From Aurelia coerulea (taxonomy: Eukaryota; Cnidaria; Scyphozoa; Semaeostomeae; Ulmaridae), in contig CM076948.1 of NCBI GenBank assembly GCA_039566865.1, positions 20,471,001 to 20,535,000 of the forward strand: DNA of 64,000 nucleotides, written 5' to 3'. This document shows, piece after piece, positions 1 to 64,000 of the stretch. The first letter of the stretch is position 1, and each line of letters starts with the position of its first letter. Both the position numbers and the translations under genes were made by a program. The notes below the pieces were generated by a model, which had not been told where the DNA came from, made no database searches, and saw nothing but the letters and a program-made list of their open reading frames with translations.

Positions 1-53
1 CGTTGGTAACAGCATTACATGTTGAAGTGTAAATTCCTGTATAAAGATTCGTA

Positions 54-130
<77 letters not shown>

Positions 131-598
131 AAAGGCTAAAATAATTCTGTTGGCTCATCTTTCAGAGCATCCTAAATACGATACAACAAAAAAAGCACTA
201 CTCAGTCTCTCACAAGCACTGACGGGCACAACTCCAAAATGTATCTAACTACTGCCTACTGCCTAGCTAGGGCTTCAAACAGGTACTTTCACAAGCTACT
301 TGCACCAAGGAAAACTAATCGTCCCACCTTATTTTTCCTTACTTATCCGGTCACTAATTAAGGAAACATCTTCTGCATATAATGAATAACTTTAGATAAC
401 TTTGGGGAACAACAAGATCGAAATTTTAGCTGTATTACATAAGGGCATCTGGAGGTCACGTGGTACTAAAGATACTAAATACTAAACAGGATACTAAAGA
501 TATTACAGTACAAAAAAAAGCTGGCTTCTAACGAAATACATAAAAAATTCAATGCGTTAAAAATTTCTGATGGATATGAATTTAAAATCCTAAAATTA
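1..598. other. No gene; microsatellite and LINE-flanking DNA
   Basis: An (ATT)n microsatellite lies at about 52-129. The rest is AT-rich, and I see no coding frame before the LINE remnant that starts at 599. Confidence 0.6.
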
Positions 599-862
599 AT
601 GAATTTGTATGTTAATAACAAGGAAAATCTGCCACATGTACACCAGAATCCATTTCAAACAAGGTCATCCTTTCATAGCTATCCAACAAGAAACAATGAT
701 TTAGTTGAAGTTCCAAAAACAAGAAATCGCTTCGGTAATTGTGCAATTTCTGTAAAAGGAGCAAAGATATGGAACTGCCAACCTGCTGAACTAAGGATCA
801 TCGCAGGAAAAAAGAAGTATCTAAATGATCTCAAAAAATTTAAGCTAGGCTCCTGCAAATAA
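599..862 (+). pseudogene. LINE reverse transcriptase C-terminal fragment
   Basis: This 87-codon frame ends in the pattern typical of the C-terminus of CR1/L2-type non-LTR retrotransposon polyproteins: a Ser-Tyr-Pro-Thr-Arg block, then a Phe/Gly/Ala-Lys-Ile-Trp-Asn block, then a Lys-rich end. It lacks the palm domain, so it is a 5'-truncated dead copy. About 250 bp of AT-rich 3' tail follow, with a small hairpin near 1080-1115. It lies upstream of the E-NTPDase gene and is not a host gene. Confidence 0.7.
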
Positions 863-1532
863 TGTTGGTGAAATCTCTTTGTTTTAGATTATTTTGTGGT
901 ATATTCATTTTAGTGCTGTTCTCTTTGATTGCTTTAATTACATTATCAATTATCTTGCTATTGAATTGGTATGTAATTAGAAATATAGCTGTTGTTGTTC
1001 TTGCACTGATATTTAGCTTTATAATAACTTAAGTATTTAGTTAGATATTGTAGTCACATCTTTCTGTTTTGTTGTAAGCGCCCCAGACTCGACAAGCGTT
1101 GCTTCTCTGGGGCGTATGAAAAAGTATGTAGTTAATTTTAGCCATGCTTATTTCATGAAGCATTATCACCACGTGGTACAACAATGGACCATGAAATTTT
1201 CAAAATTTGATGGCCAATCAAATTTTAGGAAAAATCAAGGAGTTGCAGCACCATATCCACAAAGAAAACTTCAACTTGAACATTCAAATGGGGGCAAGAC
1301 TCGATTAATGTGATTTAATGACATCAAAACCATTTTTTTATACTAATCAATCCTGACTAACAAAATCATTCATTTCCAAATGCTTTTTAAGCCCTATTTG
1401 CAGAATTTCACAAGGAAGCTTTTCCTGATTTGCAAGTATTTTTGCACCATGATGTTGTCTGCTCCAGGACGAAATTTTTCAATAGGCAGAAGGAGCAAAA
1501 GTTTTACGGATCAGCAGAAACAGCGTAAACTG

Positions 1533-1933
1533 TAGCCTGCGTACAGACTATACCCAAGGAAAGGTATAGTCTGCGCAGCCCCGCTCACTTTTGTGTAGTG
1601 CGTGCTTCAGCATTTATTTGGCCATAGTGATAACAAACAAAACGTATTGTTGTTGCAGCCAACAAAATGACTTTGCCGGGAAACGAGGAAGCAATCAGAT
1701 TTGAGAACGGTCATCATGTGATTAAATCTCAGGTTTCACTTTGTTCTCCAGGCAAACTTCATTAGCAACACAATACTCTGGAATTTTAACTACCCTACTG
1801 TACTGCAGACAATAACCAGACGCTAAGAAGAAAGGGCCATTCAAACTGCCATTGGAATGAAATACACGATATTGAGCGGCGTTGCGCAGACTAAAACTTT
1901 TCCTTTAGTTAGGTATTGTCTGCACGCAGCCTA
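1533..1933. mobile_element. Mutator-like MITE with 9-bp target duplication
   Basis: The ends are inverted (TAGCCTGCGTACAGAC at the left, GTCTGCACGCAGCCTA at the right). The element is flanked by a perfect 9-bp direct repeat, CGTAAACTG, at 1524-1532 and 1934-1942. A second copy of the terminal sequence folds back near 1565. There is no ORF. A 9-bp duplication suggests the Mutator superfamily, which is inference. It lies about 90 bp upstream of the E-NTPDase start codon and may contribute to the promoter. Confidence 0.75.
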
Positions 1934-2022
1934 CGTAAACTGGAGCCTGATCCGTTACATTTTTGATATCGGGTCTTGAACTTTGTCTTAGCATACAATC
2001 TACTTTACTTCACAGTGGCAAA

Positions 2023-2133
2023 ATGGAAAATCGGACGATCTACGCTTTTGGTATTGCTGTCATGTTTCTTGCAATCATTGGCATTACCGCAACAATCGTC
2101 AGCTATTCTAATATGTCTGCTAAGGAGGTAAAG
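2023..2133 (+). CDS. E-NTPDase exon 1: start codon and N-terminal membrane helix
   Basis: It codes 37 residues with one hydrophobic helix (about residues 7-28) that would serve as a signal anchor. The ATG context is A at -3 and G at +4. Exon 1 ends at AAG|GTATGT in phase 0. An alternative donor, GAG|GTAAAG, lies 6 bp earlier and would drop two residues without changing frame. Confidence 0.85.
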
Positions 2134-4619
2134 GTATGTAAATAATCTTCTTCCTTGACATACAAACACTAACGCTACATAAACCGGGTGAGTCAGAAAA
2201 AAGAATCCCCGTTTGGAAGGCCACTGCTCCATGAATATCAAAGCAATATTATTGAAAACTGTCTTGCTTTATTGCCAATATGTTCAATTAGGTTCAGTAA
2301 TTTACCCAGCCTTAATCAGCCATTCCTTCCTGTCGATATTGGTGATTTTCTGCAGAAAGCCCCTTCCAAAAACGTGCAACAACGAATGAAAACAATGAGC
2401 AAATTTTCCTTCCTAAAATTTATGACACTTACGTAAAGTCATGTATATCTTCCTCTTGGGAGAGTGGAATCCCCTTGAAGGTCATCGATACCAGGGGAGG
2501 ACTTGTTCATCCTCCCAAGAGGATAGCACGTGCTAAAGCGTTCACAAGTCATTGCTGTATTGTAAGGCAGAAATGTAAGGGGAATTTGTTCAACAAGGGC
2601 AGATTTTGTAATACAATAGCATGAGTTGCTTTTGTTGACACCTCAAGTCAAAGCGATTAGCGATTGTAGACAAAGGAAATTCTCTCAACCAGCAATTCAA
2701 AACAAACAACGCCGCAAAAGTTTCTTTGAAACCCAGGTAGCTAGCTCGCTCGTTGTGCATTCCAGAAACTGTTTTTAAGGGCAAACATGAGCGTAGATCG
2801 AAAGAAGAAGGATGCATCTACACATCTGCCGTGGGCATTTCATTTGTTTGGTTCAAAAGCCGTTTAGGAGGCGATTCAATTCTCTCATTTTTTTGGGTGT
2901 TATCAAAACATTTACTGCTCATCTTCTGGACCAAAGAAATAAAATGCCCGCGGCAGATGTGTAGATATATACTTCTTCTTTCGATCTATGCTCATGTTTG
3001 CCCTTAAAAACAGTTTCTGGAATGCACAACGAGCGAGCTAGCTACCTGGGTTTCAGAGAAAATTTTGCGGCTTTGTTTGTTTTGAATTACTGGTTGATAG
3101 AATTTCCTTTGTCTGTGATCGCTAATCGCTTTGAACTGAGGTGTCAACAAAATTAACTCGTGCTATTGTATTACAAAATCTGCCCTTGTTAATTTGTTCA
3201 TGATTTTGGACACGTTTTGAGGGATTTTTGAAGGGGCTTCCTGGCAGTGGCGGAAATTCAGCTTTTTGAGTGGGGGGGGGGGGCAAGCCGTCAATTTTCC
3301 GAGTCGGAGGAAATGCTTTTGTTCTCAGGCATTTCGCTGGAAGACTTAGACCTGACATAAATAGGGTCCTTAAATGTGCTAAGGTCATTGTATATCAGAT
3401 TTCAAAACTATTTGTATTCAGCAGTTGATAGAAAAAGGCAAGAATGTATTATGAACGTACTGTCGGTAAGCTCAATAGCTATGAGGACGCTGGGGGCGAG
3501 GCACCCAGGGAAATTTTTGTGAAAACTCCCTCTATTTTTGCTTAAAATGCCTTTCATGACCCTATGTTTGCCAGTACTGAATTGGTATTTTGACAACATT
3601 TTTTCAGAGTAGCATCCCAAGGAAATTTTTTGGGTAATCAGATTGGGCTTGGCTTAGGAGAGCTCTTGGATCCATTGTTTGCCAGTGCCAAATTAGAATA
3701 TTTGATAATATGAATAACCAGTTCTCAAAACAGTTCTGCGTGAGGAACCTCTTCTTTGTCTCAGAACGCTTCTCGCAATTCAGGTTTTGCCTGCCCCCGC
3801 TCCTAACATGGAAACTTTGAAAATTTAAAGGGGCCTGTGCAAAATAGAGCCTTTGCGGGCGTGCATGCTATCAAACAAACACTTGGCTTTTCGGTACAGC
3901 GAACACGAATCAATTTCGTTCCGTTCAACTGAGCAAAATTAAGCTGATGTGCATGATTGTTATGTTTATTGTCCTTATTGATTTGAACTGAGTAAGTTAC
4001 ACAATAACTGATAGAAATATTGCTGAATATTTCAATACAGATTAACCAACATTGTTTAAACCCTTTATTCACAAAAAGCGTTCTGTTGTGTTCACGTTAC
4101 ATCGAAATACAGTCCTTTTGAAGACAAACATGGCCTGATCTTCTCTGTCGCAAATAAAGCTTGGAATTCGATCGTCATGATATGGCCAACATGCTAGCAA
4201 ATCTATAGATTGTGCCTTTTTAGACCACCAAAATTTGGGATTCATTCGTAGATAAAGCACCTTTATATTTGTAAGCACCAAGGTTTGAATTTGAACTTAC
4301 TTGTTTTGCCCTCATTACAATACACAATACAATACACAACAAGTCCATTTGCTCCCCTTTTTGGTCTTTCAAGCTTACTGCCAGTGCCAGTCACCTATTT
4401 CTAATAAATACACCAAACGGAAAAGGCTGAAAACATGAAACTTGCTGCTGTGCGGTAGCCATCTTACTTTCTAATAATCAGAAAGTCGAACGTCGGCGCG
4501 CAAAGGCTCTATCTTGCACAGGCCCCTGTCGTGTTCAGGAAAATTTTTGAGAACTCCACCCTTTACCCCACCCTAACAGCACTTTTGTTGCTGAAAAGGC
4601 TGCCCCTGTATAAAGAACT

Positions 4620-4687
<68 letters not shown>

Positions 4688-7600
4688 ATTATTAATATTA
4701 TTATTATTATTATTATTATTATTGGCTTAAAATGCCTCTCCCAAAGCTCCAACATCTCGCGGAAAGTTGCTACTCTCTAACTAACCCATACCCATACCAA
4801 GACTTTAGAGTATGCTTTTTGAGCTTGTGCATTTCGTTTGCTCTATCCATATAAAAACTCGTCCACTTCTTGACGGTGACTCGTCACTTAACAACAGTTT
4901 CAATCCCACCTACGAAATGTCCGACTTTTAAGAAAATTTCCGAATCTTATCGAATGGGGGGGGGGGCAACTGCCCCTCCAACCCCCCCCCCCCATAATTT
5001 CCGCCACTGCTTCCTGGAGAATATCCATTATAATTTCAGAATGTAGTGGCCGATTTCAGTCAAGTAAATTTATAGTAGATTTGAGCATTTCTACCATTAA
5101 ACTATATATTTTCGATATCATTGTCTTGATATTCAGGGAGCAGTAACCTTTCAAACGGGGATTCTTTTTTCTGACTCACCCGGTACCTTACAGTTCTTAA
5201 ACAAGACCAACACGGGGAGCCATGTGAGAGCCATGACGCTGTCTATTCCAAGGCCATTACATAAAGGCAAACCACAGGCGTATTTTTTGGCCTTCTTCTG
5301 AAAACGATAGAGTTTGTTGAAACTAACATCCCGTTCTTCTGGTGCCATTCTACCGAAAACAGTAGGCCTCTTAGACTTCAGGGCCGGGTTGTTCAAACCA
5401 CAATTAGCGCTAATCTTGGATTAAAGGTATGATTTGGTAGGCATTTGCATAGTCTTAATCCGGTATTAGCATAATACCAGTTTTGAACAACCGGGCCCAG
5501 ATAATCTTGCATGAAAGCCCATTCTGTTCGTCGTCCTATTTTTGGTAGGCATTATTCTATCTTTTATGTATGCCCTCTTTATGTCTAAAGAAATTGAAAA
5601 TCAAAATTGAAATGGGCTCAAAGGAAACAATTACTACTCAGCGCTACAATCAAATAACCAAAATCCGCTATGCTGATCTTCAGATTTATCCTCCCTCGTT
5701 CGTAAAAACTTTTGATTTCTCCACAGGGAGCCCAGGAGTAATATTCCTGGGCTCCCTGTGGCGTTATTCGTGTTGAATTATTGGTTGAGAAAGCACAGGT
5801 GGTAGGAAATTCTAAATTTAGAAAAAGCTTTATGTATGATACATCGAGTTATTCCTATCCTAAAATATCACTTCGTTCGTGATATATCGACTTTGTTTTC
5901 CATCTGTGTCTACCTCTCTTGCGAAGGCGCCATTTTAATTCGATTGATGTGACCTCAAGGGCCCTGGAACAATTATGCCGCTCAAAATGTGGTAAAATGA
6001 GGAATTTCTGTTTTGAGAATATATATTTGTGCATGTTCGAGAATACACCTTTTAACTATTCTACAAAAGAGCCTGGATCGAGCGTTATTTTTATGCATTT
6101 TGATACGCGAGGTTCGATCGAGTGGCGTAAGAGCTTCTATCACTATTGTGCACATTCGAAAATTCTAAAAAAGGTAGCAAAATATCGTTAAGTTGCCACG
6201 ATCTCTTGTATAATTATCTATCATACTGATATTTTCATAGGGTCGCCTTGGTATCATCATTGACGCAGGAGGTTCAGGAACGAGGTTGTATGTCTACGAA
6301 TATAAGAAGAACGAGAAAATTCATCAGATTGATTACATCAAATGCGAAAGTAAGATCAGATCATTTCTTACAAATACAATCTTTCATAAACAAATGCGAT
6401 AATTTACCCTCTTTAGTGATTTGCCTTTTCTGCAGCACTTTTTATCAGCTCATCTTTCTTTGAGTCGCCCAGTGTGACCCATAGCTTAAGTATGCAAGTA
6501 CATCCCAATAACTAGAATCCTTCCTCAATCAAGAACTGGTTTTGCCCCCGAAGAAACGCAATCAATGGTGCAGATACCGGGTGAGTCAGAAGAAAGAATC
6601 CCCGTTTGAAAGGCCATGGCTCCCTTGGATATCAAGACGATGACATCTGCAAATATGTAGTTTAATGGTAGACATGTTCAAATTCATTCTAAAATTTACC
6701 TGCCGGAAATCAGTCACTTCGTTCTGAAATTATGAGGGATTTTTTCGAGAAAGAGTCTTCAAGACACCTTCAAAATATGTCGAAAATAGCAAACAAATTT
6801 CCCGAACATTTCTGCCGTACATTACACGGGCCTTACAGCAATGACTTGTACACTCTTTGGCCCCGTTCACACTGCTCCGTTTTCGTACAAAAGCGGAGAG
6901 AAAGACCTCGCTTTTTGTGAAAGTGTTCACACTGATCCGCACAAAAACGGCACAAAAACGGAGGTTTTCGAAAACGCTATTATAAGTGGATATCCACAAA
7001 AGCGGAGGTTTTTGAAAACGCACTTGATCAGCGTGAACGCACAAACACGGAGGTTTTTGAAAATGCTCCAATATTCAACAATGAGTTTCACAAAAACGAA
7101 GCAATGTGAACGCACAAAAACGGAGGTTTTTGAAAATGCTCCAATATTCAACAATGAGTTTCACAAAAAATGGAGCAATGTGAACGCACAAAAGCGGAGG
7201 TTTCTCTCTCCGTATTTGTTATCAGGTGGATCAATGTGGATTGACAAAAACGGATGTTTTTCCCTCCATTTTGGTACAAAAACGGAGCAATGTGAACGGG
7301 TAGTTTGGGTGCCACAAAAGCGGATACTAACAAAAATGGAGCAGTGTGCACGAGGCCTTTAGCATGTGCTATCCTCTTGGCAGGATAAATAAGTCTTCCC
7401 GCTGGTATGAATAACCTATTCAGGGGGACTCCATTCTTCCAAGAGGACACAATACATGAATACATGTGAGTGTCTTCATTTTTAGGAAGGAACACCATGG
7501 GCGATAGGACACCAAGTGTGTGTAAGTTTTTTGTAGCGAGCCACCTTAACGTTTTATTGTTAGCCATCTTAAAGTTAGTTGACGGAGATAAATACCCACC

Positions 7601-10600
7601 TCCAGGCCTGCATATGCAGGGAGCTGGGCAAGCTAAAAAATAGATCTTGTTTCTTAGCCAATAGAAATATAGAACTCTTGTGGTGATCACCACTTTCACC
7701 TTATCAGGTTTTTAGTTTTTAGTTTTTGTCTTTATTTCTGTTTTGTTTGTTTGTTTGTTTGTTTGTTTGTTTTGTTTTGTTTTGTTTTTTGTTTTTTTTT
7801 TGCTTTTTGTTTTTTTGTTTTTTTTTTCCTTTTTTGTTTTACAATAATTCACCTAAACTAAGCTGGCGTATGCTAGCGTCTGCCAACATGGAATGGTGCC
7901 ATTGTACACAGAGTGCTTATTAATAAGATTGCTGTTAAAGGAATTGTCAAGTGCCGTTCATAGCCAGAACCAGATGACGTCATGTCTTTTCTGCTATGGA
8001 CGGCACAGAATATTGTATTTGTATATTGTTGAGTTTTAACTGTGATATATAATAAAAAGGTTTTCTCGAGAACAAACAAATTCAAAATGGCTAATAGATT
8101 CAGAGTTGTGCTCTCCTGCAAGAAACAGTAGGGAACTCAACGAGCTGGAAAGTTGTACACTTTGTTTTTGGGGTACGGGAAAAGGAAGAGGAGTTGTTGG
8201 ACGAGCACGACGATATCCAGTTGTTATTAGGCTTCGAGACTTCAGCAGAAACAACACTAACAGAATGGATTTTGGAAACAGTTGAGTTAGGCGCCTAGGC
8301 TGATCGTTGCCAAAGACGTACGAAACTCCCCCGAAACTCAGTCCGTGCATGACAAAATTTGAAAAGCTGGAAGATGGATATGTTCACATGCTGGAAGATA
8401 TTCGAATGCAAGAAAGTTCCACGAAAAGAGGACAAGTGTGATTATAGAGGATGATATTATTTTGTTGTATTGTTTGTAGTTGTACAGCCTTGTGCGTTTT
8501 CCATCCAGGGGTTTCCCCTCTTCCTCAATTCAGTGGCGTGACGAAAGGCAATCGCTGATTGGTTAATTCATTTCAAATGAGTTGAATTGAAGTTATTTTT
8601 AGAAAGCCGTTGGCTTAACTCCGTCAACTAACTTTAACCATGGGTTTGCTGCTGGTGTGCTTCTATGGAGGAGCGCTGGATATTATGTATCTGCGGGGGA
8701 AATTTTTTGCAGTACTGCGGAGGAGATATCGAAACCTCCGCAGTACTGTAAAAATTTCCCCCGCAGATATCTCCTCCGCAGTACTATAAAAGATTTCCCG
8801 CGCAGATACATATTATCCAGCTCTTCTCCATAGAAGCACACCACCGGTGTCTAACTACCCATGCTTTAACCAATTGTTTTTTGTGTGTGTTTAAAACCTC
8901 CATAGGATTTACGGTTAAAGTGGATCTGCACTTAAGGTGGCTCACTACCAAAAATTTCAAAATGACGAAACAGCGATAAGGTGGCTCACTACCAAGTGAA
9001 AATAGGTAAAAACACACAAAAAACAATTGGTTTTAAGGTGGCTAACAATAAAACGTTAAGGTGGCTCGCTACAAAAAACTTTCACACACTTGGTGTCCTA
9101 TCGCCCATGGAAAAAACCAAGGAAAATTTGCTCATTGCTTTAACTCATTTTTGCATGTTCTTGGAAGGAGCTTTCTGCAAAAAATCTCCCATATCCATGG
9201 CCCATTAAAAGCCGAGTAAATTACTGAACCTCATTGAGCATCTTGGCAACAAAATAAGACAGTTTTCAATATGATCGCTTTGATATTCAGGGAGCAGTGG
9301 TCTTTCAAACGGAGATTCTTCTTTCGCTCACCCGGTATTTTCCTTAGTCAATTTGAAATTTGAAATCAGGAGGAACTAGAGCTCCAGTAGATATTAAATC
9401 AGATCCATTTTTATCCAAATGGTGCAAGTCTGATGAATTAATTTCTAGCATTTCCAGTTTTGCAATAAAGAAGTAAGCTAAAAATATATCTGGTTTTAGA
9501 AAAGGGATTGACAAATTATAAATCAAATCCAAACTTGATAAAAGACCTGTTGGAAAAATGTCTGAAGAATTCAGAAAAAGATGTTCCTGTTGAGAGACGC
9601 AAGACAGTCCCAATCTATATGGAAGCAACAGCTGGAATGCGAGTTCTCAGGTAAGTCCAATTTCAGAGATCATGTAGGCCATATGGTGTCCCAAAGAGTC
9701 GTTTGAAAAACACAAAGTTTATTAGAACTCAATTTTCCAAATTTATTTTTGTTAAGTAGAGACCAAAGTAAATTCCCAGATGCAGCTAGTCAAGTCATTT
9801 GGTTTAGAAATTGGAAAATTTGCCTGTTTTAGGGTAGAGACATAGGAGTGAAGGGACACTAAAAGCACGTGCCTCCCCCCCCAGATTTGCAGTCATAGCG
9901 AAAAAGGGATCTCCTTGTTTCAGGAACTGCCCGTTTGGCTTGATGAAAAGTGCCCTTGAAGTAACGTGCCCCCAAGTTTAAGATGCTTCCTACGGCCCTG
10001 TTTTAATGCCTGGTGAGCCCCAGGGGGGGGGGTACTCAGGTATATTCAGGATAGTGATGCTCAGGTTACTTTTTTGGGTCTAAAATTTAGGCAAGGATTA
10101 CTTTTTTGGGTCAATGATTTGCACAGTTATTTTTTTGGGTTCATGAAATTCTGGCTTACTTTTTTGTGTCTCAAATATGAGAAAAAAAAAAAAATGGGAA
10201 AAATATAATTTACAAACAAAATTAGGAGTCAAGTGACAATACTAAAATAAAAAAAACATGAATATCCAAACACATTATGAGAAATCTAATCAGTAGGGCA
10301 TTTTTATGCAGATTTAAGATACTGACTTCATAACTTTTGGGTATGTAAGATCGGAAAAATAATTTTTTTGGGTCTATTTTCATGCTAGACATTATTTTTT
10401 TGGGTTGATGCGTTGTACCCCAGCCTGACCACCCCTATCCTAAATATACCTGAGTACCCCCCCTGGGTGGTGAGCTACCTGGTTTTGCAGCATGCTGCAA
10501 AAAGGACAGATGATTAACAAATGCATTAATGTCTTTGTATGTAGTTAGCTTCTTATCTTGTCTTCCACATCTGAAAAGAAACTCTGTTCCTTCTGATCTT

Positions 10601-11140
10601 CCCTGAGAAACCATCCTCAGTCTGTAACTACAAGTAGAAATTACACTGTTTTTCACTCCGGTTCCATCATCCCTGCAACTTCTCTCCTTTGGGATAACCT
10701 CACATGTTTCAGTCTTTCCCTTTCCATATAACTCAAAGACGTCATCTATTATTCACTGTGACTTTTCTGCTAAATCTTCTCTTCTCTCAGTGACCAGGGT
10801 ATAGTACACTGTTTTCTCACACTGTATATCTATTCCACTTTGGCACCCAAAAAAAGCTTGCAGCAAATCCATAGTTACACAATCTCTTGAATTTTTCTAG
10901 GCTCCTGAACGAAACAGCGTACAACAAGATATGGTCTGTTGCAAGAGAAACATTAAAGAAGTCAGATTACAATTTCCGCAAGGCTGGTACTCTGAAAGGC
11001 AGCGAAGAGGGCACTTATGGATGGAGTGCTCTTAACTATCTTAATGGAGGATTTACGAATAATGTAAGTTCCTTAAATACGTATCTTGATTAATTGAGGT
11101 CATGATCATCATCACCATCATTGTCATCATCATCATCGTT

Positions 11141-11187
<47 letters not shown>

Positions 11188-11188
11188 T

Positions 11189-11247
<59 letters not shown>

Positions 11248-14200
11248 TGTCAACGTCATCATCGTCATCATCAGCAGCTCAATAGGCATCATCTTTAACC
11301 CCGTTCCACCCGGGGAGGATACAAAATGGCCCCAGCTAAACTTTTACTATAAAACAGAAAGTATAGGGGATAAAGAGTTGATACATCAATGATTTTCCTA
11401 TTTTGTAATTAGCAACTAAATTTTAAGCTTTTCCCTAATTTACACCTTGCATTTTAAAATCGTCCATAAAACACCGGCGGTACGATTGCGGAAAGGCAAA
11501 ATTCAAACTGCACCTGAAACCAGAGGTTTCGAAAAAGGGCTTAGCCATGATTTGATATCATGGGCATTTTCCAAAGCACAGGAAAAGTTTAATTTTCATC
11601 TTTTTTATTTGGAAAAATTATGGACACATGGCTATGACCCTAATTAAGCGAATAGAAAAAGGTATGAATGATAAACGCGTGGCACATTTCCAAAATAAAC
11701 GTGAATGTGCTCCTTGTCCCCTTCTTTGATAAGAATAAAGTTTGCAATGGGATGCAATGCAAGAATCGATTCCTCAAAAGAAAATCAATATAAAGAACAA
11801 TTGAAGCATCTCACAATGTAATTCTTTGCCAAAGTAAAATTTAAAAATCGAAGTTGAAAATTCCCTTGCAACCTGCCCGTGATATCTGAACATATGGCTA
11901 GGCCCATTTATAAAACCTCCGGCGCACTCTAAATTTTGACTTTGCGAGCTCGTATATCTGGTGTTTAGTGGACGATTCTAAAATGCAAGGTATGGGCATT
12001 CAAGTTGAAGATAAACAAATGTAGTTTTGTTTTCGGAAAGTGCGGATATCTTATCGTTTTGTTACTTTATCCAATGAAAAAGGGGTACTTTTTTAGACAG
12101 CCTGTAGTTCTTCATAACGATTGGTTTTTTTTTGACAATTCTACCTGATTTCCTCTATTCGTTTAAGATTTGCAACGAATTCCAGATTTGCTACCTCTTT
12201 CACTATTCTTTTCAGAAAATTCTTGGTGCGTTGGAGCTTGGTAGCACATCGATGCAAATAACATTCATACCGGCAAAGAAAAATTTCATTGGAGGAAATG
12301 AAACAGTAAAGATAAATGATAAACATTATAAAGTTTACGTTCATTCCTATCTATGCTATGGAAGAAATGCATTTGAAAGGAGATATCTCGCCAAGCTAGC
12401 TGTGGTATGTCTTTTTGTATTTAGATTAAGTCAGATTTACCTTCCAACATATACATCTAAGAAAGATTCTAGGAATTAACTGGCAAAGAAATATTATCAG
12501 CAACGAGCTCTATGCCAGAACGAAATGTGAACCATGGAGTGAAATGATAAGAGAAAGGAGACTAACATGGCTAAGACATCTCATGCGCTTGCATCCAGAA
12601 ACACCAGCAAGAAAAGCCCTTAAAGAATATCTCAGGAAAGTGAAACGGCCACAAAGAAGAACAAAGACGACCTGGATGCAGACAGTACGGCAAGATTTGG
12701 CCAGCATCGGAATTAAACTGGATCATTCAAAAGAAGCACAAACATTGAATAGATTGTCTGAACTGACACAAGATAGAAAGAACTGGCGTGGCATTGTGAG
12801 ACGCGTTGTGCAGTATTAACTGCGTGTGACGTCTTAGTAGCAGTAGATAAACCTCATACTTTCAGATTTCTGCAAACGCTATTTTAGGTGAGTTGTTTTT
12901 TGCCATGAAGACCAAAGCAATTGCAAACACAGTGCAGTTAAAAGTAATCCAGCAAAACTTGATTAAAAGATGGTTGACAAATTGTCATCATCAAGGGAAA
13001 AACAAACACGAGTTTCGTAACTAATAAATCCCACTCCAGGTAGGACGGACAATTGATCAACAACTCCGCAAACAGCCTCGCTATATAAAACAATTGAAAT
13101 CTAGTATTGGGTTGCCAAATCACTGTGTCTTAACCAGAGTGGAACCTTTATTTTACAAAATTGACACTTTCTTCATTTCAGCAAACTTTTTCTTTCTGTA
13201 GGTAGTCCAAGATTTAAGTTTCCAACATTCCTTTAATTCAATACAAATTTCAATAATGAAATAAAGACATTAATATTTATTCCAGGATCAAAATTATTCC
13301 TCGATCGTAAAAGACCCTTGCGGTCACAAAGGAAGAGAATCCAAGAGAAAGTCCGACTATCTTTGGGCTGCACCATGTTGCTCCGGTAAATACGCCTTGA
13401 AGACATTTGGAGAGGAGTTAAAAGGGCCAGCCAACAAGGAGTACACATTCCAAGGGCAAAGCAATCCGGCTGCTTGTTTGAAAAGTATTGGCAAATTGTT
13501 TGACAACAGCAAATGTAAACATCCAAGTTGTGGGTTTTATGGCGTTGCTCAACCAAAAGTTAATGGCCCTTATGCGGTAAGTGATATTTCTACCGGCCTA
13601 CCGGGTGAGTAAAATGAAATAGCACCCCAATAGCACGGAGTTCAAAAGTATTACGCCCTGGATATCAAAGCAAGAATATTGAAAACTGTTTTGCTTCAAG
13701 GCCAACATGTTCAATTAGATTTAGAAATTCACCCGGCTTAATTTGCAATAATGTCGGCCCTCTTAGAAATACCTGCAGATACAAATGAAAGCAACCATCA
13801 AAATTTCCTCGGGTTTCCGCATAAACAACAATTGACATTATCAGCACACGTTATCCTCCTGGGAGAATGGAATCTCCCTAACTACTTTTTACACCAATGA
13901 GGGAAGGCTTGTTCGTCTTTCAAGGACAAAAATGCGTGCTAAACCATTGCTGGAATGCAGAAACGGCGAGGAAACTGGGCTGCGATTTTACCCCATTTTG
14001 GAAGGTTTTTCGAAGTGATCTTCTCAGGAAAATCTCTCATAGTTGTGGAAGAGAGTGGCCATTTTCAGCTAGAAAAAATCCTAAAATCAATTGGACATGG
14101 TATTTTATATTCGTATCAAATTTACAATAACAGTCAATTACAAAACGATAGCAAAGCAGAAAAGTGCGCGAAGCCGCGAAGCAGCTTCGCAGGAAGCTTG

Positions 14201-17200
14201 TATGTCTGGAAGGAAGAAAAGGGGAGGAAAGAGAGAAAGCGGAATAGAAGGAAGGAAAAGGAAAATCGATGAAGGGAGGGAAGAAGAAATTAAAGGGAAA
14301 AAAGTAAGAAAAATGAGAGGAGAAAGAGCACAGGATGGACAGAAGATCGGACGACAAAGAAAACAATGAAAATATGAAGAGACCAGGAAAGACTAAATGA
14401 AGGAAAGAATGAAGAAAATCAGGAAAGGTAGCTTTTGAGAGTAATTCCAGTTCTTAGTGGCTTATCCACTACACGGTACACAGTATTGCAACTCATCTCA
14501 AATCCGGAACTGTAGAAAATTGATAAAACAATGGAAAGAAGAATTCTGGTTTGACTTTCCTTCGCAAGAAGGCAAATAATTTTTCCACCACTGTAGTAAA
14601 GTAAACATGGAGATACATAACAACTCGAAAACCTACACTTAACATGGAGACCAAATGTTAAAAAGATATCCCCAAAATATCCAGAGTGATGTGCCCCATT
14701 ATGCCCATGTCGTCGCAAATTTTTGGTTTTGATCCTCAGAGTTTATAATGAAGAAACCAAGTAGCTAGGTTACTTGCTAATCAGCAATAATAGGCGATAT
14801 TACGATGCGACCGGGCATAAGGCATAATGGGCGATACCACGAAAGAAGAAGGGTAAATCTACAGTTCTATCTGGCAGATTTTGTTTATTTGATTCAGGAG
14901 CTATGTTTCGCAATCGTTTCATTTGAGCCCTAAATACGTGAGAACTACAATGCCTTCTGCTCGGCTTCAGAAACAAATAAACAAAATCCTCCAGCTAGAA
15001 CTTTAGATTTACCCTTCTCCTTTAGTTGTAAGCACATAACATCTCTTAAAAACCACCTTTCGCCTGTGCAATGCGAGAGTTTGCCCAACTAGTTTCGGGG
15101 AAACTTGTGTGGCTTTGTTTGTGTGTTGAATTACTGGTTGAGATTATGTACTTTGTCTGCAGTCGCCAATCACTTTGGATTGAGGTGTCAATCAATCGAA
15201 CGCAACTGTTGCTACTGTATTACAAAATCTGTCCTTGTTCATTTTATTCGGTAGATCATGCTATTTTACTTGCTAAGTTGAGGAAGAACGGTGTTAAAAA
15301 TCTAGAGCTTACTTCATTTACGTCCTGTCTAATGAAAAGAAAACAATTCTGCAAAGTAAACTGGGTATGTTCCAAACCATGTCAAAGCCGAAGATATTCG
15401 CTGTGGAATGCCCTCTTGTCTTCGCCCTCTTTTGTTTCTGAATTATATCAATGATCTTCTGTTTTCTCAGAAGAAAAAAAAGTGACGATGTACGCCGACG
15501 ACACAAGTATTTCCTACACTTCCTCGATGAGTTTATAAAATATATAAACCAAACTCTAGACAGTGAACTGAATGATTTGAAGCAAGGTTCCCAGCCCAAA
15601 ATTAACAAAATTACGGATGATTGATACTGATGAAGACTGTTGATCATCCATAGGATTTTTTGGTGACTCTCAGGTTGAAAATATAGACCTGACATGACAA
15701 AGAATCTGGGTGTGATAATCGATAGGAACTTGAATTGGGAAGAACACGTTAACAATCTCCGCACCACGGTTTCTCGTGCAATTGGGTTTCTGACATATTC
15801 CAAGAATATTTTCACCCCAAAACATATTGGGTAAAATGTATCGGAGTATTGTCGAGCCCCATTTTCGGTTCTGTTGTTCCGTATGGGGGTGCTGTGGGGT
15901 GACTAAGCTGCAAACCTTACAAAAGTTGCAGAATCGAGCGGCCTGAATTGTAGCAAAAATTAGATTTGATACGCCAGTTATGGATCTAATTCACAATTTG
16001 AATTGGCCTGTTGTAAGTGATATCATTAGAAGCGAAACTGCTACTATAATGTACACATCGCTAAATGGTCTCGTCCCGGAGTACCTTTCCGACTTGTTTG
16101 AAAAGAATTCGACTCGAAAAATGTCAGAAAACTGATAAATACCACGGACTCCTGAAAAGCAATTCTCGTGGACAGACGGGGCTACCATGCCCAGATAAAA
16201 CACAAATAAAATACGACGACAGCCTGCAAATCTATGACGATACAATTATCAAACAAAGATTATAAGAAAATACTACAATATGAAAATTTCATTACAATCT
16301 TGAATTTGAAAATACGATAAACCCACAAACTAAATAGAAAAAAGCAGCGGCGTGGCCAGGGTAAATTAAGTGGTGGGGGGAACTTAAATGAGGGGGTCTG
16401 GGGGCGAAGTCCCCAGGAAATTTCTGGGACCACGCCCTTTACCTTGGCTTACAATGCATCTCCCAATATCATGCTTGCCATTAGCGACAAGAGAACTTTG
16501 ATAGTTTTGTGAACTGTAATCCTATGAATCAGGGCATGAGGAAAATTTTTGAAGAAAGATCCTTTTCTTTGGCTTAGAATGCATCTCCCAATATCATGCT
16601 TGCCTTTAGCGACAAGGAAACCTTGATCGTTTTGTGACAATTATGCTATAAATCAGAGCACGAGGAAGATTTTTGAAGAAAGATCCTTTACTTTGGCTTA
16701 GAATGTATCTCCCAATATCATGCTTGCCAGTGCTAAAATGGAAGGTTTGACATTTCTCGGAAAATTCTTACCCAACCTATATCCCAACCTTGTCCCCAGG
16801 GTCTTTTGTCATATTGGGACAAAAGGCCTCTTCGTCTCCGTCCCTATATGACAAAAGGCCCTGGGGACGAGGTTGCCTATATCCAGCTATTTTCTCCTTG
16901 GTTTTAGAGGAATCTCGAGGACCATCTTTCGACAGAAGTGGAGGGGGGGCAATTGCCCCCAAACCCCCCGTGGCCACGCCACTGGAAAAAAGAAAAAGGA
17001 AAAGGATGGGAGGCAGGATGCTTCTGTATATCTAACTGTAACTCGATTGTATTCGAAGCATGGGTTCATTTGTTTGGTTACATAAACGATTTTAGTTTTA
17101 GCATTGTACCGGGTGAGTCAAAAAAGGATCCCTGAATAAGAGACCACAGATCCTTCGATACCAAGACAATAATTTTCGCAAATATGTCATTCAAATATAT

Positions 17201-20200
17201 TCTACATTTTATCTGCCTGAAATCGGCCACTCCGTTCTGAAATTATAAGAGATTTTCTCGAGGAAGCCCCTCCAAGAACCTTCCCGGGGGGGGGGGGTAA
17301 CTTCAATAGGCGGATGACGGGGTGTGCTATTTTGAATTGTAAAATCATACCCTAAAATTTATGAATTTTTCAAAGACCATACCCCAAAATTTACGGGCCA
17401 TTCAAAATAGATACCCCAAAATTGTGACAAAAATTCGAAATTTTAACCAAGTATCTGAAATTAGATCAAATTCAATACCCAGGAGCGTTTGTCTTCCAAA
17501 ATGACACCCCAAAATGTATGTTCATTTGTGATGTTACCAAAATGACACCCTAAAATTTATTTTCAGCCTGAAAAAGGTCCCCCAAAAAGAGGCAAATCCC
17601 GTACCGGTACATATGGTGGTGACCCCCCCCCCCCCCCCCCCCCACGGGAAACCTTTCAAAAACTGCATAAAATCACGACCAAATTTCTCGCATGTCTATG
17701 CCTCATAGCAATGACTTGTACATGTTTTGGTACGTTTATCCTTTTGGGAGATGAGAATGTCATCCCTTGGAGCGAAACAACATTGTTCCGGACGATTTTA
17801 TCTTCCCAAGAGGATAAAACATGTTAGAATGTGTTGAACTCATTGGAATAAGGCAGAAAGCTCGTGAAATGTTGGTCGTTGTTTTGAGCCTGTTTTGAAG
17901 ATTTCTCGAAAAGGCTTTCTGGAGATCCCTCATAACTTCAGAATGGAGTGGCCGATTTCACAGTCAAGTAAATATCGAGGTCCATTTGAACATGTCTGCT
18001 GTTAAATGTTATGTTTCCCAATATCATCATCTTGATATTCAGGGAATGGTGATTTTTCAAACAGGGATTCTTTTTATTGATTCGCCCAGTATGACACCTG
18101 CATAAAGTAGCTGCCAAAAGGAAATTTTGTTTTCGGCAAAACAGTTTGTCTCACATTTTTGGCAATGATAAAAACAACTTGTGACTTTTGTATGAAGTTT
18201 GTATAAGGTGTATTTTGAATATGAATATCATTTGTATATGGTTACATTTGCATGATTATGAAAATAGAAATTTGAACACTACAATAAAAATTACGATACG
18301 ATAAAAGCTTATACAATGTAGCTAAAAATAATGAAAACACTTGTGTAAATGATCTTGAAATTTCACTTTTTAAATCTGAGTTACAAAACTCAGAAATAGC
18401 TTGGGGGGGGGGGTTGTTACTTTACAAAATACGCGATTTTGAGGCAAGCTCTGAAATCGTAAAGGATGATCAAATGTTGTTTTCATCTGACTCAAAGTGG
18501 TCACTTACTTCACTGAAATAATCATGTTAGATATGACATTGCAAAAGATTTGACTGTAAAAATGGGACACATTCGTATTATGAAATAGTCCTAAATATAA
18601 GATATTTGAGTTATGACTTTTGTCATCTCTTGCCCACAAAGGCTTGGCCTTAGTCCATTTTGTGAAGTTCATCCTTGAGAGTTAAGTTTATCCTTGAAAA
18701 AACCAGGCCCAACCAGGCATAATAAGTGTTCAAGACCACTGAAATAATCAAATGTTGACGATTTTAAACGGAATCGGGAAACTGGCCTGGGAATCAGTGT
18801 GGAATCACTATTGCCCACTTGTAGTGGCCATTGAATATTTTTTTCCATAAGACACAATATCTAATTAGATACATGGTCTAAGCAATTTCTATTTTACTAA
18901 CAATTATAAAGAAGACAATAATAGTGACGATAGACGATAGTATGTAAACGAGTAGCTAAATTACGCATTGTAATCAGAATTTGGTAAGTTGCGTGGAGGT
19001 ATGCAGGAGATGTCGATTATTTCTAAGAAGTTGCAATATTGCCGGTAAATTCGACGCATGATTCTGCTAGACTTATGACGATGAGTCTCTTGTTTCCCTG
19101 TGCTCTTTGACTTCTTGATGGCGCTTCAGTCAACAGAGACTCATAATATTACTCTGAAAAAGTTGACCCTATTTAGGCCTAATATGCTGGGATTCCTAGC
19201 ATACCAATCAGAATGCGAGATTTGGCGAAGAACAATCAGTTTCGAGCCTGCAATTCGATTGACGTATTTACTGAATTTGAAGGAAGTTGCTGCAGCAGTT
19301 ACTTGAAGATTTCTCTGGCTTTTCTCGGCTCGGTCTTAAAAACATGGAAATTGCAGCATTAAAAGACTTATTTTGCACTCACCAGGTAAAGTGAACTTTC
19401 TTCTTCAGATGAATACCAAGTTTTGTTGATTAAGTGTCTGCGTACCGTGGTTTCAGTGTGGTTTCAGTCGCATTTCCTTTCTGAGGAGTGACCGTTGAAC
19501 AGAGCCGAAGCAGTCGTTCGATCCAGATTCGATCAATCGAATGCAGAAGATAGGGTCAGGTTTTTAACTGTTTCATTATGAGTCCCTGTGAGCAAGGTAC
19601 CGCAGGGATACAAGGGACTCATCGTCATAAGTCTATGATTCTGCATGGTAGGTAGGCCCTACCTAATCCGGTCCATGTAGATCTTTCTCTTCAACTCTTT
19701 CCCGCCTTTAGTTTTGAATATCTGTCTTCTAAGAACCACAATGTAATGACAAACAGCTAGAAACAGGACGAGCAGACCGGCAATGATATTCAATGAAAAT
19801 GCCAGAGACCATCGAAGGGGGGTATAGGCCATAAAATTTAATGACAATAAAAATAGACCTGTGTCCAAAAACAAAATTTTGTCTGCAAGCTGAAAGAATT
19901 TCTTGTATCTCATGCATCCCTCAACGACAAGCTCGGGATCTTCGTTCTTCATTGATTTGAAGAATTCTATTGAGATAAAGGCGACAAGTGCAGCAAAAAT
20001 TGATGCAAAGAAGCCAAGCCCCAGGAAAAAGTAGGCCACTTCTTCTCTCGTTCCATTTGGCTTGCTGTCCACGACTAGGCCAACAAACTGGAAGCCAGAG
20101 AGAAACATGCCATACTCGAACAACTTTTCATAAAGTGATAGAAGCTCATCCATTGCTTGATTCATATCGAAACTTTGGTCGAAAATGTAGTTTCGCAAAA

Positions 20201-23200
20201 GAATATCGGTGTATGTATGGCCATTGATCGCACTGAGGAGTGTTTGACGCATGGAAGTTTCATTCTTGTGATTTTCCACATCGTTGTGTGTTACCACATC
20301 ATCTAAGTTCTCGCTGACTTTATTCGAATTCATGATCCTCCGTAAGACTGATTTGGGCTGTAGAATGAGGAGAAACGTCTTCAGAATGTGTAGGAGAACT
20401 ACGAACACAATCTACGAGCGTTGAACTCCAGATATTTGACGATTTTAGGAAGACGATTGCTTTTAGCAACAAGTCTCCAAGCTGGTAAACACGGAATTCA
20501 AAACTTATTTTTCTCTGGTTCCTAAGGTATTAGCAATTCAATGAATTAATAAGCTTACATTACCTGTACATTGTGTTGACCGATAATGGTTTCTTCAGTA
20601 CCTGATTGTCGCGAAAGACTGAAAGACATAGTACATTGAATTGCTAGCATTCAAAAGCAAACCTCAAAGAATTTTACATAGAAATTTCTATGGAATTTTA
20701 TGAAAAGATCCTCAAATCAACAGATAACCAATACCAAACCAAAGAACCCTTGGCGGGACTCACGGACCCTTGGCAAAATCTTTCTGGAGGACCGTCCCTC
20801 TCTCAGTTGCTCTTATTTTGAAATTGAAACTCATAAAGCATAGCAAGGCTGCCAAAAGACAACAATTAGTACAATCGACTGATCCGAGAGATATTAAGAA
20901 ACTTTTTTAAGTTAAATGCAAGGATGTTGTGGCAACTATGTTGTGTTACAACTCTATTCTTGAGTAATATTAACTAACCGTTTATGCTTCGAGCAGGATA
21001 GAAAACTGTTATTAGCTATGATGTTTTAAATGTCAAGAAACATATCTGCAGCAGTGTTAAAGACCACATTAACAATGCATGGATTTGAAAAACAAGAAAC
21101 AAATTAAGAAACTTTTCGAAACTAAGATGCGAAAATCTTTATGTTGAATTAAAGAAGCTTTTAGTACTATGGCCTGATCTAAATTCCTTATGAAAAAGCG
21201 AGCAACTTCTTAAAACATAGCATCGCACTAAATTTACCTGTTCACAGAAGACCCAATATTTTACGTATTAACCCATTGACTGCACTTCGTAAACTATGCG
21301 AGTCAAAAATGGACAAGCGGTGCCATTGAATTCATTTTCTTTGGGCAGTGATCCCCATTTCTATGGTGATTTCGGGATGCCCTGGCCGCCATCATACCTA
21401 CGGCAGAGAAACACATACAATATTGACTGTGCAGTTGCATCATGGGAATATCATCCATCCTTGGGATAGCATCCTGCTTTATTTTCGTAAAGGTACTCGA
21501 AAAGTTGATTCAAAAACCTTATTTTCAGTCATGTGATCAGAATACGACGACATCATTGGCTAATAAGCATGAAATCGGAAGGTTTGCGGGTTTCCCTATG
21601 CCCTATTGAAAGATTTGACTTATATGCTCTCAAGGATGTGCTTGACCACATAAGCTGTTTGAAACTATAGAGCCATCAAGAGTTTATCAATTTTTGTCTT
21701 ATTTCCATTAAAGTGAATGACCTGAGATATATAGCGCTTGTCTATAAATAGGACAAAAAAACACCTAATAGCTCCATAGTTTTCTTTGGCTATGCCTTTC
21801 TTCCGCCTGTTGCAGGGAGGTAGGGGACTCAACGTTTTGACTTGTGTGGCCCTTGGGATGGGGGCGCTCAAAGTTCATCCCATAGAATTTTTTTGCAAAT
21901 TTGTGTCTGTGTGTCAAATTACCCTGGACTGAGTCCGTTACCCAGGGTAGTGTGTCAAATCTTCTAGAAGTTTCTTCTTACTTCAGCTTTGAAATCTAAT
22001 TGCTCGTCTTATTTTATAACGCAACTTACATTTAATCTATAGGCTTTCAGTGCATTCTACTATCCTGTCAGCTTTCTGAACATGAGCAAAACGGCTAATC
22101 GATCCGAATACGAGGCTGATGTAAAGAGAATTTGTAGTATGACTGCAGCACAGGTGAGTACACGTTTTTTTTTTTATAAGAAACTGGTTTATAAGAAACT
22201 AGTACTACGATGACCAAAAATTTAAGAAACTCTAGTACTACGCTCAAGAACAGTTAAGAAACTCTAAAACTTTATTTCTGTATGTCTCTCTTATTCTATG
22301 TTTCTCTAACAAAGGTACATTCATCTTTTCTTGACTTTTAACTGCAAAATTGGTAAATTTTTGCCTTGATGTGCATGGCTTCTTCTTGATGACAATGTCA
22401 ATGCTCAATGGAAGCCCTTTCTCGAGAAGAAGGCTCAACTTCGAACAATACCGCAATTTTAGGCCCAAAAAAATAAGAAACTAATTAAGAAACTTTTACT
22501 ACTAAAACACCGAAATTTTCATGCGAGATTAAGAAACTTTTAGTACTAAGTGCTGATCCAAGTTTCTTATAAAAAAAAAACGTGTATAGATATAGATTGA
22601 TGATTGATCCGTCGTTATACATGGCTTCGTTATTTTTTTGAAATGGTATATCACTAAAAACATGGAAAAACTGTTTAGTAGTAGGTACAAGAATGTTTCT
22701 TTATGCAAACGTTTAACTAGCTGAAAATTTCTGAAAAATTCTTCCTAATTAGGGGCAAATGAGATCCGGTAAATCTGCTCAAAGCTGCGAGAGTCAAAGT
22801 TGTCGGCATTGTTGTCATGATAACTTGATCACGTGTATTCACCCATATTTGGTAGTTGAATTTCTCTCGACTGCAAAAGCTGCCCCCTGACAGTAGGCGT
22901 TAATTTGCTGTAAATTAGCTATTTTAGATTGTTGCCTACTGTAAACGAATTATTATTGATGATGATGATTGGTTACACAAAAAATGTCTCGGCTGCTGGG
23001 CGTCTCAATTGACACTATATTATAAGAATAAATGTGAGTTTAGCTTTTTATGTAAAGATCAGAAGCAGGACCCCTCAAACATAATCGTTCTGCATCGTTA
23101 AGAGCCGTTTTCGTATCAACAGCTTGTTCTGGATACTACTGCCAGGATATAAGACCCTGCTTACACACTGTACCGGTACAATTTTGGATCCGTAACAAAA

Positions 23201-26200
23201 GTGTGGTGGATCACCACTATCCTCCGCAGAGGCTAGATGAATGAGAGTATGAGACTTAGACTTTTGAACCTTCAGGGCGGCAATTCCTCCTCCCCTCCCA
23301 AATGCCCCTCCCTCAAAGCATCTGCGGAGGAGAATGGTGAACTAGCCTCCCGTTTACACTGCTCCTTTTAATCTGTAGCACTTTTTTTCCTTGTTTGCAT
23401 TGAAATTTTTTCTGGAGCAGTGTAAATGCCCATGAATCCTAACAGTTTTGTGACGGATAAACTGTACGGGTACAATGCAAATATACGGTGTTTTCTTCAT
23501 GAGAAGTCCCTCGTTTTTGAAATAATTGGAGTTTGCGCAGTAGGGCCTGTAGAGTCATCCTTGCTACTTGCACAGGGGGCTGTAGTAGTCGATCTAGTCA
23601 TCAAAGATCCTTAGCCGATACAGACAGTTTTATAGATTTTGTAGAATTTTCGAATGTGCGCGAAAATGATTTAAGCATATCAAAATGTATAAAACTTGAT
23701 TTGATATAGACCCTTTTGTAGACAAGCAAAAAGATCTATTGTCAATTCGAAATTAAGTTTACATACTCTTTTTATTCTTGTACTTGATTACGAATTTCAA
23801 AGCTGGAGTTACTTGTAGTTCTATTTTCTTCAAAGGCAAAAGAAATTCCCGGACCAGAAAGCTTCAAGTATTCTTATTGCCTGAGTTCTGCTTTTGAATA
23901 CACTTTCCTCACCAAAGGTGTGCATTTCAATGACTCCACATGGAAGATAAAGTTTACTAAAAAGGTAACTTATTCTTATTACCACATTTGCGATCATAGC
24001 TCGGGCAATAATGCACCGGTGATGTGGCCTATATTATGAAAATAAAATTTACTAAAAAGGTAACTTATTCTTATTACTACATTTGCGATCATAGCTCGGG
24101 CAATAATGCATCGGTGATGTGACCTATATTATGAAAATAAAATTCACTAAAGAGGTAACTTATTCTTATTACCACATTTGCGATCATAGCTCGGGCAATA
24201 ATGCATCGGTGATGTGACCTATATTATGAAAATAATGCACCACATTTGCGTGATGTGGCCTATATTATGAAAATAAAATTGAAAATACCAAAAAGGTAAC
24301 TTATTCTTATTACCACATTTGCGATCATAGCTCGGGCAATAATGCAGCGAATTTGCTTGTTTTATATCCAACGGAAGTGATGTGGCCTATATTATGAAAA
24401 TAAAATTTACTATATTATGAAAATAGAATTTACCAAAAAGGTAACTTATTCTTATTACATTTGCGACATTTGCGATCATAGCTCTACGTTTGGCAATAAT
24501 GCATCGGTGATGTGGCCTATATTATGAAAATAAAATTTACCAAAAAGGTAACTTATTCTTATTACCACATTTGCGATCATAGCTCGGGCAATAATGCACC
24601 GGTGATGTGACCTATATTATGAAAATAAAATTTACTAAAAAGGTAACTCATTCTTATTACCACATTTGCGATCATAGCTCGGGCAATAATGCACCGGTGA
24701 TGTGACCTATATTATGAAAATAAAATTCACTAAAGAGGTAATTTATTCTTATTACCACATTTGCGATCATAGTTCGGGCAATAATGCACCAGTAATGTGG
24801 CCTAAATGATGATTAAACTTATATTCTTACCTAGTGTATTGTTTCTATCCCGTGGACTTGCAAGAGAAACTTGATACCGTTACCTTTTCCTACCTCTTCT
24901 CTCGTCACTCACAACTTGGATTGAATGCCGCCATTATTGGAATAAAATTCAAACTACCGAATCAAATAAAAATGTACTCCTGTTTGAAAAATCACCAAAA
25001 ATTGATTATCAAACCTTCGATAAACAATCTTTTTGAGTTGTTTCGTTAAAGACCCAGAAATATTCATAGATGATAAAATGTTTGCTTTTGATACAGTAAG
25101 GTAGAGAAATTATACGTTGAAGAGCCATATTTTGAGCTATAGTTTTGAAGCAAAATACTCAATCTTGCGTTAGAGTCAACATTTTCAGATTTTTTATAAT
25201 TATTGAAGTCTCCAATGATAGTGCACATTTCTTTCTGTAATTTATGACCAAACTAGAAGAGAAGCTTTACATGCGCAAAGAAATTGATCTGACAATCATC
25301 AATGCTTTGTTGTTGTATGATTCAAATCCATGTAGCCCTAAAAAGAGCTAAATTCGCTAATTTTGAAACCAATTACAAGAATAACTATGTATTGGATAAT
25401 AATTTGGTCCTTGATCTACTTGATAAAAAAGAAAAACGAAGATCGGCTGTGAAATCAAATGTTGATGATTTTTCAAACGGGAGTAGTTTTTTTGGGACAC
25501 CCGGTATATTTCTCATCTGAGCTCCTACGCAGCGATACTTCTCATTTGAAACTGCTAATCAAGTTAGATTTTATATCAATGTTTGAAATGAGATGCACCA
25601 TGGAAGAGAAACAACACAATGGAGAAGCATATGATTTTGATCATAACATTGGTCGCATCAACGGTGCATTATATTATAGTCTGGATAATAGGTGCTACCT
25701 ATTGGAACTACCTGTATCAAATTGCTACTAAGAGAGCCAATAGCAAGGACAATAGAGATAACGCACTTCGTGGTAATGTTTTCATTGTTTTTGCCTTACT
25801 TTGCAAGTTAGAACATTGCACGAGAGAAGTGAAGGTTTGAAAAAGTTTTCACAGACTTTTTTCCAATACTTTGGTACATACTTAATGAAGGGGCTCTGGA
25901 CTATCACAAGATTTTGTGGAATGGCAAAGACTTTGATTAGAATTGGCAATTGTTACTAGATTCAGTGTCCGTGCTTACTGAATAGACGACAAGGCAATGT
26001 TTCATGCATATGGTTTGTAACAAACTGCTTTCAGGAAGCTGAACCGAACTGAACCAGACTTGGAAACTTCCCGGTGTCCTAAACAAGTATTCCTCATTGA
26101 AAAATAATCAAAATTTATCATATTCCTTTATATTTAAATTTTTTGATTCTTTCTGTCCTTATGTATGGATCAGATTTCTGGGGACCATTAGTGTACCACC

Positions 26201-29200
26201 TCATTGACAACAACCCCATTGAGAATCTCAACGTCAAACTATGTAAATATTCGCTAGAAGTCAACAAGCACACGTCGAACGCTGGTTGCAGAGCTGAACT
26301 AGGCAGGCAACCACTTTTACTTATGGCACGCCGTACCGGCAAAAATCAAGTGTTGTGTGTATGTCAATTGTTTGTGTGGCGTGTATGTCAGTCGTGTGTG
26401 GTGTGTATGTCAGTCGTGTGTGGCGTGTATGTCAGTCGTGTGTGGTGTGTATGTCAGTCGTGTGTGGTGTGTATGTCACTTGTGTGTGGCGTGTATGTCA
26501 AACTTGTGTGTGTATGTCAAACTTGTGTGTGTATGTCAAACTTGTGTGTGTATGTCAAACTTGTGTGTGTATGTCAAACTTGTGTGTGTATGTCAAACTC
26601 GTGTGTGTATGTCAAACTCGTGTGTGTATGTCAAACTTGTGTGTGTATGTCAAACTCGTGTGTGTATGTCAAACTCGTGTGTGTATGTCAAACTTGTGTG
26701 TGTATGTCAAACTCGTGTGTGTATGTCAAACTTGTGTGTGTATGTCAAACTCGTGTGTGTATGTCAAACTTGTGTGTGTATGTCAAACTCGTGTGTGTAT
26801 GTCAAACTCGTGTGTGTATGTCAAACTTGTGTGTGTATGTCAAACTCGTGTGTGTATGTCAAACTTGTGTGTGTATGTCAAACTTGTGTGTGTATGTCAA
26901 ACTCGTGTGTGTATGTCAAACTAGTGTGTGTATGTCAAACTTGTGTGTGTATGTCAAACTCGTGTGTGTATGTCAAACTTGTGTGTGTATGTCAAACTCG
27001 TGTGTGTATGTCAGACTTGTGTGTCTACTAGGGGAAGACACTTTCACGAGAAGAAACGTTCGCGAGTTGGAACAAATGTGACATTTTTGCGAATCGACCA
27101 AAATCTGTCAATGAGCTAAATTCATGCATCATCGAGTCTCTGTAATTTCTTTATTTAACCCTATTACTACCGGGCTTTTTCGACCATCGTAGTACCGGGG
27201 GGCTCCGTAACTTCGCCAATATTGCAGATATGAGGACGAAACTTAGTACAATGGTGTACAGGAACAAAATCTACACAATAGGCTACTTTTTTAATTCTTC
27301 ATTACATCAATGACGTCACTATGACGTCATAATTGAGGAAAATTGCACTTTTTGCTTACTATTAGCAATATTGGCAATATTTAAGTTCTTAGTTGATAAT
27401 TTCTTTCATAATGCTACTAGAATATATCCCAAAGCATCGCTGAATAAAAATTGGCAATGTAATATCAATTTAAGCTTATTATTTATATCATATATTCATC
27501 ATTTATTTCCATTAGTTTGTAATTGTTTCATTTAAACCCCTAATTACTGATAAAATACTCTAAAATGCCTCAAAATTGTTGATAACAATCAATAGAACCA
27601 ATTTTGACCATTTAAGGTTATCTAATACATTTGTTGTTATTCATATGACGTCATAAACTTTGATGACGTCATGAATGTTAAATTTGCTGACGTCATCAAA
27701 AATGGATAAAACTATACATCATCTGAAAGCTCTCATCGAGAGCTATTGAATGGTGGTATTCTCAACGTTATACAGTCATCCTTGTTAAAACTGGACTCGC
27801 TTCTTTAATTGTCTGGCTGACCACGTGTTGAAAAGAGGTTGGTAACGTGATCAGTATCTACCATTTTGGAAAAAAATTACAAATTTTAATTAGTTCATGA
27901 AATTTTAGGAAAAGTCGCAAAGTTTCAGCTCTTTATCCTTTGAACTGACGACACTACATCAAATAAACTTCGCCGCGGGCACTTTGTGCCCCCCCCGGTA
28001 GTGATAGGGTTAAAGCACTTGTGGAATATACAATGGGCATGTTCTATCTACAGGACCCATTTCACCGTTGAACCGTTGGATCATGCTGCAGATCCTGGAA
28101 GTGATTTCGTATCACCCTGTTTCTTTTGATGTAATTATTTTATCTTTTTCACAAAGAGTCGTTTAAAGCTTCGCTCCTGGTATCAGTATCCCTCTTCTGT
28201 GTCCATTTTTCCTCAAAAAGTGACTGTTGTCTGCTCGATTCCTCATATGACCTTTATTGCAGGACCATCGAGAGGGGGCGAAGGGGGGGGGGGGGGGGGG
28301 GGGGTAAAAGGTCCAGTAGTGCCAGGAATTTAATTTCCCGAAGGGGCCAATAAAAATATCGTTCCAAACAAATTTATTATTGCTGTAAAACCAATAGAAA
28401 ATTATTGCTGTGAGAAGGACAAAAGTAAACAACTAACAATGAATACGTATTTTTTATAAGAAATTGCTCTTAAGAGCTCGGATGGGAAACGCTAAACCTT
28501 CGAAGATGGAGCAGATGCCTTGTTCTGATTTACACGTATTTTTTTTTACAAGAAACTAAGAATTTGGCCCAGTTCCGAAAATTTCTTAAAATTATCAGAT
28601 TTTTAGTACTCAAAGTTTCTTACGAGTTTCTTAGATGTTCCATGTCATTTAAGAAACTCCAGTACCGGGAAAATATAAGTTAAGAAACTGTCTGATTCCC
28701 TGTGGCCAGATCGTATAACAGTTGATATCGTGTTTCATGACACCGGAATTTGAAACCACAAACTTATTCATACGTCATCTTGACCTTGAGAGGACTGACG
28801 CTGTTTACTGATTGGTCACGGTACGGTTCTAGGACACTCTCTGTACTGGGTCACAGGACACCCATTACTCTACAGTACTGGGAATAAACACACTTCCTAC
28901 AAGGTAGGCGCCCTTGCTAAAAATCTGATAATTTTAAGAAATTTTCAGTACTGGGCCAAATTCTTAGTTTCTTATAAAAAAAATACGTGTAAATCAGAAC
29001 AAGGCATCTGCTCCATCTTCGAAGGTTTAGCGTTTCCCATCCGAGCTCTTAAGAGCAATTTCTTATAAAAAATACGTATTCATTGTTAGTTGTTTACTTT
29101 TGTCCTTCTCACAGCAATAATTTTCTATTGGTTTTACAGCAATAATAAATTTGTTTGGAACGATATTTTTATTGGCCCCTTCGGGAAATTAAATTCCTGG

Positions 29201-32200
29201 CACTACTGGACCTTTTACCCCCCCCCCCCTTTGCCCCCTCTCGATGGTCCTGCAATAAAGGTCATATGAGGAATCAAGCAGACAACAGTCACTTTTTGAG
29301 GAAAAATGGACACAGAAGAGGGATACTGATACCAGGAGCGAAGCTTTAAACGACTCTTTGTGAAAAAGATAAAATAATTACATCAAAAGAAACAGGGTGA
29401 TACGAAATCACTTCCAGGATCTGCAGCATGATCCAACGGTTCAACGGTGAAATGGGTCCTGTAGATAGAACATGCCCATTGTATATTCCACAAGTGCTTT
29501 AACCCTATCACTACCGGGGGGGGGGGGGGCAAAGTGCCCGCGGCGAAGTCTATTTGATGTAGTGTCGTCAGTTCAAAGGATAAAGAGCTGAAACTTTGCG
29601 ACTTTTCCTAAAATTTCATGAACTAATTAAAATTTGTAATTTTTTCCAAAATGGTAGATACTGATCACGTTACCAACCGCTTTTCAACACGTCGTCAGCC
29701 AGACAATTAAAGAAGCGAGTCCAGTTTTAACAAGGATGACTGTATAACGTTGAGAATACCACCATTCAATAGCTCTCGATGAGAGCTTTCAGAGGATGTA
29801 TAGTTTTATCCATTTTTGATGACGTCAGCAAATTTAACATTCATGACGTCATCAAAGTTTATGACGTCATATGAATAACAACAAATGTATCAGATAACCT
29901 TAAATGGTCAAAATTGGTTCTATTGATTGTTATCAACAATTTTGAGGCATTTTAGAGTATTTTATCAGTAATTAGGGGTTTAAATGAAACAATTACAAAC
30001 TAATGGAAATAAATGATGAATATATGATATAAATAATAAGCTTAAATTGATATTACATTGCCAATTTTTATTCAGCGATGCTTTGGGATATATTCTAGTA
30101 GCATTATGAAAGAAATTATCAACTAAGAACTTAAATATTGCCAATATTGCTAATAGTAAGCAAAAAGTGCAATTTTCCTCAATTATGACGTCATAGTGAC
30201 GTCATTGATGTAATGAAGAATTAAAAAAGTAGCCTATTGTGTAGATTTTGTTCCTGTACACCATTGTACTAAGTTTCGTCCTCATATCTGCAATATTGGC
30301 GAAGTTACGGAGCCCCCCGGTACTACGATGGTCGAAAAAGCCCGGTAGTAATAGGGTTAAATAAAGAAATTACAGAGACTCGATGATGCATGAATCTAGC
30401 TCATTGACAGATTTTGGTCGATTCGCAAAAATGTCACATTTGTTCCAACTCGCGAACGTTTCTTCTCGTGAAAGTGTCTTCCCCTAGTAGACACACAAGT
30501 TTGACATACACACACGAGTTTGACATACACACACAAGTTTGACATACACACACGAGTTTGACATACACACACGAGTTTGACATACACACACAAGTTTGAC
30601 ATACACACACGAGTTTGACATACACACACAAGTTTGACATACACACACAAGTTTGACATACACACACAAGTTTGACATACACACACATACACACACAAGT
30701 TTGACATACACACACAAGTTTGACATACACACACAAGTTTGACATACACACACAAGTTTGACATACACGCCACACACGACTGACATACACACCACACACG
30801 ACTGACATACACGCCACACACGACTGACATACACACCACACACGACTGACATACACTCCACACAAACAATTGACATACACACAACACTTGATTTTTGCCG
30901 GTACGGCGTGCCATATTTACTGAGTGGAGCTAATCTTTCATAAAAAAGTGGATACGAGTTATGGACAGTGAAGTAAATATGATTTTCAAAAATGCGTTTG
31001 GATTCAACAGGAATTTTCAGCTACAATGGACCACAAAATTGAAGGATATCCTTCAAAGACATGGACTTCGTTACATTTTGGGAGCATCAATTTACCCCAG
31101 ATCGAACTATAGACTGGAAAAACTACTTAAATACGGTAATCATACGCTTAAGAGACGGCTGCATTCAAACAACGCTGTCAAACATAAGAAATCAACCAAA
31201 ACCAAGAACATACGATAAAAAACGATTTCCTCATGGAAAATTATTTACTTAACATAAGAAACATAAAGACGAGGGTCGCTGTAAGTAAGTTTAGACTCTC
31301 TGACCACCGACTAGCAATAGAAACTGGAAGATACATAAGACCTAAAGTTGATCCAAAAGACCGTATCTGCCCAGTGTGCAAAGTAACCCAAGATGAAATT
31401 CATTGTCTTGTAACATGTCAGATCAATGGGACAAGCCGCGATGTCCTTTTTGACGAGATCATAAAATCAAAACCCAGCTTCATGTTTATGCACTCTAAAG
31501 ACAAGTTTGTATATTTGATACAAAACAGATCAGAATTAAGTACTCAAATATATAAGTTTATCGAATCGAGCTTGCTCGCCAGCTATGATCATATAAATAA
31601 GACACATACCGATCCAGCTTCAAGCTTCAACTGCTTTTGTTTGTAGCTATGTTTATTGTAATTGTTTAGGTCTGTTATGTTTAGTTAGTATCTCGTCTAG
31701 CTGTTGAGCTATATAACCGTACTGTTATGGCAGGCTGGTTGAGATTTAAATTGAAATTGAAATTGAAATATAATACTCCTTTCTTTAGATGTCTTGTTTT
31801 GGCAAAGTGAATGAGTAACCAAATATTTTTTTCAGGCAAAGCTGATCTTATGATTGGTTTTCAAATTGACAGATTTAGCTCTTTTGGGGGCTCGTTAGTT
31901 TTTGAAGCATACTGCAAAAAAGCACTGGTGGTCACTAGCTTAATTTCTTTCTGTTTATCAAGCTTCTCGTTTCATAAATATCAGAAAGAAACGCCAAAAT
32001 ATGTGTACTCAACTGAGGATTCTAACCTCATTGTAGATAAATGGACAGTCAATTGCATGGAGCCTTGGATCACAAGTTGCGAAGAGAGAAGAAATGTCTC
32101 AAGACATCATGGAGTATTCAAGACCTATTACCAAAAAGTTCATGATTGCTATTGTAGCTATCAGTTCTGCTTTTATTGTCGCTGCGGTGGTGATGATCAG

Positions 32201-32240
32201 CGTGGCTGCAAGAAAGAGATCAGGATATGAACGATATTAG
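2023..32240 (+). CDS. E-NTPDase (CD39-like ecto-apyrase), nine exons
   Basis: Exons: 2023-2133, 6241-6349, 9500-9650, 10901-11063, 12216-12404, 13286-13576, 22043-22153, 23836-23964, 32037-32240. Every intron is GT/AG and every junction keeps frame, giving 485 residues. Family members hydrolyse extracellular NTPs and NDPs at the plasma membrane. The apyrase regions are visible: DAGGSGT (45-51), ATAGMR (117-121 region), EEGTYGW (159-165, with the catalytic Glu), LELGSTS (184-190) and the AFSAFYY block (from 339). Paired Cys residues and terminal membrane helices (about 7-28 and 452-476) match NTPDase1/2/3/8 topology, and the length is close to the usual 500 residues. Oddities: the fourth motif has Glu where Asp is usual, and about 16 residues before it are missing relative to vertebrate homologues, so a small exon may have been missed in intron 4. 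The start codon has an A at -3 and a G at +4. Confidence 0.9.
2583..3203. repeat. Foldback palindrome with arms of about 250 bp
   Basis: The segment from AATTTGTTCAACAAGGGCAG through GTAGCTAGCTCGCTCGTTGTG is repeated in inverse orientation from about 3010 to 3203, around a loop of roughly 110 bp. A diverged relative of the right arm lies at about 15100-15245. The arms differ at scattered positions, so it is not of recent origin. Confidence 0.7.
3245..5009. mobile_element. hAT-like nonautonomous element, 8-bp TSD CTTCCTGG
   Basis: The inverted ends CAGTGGCGGAAATT and AATTTCCGCCACTG are flanked by perfect 8-bp duplications CTTCCTGG at 3237-3244 and 5010-5017. CAG-initial termini and an 8-bp duplication are the hAT signature. 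It has G-runs next to both ends, an (ATT)n tract at about 4621-4721, and no transposase. Confidence 0.85.
5794..5914. repeat. MITE-like repeat related to 47932-48067
   Basis: It shares the core motif GATACATCGAGTTATTCC followed by GATATATCGACTT with the hairpin element at 47932-48067. The terminal inverted repeats are degraded here. Confidence 0.5.
6241..6349 (+). CDS. E-NTPDase exon 2: apyrase conserved region 1
   Basis: The acceptor TTTTCATAG is followed by codons for G-R-L-G-I-I-I-D-A-G-G-S-G-T-R-L. This is the DxG phosphate-binding loop of the actin/hsp70-like fold and the first apyrase region. The exon ends at GAAA|GTAAGA in phase 1, which matches exon 3. Confidence 0.9.
6861..7357. repeat. 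Inverted-repeat element packed with ACAAAAACGGAGG repeats
   Basis: The ends mirror one another (CCCCGTTCACACTGCTCCG against GGAGCAGTGTGCACGAGGCC). Inside, a roughly 25-70-bp motif of the form CACAAAAACGGAGGTTTTTG recurs at least six times. The long open frames here, on both strands, arise from the repeat and are not genes. Confidence 0.65.
7495..9110. mobile_element. TIR element with inverted repeats of about 80 bp
   Basis: The arm at 7495-7580 (CCATGGGCGATAGGACACC onward) is repeated inverted at 9032-9110. A shorter inverted pair, TTAGTTGACGGAG at 7573 against CTCCGTCAACTAA at 8618, and the motif AAGGTGGCTC repeated four times near 8935-9070, suggest serial nesting. The interior also has a T-rich GTTT tract at 7735-7830. 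I see no transposase. Confidence 0.55.
8639..8863. repeat. Compound palindrome (MITE)
   Basis: The outer arms (GGTGTGCTTCTATGGAG against CTCCATAGAAGCACACC) enclose a second palindrome built on GCGGAGGAGATAT. Nearly the whole 225 bp can fold into one hairpin. Confidence 0.7.
9500..9650 (+). CDS. E-NTPDase exon 3: apyrase conserved region 2
   Basis: It enters in phase 1 after a GGTTTTAG acceptor, codes K-K-G-L-T-N-Y through A-T-A-G-M-R-V-L, and ends at CTCAG|GTAAGT in phase 2. The ATAGMR motif is the second apyrase region. Confidence 0.9.
9832..9997. mobile_element. hAT-like MITE, 8-bp TSD CTGTTTTA
   Basis: A 166-bp element with a CTTCCTACGGCC right end and a degraded left end is flanked by CTGTTTTA at 9824-9831 and 9998-10005. 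It is related to the 44879-45048 element by the GCACGTGCC and CTTCCTACG motifs. Confidence 0.65.
10019..10467. mobile_element. hAT-like MITE, 8-bp TSD TGGTGAGC
   Basis: Inverted ends (a CCCAGG-type end with a G-run followed by TACTCAGGTATATT, and its inverse) are flanked by perfect 8-bp duplications at 10011-10018 and 10468-10475. The interior repeats a TTTTTTGGGT motif at least five times. Confidence 0.85.
10901..11063 (+). CDS. E-NTPDase exon 4: apyrase conserved region 3
   Basis: Phase 2 entry after ATTTTTCTAG. It codes an amphipathic stretch and then S-E-E-G-T-Y-G-W-S-A-L-N-Y-L, the third apyrase region, whose Glu acts as the catalytic base in characterised NTPDases. It ends at AAT|GTAAGT in phase 0. 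Confidence 0.9.
11106..11262. repeat. (CAT)n microsatellite
   Basis: About 50 near-perfect CAT/ATC units lie about 40 bp after the exon 4 donor. The poly-Ile and poly-Met open frames on the two strands are artefacts of the repeat. Confidence 0.95.
11440..11998. repeat. Inverted-repeat element in intron 4
   Basis: CACCTTGCATTTTAAAATCG at about 11443 is inverted at 11975-11996 as CGATTCTAAAATGCAAGGT. Further paired blocks (GCCATGATTTG / CATATGGCTAG) lie inside. No target duplication was identified and there is no supported gene. Confidence 0.55.
12216..12404 (+). CDS. E-NTPDase exon 5: apyrase conserved region 4 (variant)
   Basis: The acceptor TTTTCAG opens K-I-L-G-A-L-E-L-G-S-T-S-M-Q-I-T, the fourth apyrase region, but with Glu where the family normally has Asp and Ser for a Gly. 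It continues through the Y-V-H-S-Y-L-C-Y-G block and ends at GTG|GTATGT in phase 0. Confidence 0.88.
12465..12818 (+). pseudogene. LINE polyprotein C-terminal fragment
   Basis: The frame W-L-R-H-L-M-R-L-H-P…P-A-R-K-A-L…R-R-T-K-T-T-W is the end of a non-LTR retrotransposon reverse transcriptase of the kind with an RRW..GH..R and GRP/R..TW tail. It has no palm domain and sits in intron 5 about 60 bp after the donor. It is dead on this evidence. Confidence 0.65.
13286..13576 (+). CDS. E-NTPDase exon 6: Cys-rich lobe
   Basis: It codes 97 residues with K-D-P-C-G-H, W-A-A-P-C-C, P-A-A-C and C-K-H-P-S-C-G-F-Y-G-V blocks. These match the disulfide-bearing membrane-distal lobe of cell-surface NTPDases. 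Phase 0 at both ends (TTATTCCAG acceptor, GCG|GTAAGT donor). Confidence 0.9.
13601..14070. mobile_element. Mariner-like element, truncated right side
   Basis: The left end CCGGGTGAGTAAAATG is preceded by TA and begins 24 bp after the exon 6 donor. Interior blocks resembling the 17109-18089 copy follow to about 14070. The right terminus is missing, and a purine-rich tract follows at 14160-14430. Confidence 0.45.
15240..16265 (+). pseudogene. Degenerate LINE reverse transcriptase
   Basis: Reading across frameshifts gives V-D-H-A-I-L-L-A-K-L, then the catalytic M-Y-A-D-D-T-S-I at about 15488-15511, then a N-L-G-V-I-I-D-R-N-L-N-W block and a thumb region. Several stops and frame changes make it a pseudogene. 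It is a CR1/L2-type sequence in intron 6. Confidence 0.75.
16345..16984. mobile_element. hAT-like element, 8-bp TSD GAAAAAAG
   Basis: The ends CAGCGGCGTGGCCA and TGGCCACGCCACTG are flanked by GAAAAAAG at 16337-16344 and 16985-16992. The interior has about 2.5 tandem copies of a roughly 120-bp unit (…CTTGGCTTAGAATGCATCTC…) also found at 39450-39660. A second MITE (16785-16875) is nested inside. Confidence 0.85.
16785..16875. mobile_element. Hairpin MITE nested in hAT, 9-bp TSD CCTATATCC
   Basis: A 91-bp element with arms CAACCTTGTCCCCAGGGTC and its inverse is flanked by CCTATATCC at 16776-16784 and 16876-16884. It must postdate the host hAT element. Confidence 0.8.
17109..18089. mobile_element. 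Mariner-like (TA-type) element, 981 bp
   Basis: CCGGGTGAGTCAAAAAAGGA after TA and an inverted right end (ATTCGCCCAG before TA). A poly-G/poly-C bounded insert (about 17278-17650) with degenerate ACCCCAAAATTTA repeats is nested within. No transposase frame is present. Confidence 0.65.
18090..19067. other. Intron 6, no feature seen
   Basis: AT-rich intronic DNA without a supported coding frame. A G-run occurs near 18404. The only open frames are short and unlike any family I recognise. Confidence 0.5.
19068..19635. mobile_element. Mutator-like nonautonomous element, 9-bp TSD TGATTCTGC
   Basis: The ends TAGACTTATGACGATGAGTC and its inverse are flanked by perfect 9-bp duplications at 19059-19067 and 19636-19644. 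It has no transposase. It lies 23 bp beyond the stop codon of the antisense ORF at 19659-20408 and could supply its 3' end. Confidence 0.8.
19659..20408 (-). CDS. Uncharacterised four-helix membrane protein, intronless
   Basis: A 249-codon uninterrupted frame runs opposite to the E-NTPDase, inside its intron 6. Four hydrophobic segments are visible: about 99-113 (L-S-G-F-Q-F-V-G-L-V), 126-150, 181-197 and 204-228. A hydrophilic N-terminal third precedes them and a basic tail (K-E-L-K-R-K-I-Y) follows. A second Met at residue 26 (M-N-S-N-K) is the better start if the first hydrophobic stretch is untranslated. The four-helix layout, with a Ser-Gly-Phe in helix 1 and an R-Y-K-K-F-F loop before helix 3, faintly recalls Orai-type calcium channels, but the acidic selectivity residue does not clearly align, so I leave the function open. 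The intact frame in repeat-rich DNA suggests a real gene, perhaps a retrocopy. Confidence 0.6.
   Translation of the reverse strand: MFVVLLHILKTFLLILQPKSVLRRIMNSNKVSENLDDVVTHNDVENHKNETSMRQTLLSAINGHTYTDILLRNYIFDQSFDMNQAMDELLSLYEKLFEYGMFLSGFQFVGLVVDSKPNGTREEVAYFFLGLGFFASIFAALVAFISIEFFKSMKNEDPELVVEGCMRYKKFFQLADKILFLDTGLFLLSLNFMAYTPLRWSLAFSLNIIAGLLVLFLAVCHYIVVLRRQIFKTKGGKELKRKIYMDRIR
20409..22042. other. Intron 6 remainder, no gene seen
   Basis: Upstream of the antisense ORF and downstream to exon 7 I see only AT-rich sequence. Scattered TTAAGAAACTTTT motifs at 20890-21240 look like a decayed relative of the 22157-22589 element. Confidence 0.5.
22043..22153 (+). CDS. E-NTPDase exon 7: apyrase conserved region 5 area
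   Basis: It codes A-F-S-A-F-Y-Y-P-V-S-F-L onward to C-S-M-T-A-A-Q. The A-F-S-A-F-Y motif is the fifth conserved apyrase block of NTPDases. Phase 0 at both ends, donor CAG|GTGAGT. Confidence 0.9.
22157..22589. mobile_element. Nonautonomous element with AAGAAACT repeats
   Basis: The ends (ACACGT, a T-run, then ATAAGAAACT, and the inverse) enclose many copies of AAGAAACT in both orientations. Relatives lie at 28531-28993 and 34391-34769. This copy begins within a few bases of the exon 7 donor. The superfamily is unknown. Confidence 0.6.
23155..23440. repeat. Inverted-repeat remnant (CGTTTACACTGCTCC type)
   Basis: CCCGTTTACACTGCTCC near 23355 pairs with GGAGCAGTGTAAATG near 23417. The termini resemble those of the 6861-7357 element. 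There is no coding content. Confidence 0.45.
23836..23964 (+). CDS. E-NTPDase exon 8
   Basis: It codes A-K-E-I-P-G-P, then Y-S-Y-C-L-S-S-A-F-E-Y-T-F-L and W-K-I-K-F-T-K-K, matching the late Cys-containing region of NTPDases. Phase 0 at both ends. The donor is AAAAAG|GTAACT, and this junction is copied many times in the tandem array that follows. Confidence 0.88.
23944..24810. repeat. Tandem array of about 95-bp units carrying the exon 8 splice donor
   Basis: Eight copies of a unit beginning TTTACTAAAAAGGTAACTT and ending CCTATATTATGAAAATAAAA are visible, with donors near 23965, 24058, 24152, 24295, 24442, 24546, 24642 and 24736. Two copies carry AAAGAGG instead of AAAAAGG and the last has GTAATT. 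Two inner units are expanded or partly truncated. Each unit repeats about 16 bases of exon 8 coding sequence plus the donor. Confidence 0.9.
24811..26117. other. Intron 8, one mariner-like terminus, no gene
   Basis: A single inverted end, TTTTTTTGGGACACCCGG followed by TA, lies at 25486-25505; its partner was not found. The short open frames at 24834-25049 and 25302-25840 have no family features. Confidence 0.5.
26385..27020. repeat. 19-bp minisatellite, left arm
   Basis: Roughly 27 copies of TGTGTGTATGTCAAACTYG (19 bp), preceded by five copies of a 22-bp variant with GTCAGTCGTG. Because 19 is not a multiple of 3, all three frames stay open, which creates the long Cys/Val-rich ORFs here. Confidence 0.95.
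27159..28009. mobile_element. piggyBac-like MITE (TTAA) in the left arm
   Basis: The ends CCCTATTACTACCGGG and CCGGTAGTGATAGGG are flanked by TTAA at 27155-27158 and 28010-28013. It contains five TGACGTCA octamers. An inverted copy lies in the other arm, and a related family member lies at 47007-47900. Confidence 0.8.
28531..28993. mobile_element. AAGAAACT-type element at the palindrome centre
   Basis: Ends (ACACGTATTTTTTTTTACAAG and its inverse) match the termini of 22157-22589 and 34391-34769. Its own inverted ends form the inner ends of the palindrome arms. Confidence 0.6.
29503..30356. mobile_element. piggyBac-like MITE (TTAA) in the right arm
   Basis: Inverted copy of 27159-28009, with TTAA at 29499-29502 and 30357-30360. 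It has the same five TGACGTCA octamers in mirrored order, with a few substitutions. Confidence 0.8.
30490..30860. repeat. 19-bp minisatellite, right arm
   Basis: The mirror of the left-arm array (ACACACACAAGTTTGACAT units), but with only about 14 units plus the variant block. One unit has an internal ACACACAC expansion near 30680. Confidence 0.95.
32037..32240 (+). CDS. E-NTPDase exon 9: last block, C-terminal membrane helix, stop
   Basis: The acceptor CTCATTGTAG opens I-N-G-Q-S-I-A-W-S-L-G-S-Q-V, the counterpart of the family's S-W-x-L-G motif, in phase 0 with exon 8. A hydrophobic helix (protein residues about 452-476) and the short cytoplasmic end A-A-R-K-R-S-G-Y-E-R-Y then precede a TAG stop. 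Confidence 0.88.
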   Translation: MNGQSIAWSLGSQVAKREEMSQDIMEYSRPITKKFMIAIVAISSAFIVAAVVMISVAARKRSGYERY

Positions 32241-33461
32241 GACACATTTCATATGACCTTTTAGTTAACGAACACCTAAATAACCCTAATTTCTTAGTTT
32301 CTGCACTCCAACACAATATTTGGTGCAAAGAAGGTTCCTCAGTTTAGCTACTTTTCCCTCCAGAAAGCAGAGAGCTGCTGTTTTGCAAAACCAACCCCCT
32401 CAGAAAGTGGTTAATTTACTAAATACTATTTGGCCTCTCGGAAAACTTAAAAATGATGTTGTTCAGCATATTTGTGGCAATTGGCTTAAGTATGTAAATC
32501 ACTATATTTTATTGATCACCCCTGCTTTCCAAATTTTTTTTCAAAATTTGTCTTCGATTCAGAAACATGGGTTTACCTCAAAAATTGCTCGGAAGTTTTT
32601 TATTTTCTATGGCAATATCTTAAGCGTAGATTTTGATCTTAAACCTTGCCATGTTTTAGCTGAGAAGCTAGGCTATATTTCTTGCAGTTGAATGTTATAT
32701 TTCTGTTTACTTCTCGAGAAGGAGACAAGAACAATTACATGAAAAGCAGGTAGAAACACACTGGAATTAATCAAGGATTTACAGTATAACATGACCTGCT
32801 TAAGCTTGACTCAAAGTGATCCAAGTTCTTGAAATGTTTTGACCGATTTGCTTTCAGGGCCGTAGGAAGCAGCTTCGTTTTTATTTTTTCACAAATGGGG
32901 AGACTTTGATCACAGCTTTAGTCGAAACTCAATGGGGAATTTGATGCCAAATGTCTTTTTTGAGACAGACAGTTGTATTCTAACTGATGTAAATGCACAT
33001 TTTAATCAATATTGCACCACTTGCTTTGATAACAAATTAAATCTCAAGAATGCTGAAATCCACCAACAAATTTCCTTTTCATTGCTTTCAATGCTACATG
33101 TCACACTTTTTGTATCATAGATAAAAACAACTAAACTACAACGAATATAAATATTCTGTGGCTGCCATAGCCGGAAAGGACATGATAAAAATGTCATCGA
33201 GTTCCAATTACGGCAGCCACTTTCATCAATGAAAAGATATAGCAGATATAGTACATTAAATTTATGAAAAGAACAACTCACGCGTCTAAGAAAGAAGAGC
33301 TTCCTCCATCTTACAACAATTGATTGACTCTCAAACAAGCACACATAGATTAAACACCTAAAGACACCACGAGGATTATGTAGTATACCAGATCTGCTAT
33401 TCGTGATACAGATGGGAGTACTTCTTTGCAAGACGCCCGCTACAAATACTGCAAATAAAAC
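32241..33461. other. E-NTPDase 3' flank, no gene supported
   Basis: Probable 3' untranslated and intergenic DNA. A lone hAT-type end, CAGGGCCGTAGGAAGC, occurs near 32858. The 123-codon open frame at 32320-32691 shows no recognisable domain. Confidence 0.45.
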
Positions 33462-33724
33462 CATGGAGCATTGCGGACACCTTTATTTTGTAGGAAATTT
33501 TTATTCGATACTACTACCTTAAGTCATCTGCGAAGGAGCATTACTCGCGAAGCGAGCTATCTCTCCGAAGGAGCGAGCTAGCGTAGCGCTTGAGAAGATT
33601 CAAATCTTCTCGCTCCTTCGGAGAGATAGCTCGCTTCCCGAGCAATGCTCCTCCGCAGAAGACTTAAGGTAGTAGTATCGAATAGAAATTTCCTACAAAA
33701 TAAAGGTGTCCGCAATGCTCCATG
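33462..33724. repeat. Near-perfect 263-bp palindrome
   Basis: CATGGAGCATTGCGGACACC at the left is mirrored at 33705-33724. The pairing runs almost to the centre near 33593 through GATACTACTACCTTAAGTC and CGCTCCTTCGG blocks. This is a foldback MITE with a potential stem of about 130 bp. Confidence 0.85.
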
Positions 33725-34390
33725 ATAAAACGAAAATTTTGCTGCTGTTTCGTGCGTAAATATAATTTGAAAACCTTTTCGTATTTTTGATAAAAGAAAT
33801 TGTTGCTTCAAGGATCAATCTGTATCTGACGAAGGAAAACAGCACAATGTGTCCGAATATAATAGAAAACCTTTGTGTCAAAAGCCAAATCCATAAAGTA
33901 TTGCAAAAGCGTGAACAAAATTTTGTGCTCGTTAGGTAAGAGCCTGTGATGCTTGATTATTCAAATGAGAAAATAATTCTTGAACATTAATTCAAATAAC
34001 TATTAACTATGTGATTTGTAACTTCAAACTAAAATCCAAGAGCTGGTCTTAAACTTATGGCCATAGTTGCGAACTGAAGGCCCTCTACTACCTTTTTCCT
34101 GAAGCAATATTCGTCGTGGAGTTAAAATATTTTGCAGACAAATCGTAGAAATGAGTTGTGCATTAGATTGATGTAAAATCCAGCTGAGTAACACAATTTT
34201 TGGGTCACACCTCCTGTCGGCAGAGCCATTTTAATTTCCGAGAACTTCTATATATTTCATTATGACGTCATTGCAAAATGGTACCGAAATTTTAAAAAAC
34301 AGCAACATCAAAATCTGGAATCTACATTGAAAGTTGAACTAATTGAGCTCCAAGAGAGTAAAATAGGTAGAGTGGTAGGTCTGGTAGGGA

Positions 34391-34769
34391 CACGTATTTT
34401 TTATAAGAAACTAAGAGGCTATGAATTTGGGCCAGAAGTTTCTTAAAATTATCAGATTTTGAGTACTCAGAGTTTCTTACCAGTTTCTTAGAGGTTGCAT
34501 AAAAATCTTCATGTTCACTACCTGTGCCCTCGTGAACATTTCAAAACAATGTTTTTAAGCCTTTCCAATGTTTAAACATTACTCAAGTACCTTTCGAGTA
34601 ATATGATACAGGAAACAAGTGAAAGTAAAGTAAAAATATGTCAAGGATTTCCTTTATCAAAATAAATAGTTTCTTAACTTATATTCTCCCAGTATTGGAA
34701 TTTCTTAATTTGTTGGCAATCTGAGAGTTATGAGTTTCTTATGGGCAGTTTCTTATAAAAAAATACGTG
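34391..34769. mobile_element. AAGAAACT-type nonautonomous element
   Basis: Ends CACGTATTTTTTATAAGAAA and its inverse TTTCTTATAAAAAAATACGTG. Internal TTTCTTA motifs recur in both orientations. Same family as 22157-22589 and 28531-28993. Confidence 0.65.
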
Positions 34770-35101
34770 TACGCCAAGAAACTTTGTTGACAAAAATGTG
34801 GTCTTAAATTTTTGCCACGACTTTATATATATTATAGTCTACTAGTCCTTTTTTATCAATTAAAACAACAATTACTAAAACTACAACAACTAAAAATACA
34901 ATTCAACTGTGACATTCATGGCGAGGAAAGACACGAGGTCACCGAGACCTCGCCATGAAAAACCACCGAGTCACCGAGTCCTCGCCTACTAGTCCTGTAA
35001 TAGGTGATGAAATATTGAAATTGAAATTGAATTGTAATAATGATGTGAAATGAAATCGATCACATGAGATCATGTGCCATGTACTCCCACTCGTGAGGAG
35101 T

Positions 35102-35205
35102 ATTCAAGCCTCGAGCCTTTGAGCCTTGTGTTTCGAGCCTCCTATTTCGAGCCTCGAGCCTTCGAGCCTTCTTCTGAGCCCTCGAGCCTTACATCTTGAG
35201 CATCA
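35102..35205. repeat. Degenerate TCGAGCCT tandem repeat
   Basis: About ten imperfect copies of an octamer close to TCGAGCCT lie in intergenic DNA. A few units recur near 36100 (GGCTCGAAGGCTCGGGG, opposite orientation). Confidence 0.7.
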
Positions 35206-36617
35206 AGCCTCATATATTGCCAGACTGAATCAAACATAAAAACAAATGAGGCGAAATGTTTTAATGAAGGTAATTATCAACTAAGAACACAGAAATCTAA
35301 CAATACCCTAGAAAACTACCGGGTGTCCCAAAAAAATGTATACGGATTTGGTTGACTCCAGCGCTGTGAATTTAGCTTCAATCAATGTCTAATCATTCTA
35401 AAAATGTTCCTCAATAGTTAACTTGAACATTGATACCTCGTTTGTTGATATTAGTACTTAGAGAGCAGAAATGTCAATCTTGAAAGTTCAAATTTGCCTC
35501 TTCCTGCAAACCAGAGCTTTAGCCTTTTGGCCTAAGCAATTTCTTAAGGCACAGCGTATAATCAACGATATCCTTGATAAAATTTGAACAATATTAGATA
35601 TTCTGTTATTCTGTTTTTCAGGAGTCACCCCCCAGTCATCCATTGGGCAATTTCTTAATTGTTTATTAGTTTCAGTTCATAATTTCGATGTGCTTCAGAA
35701 ACTTGCTTAGGCCAAAAGGCCAACGGCATAAGAACTTAAGGCATAAGAGCCCTTTCAGTCCTTCAGAAACCTGTGTGCTCTCACAATTTACACATTTTGC
35801 AGCAATTCTTGCTACTGCCGTGATTTAAATCCTAGCAATTTTGAGTGTGATTTCTGTTAAAATTTGTCATGGGACTTTAATCGGTACTTTTGAAGTTCCT
35901 TCAACAAATATAAATTAACTTTGCCAAAAATTTAGAGCATTAACAATTCAAGAAAGAGACATTTGGTATCAAAAATGGCCTAAACTAAAATTAAAAAAAC
36001 TGGCTGGCAACCCCGGACCTAAGTTTCTCACAGAAAATATGGGTATACTAAGATAAAGTTAAAATATCGAGGTCTGTTGCCCCATGATATAAAACACAAG
36101 GCTCGAAGGCTCGGGGCCCGAAGTTTAGAAACACTCACTCGTGCGTGAGCCACATTTGAAAATGGTTCATTCAGTGCCGGATTCAGTGCTCAGGTAGACT
36201 TGCCCCAAGTCTGTTTCGTCAACTGTAATAAGTCTAGTACCTGAAAGCTCTATTACGAAACATATTATTTCGCTTTTTCCCTTCTCTTCCCTTTCCCTTC
36301 CCTTATTTATTACAGTTGACGAAATAGACTTGGGGCAAGTCTAGTCCTCAGGTTACCCTGCAAGAATCATCTGATTTGAAGGAACCAGCCATACGATCCC
36401 TAGAATTAGTATTTTGAGTTCTAAAATGCTTTTAAAGTAGAACGTAAATCCGAGGGTTGGATGAGACAAAAGTAATTGACAATCATTTAGAAGATACTTT
36501 ACATAGAAGAAAGAGATAAGGGTGAGGAAATAATGAAAGAGATAATCGACAAGATTACAAGGACGGATCAGATAGCCATCAGTGGTTTGGAAACTGGCTA
36601 TGTAGAATAAAGAGACA

Positions 36618-36814
36618 AGCCTGCGTTTAGACTCAACTATCCTAAAGTGCAGAGCCGCTAGCGGCATTTTTGTCCAATCAAAATCCGAGCTGCTCACCAA
36701 ACTTTCTTTGTGAATTGATTGATCAATCACGTTCACCAAATGAGGCTGGACAAGCGTTTCGACTTTGTTGCGCAGACTCTACACTTTAGGATAGTTGAGT
36801 CTGCACGCAGGCTA
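36618..36814. mobile_element. Mutator-like MITE, 9-bp TSD AAAGAGACA
   Basis: Inverted ends (AGCCTGCGTTTAGACTCAAC and its inverse, which ends CGCAGGCTA) are flanked by AAAGAGACA at 36609-36617 and 36815-36823. Same family as 1533-1933. Confidence 0.7.
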
Positions 36815-37329
36815 AAAGAGACAAGTTGGGTGGAGGTTAAAGTGGACTTTACGGAATGAATTATAGAGAGCACATCGATAAAATTTGAAAGTGGATGCTG
36901 CTGATTAGGCAGTATCAAATTAAATGATGTCACTGCAGAAGAAATTATTCCTCAGCAAACTGGGAAGTTTCCATTTCAAAATGTTATCAATGTTGTTCCT
37001 GAGTACCATGATGTCTTGCATTCAGGTATTCCTTTTTACACCTTTTACTTGAGTCACGTTCACCATAGATACTAATGCTGATATCGTGATTACAAACCGT
37101 GTCTGTTGAACCACTTTCCGTGCAAAGGGTGTATCCACTCTCTCGAAAACGTGTAAGAAATGTTTTAGGATTTTTAAGGATTTACCTTTCAACAAGAGCA
37201 ATTTGCCAAAGGCCGACGATACTTAGCCTGCGTGCAGCGCATTCCAAAGATGTTTTAATGGAGACATGTGTCTCTCGTTTCAGTCTAGCTCAATGTTCAA
37301 GCCTTCAAGACTCTCCTCTATAAATTTTA

Positions 37330-37563
37330 GTAAATCTCGCTCCATCAAAAGATTCTCTCGTTAGTCTCTATGAAAAACTTATGCTTGTGTCTTTAGAGTG
37401 AAAACTACAAAGTATGCTATAAAGTCAATTAGCTTTTTGGGTCAAAAGGTTTGGAATTCTCTTCCAAATGAAATAAAGTCATCCAGAAATGCATATCAAT
37501 TCAAAAATCTCATAAATGATTGGTTTTTCGACAATCAATGCGCCTGCAACGCTTGCAGTCAAT
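37330..37563 (+). pseudogene. LINE polyprotein C-terminal fragment
   Basis: The frame S-F-L-G-Q-K-V-W-N-S-L-P-N-E-I-K-S-S followed by a Phe/Lys-rich end is the hallmark C-terminus of CR1/L2-type polyproteins. It is truncated at its 5' side. Confidence 0.7.
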
Positions 37564-38289
37564 AAGTTCCATAATGCAATCTCTAAAATTGCTTCATGTT
37601 AGTGTATAATAGTGCTCACACTATCGTAAAACTAACATTAAATAAGGTATTATTATTATCTATTATTATTGTTCAGGTGAACGTCCTAGCCATGAGTGCT
37701 TTTCCTTTAGTTTCCTAAATTGTACGAAATACGCTGTCACAGGCAGACCCGAAAATCCTCCAATTTCACGCCTATAAGCCAATGATATCATCGTATTCCG
37801 ATCACATGACTGAAAATAAGATTTTCGAGACAACTTTTTGAGTTCGTTCACGAAAGGGAACATAGATATTCGACTAATAAAGATACAGAGCTGGCTTTAC
37901 CACGAATCGATTCCACAGGCCCCACTCCACATTTTTTTCTGCATTTGGTTAAAGCTATTTGCTACCAAGAAAGCTAATGGGCCTACCTTCACCCACAGCA
38001 GTATCCCAGTGATCGGCATTTAATCACTCTCTTTCGCAATGATAGCCAGCGGAAACATTTACGAATAAGGTCACCACAAATCCAATTTCCTTCTATCATT
38101 TTATCATCGATAGCTTCAATAAAATATGATAAGATTTCACAGCCTCTGCAGCAAACCGTCCAACTATACCGTCGATTCAAAGTTTTCTTGTTGCAAACAC
38201 CTTGGAAGGCTTGCATACATTACTTGTTTGCAGAAATTCCAGATGAACGTGAACTTGCCTACAATCTTAGAGCAACACGCACATACAAC

Positions 38290-38790
38290 CAAAATGTTGG
38301 GTGAACTTTGAATACGTATTTCCAAAATACTCTTTTTGAATGGAATCTTCTTTGTGATGATATAAAACATTCTGTAAGCATTGCTGAGCTCAAACGTAAA
38401 CTTCTTGCAACCATACGACCATTATGAAATTCTACTTATAACATTCATGACATTGAAGGTGTTAGATCTTTAAAAAAACTTTGCTTGAATTTAAATGCAT
38501 TAAACGAACACAACTACCGGCATAGCTTTGACTGTCTAAACCCGATTTGTAGTTGTGGAACTGGAAAAGAGGACAATGAGCACTATCACCACAGTTTGAT
38601 TTGATGCGTGCAGATATCTTTGGTCAGCTTTTAGGAATCCCTGCCCTGGACATTAATGATATGGATCCAACATCCTTGTGCGATCTCCTTTAATATGGCA
38701 GTTCACGCTTGAATATAATCAGCAATAGAATGGTCATGGATGCCACTATATTATACATTAAGACTACTCAACGCTTTAAGTGAAACTCCA
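38290..38790 (+). pseudogene. LINE polyprotein C-terminal fragment, frameshifted
   Basis: Blocks N-T-L-F-E-W-N-L-L, Y-N-I-H-D-I-E-G-V-R-S-L and C-S-C-G-T-G-K-E-D-N-E-H-Y match the C-terminal region seen in the complete LINE at 54750-55000, but in-frame stops interrupt them. Confidence 0.65.
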
Positions 38791-39043
38791 AACGGCAGCT
38801 ACCCCTCCCCCCCCCCCTTTCATTTTTGTTGTATATCTTCTTTGTAATGGATTGTTTATTGTGAGTGTCTCTCAGAGTGGGAATACGATGACCGTGGGTC
38901 TTTTCCCGCTATGAGGGACACAGTTGAATGTAAATATTAAAGTTGTAGTTGTTTTTAAGTTGATATAGAAAAAAATAAAATTGTCCGGTCGAAGAATATT
39001 GACCTTCGTTGAAATATCAAAGAAATGGCTACAAATGAGATAT

Positions 39044-40089
39044 CAGGCCCGTAGGAGCGTTTTCCGATTGGGAGGGGGGGTACTAATTCATACCGAAGGG
39101 GCGAAGCCCCCGGAAAAATTGTTTGGTTAATACCCTCTTTTCTTTTGGCAACGCCCTTCTGTGCATTGCTGACAGGGCATTTTATGCTCGGGGGTCCTGA
39201 AGAAAAAGTAGGAAATTTACGAATCCATATAGTATATTTCAACAGGCTAGCTAAAATCAAACCACGACAGGAAAAGAATACTTTCACAAGAGCATTGTGT
39301 AAGATTTACTTGATACTTGATTTAGAAAAGTCATCGCAAAATCTTTATGGCGTCCTACGACAGCCATGGCATGGCCAGAGTGAATAAAATGGGCGGAAGT
39401 GAAATGAGGGGGTCTGGGGGAAGCCCCAGGAAAATTCTTGGGGCTATGTCCTTTACTTTGGCTTAGAATGCATCTCCAAATATCATGCTTGCCATTAGCG
39501 ACAAGGAAACTTCGATAGTTTTTTCTACAGTTATCTTATAAATTGGAGTACGAGGAAAATTTTGAAGAAACACTCTTTACTTTGGCTTAGAATGCATCCC
39601 ATGATTCCATATTTGCCAATGCCAAAATGGAAGATTTGACATTTCTCTGAAAATTCTTTCCCAACTATACCCAGCTTTTTTCTCTTCGGTTTTCGAGGGA
39701 TTTCGAGGACCACGCTACTGCTTGTGAGTTTAGATATGATTATTGAAGTCTGGGTACTTTTCACCTCACTTGACAAAGTGCTTCTGATTTCAAAAGGGCT
39801 GAGTGTTCCAAAGTTTAATTTTCTTGCATTGGAATCTTCAACAAATTCGGTTACGATGCTGACAAGGTTGAGTTTATCAACTCTGTCTCTGTGCACATGT
39901 TTCACCATTAGGTGATTGAGACGGTTTTTTGCTGTTGTTGAACTTAGATAGGCCTTGACTCGCTTCAGTGCCAAGGGCCTGTCACTAATAATCAGTTTTT
40001 TACGTTATTATCAAGAATAAAGAATGCAACTTCTGGAAATTATTGGGGGGGGCCGGGCCCGACCGGCCCCAATAGCTGCTACGGGCCTG
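39044..40089. mobile_element. hAT-like element retaining transposase C-terminus
   Basis: Ends CAGGCCCGTAGGAGC and its inverse (CTACGGGCCTG); the flanks share GAGATAT on both sides (7 bp; the eighth differs). It contains tandem units related to 16345-16984 and, on the minus strand, a remnant of a hAT dimerisation domain. Confidence 0.6.
39735..39974 (-). pseudogene. hAT transposase dimerisation-domain remnant
   Basis: About 80 codons read L-K-R-V-K-A-Y-L-S-S-T-T…R-L-N-H-L-M-V-K-H-V-H. This resembles the C-terminal dimerisation region of hAT transposases of the ZMYM/TTF-type group, and agrees with the hAT-like ends around it. The catalytic region is absent. Confidence 0.6.
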
Positions 40090-40726
40090 GAGATATACAG
40101 ATAAGAATTGTATATTGAATTTTGTTTGATGAAGGGTTTTTTCGTGTATAAATATAGTATAATAAATGAATAAAACATAAAAAACTGCATATTTGCATGT
40201 ATGTTTTATTCTATATTGCTATTTAGATAACTGCCATCTACCCTGTTATTATATCCTGCATACGTTATTATCTCCTCTTGGTGACTGGCAAAGGACCAGA
40301 AAACACGTTCTAGAAAACCAAAATATGCATGACATCTAGAAGGCGCAAAAAGCATTCATAATGCAGCCTCCGAGCCTTTTAACAAACGATGCCTTTTAGC
40401 ATTTGACACAGACTAAAGACATAACAGTATTATTATTATTATGATTATGATTATGATTATTATTATTATTGTTGTTGTTATTGTTATTGTTATTATTACT
40501 ATCAATTTTTTATCATTGGATTACATAAAAAGATAGCTAAAAGTAATCAGCTAATTAATTCCAAATCCAAATATTTGCGTTTTTTTGGGACACCCGGTAT
40601 GTATTGCGTATATGTGCCAAGACCTTCCGGTTGACAATTCACATGTAGCAATGGATTAATGCCCCTCGCAGCTCCTCTCACTGCTCAAAATGTAACTAGT
40701 TGTTTTGCTCTTACGTATATCTTTAG

Positions 40727-40765
40727 ATGTTGCTCGTTGCCTTTTGTTTAGCTTTTTCGCATCCT
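40727..40765 (+). CDS. Candidate signal-peptide exon of the DSL-repeat gene
   Basis: ATG followed by L-L-V-A-F-C-L-A-F-S-H-P and then CCT|GTAAGC, phase 0, matching the phase 0 start of the next exon. The hydrophobic core is short but usable. An in-frame stop precedes the ATG. The TATATCTTTAG just before the ATG also looks like a splice acceptor, so the exon could extend a longer leader. Confidence 0.4.
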
Positions 40766-43700
40766 GTAAGCATTTAGCCTAAGTGAAACTTAACTGCGGT
40801 GTAACTGTAACTGCGGTGTTTTTTTTTATGTATCAATCTAAAATTTTACAATAGCAGGACATGGTTACAGGACGGTACCACAGGGAGAATGAGAATGAAT
40901 TGCAACCCCGTGGCTTTAACATATAACATAAAACATTTACATGAAAATAATTAACTAGGCTACAGCATAAACTAAAGCTACGAAAAGAAATAAAATGATA
41001 CAAATGTGGGGGGAGGAGACGAAAATTTCACTGAAATGATTTAAGAAAATCTCTTTGATGATTCAATGAACTCTAGTGTTGCTTTAATGATTGTTTTATT
41101 TGACTCAAAAGGTAACCTTATATCACCATGCAAAATTATTGAAACTAGTTCCTCATTGGAAAGGTTCGACAAACCGTTTGAAATCAAAATTGCCTGTACG
41201 CAGTTGAGGAGGTTATTTCTCTGCAAATAATGATGAGAGTGGCAGTGCAGCAAGAAATGTTCCGTATCCTCAACGCCGTCGTTTATGGGACACATTGGGT
41301 TTAATGTATCACTGAAATTGTGCCTAAATTTATAAAAATTAAGTGCACTTAATCCAACTCGAAGCTGTGTGAGAGCGGCTAGTCCTTTAGGATCACGAAT
41401 ACCAAATAATTGTGGTGTTTGCAGTGATAATTATTATTCTATTTTTCGTCTTATCTAAAAATTATTTGCTTGCACTGGATCTTCTAGAAAAGTTGGAATA
41501 CCGAGCTGCAAATTATCAATTAACTATTTCTTCTTGAAGGAATCAGAAGAAACAGCTGAAGTAATGATTCAATTGATCTCGTACAAGAACCCAACCAACA
41601 AAGACTTTGAAGGGTCAAACTGTGACGGTTCTTGGGGGAACAGTTGGAAATGCGATCCATACTTTGAGATTTGTCTCACAGATTATCGAGGGGTACTTCG
41701 GGGGGGTCACAATACCGCAATACCGCACGAAAAAGACACCAAATACCGCAATACCGCACCAAAAAATAGCAAAATACCGCAAACGCTAGAAAATTAAAAA
41801 CAGCGTTCTTAATATAAATCGTAGTTAGATGTTTTACAGACTAAAATGTGACGTGAGAACGACGGGAAAAGTTTCATTGATGTGCTTTCAGTAAAACTGC
41901 ATTGACGGCAGAAATTATGAATATATACCGGGTGAGCCAGAAAAGAGTTCCCACTTTCGAAGATTCATAGCACAAGAAGTTTTTCATGGATTTGAATGAT
42001 TCAAGTTTTAATTAAAAGCCAAAAGATCAAAGTATTTTTGTGATTTTTCTCGTCCTCTTACGAGCACTGCAAATATAGGTGAATTCAACTTTACAAAAGT
42101 TTCATGTTTTCAAAATGACTGAAAAGGGGCCTAAAACACGTGATCAAATCGTTAGGACTCTCCTAATCCAGAACAATACACACGAGCGCTTCACCTCTGT
42201 CAAGAGCAATAATACATTAGTCAAATGTGCAGACGATATCTCTCACCCATGAGAAATTGCTTTTTCTATGTTGTAGTCCTTTATAATTTGATCACGTATT
42301 TCAGGCCTTTTTCAGTCATTTTGCAACCAAAAATTCTTTCTAAATTTGAAATTACCATTTTTCCAATGCTTGTAAGAAGGCGAGAAAAATCACAAAAATA
42401 CTTCGATCTTTTGGCTGTCAAGCAAATATTGATTCATTCCAACCCATCCAGTACTCTTGATCCTATGAATTTTCAAAAGTGGGAACTTTTTCTGGGTCAC
42501 CCGGTAGAACATATCATTGTTTTGAATATCGATTCTGCTACATAAAGGCGAATATGAGATTAAAAGTTTACTCTGGCTGACGCATTTTTATACACATTTT
42601 CTAGCCTGCGTGCAGACACAACTCCTCGAAAGTATACTTTCGTGGAGTTGAGTCTGCACGCAGGCGAACATTTTCCAAATGTCGATGTAGGTTCATATGG
42701 TTATCCAAATCTACACCACGGTACTTGTATGATTTTGTCTCATGAATAGTTTGATTGTAGATTTTGATGTCCACGTTTGGCTGTTTGGACAACTTTTGAT
42801 GTGATCCATATAGCACAAATTCAGTTTTACCTTTTTTCAAGTTAATGAACAGGTTATTTTCATCAAGCCAGTCTGCAACTTTCTGCAGTTCACTGTTTAA
42901 GTAAACGTTCTATTTCATTTGAGTTATTTCTTGCACAATATAAAGAGTATCGGTCGGCATATAATATAATGCCAGCATCAGTGAACGGAATATGGATGTC
43001 GTTGATTATCAGCCCAAAGAGAAGGGACCCCAGGACGGATCCTTGTGGTACACCACATTTAACGTTTTCTTCGCATGAGCTGGTGTTATCAAAGATTTCT
43101 TATTGTTTCCTATTAAAGAGATAATCATCCATCCATTGTAATGATTCCACATCATCTATGCCATAACTTGGTAATTTTTCCAGCAAGGTTGCATGACACG
43201 TACTGTGTCGAAGGCTTTACGGAGGCCAATATAGACAGCACCACAAAGTAGCCCTTTTCCAACGCTCTGTCTAACCTTTTCTGATAGTAAGGTACCTGCA
43301 TGCTGCATAGATCTCCCTTGTCTAAACCGAAACTGATCTGGCCATTCGATTCAAGGTACTGGGACGGTTCATTATAAATGATCAGATAACTTAGATCTGA
43401 TAGAGCAGGAATTACCGTGAAAGGCGTATACAGTAGAACCCCGCATAAAAGAACCTAGGTTTTTTCTGGGCAGCCTGAATTGGTTCTTAATTAAATGGCT
43501 GCTATTCTAAATTCCAGCCTGTAAGGTTCTTAAAAAGGCTCTTATATACGAGCAGGCCTTGCACACATTAACACTGTTTTCCAGCTCAAGAATCCTTGAG
43601 ATTTCTTGAGACTTCTTGAGAACAAATCTTTTGCACCAATGAAGAAGTCTGATCAGAATGTGAAGAATTCTAAGCATTCTTGTCATGTTAATAATTTACA

Positions 43701-46700
43701 TTAAAGCTATTATATAAGAACCTTTCCCAGTTTCAGCCTTTTAGGGGTTCTTATTTAGGGGGTTTTAAAGATTGAATTTCAGCCTCTAGGTTCTTATAAA
43801 AACAGGTTCTTTTATGCGGGTTTCTACTGTAGTTGTCCAACATTATGCCGGATTGCCTGATTTGAAAATAGGGGTGATTTTCCCACATCTAAAGTTTTGA
43901 TTCGTGCAAATATTTTGATTCTTTTTCTTCAGATAAAAATGTTGCGTGCTCTCCTCCGCAGGCACCTTTTCAAGGTTGAGCAGGTGGAGCAGGCACAAGG
44001 AGAGAGGGATAAGGGACCTCTCTCTCCTTCGTTTTTCTTTCCTCTGTCAATTTGTCTCGAAGATGCGTTGTTCTTCAACAGGAAAATGGCATTACATGAA
44101 GTTTGGATGTTTATGTTCGTACAATACCGCATACCGCGCTGTGAAAGCTCGATACCGCAATACCGCAAGTTTTTCCCGTCATTACCGCAATACCGCAGAA
44201 AATTTACCCCCACTACCGCAATACCGCAAACCCCGAAGTACCCCTCATTATCGCAATCCTTCGTCATTATCAAACTGCAACATCGCTATGTACAAAACAC
44301 GTAAATGGGATAACATTGGCAGTATTACTTTTGGATCTGATCTTGGCAATGGCCATCGAAATCCAGTTCAACCGTCATTCCAGACATGGCAGGTAAGGAT
44401 TAAAAATGCGAAACTTGATTTTGCTTGAAAGATACAAGGCATAAATATTTGAAACGGTGTGTTCCCAAGATTTGGACTGAGGTGGGCCTTTTTCTCTAGG
44501 CGATACGTTATCATAATGTTTGGTTATGCTTGTTAGCACTTAACTTCCTTGCTATGCAACAATTTTTCAGGGTTTGAAATAAGCTTATCATTGCTCAAAT
44601 CTAGCAATTCTTGTCTCCGAGAGGTATGCTCTAAGTTTTAGTTTCCTCCCATGTCTAGTCCATCGCTGCCACCGACATTGTAGCTAACGCTCTACTTAGC
44701 ATTATGGTTGTTGACTGTCAGTCTAGGATAGGGCCAGAGTGTCAATAGTAGGCATTTTACTAGGCTGACAGATACACTGAGCAGTCCACACAGCATTTGA
44801 ATTCTGCTGAAAATAGGCGGACAAATAATCCTTGTTTTGCAGATGGAAGAATACAGCTTCCCCTCAAATAGCAAACCTCAGGGACGTAGGAAGCGTCCCA
44901 AACTTGGAGGGGCACGACACTTCAAGGGCACTTTTTTCATTTAGCTAAAGGGGCACTTTCTGAAAATAAAAAGGGCACTTCTTTGTTTATAGCAAAATCT
45001 TGGGGGGGGCACGTGCCCCCAGTGCCCCCCCCGGTTCCTACGTCTCTGGCAAACCTATAACAACCAATGATTCTTAGGCTATTTGTAAACCTGTATTTAC
45101 GTAGTTCTTCAGCTCATCATTGATTAATTTTCAGGGGTTGGTTGGCATCTACATTAAAGCGATGGATAATGATACGGCAGGAAGTAATGATGACCTAATT
45201 GACACATACACAATAACTTTCAACCTGGTAGCACCTTACAACAACACATCTGGACTTACAAAGGAATATGTATTGAAGGGAAGAGTTAGTACATTCAAAT
45301 TACGAATTTCTGCTAAATGTGATGTTCACTATTATGGAGAAAAATGTGGCATATATTGTCGTCCGCACTCTGACGATACAAAGGGGCATTATAGCTGTTC
45401 ACGTACTGGAACTAAGATTTGCTATGTGGACAGATATGGACCTATATGTAAGAAGTATTGTAAGGCACAAAATGGAACACTTGGTCACTATGAATGTAAC
45501 AAAACTGATGGAAGTAAAATCTGTCACAAATGCTGGTATGGAGATGCTTGCAAGATTTATTGCAAAGCAAGAAATGATAGTCAAGGACACTATGAATGTG
45601 GCAAGAACGATGGTCAGAAAATTTGTCACAAAGATTGGTATGGACAAATCTGTAAGAAGTATTGTAGGGCACAAAATGGTTCCAAGGGTCACTATACATG
45701 TAATAGAAGTAATGGCAGCAGACTTTGTTACAAACATTGGTATGGAACTAAATGCTTGACGTTTTGCAAGCCAGCGAATGATATGAATGGGCATTATACT
45801 TGTGATTCAAAGAGTGGAGACAAAATCTGTCTGAGAAATTGGCATGGAGAAGGATGCCTTCTGTATTGTAAGGAAACAGAAAATTTAAATGGTCATTATT
45901 ATTGTTCTAATGGAGGTGCGAAGATATGCAAGACTGACTGGTTTGGACCAAATTGCACAGTTTACTGCAAGTCTAGAAATGACCGGCTTAAAAGTTATCA
46001 ATGCAATAAGACGACTGGAGAGAAGATATGTAGCAATGGATGGTTTGGAATGAATTGTTCAAAACAATGCAGTCCTAGAGATGATATTTCAGGCCATTAT
46101 ACTTGTAATAAAACAACTGGAGAGAAGACATGCAACCAAGGATGGTTTGGAATGAACTGTACTCTGTACTGTACATCAAAGAGTGATAAACAAGGACATT
46201 ATTTATGCGATCACCAAACCGGAAGAAAAGTTTGTTTAAATGGCTGGTATGGTGAAAATTGCTCTGTCTTCTGTATTGATAGAAATTATTCTTTAGGCCA
46301 CTACCGTTGCAACGTAACAAACGGGGCTAAAGCATGTAGTGATAATTGGTTTGGAAGTAGCTGTACGATTCATTGTGCACCAAAAAATGACACATCGGGG
46401 CATTACCTTTGTGACAAGGCGACAGGAGAAAGGATGTGTTATGATGATTGGTTTGGGGACAACTGTCTCAAATACTGTCACCCAAACCACAATCAAGAAG
46501 AACACTACAATTGCAATCAAACTACTGGTGATAAAGTTTGTCATTACGGTTGGTTTAATGTGAACTGTACCAAGCATTGTGTGCCAAGGAGTGACAGATT
46601 TGGATATTACATATGTGATCATAAAACTGGGGAAAAAATTTGTGAAGAAGGATGGTTTGGTATAAATTGCACTGTTAATTGTGAACCAAAGAATGATGTT

Positions 46701-47169
46701 TCTGACCAAACAAATTCTAATGCAACGATGTTACTGTATGTTGGTATTCCAATTCTGGTTGCTTTCATTCTGTTTTTGTTGCTTATTTGGTCAAAGAATT
46801 CTCATGGATTTGCAAGGTGAGTAAATAATTCAGATCTGTCATCGTAAAATCCATTTATAAGTCTTCATTATCAGTTTGACCAAGTTTCTTCTTGAATCAA
46901 TGAGATTCTGTTCTGTCTTCAGGGAATTAAGAGTTTACCAACCAGAGCGTCTTCGGGAGCGTCTTGTCTTCTTGCGCAATTCCAAATTCTGTGATCTGCA
47001 GTTTAACCCTATTTGTACTGGGCGATTTTTTAGGTATTTTGTACTGGGGGGGGGGGGGCGTTTTTTGCCCCCCCCTCTTTTTCTCCAAAACTACAAAATA
47101 TATAACTTTAAGACTTACCCCTATTGTTCTTTAGACAATTGTCTATTCAAATATAACAATGACAATTAA
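40727..47169 (+). CDS. Notch-ligand-like protein with MNNL and 13 DSL-type repeats
   Basis: Proposed exons: 40727-40765 (candidate signal peptide), 41540-41688 joined to 44254-44392 (one exon split by a transposon), 45135-46816 and 46923-47169. Phases agree, giving about 751 residues. The N-terminal part has I-Q-L-I-S-Y-K-N-P, C-D-P-Y-F-E-I-C-L, I-T-F-G-S-D-L-G-N and an N-D-D-L-I-D-T-Y block, the pattern of the MNNL/C2-like module of Delta/Jagged ligands. Residues about 171-625 hold 13 DSL-type repeats, followed by one membrane helix (about 640-663) and a basic tail. EGF repeats, normal in DSL ligands, are absent. It probably acts at the cell surface in Notch-type or adhesive contacts; that is inference. 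As sequenced, the hAT-like insertion breaks the MNNL exon unless it is spliced out. Confidence 0.75.
41039..41430 (-). pseudogene. LINE ORF2 C-terminal fragment
   Basis: The frame M-C-P-I-N-D-G-V-E-D-T-E-H-F-L-L-H-C closely parallels the end of the complete LINE at 54930-55170 (M-C-P-A-N-D-G-V-E-D-T-E-H-Y). It is a 5'-truncated copy in reverse orientation in the first intron of the DSL gene. Confidence 0.8.
41540..44392 (+). CDS. MNNL exon of the DSL-repeat gene, split by a hAT-like insertion
   Basis: The exon pieces are 41540-41688 and 44254-44392 (288 nt, 96 codons, phase 0 at both ends; acceptor TTCTTGAAG, donor CAG|GTAAGG). Joining after removal of the insertion and one target-site copy restores one frame through D-Y-R-N-P-S-S-L-S-N-C-N-I. 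The Cys pattern and the F-E-I-C-L and T-F-G-S blocks are those of the ligand N-terminal domain that contacts receptor and lipid in known Notch ligands. No obvious in-frame splice pair inside the element was found. Confidence 0.75.
41938..42504. mobile_element. Mariner-like MITE, 567 bp, TA flanks
   Basis: CCGGGTGAGCCAGAAAAGAG and an inverted right end (TTTTCTGGGTCACCCGG region) are each bordered by TA. The next inner blocks (TTCCCACTTTCGAA / TTTTCAAAAGTGGGAA) also pair. No ORF. Confidence 0.8.
42602..42667. repeat. 66-bp hairpin of the TAGCCTGCG family
   Basis: TAGCCTGCGTGCAGAC and GTCTGCACGCAGGCGA form a hairpin. The flanks CACATTTTC and AACATTTTC are 8/9 identical, which suggests a 9-bp target duplication. 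Confidence 0.6.
42668..43420 (-). pseudogene. LINE reverse transcriptase fragment with mutated YADD
   Basis: Read on the minus strand: C-G-V-P-Q-G-S-V-L-G-S-L-L-F, then Y-A-D-R where the catalytic Y-A-D-D belongs, then a K-T-E-F-V-L-Y-G-S block. Frameshifts near 42900 and upstream. A dead copy nested in the hAT-like element. Confidence 0.75.
44879..45048. mobile_element. hAT-like MITE, 8-bp TSD GCAAACCT
   Basis: CAGGGACGTAGGAAGC and the inverted end GGTTCCTACGTCTCTG are flanked by perfect GCAAACCT copies at 44871-44878 and 45049-45056. A 170-bp element in the intron before the DSL-repeat exon. Confidence 0.9.
45135..46816 (+). CDS. DSL-repeat exon: end of MNNL, 13 repeats, membrane helix
   Basis: The acceptor AATTTTCAG opens G-L-V-G-I-Y-I-K-A-M-D-N-D, the end of the MNNL/C2 module. 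The first DSL unit starts C-D-V-H-Y-Y-G-E-K-C. A unit of 33-34 residues then recurs to give 13 in all, each with a G-H-Y-x-C core, a G-x-K-x-C step and a W-[FY]-G-x-x-C-x-x-x-C end. Successive units share the W-[FY]-G-x-x-C segment, so the domains interlock rather than follow one another. Many N-x-S/T sites are present. The helix L-L-Y-V-G-I-P-I-L-V-A-F-I-L-F-L-L-L-I-W follows. The donor is CAAG|GTGAGT, phase 2. Confidence 0.9.
46923..47169 (+). CDS. Cytoplasmic-tail exon, read through into a piggyBac-like MITE
   Basis: The acceptor TCTGTCTTCAG continues the frame with R-E-L-R-V-Y-Q-P-E-R-L-R-E-R-L-V-F-L and a Cys-Asp-Leu-Gln end. At 47003 a TTAA element begins, and its left end supplies the last 55 or so codons to a stop at 47167-47169. 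Without the element the frame would end after about 6 more residues (N-S-H-G-H-S, stop at 47921-47923). Confidence 0.6.
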
Positions 47170-47900
47170 TAAGTCACGTGATTCGTTGCTAGGCAACCGA
47201 AAAACTGACGAAAATTGGCAAATTTATACCTTCTTCACCAGAAAAATTCTATTTAATTAACCACTCAACCGATTTTCTCCAAATTTGTTTCAAATAGTAG
47301 GAAACATGTTATAGTTTAAAAACTATATACTTTTCAAAATTTTTTAGTTTCTATTTTTAGCACAATTAGCCTTAAATTAGCCTTTTGTTGCATGCATTTA
47401 CTGTCATCGCAGGTTTTGCCAGTCCTGTCCTTTTATCTGGTAAATATAGACTCAAAATGAATCAAATAAATAAGATGAAGCAAATTAGACTAAAAAAATT
47501 TATATCTTACACTTCTTTATTAGAGAAATGACGTCATAAATGTGAATGATGTCATAGATATCAAATTTTGCTGACATAAGCAAATATGAAAAATTTATAT
47601 ATCAAATGAAAGTACTCATTAAATGCAATCGAATGGTGCATGTTTAAGATCGATCAGGCAAACGATACGAAAACTGCGGGCATTTTAAGCTTTTTCTTTG
47701 TTGATTACTCTCCAAATATGGTATTACTGTGGTCACATGATCAGAGGTAGAACAATGAAATGTTTAGAATTTAATTGCCTATGAAATTTGAGTAAAAGTC
47801 ACCAAAACTGGTGGTTATATCTCTTGTCGTTTTAGCGTAACGCATCAAAAACTGGTAGGGGGGGGGGGGCGAAAAACGCCCCCCCCCAGTACAAATAGGG
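47007..47900. mobile_element. piggyBac-like MITE (TTAA) in the tail exon
   Basis: CCCTATTTGTACTGGG and its inverse CCCAGTACAAATAGGG are flanked by TTAA at 47003-47006 and 47901-47904. G-runs lie just inside both ends. Related in layout and termini to the elements at 27159 and 29503. No transposase. Confidence 0.85.
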
Positions 47901-47931
47901 TTAACAGTCATGGTCATTCATGAAGGATATT

Positions 47932-48067
47932 CACGGGCGGTAGGAAACGCTGAATTTAGCAAAAGCTTTACGGGTGATACATCGAGTTATTCCTATCCTA
48001 ATATATCATTCCATCCGTGATATATCGACTTGTTTTCCTTCTGTGTCTACGTTTCCTGCCGCCCGTG
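47932..48067. repeat. Hairpin MITE
   Basis: CACGGGCGGTAGGAAAC pairs with GTTTCCTGCCGCCCGTG. The inner sequence GATACATCGAGTTATTCC is shared with 5794-5914. Confidence 0.75.
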
Positions 48068-48299
48068 GGATATTTTGATAAAAACTGGATAGACAATTTT
48101 TAGTGTCAGTTAGGGTGTCGGGGGTCGTAATCGGATGGCGTTGGTAATCGGACACTTGCGAAAAACTCTCGAAAACTAACAGAAAAGTACGTTGCAATTA
48201 AAATCCATCAAAGAGGGTAATTTGTGGTACTGAAAGCTAACATTTTAGATACTAAACATCTTTACGAAAAGACTTGGTACTCTACCATGGTACTCTACC

Positions 48300-48765
48300 A
48301 TGGACAGAGGAGAAGTAAACCTAGCTATCTTTCTTGATCTGAAAAAAGCATTTGATACAGTTGATCACACCATCCTGTTAGCAAAATTAGAGAAATATGG
48401 CATAAGAGGTATAACAGGTGACTGGTTTACCTCATATTTACAAAATAGGAAACAGTTTTGCACAGTGGGTGGGCATAAATCCTCAGCTAAAATGATAACT
48501 TGTGGGATACCTCAAGGCTCCTGTCTTGGTCCACTCCTGTTCATATTCTTGCTGAATGATTTCGAAACGTGCCTAGAATTATCAAAAGCCAGCATGTATG
48601 CAGATGACACGCATGTTACGATGACATTCAACAACCTTGAAAATCTACTTGAGAATGCTCAAAGAGAACTTCTCAATATTTCAGAATGGTTGAGAATCAA
48701 TAAACTGACAGCCAATCCAAAGAAAACTGAATATATGTTGATTGGCCATCCCCATAAAGTCAATT
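48300..48765 (+). pseudogene. Older LINE reverse transcriptase, left part
   Basis: V-N-L-A-I-F-L-D-L-K-K-A-F-D-T-V-D-H (palm motif A), G-I-P-Q-G-S-C-L-G-P-L-L-F (motif B) and M-Y-A-D-D-T-H-V (motif C) are intact, ending at G-H-P-H-K-V-N before a T-run. Its frame happens to run straight into ORF1 of the younger LINE, which makes a false 312-codon fusion. The continuation of this old copy is at 55389-55800. Confidence 0.8.
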
Positions 48766-48778
48766 TTTTTTTTTGCCA

Positions 48779-49238
48779 TGGCTGCGCAGTGTGCGGACGT
48801 GTTTTTGAATCCAGTGATGATTGCCTTTCAAAGGTCAAAGATGTCTTCGAGGAGTTAAAGGTTGATGTACCCGATCTTGTAATAGATCGGGCCCACAGAA
48901 TTGGCAAAACTGAGACCAAGAACGGGAAACGATTACGCGCAATCATCGTGCGCTTTACCACCTGGCGCCATAGAACACAAGTTTACCGAGCTAGAAAAAA
49001 TTCCAAGAAATTCAATGTTCGTTTGGATATTACCAAGAGACGGCTTGATTTGATTTTTAAAGCAAACAAAATGTTAGAGGATGATGGAAGAAATGACTGC
49101 TTTGCGTTTGCAGATATAAACTGCCGCACTTGCGTGAAGCTTGCAGATGGATTCCACTTCTTTGAGACTGAAGAGGATCTCATGGAAGTTCTATATCCAA
49201 GAGATACCGATAAAGAGGATACTCTATCAAGTGAGTAA
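48779..49238 (+). CDS. LINE ORF1-type RNA-binding protein, 5'-truncated
   Basis: About 150 codons with V-P-D-L-V-I-D-R-A-H-R-I-G-K, R-A-I-I-V-R-F-T-T-W-R-H-R and F-N-V-R-L-D-I-T-K-R-R match the RRM-like and C-terminal region of LINE ORF1 proteins, which chaperone the RNA. A typical coiled-coil N-terminus is missing. Reading starts in the frame of the older RT to its left, so the true start is lost. The stop is at 49236-49238. Confidence 0.7.
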
Positions 49239-49681
49239 GAGACCCTAATAGACTATTTAATTTTTTCTTTTATCTTCCTGGACCATTTGTTGTTTCAAAA
49301 ACTGTCACCGTTGGTTAATTCTTTAGTCAAAAATTTGCTAATTAGATTTCTTTACGAGGGGCATTTCACTCTCAACATTTTTGTTTGTTTTTTAAACAGT
49401 ATCAAAACTCCTTCTGGTCAAAAAATTCATCAAGGTTTTTTATTTGTCCTGTTTTGTTTTGTTTTTTGAAGAATGAAATGCCCCAGAAACATTTTCCCGC
49501 GCGGTCATTTATGTTCGATCTTTGATAACCTGTTTCTATGTGTTTGCTGAACCGCGAAAACGTTGTTTACGACAGGAATCGAACAGTTTCATTTTAGTAG
49601 TTTCAAAAGGTCGATTGTATGCACCAAACGTACTATTGTTTAATCAAGAAAGACTTCCATTCAAAGACAGCAATCTTTGGA

Positions 49682-49912
49682 ACACGGAATCTGGACTATG
49701 GGGTCTGGTTTTTGCGTGTGCGCTGGGGGCGGCCGGTCTTGCTGCTGCTGGTGTGGCCTTGCACTCGCCCATCCACCGACAAATATCCTGTTACGGCAGG
49801 GTGCCTGGTGGTGGGTTGGCGGCTGTGGGGTTGGGCCGGTTGTGGTTGGGGCTCCTTGTCCCTGGTGTCTGCGTGGATTCGGGAGTCCGGGTTCCTGATT
49901 CCGAGTTTTGAA
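49682..49912. repeat. GC-rich island in the LINE inter-ORF spacer
   Basis: About 230 bp are markedly richer in G and C than the surrounding AT-rich DNA. The ends weakly mirror one another (CGGAATCTGGAC / GGTTCCTGATTCCG), so it may be a separate small insertion. All frames stay open because stops are rare at this composition; I see no protein family. Confidence 0.5.
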
Positions 49913-50146
49913 GATCGCATTTGAAATTATTCCAAAGATATACCTCATACAAAATATTTTACATTGCCACATTGATAATAAAGATTTTTCAGTATCAGGG
50001 GAACAGCACCACACTTTTTCGAATCATGTCGAGAAAACCTTTTATATCGAAAAGATTTGTATTAATCTTTTCATTGTTCTCTATTTCTGTATTTAAGTGT
50101 TCTTTATTATATTTAGATTTGTCCAGTTCTAGCATTACCCATAGCT

Positions 50147-53100
50147 GTGCATATCCAGGTCATTGCAAGTCATTCGTTTGACCCGAACTCTAGTCTGTTG
50201 CCTTTGGTTGCCCAGTTACATTCACTCACGAAAATTGTTTTGTACGTGGCCATAGAAATATTAAAAAGGACACCTTTCTTTTTGCTACGTGTTCTCCACA
50301 GACAGAAAAGCTCAATCAAATACTTTCTGCTCAGCTACAATTATTTTTTCATGATATGCATGACATTTCATACACTTCGATCACAATGGTATGTTACTGG
50401 TAGGTTACTTTTATTGAGCGGTGACATAGAGAAAAATCCTGGCCCTAATTCTTTACATTTTTGTACGTGGAATCTGAACAGTATAAGTGCACATGATTTC
50501 CTCCGAGTCTCCCTCCTTGAGGCTTATAATTCTGTCTATGATTATGATCTGATAGGTATCGTAGAAACGCACCTTAACAGTACTGTTGATGAAAGTAAGA
50601 TAGGCCTTGATGGCTACTCATTCCATAAAAGTAACTATCCGCAAGATGTTAAACGTGGAGGTGTTGGGCTGTACGTTAAAGAATCGTTCCCTGCCAGAAG
50701 GAGACCTGACCTCGAGACTCAACCTGAATGCATAGTATGTGAGATCAAACTCAACCGGAAAAAATACTTTTTTGCCGTCCTCTATAGGAGTCCAAGCCAA
50801 ACCCAAGTAGAATTCGAGGGATTTAGAAATAATTTTGAACTAATGTTGTCGAAGATGTCTGCCGAGAATCCTTTCAGTGTTATTATCACTGGAGACTTTA
50901 ACTGTCGTTCCTTGCAATGGTGGGATGGTGAATTTGAAAACGAAGAGGGTAAAATCTTTGAGCCATTCACAGCTGACCTTGGCCTGAACCAACTGATCTC
51001 TGAACCAACTCACATTATGGGTGAGTCAAAGTCATGCATAGACTTGGTCCTTACAGATCAGCCCAATCTATTTCTTGAAAGTGGCGTCCACCCCTCTTTA
51101 GATGAACTGTGTCATCATCATATCATCTATGGCAAAATAATTGTAACAAATGTAGCTCCACCCCCTTATCGTCGTAGAATATGGTTTTACGATCGGGCAA
51201 ATATCTTTGCAATCAGGAGGAGTATTGCCATGTTCAATTGGCAGGAAACCTTAGACTGGCTACACAATCTCTGTATGCTCCTTAGAACTGATTTGTCGCT
51301 AATACAGAGACTTGTTGCCAAACAGTGTCTGAAATCGGACTAACTTGATAGCCTCGTTTTCATAAGCGCTACATGTGTAAAACGCGGACCACGGAATTAA
51401 TATTTGGTTGTTGTTGCTGCTGTGATCAGTAATCATCAAAATGACTCCAGAAAACAACACATTGATACCAAGTTTTATTCATGTGAATTTGAAAGAATTT
51501 TAGACAGTTTATGACTCTGACAAAATTGAGCATGGACAGTGAACATAAATTTGAAATTTCAGAGGAGTTCAGAGTGACCAAAGATAAGGAATCAAAGATT
51601 TGACCAGATTAGGCATTACATCATCATTATACATTATCATTAGCAATCAGTTAAGTGGTATCTGAAGTGCAGGGAATTTTCAAAGGAACTGTCCTTTATA
51701 TTTGCTCCGAGTGATTTGCTGCATCAGATAGACAATCTCTCTCCAGGAAAAGTGCCATCTAAATGCATCCTGGTACAAGGTCTGATAATAATGAAGCAGG
51801 TATCTTGCTTTAAACAAACCCCTATAGATTAAAGATATCAACATCAATGTGATGAAGTAACAAATACTTGTTAAATCACAAGCAAAAAATTATATCACCC
51901 TTTCCTTTCCCTATGTGATCCAAGCACGGGGGGGGGGGGGGTTGGATCACATAAGGAACTTCCATAGTAAAATTACCTGGGGATTTTTAGTCATGTTCAC
52001 AAAAAACCATAAAATTTTTTTACTAAAATATCTAAAGATTGTTTCATTTGGCAAATCAAGTGCATTCAAACCAAAACAACTGTTAAGGTGATAAAGTACA
52101 ACAGCCCAACATTGCGAAGTAACATGCTTGCAGTTAGATAATATTAGAAATTGAAATACACTAGCCAAATGTAAACGAAAAAATCACTACTAACCTGAAC
52201 TTAGAGTAGGCCTACACCTACACTACACTGCAGTTTTGTACTGACAAATGACACTCACTGCTGTCTTGAAAATGCCTCTCAAGTATTGCAACAGCATTAC
52301 ATTTTGCCATTTCCTGTTAGAGCACAAACAAATATCTCTTCCCAGTGCCCACTTTATCATGCCAAATGGCTGGCTAAATTCCTTCAGCTTCATTTGCTTC
52401 TGGTCGATCAAGCTGCGACGACAGCGCCGGTCGCCATTGCATTGCTTCTTCTTGAAAAACTCAGACCAAACAGGCCTCTACTTCAAAGGGAGGTTTTCCA
52501 GTAAAAATAAGTAAAGAGAGGAAAAGTTGATTGGCTACAAAATAATTTACTATTGTTTTAGCCGAAATGCTCCAATCAGATTTACAATTCGGTTTTTCGT
52601 TCTGAAAATTCCGATTTGAGACACTCTCTGGCAACTAGTCCCTCATTGAGCTGGCCATCAGCAACAACAACAACAGCGAAATCGAGGGACTAGTGTAGCT
52701 AGTCTAAGGAAACCTTAGGTCAAATAAATTGCCCGGATCAGCAAGTTAAGTGTCTAAACGAGGCTCTGCTAAATATTTTCAGCAACTTCATACCTAATAG
52801 TCTCATAACAGTTAAGCCTCGGCAGGCACCTTGGATAACACAGTCAATAAAAAATTTTCTACGAAAGAAGAATCGCGCATATAGATCCTTTGTTCGGAGC
52901 GGCCAATCAGGAGAAAGATTAGAAGGTATTCTGGGAATGATATCACAGGGAACTAAAATGATCGAGGATGCGAAGCAGAAATACCTGATGAAAATTGGTC
53001 AAACACTTTCAAATCCGAATACAGGTCAAAAAACATATTGGTCATTAATAAATAAAATTCTTAACAAAGTTAAAATTCCCATTATTCCACCTCTTTTGGA

Positions 53101-55177
53101 AAATGATATATTTGTCTTGGATTTTACAACTAAGGCAGAAATATTTAATGACTACTTCATACTCCTATGTACCGTTATTGATACGGGCAGTGCAGTTCCC
53201 AATGATGTTCCTTTCCATGCTCCGACATTGACCACCTTCCATATTTCCGATGAGAAAATACTAAAGATCATCCGATCATTAAATCCTAACAAAGCTCATG
53301 GTTGGGATGATATTTCTGTGCGTATGATAAAAATTAGTGAAGAGGCACTTGTTGTTCCACTTAGGCTCATTTTTGAAAACTGTAAAAGTAAAGGCATTTT
53401 TCCACAAATTTGGAAACAGGCTAATATAGTACCAGTTCACAAAAAAAGCAGCAAACAACTGAAGCAAAATTATCGTCCGATATCCCTACTCCCAATTTTT
53501 GGAAAAATTCTAGAAAAGTTAATGTTTGATAGTCTCTATGAGCACTTAAATGTGAATAACTTATTAAATCCAAACCAATCCGGCTTCCGTCCCGGCGACT
53601 CTACAATAAACCAGCTATTGTCAATTGTCCACACGATATTCACTGCTTTTGACTGTAATCCCACTCTAGATGTTCGATCAGTTTTTCTTGATATATCTAA
53701 AGCATTTGACAGAGTGTGGCATGATGGTCTTATCTATAAGCTGCAGTGTTGTGGTATTCGCGATGATCTACTTCTAATCATTCGAAGCTTCCTTGCAAAC
53801 AGAAAACAACGTACGGTTCTGAATGGTAAAACGTCAAATTGGGGTTCAGTTACAGCTGGCGTTCCCCAGGGTTCAATCCTTGGTCCTTTGTTCTTTCTTG
53901 TGTATATTAACGACCTGACCGAGGACCTTAGATGCAATGCTAAACTCTTTGCTGATGATACGTCCCTTTTCACTATTGCACATAATTCAAACGCTACTGC
54001 TTCCGACATGAATCATGACCTAGATATCATAAAAGCTTGGGCGTCTAAATGGAGAATGTCATTCAATCCTGATCCAAATAAACAGGCTGTGGAAGTGACG
54101 TTTTCTACGAAAAGAGTCAAAACAGATCATCCTGATATTCTTTTTGGAGGTAACCCAGTGGTGAGAGTTGATGAGCACAAGCACCTCGGTGTTATATTAG
54201 ATTCGAAGTTGTCATTTGCTAGCCATATACAAACAGCTCTTACTAAATCTAGACAGGGAATAGGTATGATCAAATACCTCTCAAAGTACTTGCCACGTCA
54301 CACATTAAATGAGCTGTACAAACTCTATGTTAGACCGCATTTAGATTATGGTGATGTTATCTACCATACCCCAGCAAAAATCTGTGAATTCAGTCATGAT
54401 ACTATCTTGAATACCCAAATGGAGAAGCTAGAATCGGTTCAGTACTCTGCTGCGTTGGCAGTAACTGGTGCTTGGAAAGGGACATCCCGTGAGAAACTGT
54501 ACAATGAGCTCGGATGGGAATCTTTGAACCTGCGACGCTGGAGCAGACGCCTTGTTATGTTTTACAAGATTGTAAATAACGTTACGCCAGAGTATACAAG
54601 GCATCCCATACCACAACTTGAACAGCCTATGTACTCTCTTCGTGAGCATCATGTCATTGGGCAAATAAAGGCAAGGACAGAGAGATTTAAAAACAGTTTT
54701 TACCCAAATTGTTTGAACGAATGGGACAAGCTCCATCCTGAAATTAGACAGGCATCCTCGCTAAGTGTTTTTAAATCAAAAGTATTAGCTCTAATTCGGC
54801 CCCCTTCGAAACCAGTATATGGGATTCATGACCCGAAAGGTTTAGCTATCCTTACACAGTTAAGAGTCGGCCTCAGCAAATTAAGTTCTCACAAATTTAG
54901 GCACAATTTTAGAGATACAATAGACCCGATGTGTCCTGCAAATGATGGTGTTGAGGACACGGAACATTACCTGCTGCTTTGCCAATCTTATGAAGAACCT
55001 AGACGCGAGCTTCTCAATGGTCTCAATGCAATATTGCCTCCTAGTGGATTTTCTAACCTCTCAAATGAATTATTAGTTGAACTCATTCTGTATGGCAATG
55101 AAAGGTTACAACCTGACGTTAATAAAAGAATAATCGAGGCTACTCTAAAATTCGTTCACGCAACAAAGCGCTTTTGA
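50147..55177 (+). CDS. LINE ORF2: 2A motif, APE endonuclease, reverse transcriptase, zinc-binding end
   Basis: The frame occupies 50147-51251 and resumes at 52716 after a transposon. Residues 92-100 read G-D-I-E-K-N-P-G-P (50420-50446), a canonical 2A ribosome-skipping motif preceded by R-L-L-L-L-S. The endonuclease follows: C-T-W-N-L-N-S, G-I-V-E-T-H-L and G-D-F-N-C-R blocks with catalytic-type Glu and Asp residues. The reverse transcriptase has F-L-D-I-S-K-A-F-D-R-V, G-V-P-Q-G-S-I-L-G-P and F-A-D-D-T (53948-53962). A C-P-A-N-D-G-V-E-D-T-E-H-Y-L-L-L-C zinc-type motif lies near the end. Met codons near 50354 are alternative starts that leave a short leader before the 2A motif. A related reverse fragment lies at 41039-41430. 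Confidence 0.88.
51252..52706. mobile_element. Mutator-like nonautonomous element, 9-bp TSD AGGAAACCT
   Basis: TAGACTGGCTACAC and the inverse of TAGACTAGCTACAC bound 1455 bp, flanked by AGGAAACCT at 51243-51251 and 52707-52715. Removing the element and one duplication restores the LINE frame W-Q-E-T-L-G-Q-I-N-C. A second hairpin (ACTAGTCCCTC / GAGGGACTAGT) sits at 52636-52694. A G-run lies near 51928. No transposase. Confidence 0.85.
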
Positions 55178-55388
55178 TGTCTGCTGCAAACCCCCAATAC
55201 ATGGACACATCCTCCCTTTGTAAATGTTTGTATTAGTTAATTTTCTTCTTTAATGTTTAGATTTATAACTATATGTTAAATGTCCACAGGGTTGATATGT
55301 ATTTCCATTCTCCTTGTGGCATCGTTTTTGTAATCTTTTGTAGTTGTTGTATTTTTATGAGATTATATAAAAAAAAAAAAAAAAAAAA

Positions 55389-55800
55389 GTATGCAAATGT
55401 TATTTGGGGAAGCATTCCTAGTTCTAAAATAAAAATCCTGCAAAATCTACAGGACCGAGCCCGAACAATAATTGAGAGGGCTAGGATTAAAGATAATTGG
55501 TCTTACAATTGGCTCGATGTAGAACAACTAATTAAATTCGATCGATCAGCCATGACCTATAAGATTATGAGCAGGATGTGTCCAGAGAGCCTTTGGGATA
55601 AATTCCCCCAGATATCCTTGCATTCAAACTATAGTACGAGAAACTGCAGGAATATCCAAATTCCAAGATACAACCTTGAATATGTGAAAAAAGGCTTTCA
55701 TTATTCAGCTCTTACTGCATGGAACAGCATCCCTATTACCATCAGGGAGCTGCCAACCTTGCCACAGTTAAAAAAAATCTAAAAACTCACCTTAAGAGCT
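55389..55800 (+). pseudogene. Older LINE reverse transcriptase, right part
   Basis: Starting right after the poly-A run, Y-A-N-V-I-W-G-S-I-P, L-Q-D-R-A-R-T-I-I and F-H-Y-S-A-L-T-A-W-N-S-I-P form the thumb and C-terminus of a CR1/L2-type protein. It continues the copy at 48300-48765, but some 75 residues between the two are missing. Confidence 0.75.
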
Positions 55801-56716
55801 GAAGCAAACTTGAAACACGACTCCCTGGAAGAGCAGCAAATAGGCACTTAGAACAGTTTTTGAACTTTCTTTTCTTCTTGTAAATATTGACTTCTTAAAT
55901 GTAAAACGCGCTGAAACCAGTTGTTCTCTTCATGCTTGGCAGTGTAGAAGTTGTCGTTGTGAATATCGCACCCAGATTCAAAACTCTGAATTCGTTGCCG
56001 AACGAAGCAAAAATCTTAAGCATTCAAAAAAATTGGATGTCTAGCATGTGAATAACAAATAGGATTGTGCCAAAGACATAAAACAGTTTTGCTGAAGGGA
56101 GCGCAGTGGATGCCATATTAGATAGTCCTAAAAGTTCATGGCGGTGGCTTTCGGACACCAAATTAAAAACAATATGTCGCGAAGCTGATTTGTTCATGCA
56201 ATACAATTCTTTCTATTATCCATGACAAAACACAGGATCGAGGCTGAATTTTCATTGCAATAGAAATTCATGAAATAGAAATAAAAAGGCACGAAGCAAT
56301 GGAATTCCACTCCAAACTTGTTTGTTGTATTAACCAGTTGCTAACGTGACATATGTCCTTTAATCAGTTGTTTGGGAGAATGAATAAATTTCAAATTTTA
56401 AAGCACATGTATTGGACTTGGAATTCCCATCTAAATCCACATTTCGCAGACGTTGGGACGATGGCTTACCATTAAATCATCCAATGATATAACGTGAATC
56501 TATTCTTAATGCTTGTAAAGAATAAACAATGGTAAGTGTGCCTGTTTGCACTGTCGGCTGCATTATTGTGAATTGCATCTTTCGTAGGGACCTTTTAGTT
56601 TGGAATCCTTCTTAACATGTCAAATTCGGATGCAATTGCCTGCCGATCGGTGAGCAATAGATTCGGAGGCAAAATCTTAAATCCAAAGGAACTGAAAATT
56701 TTTCACGAACGTAGCA
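55801..56716. other. No gene seen
   Basis: AT-rich DNA with no open frame of recognisable family and no clear repeat ends. Confidence 0.5.
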
Positions 56717-57636
56717 GGCGCGGATCCAGGAATTATGGTGACAGGGTTTATTTGGGGTCCGGGGGCAAAGCCCTCGGAAAATTTTTGGGACCACGCCCTT
56801 TTTTATTTTGGCCAACGCCCTTTTCCTTAGGGGAACGCCCTTTTCCCTGTGGTCACACCCTGACGCAATATATTCATTCTCATCGAGTATTGGGATAGAA
56901 TCAGTGTAGAGTTCCTTGGTTCAGATCCTTTCCTTTAAAAACAAACTTACCTCTCTCCCCTCCCCTCTCTCCCCTCTTCAACCGTTCGTTCAAGAAGCTC
57001 CCTGTTTCTCTTTTCAACGGCTTCTAACGTCTCGAGGCAAGATCGCACTTCTTTGCCATCCATTTTATTTGCTTGTATTTGGCAGGAAAAGATCACGGAT
57101 ATCACCTATTTTTCATCACAGTCCATCAGTTGCGAGTATTGCACAACATAGACAGGTTTCGGACTTTTTCTGACTGGTTTGCGACTTTCTGTGACCGGTT
57201 TCAGACTCTCTTACGACAGCAAGAACAATGCGGTGACCGGTTTCAGACTCGTCGATGAGAGGTTTCAGACTTTTTATGAATGGATGCAATTATGCAATCC
57301 AACAGATACTGACGCGGCTGGATAAATCCTCCATTGTTGAAGAGGAAACTTATCTAATCCGTTTGCTTTTGTTTCCGCGAAACAAGTCAAAGGGCAAAAC
57401 AAGGGATATCATGTCTGTATGCAGTAATTTGTTCACCAATATTTGCCTCCCTTTTCAAAGATCGCACTTCACATCCATAAAAAGGCGCCACCGCAATCAC
57501 CAAGAAATCGTATGGAAGGGAATCTCATTGGCAATCGACTTGCAGAAAACAATATATTTGTTAAAATGGGAGTCTATTTTCACGAATTATCTGACCGGGT
57601 TTTTGAAACCTGTGAACCCTGTCTGGATCCGCTCCT
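56717..57636. mobile_element. hAT-like element (CAGGCGCGGATCC ends)
   Basis: The left end CAGGCGCGGATCCAGG mirrors CCTGTCTGGATCCGCTCCTG at the right. The flanks share only CGTAG, so the target duplication is not convincing. It contains an ACGCCCTTTT motif repeated three times. The open frames inside are not supported. Confidence 0.55.
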
Positions 57637-58193
57637 GCGTAGGGGCAGCCCAACGTTTAGATGTGCTTATTATGGATATTGCCCAAATACAATGGCTTCT
57701 TTTCTTTGATAGTGCTTTAATGGCGCCTGAAATAAAATAACTTTTGCCTGATTAGAGGTGCTGCAGCACATCCCAGCCCTCCAACTCCTATACCAATGTA
57801 TCTGTTTTGGATATAATTCCTCTGTCCAATTTTATATGGTATGGTAGAAGGAGAGACAGGTCAAGGCCATTTTCATATTCTTTCAATCTCCTAAAAGATA
57901 TATCTTTCATCACTTTGTTTAATGAATACTGCTGCTTTCTTTAAAAACTCGTACCTAAAAATAGTTACAGTCCATCCAGCTCTGGTCAGATATTATATCT
58001 TGACTGTTCCCCAAACAGAGAACAAGAAATGTACCTTTGATAGGTTTCCATCAAAATTGCTTCCCTTTACGAAGAATATCGTAAAACTCTTCCAAAGAAT
58101 ACCCGGGAGGCATATTTAATTTTGGAAACCCCAGAGGGAGCTCATTAGAGAGGGGAGGGCTATGCACCTTGACAAGGCTATAAACGACAGCTT
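57637..58193. other. No gene seen
   Basis: Flank between the hAT-like element and the Gypsy 3' LTR; no supported feature. Confidence 0.5.
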
Positions 58194-58324
58194 TGTCGGA
58201 TATTGAAGGGTGGACGCAGATAGTACACCATTTTGTTGTCTGCCTCGTGTATCAACTCTAACTTAGATTCCGGGGGGCCTGGGTCTTACATATATGATAA
58301 TAATCATAACCATAAAACATTACA
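58194..58324 (-). repeat. Gypsy 3' LTR, 131 bp
   Basis: On the minus strand it begins TGTAATG and ends CCGACA, the usual TG…CA form. It matches the other LTR base for base. It is very short for a Gypsy LTR. Confidence 0.93.
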
Positions 58325-58342
58325 TCATTCCCCTTTTTTTTT
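58325..58342 (-). promoter_or_regulatory. Gypsy polypurine tract
   Basis: On the minus strand a run of nine A, GGGG and AATGA abuts the 3' LTR. This is the expected site of plus-strand priming. Confidence 0.75.
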
Positions 58343-58440
58343 GACAACATAAACATAACATAACGTGTTTGTTCTTTGAGTCCTGTTCTCTTTGCATGGT
58401 ATATAAAAATAAAAATAAAGAAATAAAATAAATTCTCCTC

Positions 58441-61400
58441 CTAGTCTGTTGCTACAACTGTTCCATATCTTTCGGGCATTCGTCTTTGTCTAACAGGATA
58501 TCTGTTTTCTCTGTTATTCTCTTCAACTGTTTCTGTTCTTTTGTGATTGTCATCATCAGACAAATCATCATCATCATCATCTTTCTTACTAAACTTTTTG
58601 AAAAAGCTAATATTTCTAGTGACTTTCCTTCCATCTTGTCTTTCTGCTGTTACTCTGGAACCTTTACGATATATAACTTTGTAAGTAGTGCTTTCAAAGT
58701 TTGCAGAAAACTTGTTCTTTTTATCTTGTTTTAACAAAACTGTATCACCAACTTTGATATCAGAAGTCTTTGTGTGTCTTCTTTTGTCTGCATAGCTTTT
58801 CATCTTCTCTTTCCCAACTGCATCATTTTCCTGAGCTTCTCTGTGTCTTTTAGATTTACTTGTCTTGATTAAACAAGGTAGTTTCCCTCTAATGACCCTA
58901 TTGTATAACAGTTCTGAAGGTGCAATCTTTGTGGTTGCATGTGGGGTGGATCTATAACTCAATAAAAATCTTTGAAGTTCTTGTCTCCAATTTCTATTTT
59001 CTATACATGCAGCTCTAATTGCTTTTCCTAAAGGTTGATTAAATCTCTCTACCTCTGAGTTCCCTTGGGGCCATAATGGTGTAGAAGGGTCAAACTTTAT
59101 TCCTAGAGTCATCAAGTATCTTTCAAAATCATCACCATTAAATGGTGGACCATTGTCTGTTACTATTTCTTCAGGAAGTCCATGCATTGCAAAAACTTGA
59201 TCTAATTTTGGAATAATGGTTGGAGCAGCAGTAGATCTTACAATTTCTGTTATGGGGAATCTAGAATAAGCATCTACAATAACAAGTATATACTCACTAC
59301 TTGGAAGTGGTCCATAAAAGTCAATATGCAGTTTTTTCCAAGGTCCAGATGGCATAGGTCTCATTCGCAATGGTTCTGGTGCTTTTTGTGTTCCTACTGC
59401 TTGACAAGGTAAACAGCTACTAATCTCTTCTGTTACCAATTTTTCAATAAATGGAAACCAAACTTTTTCTCTGATCAGGGCTTTAGTCTTAGCAAGGCCC
59501 TGGTGACCCTCGTGAGCTAGTTTTACTGATCTTTTCCATAATGATTTAGGCATGACAATTTGGTTTCCCCGCAAAATAATTCCATTTGCATGATTAATTG
59601 TCAATGAATCTTTGGCTAGCTTGTAAGGTACTAAAAACTGGTTACTCCAATCTCCTGTTTCAATTGCCTTTATGACTGCTTGGAGTGTCCCATCTTTTTC
59701 TGTCTCTCTTTGTACTTCTTCTATGGTCATGGCTTTTGGTATTGCATTTATTGTTATATATCTCACATACTCATCTGCCATGTTTTCTTTGACACTGACT
59801 GTTGTAGGATGTCTTGACATGAAGTCAGCCGGATTATCTTTTCCAGGCTTGTAAATAACTTTGAAACAATACTGCTGTAAGCGGAGCACCCATCTTTCAA
59901 TGCGCAATGATGGTTTTGATTTAGGGTTCCCATAAATCACCTCCAAAGGCTTGTGATCTGTTATCAGGTTGAAACTTTTTCCATAAAGATACATATGAAA
60001 ATGTTCAGTACCCCACACAATACTAAGTGCTTCTTTCTCAGTTTGTGAGTATCGACGTTCCACAGGGGTAAGTGCTCTACTGGCATATGCAATCACTTTT
60101 TGAGGCTCATCTTTGTTTGATTGTGCAAGAATTGCAGAAATACCAATGGGACTGGCATCTACAATCAGGTATGTTTCTTTTTCAATATCAAAATATGTCA
60201 TAACTGGACTGTCTGTCAGAACATCTTTGAGTTTCTTAAATGCTTGTGAGTGTTCTTTCTCCCATTTGAATACAATGTTTTTGTGAGTTAATCTTCTCAG
60301 TGGTTCTGTTATATCTGCAAAATTTGGTATGAACTTTGCACTGAAATTTGCCATTCCTAATAAACTTCTCACTTCTGATGCATTGTTTGGTATAGGAGCA
60401 TCTACTAAATCTGCAATCTTCTTTTGATCTGGTTTGACACCATCTTCTGAAAATACCATACCAAAGAATGAAAGTTCTGGTTGTAAAAATTTACATTTTT
60501 CTCTGTTTACTGTAAGCTTTCTTGCCTTTAATCTTGCAAGACATTCATTCAATGCTTTATCATGCTCTGCTCTGGTTTTGCCAAAAATGATAATATCATC
60601 TGCTAAGTTTCTGACATTATCTATACCCTTTAAAGCTTCTTGTAATGTATGTTGAAATAACTCAGCAGCTGCATTTGTGCCATAGTTTAATCTTTTGTAC
60701 TGGAATAAACCAATGTGCGTGCTGAACGTAGTGATATATCTGCTATCTTTGTGCAATTCTAACTGATGGTATGCTTGACTAAGGTCTATCTTTGAAAAGA
60801 ATTTAGCTCCATTTAATTGTACCATAATTTCATCAACTGTGGGCATGACATGTCTAACTCTTTTTATGGCTGTGTTTGCTGAACGCATATCAACACAAAT
60901 TCTAATTGACTTATTGTCCTTCTTTGGTACTGCAACTATCTGGGATATCCAAGGGGTTGCTTGCCCCTCTGGCACTCTCTCTATTATTCCTTGTGCTTCC
61001 AGACTTAACAATTCTTCTTCTACTTGCTTTCTGATGTGAAATGGTATACGTCTGGTATTTTGAACAACTGGAGTTACATTTTCATCAATGTTCAATTTAA
61101 TTTGAACTCCATCTAACTTTCCTATTCCTCTAAAAATTTCTTTATTTGCAAGTAAAGCAGCATCAACTGATTTATCATGGGTAGATCTGATAGGAATCCA
61201 TGAGCAGGTGGAAGCAATTTGTGGTTTCACATTTTTATCTTTCACTTTTGAAGCCATTGGATTGATGTGAAAGGTAACAAGACCAAGTTCTTGGGATGTC
61301 TCTGAACCTAATAGTGAACCAGAGTTCCCTTCTGTGACATAAAATGTGGCTACAGTAATGCGCTTTTTGGTCTCCACAGTGGCTTGGAATTTTCCTAATA

Positions 61401-62439
61401 ATTTTACAGGGCTGTTGCTGTTGTATGGGTACACTTTAACTGTTGTTTTCTCTAATTTAGGATCTGATGGTATCTGACTAAATGTTTCTTCATCAAGAAT
61501 ATTTACTGAGGCTCCAGTATCCACAAGTAAATCACATTTGTAATCACTGATTTTGGCAGTAACAGTGTTACCAGGTTTTTCCTTCTGTTTCACAGCATAG
61601 ATGTAATCAAAATCTGAATCAGAATCACTTTGTGTTTTATCCATTGATTTTGTTGTAATTGGCCTAACATGTCTTTTGAAAGGCTGTGTTTTCCTTGGCT
61701 CTTGTTGAGTTTTGCTCATACAATACTTTGCAAAGTGGTTCTTTTTCCCACATTTATGACATATCTTACCAGCAGCTGGACAGGTCTGGTTTTTATGAGG
61801 GTAAGATCCTCCACACTGATGACATTTCTTTGTTTGTACATGTCCTTTCTTGTGCTGACTGTGTATTACACGATGCACTTCTTGTTTTGTTTCAATGTTA
61901 CCTTCAATGCTACTTGCTTGCTGTGTACTTGTTTCATCTCTTTGGCCATCTAATAACATTTCTTTCAGTGTGTATTTTGGATCTCGTAAAGCTTTCTTTC
62001 TTAAACGACTTGATGATCCATTTGTGACAATTTGCAACAATATTTCGAACTCTTTTCTATCCCCAAAGTCACAACGTGAGGCTAAGTTCTGTAATCGAAC
62101 ATGGAATTGACCTAAAGTCTCATTTGGCTCTTGTCTGGCCTGGCGAAATAAATATGTTTCATGAAGCAAGTTCTTCTGTGGCTCAAAATGTCCCGTGAGC
62201 TTTTCTAACGCTGTTTTGTAATCATCTCCATTATCTGGGATTGTATTCAGGATATCTGCAACTGGTTCTCCAGCCAAATAAATCAACAGGGCTCTTTTTC
62301 TTTTATCATCTTTGATATCAGCAGCGACCAAGTACTGCTCGAATCTTGAAACCCAACGTTTCCATGCGTTACACGCGTTGGCAGGGTCTGACACTGCATC
62401 AAACGGAGGCACAGGTTGTATTGAACCAGCTCCTGCCAT
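58441..62439 (-). CDS. Gypsy Gag-Pol polyprotein, 1332 residues
   Basis: One uninterrupted frame. Gag occupies about 1-205, with two Cys/His knuckles at 206-240 (the second is C-H-K-C-G-K-K-N-H-F-A-K-Y-C). The protease active site D-T-G-A is at 307-310. Reverse transcriptase follows with L-A-D-D at 612-615, and RNase H with D761, E803 and D828. The integrase has a zinc-binding H-E-G-H…C-x-x-C (976-1012) and a D-D-E triad at about D1040, D1095 and E1131. Gag and Pol share one frame with no stop or shift. The C-terminal acidic D-D-D-D-D-D-L-S-D-D-D stretch is notable. All catalytic residues are present, so the copy may be competent. Confidence 0.95.
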   Translation of the reverse strand: MAGAGSIQPVPPFDAVSDPANACNAWKRWVSRFEQYLVAADIKDDKRKRALLIYLAGEPVADILNTIPDNGDDYKTALEKLTGHFEPQKNLLHETYLFRQARQEPNETLGQFHVRLQNLASRCDFGDRKEFEILLQIVTNGSSSRLRKKALRDPKYTLKEMLLDGQRDETSTQQASSIEGNIETKQEVHRVIHSQHKKGHVQTKKCHQCGGSYPHKNQTCPAAGKICHKCGKKNHFAKYCMSKTQQEPRKTQPFKRHVRPITTKSMDKTQSDSDSDFDYIYAVKQKEKPGNTVTAKISDYKCDLLVDTGASVNILDEETFSQIPSDPKLEKTTVKVYPYNSNSPVKLLGKFQATVETKKRITVATFYVTEGNSGSLLGSETSQELGLVTFHINPMASKVKDKNVKPQIASTCSWIPIRSTHDKSVDAALLANKEIFRGIGKLDGVQIKLNIDENVTPVVQNTRRIPFHIRKQVEEELLSLEAQGIIERVPEGQATPWISQIVAVPKKDNKSIRICVDMRSANTAIKRVRHVMPTVDEIMVQLNGAKFFSKIDLSQAYHQLELHKDSRYITTFSTHIGLFQYKRLNYGTNAAAELFQHTLQEALKGIDNVRNLADDIIIFGKTRAEHDKALNECLARLKARKLTVNREKCKFLQPELSFFGMVFSEDGVKPDQKKIADLVDAPIPNNASEVRSLLGMANFSAKFIPNFADITEPLRRLTHKNIVFKWEKEHSQAFKKLKDVLTDSPVMTYFDIEKETYLIVDASPIGISAILAQSNKDEPQKVIAYASRALTPVERRYSQTEKEALSIVWGTEHFHMYLYGKSFNLITDHKPLEVIYGNPKSKPSLRIERWVLRLQQYCFKVIYKPGKDNPADFMSRHPTTVSVKENMADEYVRYITINAIPKAMTIEEVQRETEKDGTLQAVIKAIETGDWSNQFLVPYKLAKDSLTINHANGIILRGNQIVMPKSLWKRSVKLAHEGHQGLAKTKALIREKVWFPFIEKLVTEEISSCLPCQAVGTQKAPEPLRMRPMPSGPWKKLHIDFYGPLPSSEYILVIVDAYSRFPITEIVRSTAAPTIIPKLDQVFAMHGLPEEIVTDNGPPFNGDDFERYLMTLGIKFDPSTPLWPQGNSEVERFNQPLGKAIRAACIENRNWRQELQRFLLSYRSTPHATTKIAPSELLYNRVIRGKLPCLIKTSKSKRHREAQENDAVGKEKMKSYADKRRHTKTSDIKVGDTVLLKQDKKNKFSANFESTTYKVIYRKGSRVTAERQDGRKVTRNISFFKKFSKKDDDDDDLSDDDNHKRTETVEENNRENRYPVRQRRMPERYGTVVATD

Positions 62440-62463
62440 TTTCTTTTTCTTTCCTAGTTTATT

Positions 62464-62473
62464 CTCGTCGCCA
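62464..62473 (-). promoter_or_regulatory. Gypsy tRNA primer-binding site
   Basis: TGGCGACGAG on the minus strand lies one base inside the 5' LTR. It is complementary to a tRNA ending CTCGTCGCCA, as serine tRNAs of the GCU type do. Confidence 0.75.
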
Positions 62474-62474
62474 T

Positions 62475-62605
62475 TGTCGGATATTGAAGGGTGGACGCAG
62501 ATAGTACACCATTTTGTTGTCTGCCTCGTGTATCAACTCTAACTTAGATTCCGGGGGGCCTGGGTCTTACATATATGATAATAATCATAACCATAAAACA
62601 TTACA
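62475..62605 (-). repeat. Gypsy 5' LTR, 131 bp
   Basis: Identical to 58194-58324. It should hold the promoter and start site, although no clear TATA box is visible on the minus strand. Confidence 0.93.
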
Positions 62606-64000
62606 AATGCTTTTTCATTTTTAAGGAAAGCTTTTGTGGTATTTTCTTTCTCGTGATCATTTTCAATTTCTTCGATCTATGTTCCATTCTTGGTTTTTAC
62701 ACAGGACTTATCCCATGCTATAAAAGTGAGCGTTCATTGAGTTAATGACTGGTTTCAAGCCATGCATGTTTCATCAGCCTTATCACTCTTTCTTTATTTA
62801 CATTATTTCTAAAAAATTGTTAAAGTCAGCAGTGATACGAATATCGCGAGTTCGTATGCCAAATTTAACTTAGTCGCAAGAAAGGACCCTTTTTGGAATT
62901 CCTATTGTTCTCTAAATGTATCTGGCGTTCTAATGATGCCACTGATGTTAGCAGCCATATCCAAAATATAAGACGATCCCCCGCGCTCTTGAGATTGGTA
63001 AACGATACTTTCAACCTTCAGTGCAGTCCAGGCTGCTATAAAGGTTTGTCTCTTTCCTGTTTTCCTCCTCCTGTTTTTCGACCAGAATGGCAAGTGCATC
63101 AATAGTGTTAGGGTAAAATGCAAAATCTTCCCACCCGCAGAGCTGTTGCTGCATGAAATCAAAACTCAGATTCTACACCCAAGAATAACTGGAAATTAAT
63201 AAGATCACGTATTTTTAGTGAAATTGCAATCGACTTCTTTGGTTGCTCCCATTTAGGACAGCATTACTCCGGAGTGGAATATCCCTAAAAAGCGCTATGG
63301 ACCAGCTTTTTAGTATGAAGAATCATGGTAAAATTTGAAATTTATTCAGAATGACAAACACCAAAGGTTACCAAAGAGTTTGACGTTCGACCCCTATTTG
63401 GGGACATCTGCCCCTATATTTCAAAATCAGTTCCTCTCCCATCAAAATAACATCAAAATTCAGGCTCTACACCCCATAATTGACATGGTGAAGTGCTTTT
63501 AGTGAACTTTGAATCATCTTGCTTTGTTGCCCTCATTTGGGGGCAGGGTTATCCCAAAATGATTCGAAACCTCAAAAACACCTTTTATGAGCTTGATTGG
63601 GCCATTTTTTTATATATATACCATCTAAAAATTTACAAAACAAATTACTACCTACATTACTTAAAATACTGTACTTTACAACACTACGAGTACGATACCA
63701 AGAGGAGCAAATAAAATGTCAACCCCAAGGCCTTAAAAAAAAATTGAAAAAGTACATTTGTATAAATTAGACTTAACTAGGAACAAAGCAAAAAAGAACA
63801 GAAAAAAAAAAGACTTAAGGAAAAAAACAAACAAACAAACAAACAAAAACAAAAGACAACAAAAGATAATAAAAATTTTGCAAAGAAAACGAGCGTACTT
63901 GGTTGTGTGGCTTGTGACAAGGTTTAAAATGAGCTCAATCTAATCGACCAGTTTCTTGGATAAATTTTAATGTTAGCTCGAGCCATTTTAATTGGGCCAT
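62606..64000. other. No gene seen; diverged direct repeat
   Basis: Two similar blocks of about 110 bp, near 63155-63270 and 63450-63550 (ATTCTACACCC / GCTCTACACCC, then TTTTAGTGAA), form an old direct repeat. An A-rich (CAAA)n tract lies at about 63825-63850. Confidence 0.5.

Follow-up and report, generated by a model that had tools for sequence, protein, structure and literature searches.

At the level of sequence, the window analysed here, a stretch of 64,000 nucleotides from Aurelia coerulea (C6:20471001-20535000), carries one member of a protein family derived from Notch ligands. Members of this family have an MNNL/C2 head and, behind it, a chain of four-cysteine units of approximately 34 residues. 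Neighbouring DSL domains in the chain share a Cys-x3-W-[FY]-G-x2-Cys loop, which ends the first and starts the second, and each array, with 4 to 45 DSL matches, sits in a single open exon. Genes of this kind had been noted but left unexplained, and the variant described here is new and much larger. The features of the window locus are as follows:

41540..41687, + strand: MNNL/C2 exon, first part, whose end is one of the two ATTATC target-site copies; putative acceptor at 41538-41539
41688..44246, no strand assigned: transposon in the MNNL exon, 2559 bp, with 16-bp perfect terminal inverted repeats GAGGGGTACTTCGGGG
44247..44392, + strand: MNNL/C2 exon, second part; donor CAG/GTAAGG; 29.2 bits to the homologue profile
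45135..46820, + strand: main exon, with the end of MNNL, 13 DSL units, membrane helix and stop TGA at 46818-46820
45318..46670, + strand: array of 13 interlocked DSL units, from Cys1 of unit 1 to Cys6 of unit 13
46709..46712, + strand: chimera junction; similarity to the 2060-aa paralogue up to 46708 and to a neighbour's membrane exon from 46713
46731..46787, + strand: transmembrane helix LLYVGIPILVAFILFLLLI predicted by hydropathy (model helix 541-551, low confidence), followed by the tail WSKNSHGFAR
47003..47904, no strand assigned: second inverted-repeat element, behind the gene, with ends TTAACCCTATTTGTACTGGG

The main exon and its DSL array

The main exon lies inside an open frame at 45105-46820 (+), with an acceptor TTTTCAG/GGG at 45135. 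Its product (561 codons, 56 Cys) comprises approximately 60 residues that complete the MNNL/C2 module, then 13 DSL units, the beginning of a fourteenth, the helix and the tail. Pfam matched this product to DSL (PF01414; E 1.1e-97, 320.5 bits, cut-off 24.2) in 13 stretches, and the array was assigned to DSL with the profile cut-off passed and the six-Cys pattern present. Along the exon 14 unit starts were found at a spacing of 33–34 aa, and a strict full-DSL pattern matched 12 of the 13 units with no matches in 2000 shuffles, the exception on inspection being unit 8, where Q precedes Cys3. The 56 Cys follow a 9-4-12-9 period plus one extra Cys, with three departures of one residue each (two in unit 1 and one in unit 6). 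Because a DSL match needs about 44 residues but one starts every 33–34, the last loop of each unit is also the first loop of the next, so that Cys5-Cys6 of one unit literally overlap Cys1-Cys2 of its successor. The 13 DSL-type units and the shared W-[FY]-G-x-x-C loop proposed in the preliminary description of this DNA are both borne out, and all 66 pairs of window units had pN below pS.

The same description held that the protein has no EGF, and no ordinary EGF or laminin-EGF was listed by Pfam for the array at E<=1. The teneurin-EGF profile (EGF_TEN) reached 64.7 bits, against a cut-off of 65, on the same residues as DSL. An array of EGF, laminin-EGF or teneurin-EGF units was rejected on the scores of DSL and EGF_TEN, and with it the possibility, raised at the outset, that the units score better to an EGF-type family. 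A Tad2-like Pfam match in the protein is at chance level.

A 54-aa piece around unit 8 gave 16 matches to PDB sequences, 12 of them Notch ligands (33–44 bits); the five alignments shown give 41.0–42.8 bits for the DSL domain and at most 16.5 for the EGF region after it. Two predicted models had pTM values of 0.40 and 0.52. Modelling of the overlapping units, suggested earlier as a check, came out well for most of units 1–5 and 7–13 (pLDDT 81–94 in most ten-residue blocks) and poorly at residues 228–260 (pLDDT <50). Foldseek returned 27 matches at E<=0.001, comprising 26 Notch-ligand entries and one SCARF1, and among solved structures Delta, Jagged and Serrate are the best structural and sequence matches of the window protein.

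The single membrane helix described earlier was recovered by hydropathy at 46731-46787, and the tail behind it has 10 residues with one Lys. A further exon reaching 47169 had also been proposed; the frame stops at the TGA, and the region runs into the second inverted-repeat element, which is flanked by a CAGT 4-bp duplication (46999-47002 and 47905-47908).

A transposon within the MNNL exon

A search profile built from the N-termini of seven homologues matched three successive pieces of the window (36.3, 29.2 and 27.4 bits; profile positions 7–64, 51–100 and 94–158, in that order). This result and the DSL match support the claim that an N-terminus like that of Notch ligands is joined to interlocking DSL units. 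The Pfam check of that claim was positive for DSL; MNNL (PF07657) fell just below its cut-off on the first piece alone (21.6 against 22.5 bits) and had no match in the second piece alone.

What had been taken for two upstream MNNL exons is one exon split by a transposon. A 6-bp target duplication, ATTATC, flanks the element (41682-41687 and 44247-44252), and a paralogue approximately 19.5 Mb away on the same contig represents the empty site, reading the target once; the MNNL exon of the paralogue is whole (C6:1049656-1049997, 78.1 bits to the homologue profile), and window positions 41449-41688 are 88% identical to the paralogue. For a putative signal-peptide exon at 40727, blastn gave no match in the 8.9 kb that precede the MNNL exon of the paralogue. 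Reverse-transcriptase-like frames were seen by eye in the interior of the transposon. Its first 113 bp had 40 listed genome matches, its own copy included, at 98–100% identity (40 of 526 candidates scored), and this near identity of the copies indicates a young insertion. Judged from its sequence, the window copy does not make a complete head unless the insertion is spliced out or polymorphic; with its MNNL exon interrupted by so young an element, the copy in the assembled haplotype is probably a recent pseudogene or a disabled allele.

Chimeric origin and constraint

The first 523 codons of the window exon share 89.9% of their bases with the 2060-aa exon of the paralogue, while from 46713 the window matches the membrane exon of a neighbouring array gene (C6:1065783-1066049, - strand, 84%). 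This switch in similarity shows that the window gene is a chimera, joined in frame, of two family genes that are neighbours: they lie approximately 16 kb from each other and approximately 19.5 Mb from the window on the same contig. Over the 523 codons, dS between window and paralogue was 0.274 and dN 0.075, giving a dN/dS of 0.27; for a copy dead since duplication, a rough expectation would be nearer 0.6. The ratio points to protein-level constraint since duplication on at least one copy, and constraint on both is more likely than on one.

These values bear on whether the window copy is merely a dead duplicate, uninformative when taken alone, which we consider quite unlikely. The transposon, with stops, within the MNNL exon and the chimeric 3' end would suit such a fate, but the 561-codon frame is intact, dN/dS is well below the value for a dead copy, the chimeric junction preserves the reading frame and adds a membrane helix, and the insertion is young. 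The chimerism, the split MNNL exon and the larger arrays elsewhere in the genome lie beyond what can be seen from the window alone.

The array family in the same genome

The genome searched comprises 574 Mb in 294 contigs and holds at least 146 DSL family matches (150 scored of 192 candidates); 18 stretches around DSL matches and four upstream extensions were examined. Besides the window there are six array loci, with open frames of 2060, 1742, 602, 592, 413 and 275 aa and 40, 45, 14, 10, 4 and 7 Pfam DSL stretches, respectively; of these counts, that for the near-identical stretch of the 1742-aa array depends on the assembly. An MNNL-like exon lies upstream in all six, although some are weak, the weakest being that of the 1742-aa array (17.2 bits) and the next one 7.5 kb away from the 592-aa array (20.6 bits). 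At four of the six loci the array exon itself continues into a Ser/Thr-rich stalk (103–525 residues, 35–38% Ser+Thr), a membrane helix and a tail of 4–5 residues (LYKR, YAYTR, KICR and VMYLR). The array exon lacks stalk, helix and tail in the 602-aa frame and in the 275-aa frame; an exon for stalk and membrane helix at most 1 kb downstream of the latter probably belongs to that gene.

Tandem repeats of 102 bp (14.5 copies, 80% match) in the 1742-aa array and 2.1 tandem copies (99% match) in the 2060-aa array show recent growth of the arrays by tandem duplication. Two arrays also exceed the teneurin-EGF cut-off, at 183.4 and 70.2 bits, far below their DSL scores of 973.4 and 249.3, so the DSL units are EGF-related. 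Further DSL exons on C6, C3 and C4 hold two linked units or one. Locus L025 resembles, by eye, an ordinary ligand with EGFs after the DSL domain.

Relatives in other species

Two protein searches gave 29 and 38 matches among 1379 and 2318 candidates, respectively. Ten of the 38 relatives were scanned with Pfam and had 6–15 DSL stretches each, with MNNL above cut-off in one of the ten (P0003, 40.3 bits). Among the eight without ctenophore-like character, teneurin-EGF (in P0002 and P0004) was the sole EGF family over its cut-off; laminin-EGF was above cut-off in P0017 (Mnemiopsis) and P0019. Named sources of relatives include Oculina, Actinostola, Nematostella, Montipora, Dendronephthya and Mnemiopsis, and hexacorals are the best-scoring named relatives of the window protein. 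Tails are short in P0001 and P0012 (YSYHKR and VTYVR) and long in P0002 (66 residues), P0004 (146), P0009 (100) and P0019 (259). Some of the long tails carry tyrosine motifs, and it is possible that such relatives signal in the wider family.

P0004 (a Nematostella protein named 'protein draper' at source) and the coral/octocoral multi-DSL proteins P0002, P0005 ('jagged-1a-like') and P0009 ('jagged-1b-like') resemble the window protein in having 7–15 DSL stretches and, apart from the teneurin-EGF matches above, no Pfam EGF over cut-off. P0002, P0004 and P0009 also share the membrane helix but differ in their tails of 66–146 residues. Names such as jagged-like and draper on these genes can mislead.

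A recognition receptor of the Draper/CED-1/SCARF kind, serving engulfment or immunity, appears improbable. Draper/CED-1 receptors have EGF-like repeats and an ITAM/NPxY tail; in the window gene Pfam listed no ordinary EGF, and there is no ITAM/NPxY tail. SCARF1 and Draper arrays are, like the window array in its proposed form, cysteine-rich repeat rods, and SCARF1 is the sole structure other than Notch ligands in the 27 best, but their units are EGF-like, and in the units studied here DSL scores far exceed EGF-family scores. Long-tailed homologues with NPL[FY] or many Yxx[ILV]-type motifs (by eye) would suit such a receptor, as would the name of P0004; such a tail is absent from the window gene and the large arrays, however, and the name looks automatic.

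Relation to Notch ligands and proposed role

Delta, Jagged and Serrate have one DSL domain followed by EGFs and a tail longer than 10 residues, and the tail of canonical Notch ligands carries ubiquitylation/endocytosis signals. The window protein shares with them MNNL/C2 followed by DSL and departs from them in its 13 DSL stretches, with no ordinary EGF listed by Pfam, and in its short tail. Five DSL residues are described as facing Notch: F199, R201, R203, D205 and F207 (PMC3415683). All five together occur in none of the 13 window units and in none of 134 units in seven arrays, where R201 is present in 5 units and F207 in 12. Three single-DSL exons of the same genome that are canonical by eye retain 3, 2 and 0 of the five, and sponge Deltas are also reported without conserved essential DSL binding sites (PMC3482393); the losses in these canonical-looking exons and sponge Deltas weaken the argument from missing residues against an activating Notch ligand. 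With EGF1-3 absent, the Notch face incomplete and a tail of 10 residues, an activating Notch ligand is disfavoured for the window protein. Among the roles proposed at the outset (multivalent Notch ligand, decoy or adhesion protein), the activating ligand is the least supported by these sequence features, and decoy and adhesion are retained.

Rather than an activating Notch ligand we favour, with about an even chance of being correct, a tail-less, rod-like adhesion or recognition protein that descends from Notch ligands. The DSL disulphides are described as consecutive (1-2, 3-4, 5-6), with superposable 1-2 and 5-6 loops (PMC3415683), and for this reason the array may form an uninterrupted, glycosylated rod that lacks linkers and has two disulphides in each unit. 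Four domains of Jagged-1 measure 120 Å, or approximately 3 nm per domain (PMC3415683), from which the rods would be tens to more than 100 nm long. Such a rod could hold the C2 head off the membrane for cell-cell or cell-matrix adhesion or recognition and, without EGF1-3, a full Notch face or an endocytic tail, would not activate Notch.

A Notch decoy or cis-inhibitor is an unlikely alternative to this adhesion rod. The C2-DSL head would bind Notch, the many units would give avidity and, with a tail too short for endocytosis, the outcome would be block rather than activation. The scarcity of R201 and F207 in the units speaks against it, as does the absence of EGF1-2, with which a Jagged-1 MNNL-DSL construct regains full Notch binding (PMC2725086), and the big stalked arrays look made for reach.

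More speculatively, and with little confidence, the DSL domain may originally have been one link of an interlocking chain in which neighbours have the W-[FY]-G loop in common, the DSL of Delta and Jagged being a leftover. If so, their single DSL would be one 34-residue, two-disulphide unit plus the closing loop, and anthozoans and, less regularly, ctenophores would have kept the chains as giant tail-less rods outside Notch activation. A published guess is that DSL arose from truncated tandem EGFs (PMC3415683, PMC2725086), to which the interlocked chains offer a concrete alternative.

Relation to described DSL genes

The preliminary description knew of no family with this layout. Gazave et al. 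2009, however, noted cnidarian DSL-only genes with 1–11 repeats and one gene with MNLL and 3 DSL, and were unsure whether these genes were genuine or possibly misassembled (PMC2770060). Those genes resemble the family described here in their repeated DSL, in the N-terminal module of one of them and in occurring beside ordinary Delta and Jagged. In the present family, by contrast, single open exons contain 13, 40 and 45 DSL stretches and are accompanied by an MNNL-like exon, some members also have a stalk and membrane anchor, and the DSL units interlock, a feature that the accessible portion of that report does not describe (PMC2770060). In the accessible portions of other literature on DSL ligands, arrays this large, loop sharing in arrays and their function are likewise undescribed. 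DSL-array genes that are constrained, anchored, found as a family and reach about 45 interlocked units go far towards settling the doubt of Gazave et al. at the sequence level, and a natural DSL rod would let structural biologists test loop sharing. AmqDelta4 of the sponge Amphimedon resembles the window protein in being a transmembrane protein with MNLL and DSL and no EGF, but has one DSL domain as described (PMC3482393), against 13 in the window protein.

Related DSL genes elsewhere in the genome

Two large DSL arrays, each encoded in one open frame, were found in stretches of the same genome around DSL-family matches:

L009 1052-7231 (C6:1043051-1049230), minus strand, 2060-aa array with 40 Pfam DSL stretches
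L010 2634-7859 (C21:12994133-12999358), minus strand, 1742-aa array with 45 DSL stretches

Besides its DSL array, the 2060-aa frame encodes a Ser/Thr-rich stalk of 525 residues, a membrane helix and a tail of 4 residues, and an intact exon for MNNL (the Notch-ligand N-terminal module) lies upstream. The 1742-aa array is built of 34-residue units, many almost identical to each other, which is the mark of recent tandem duplication. A further DSL gene type is represented by L015, L017, L019, L022 and L023, where two linked DSL units are encoded per exon (by eye); three of these five exons were placed, also by eye, at C6:1.17-1.24 Mb, close to the array genes.

Multi-DSL homologues

Laminin-EGF was present in the multi-DSL proteins P0019 and P0021 (the latter from the ctenophore Mnemiopsis). 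On visual inspection, Yxx[ILV]-type tyrosine motifs were numerous in the long tails of P0019, P0021 and P0027, and MYNNPLF was common to the tails of P0007 and P0013. In P0025 and P0016, which are short-contig proteins, an MNNL-like module apparently lies C-terminal to DSL units (by eye; Pfam lists MNNL in P0025), a layout that looks, from sequence, as if the head were repeated.

Mobile and repetitive elements in the window

The following features were recorded:

26101-27081, plus strand, and 30396-31020, minus strand: short-period tandem arrays, mutually inverted
47003-47904: second inverted-repeat element, directly 3' of the window gene, with 20-bp ends and a 4-bp duplication (CAGT)
48249-49238, plus strand: additional reverse transcriptase frame
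50117-51343, plus strand: endonuclease frame
52703-55177, plus strand: reverse transcriptase frame of LINE type, matching an unnamed record at 93%
58441-62532, minus strand: retrotransposon polyprotein-like open frame of 1363 aa, with protease, reverse transcriptase and integrase motifs (by eye)

The frames of the two tandem arrays read as Cys-rich VCVCQTCVCMSN repeats, and the arrays are likely to be a duplicated satellite-bearing element rather than a gene.
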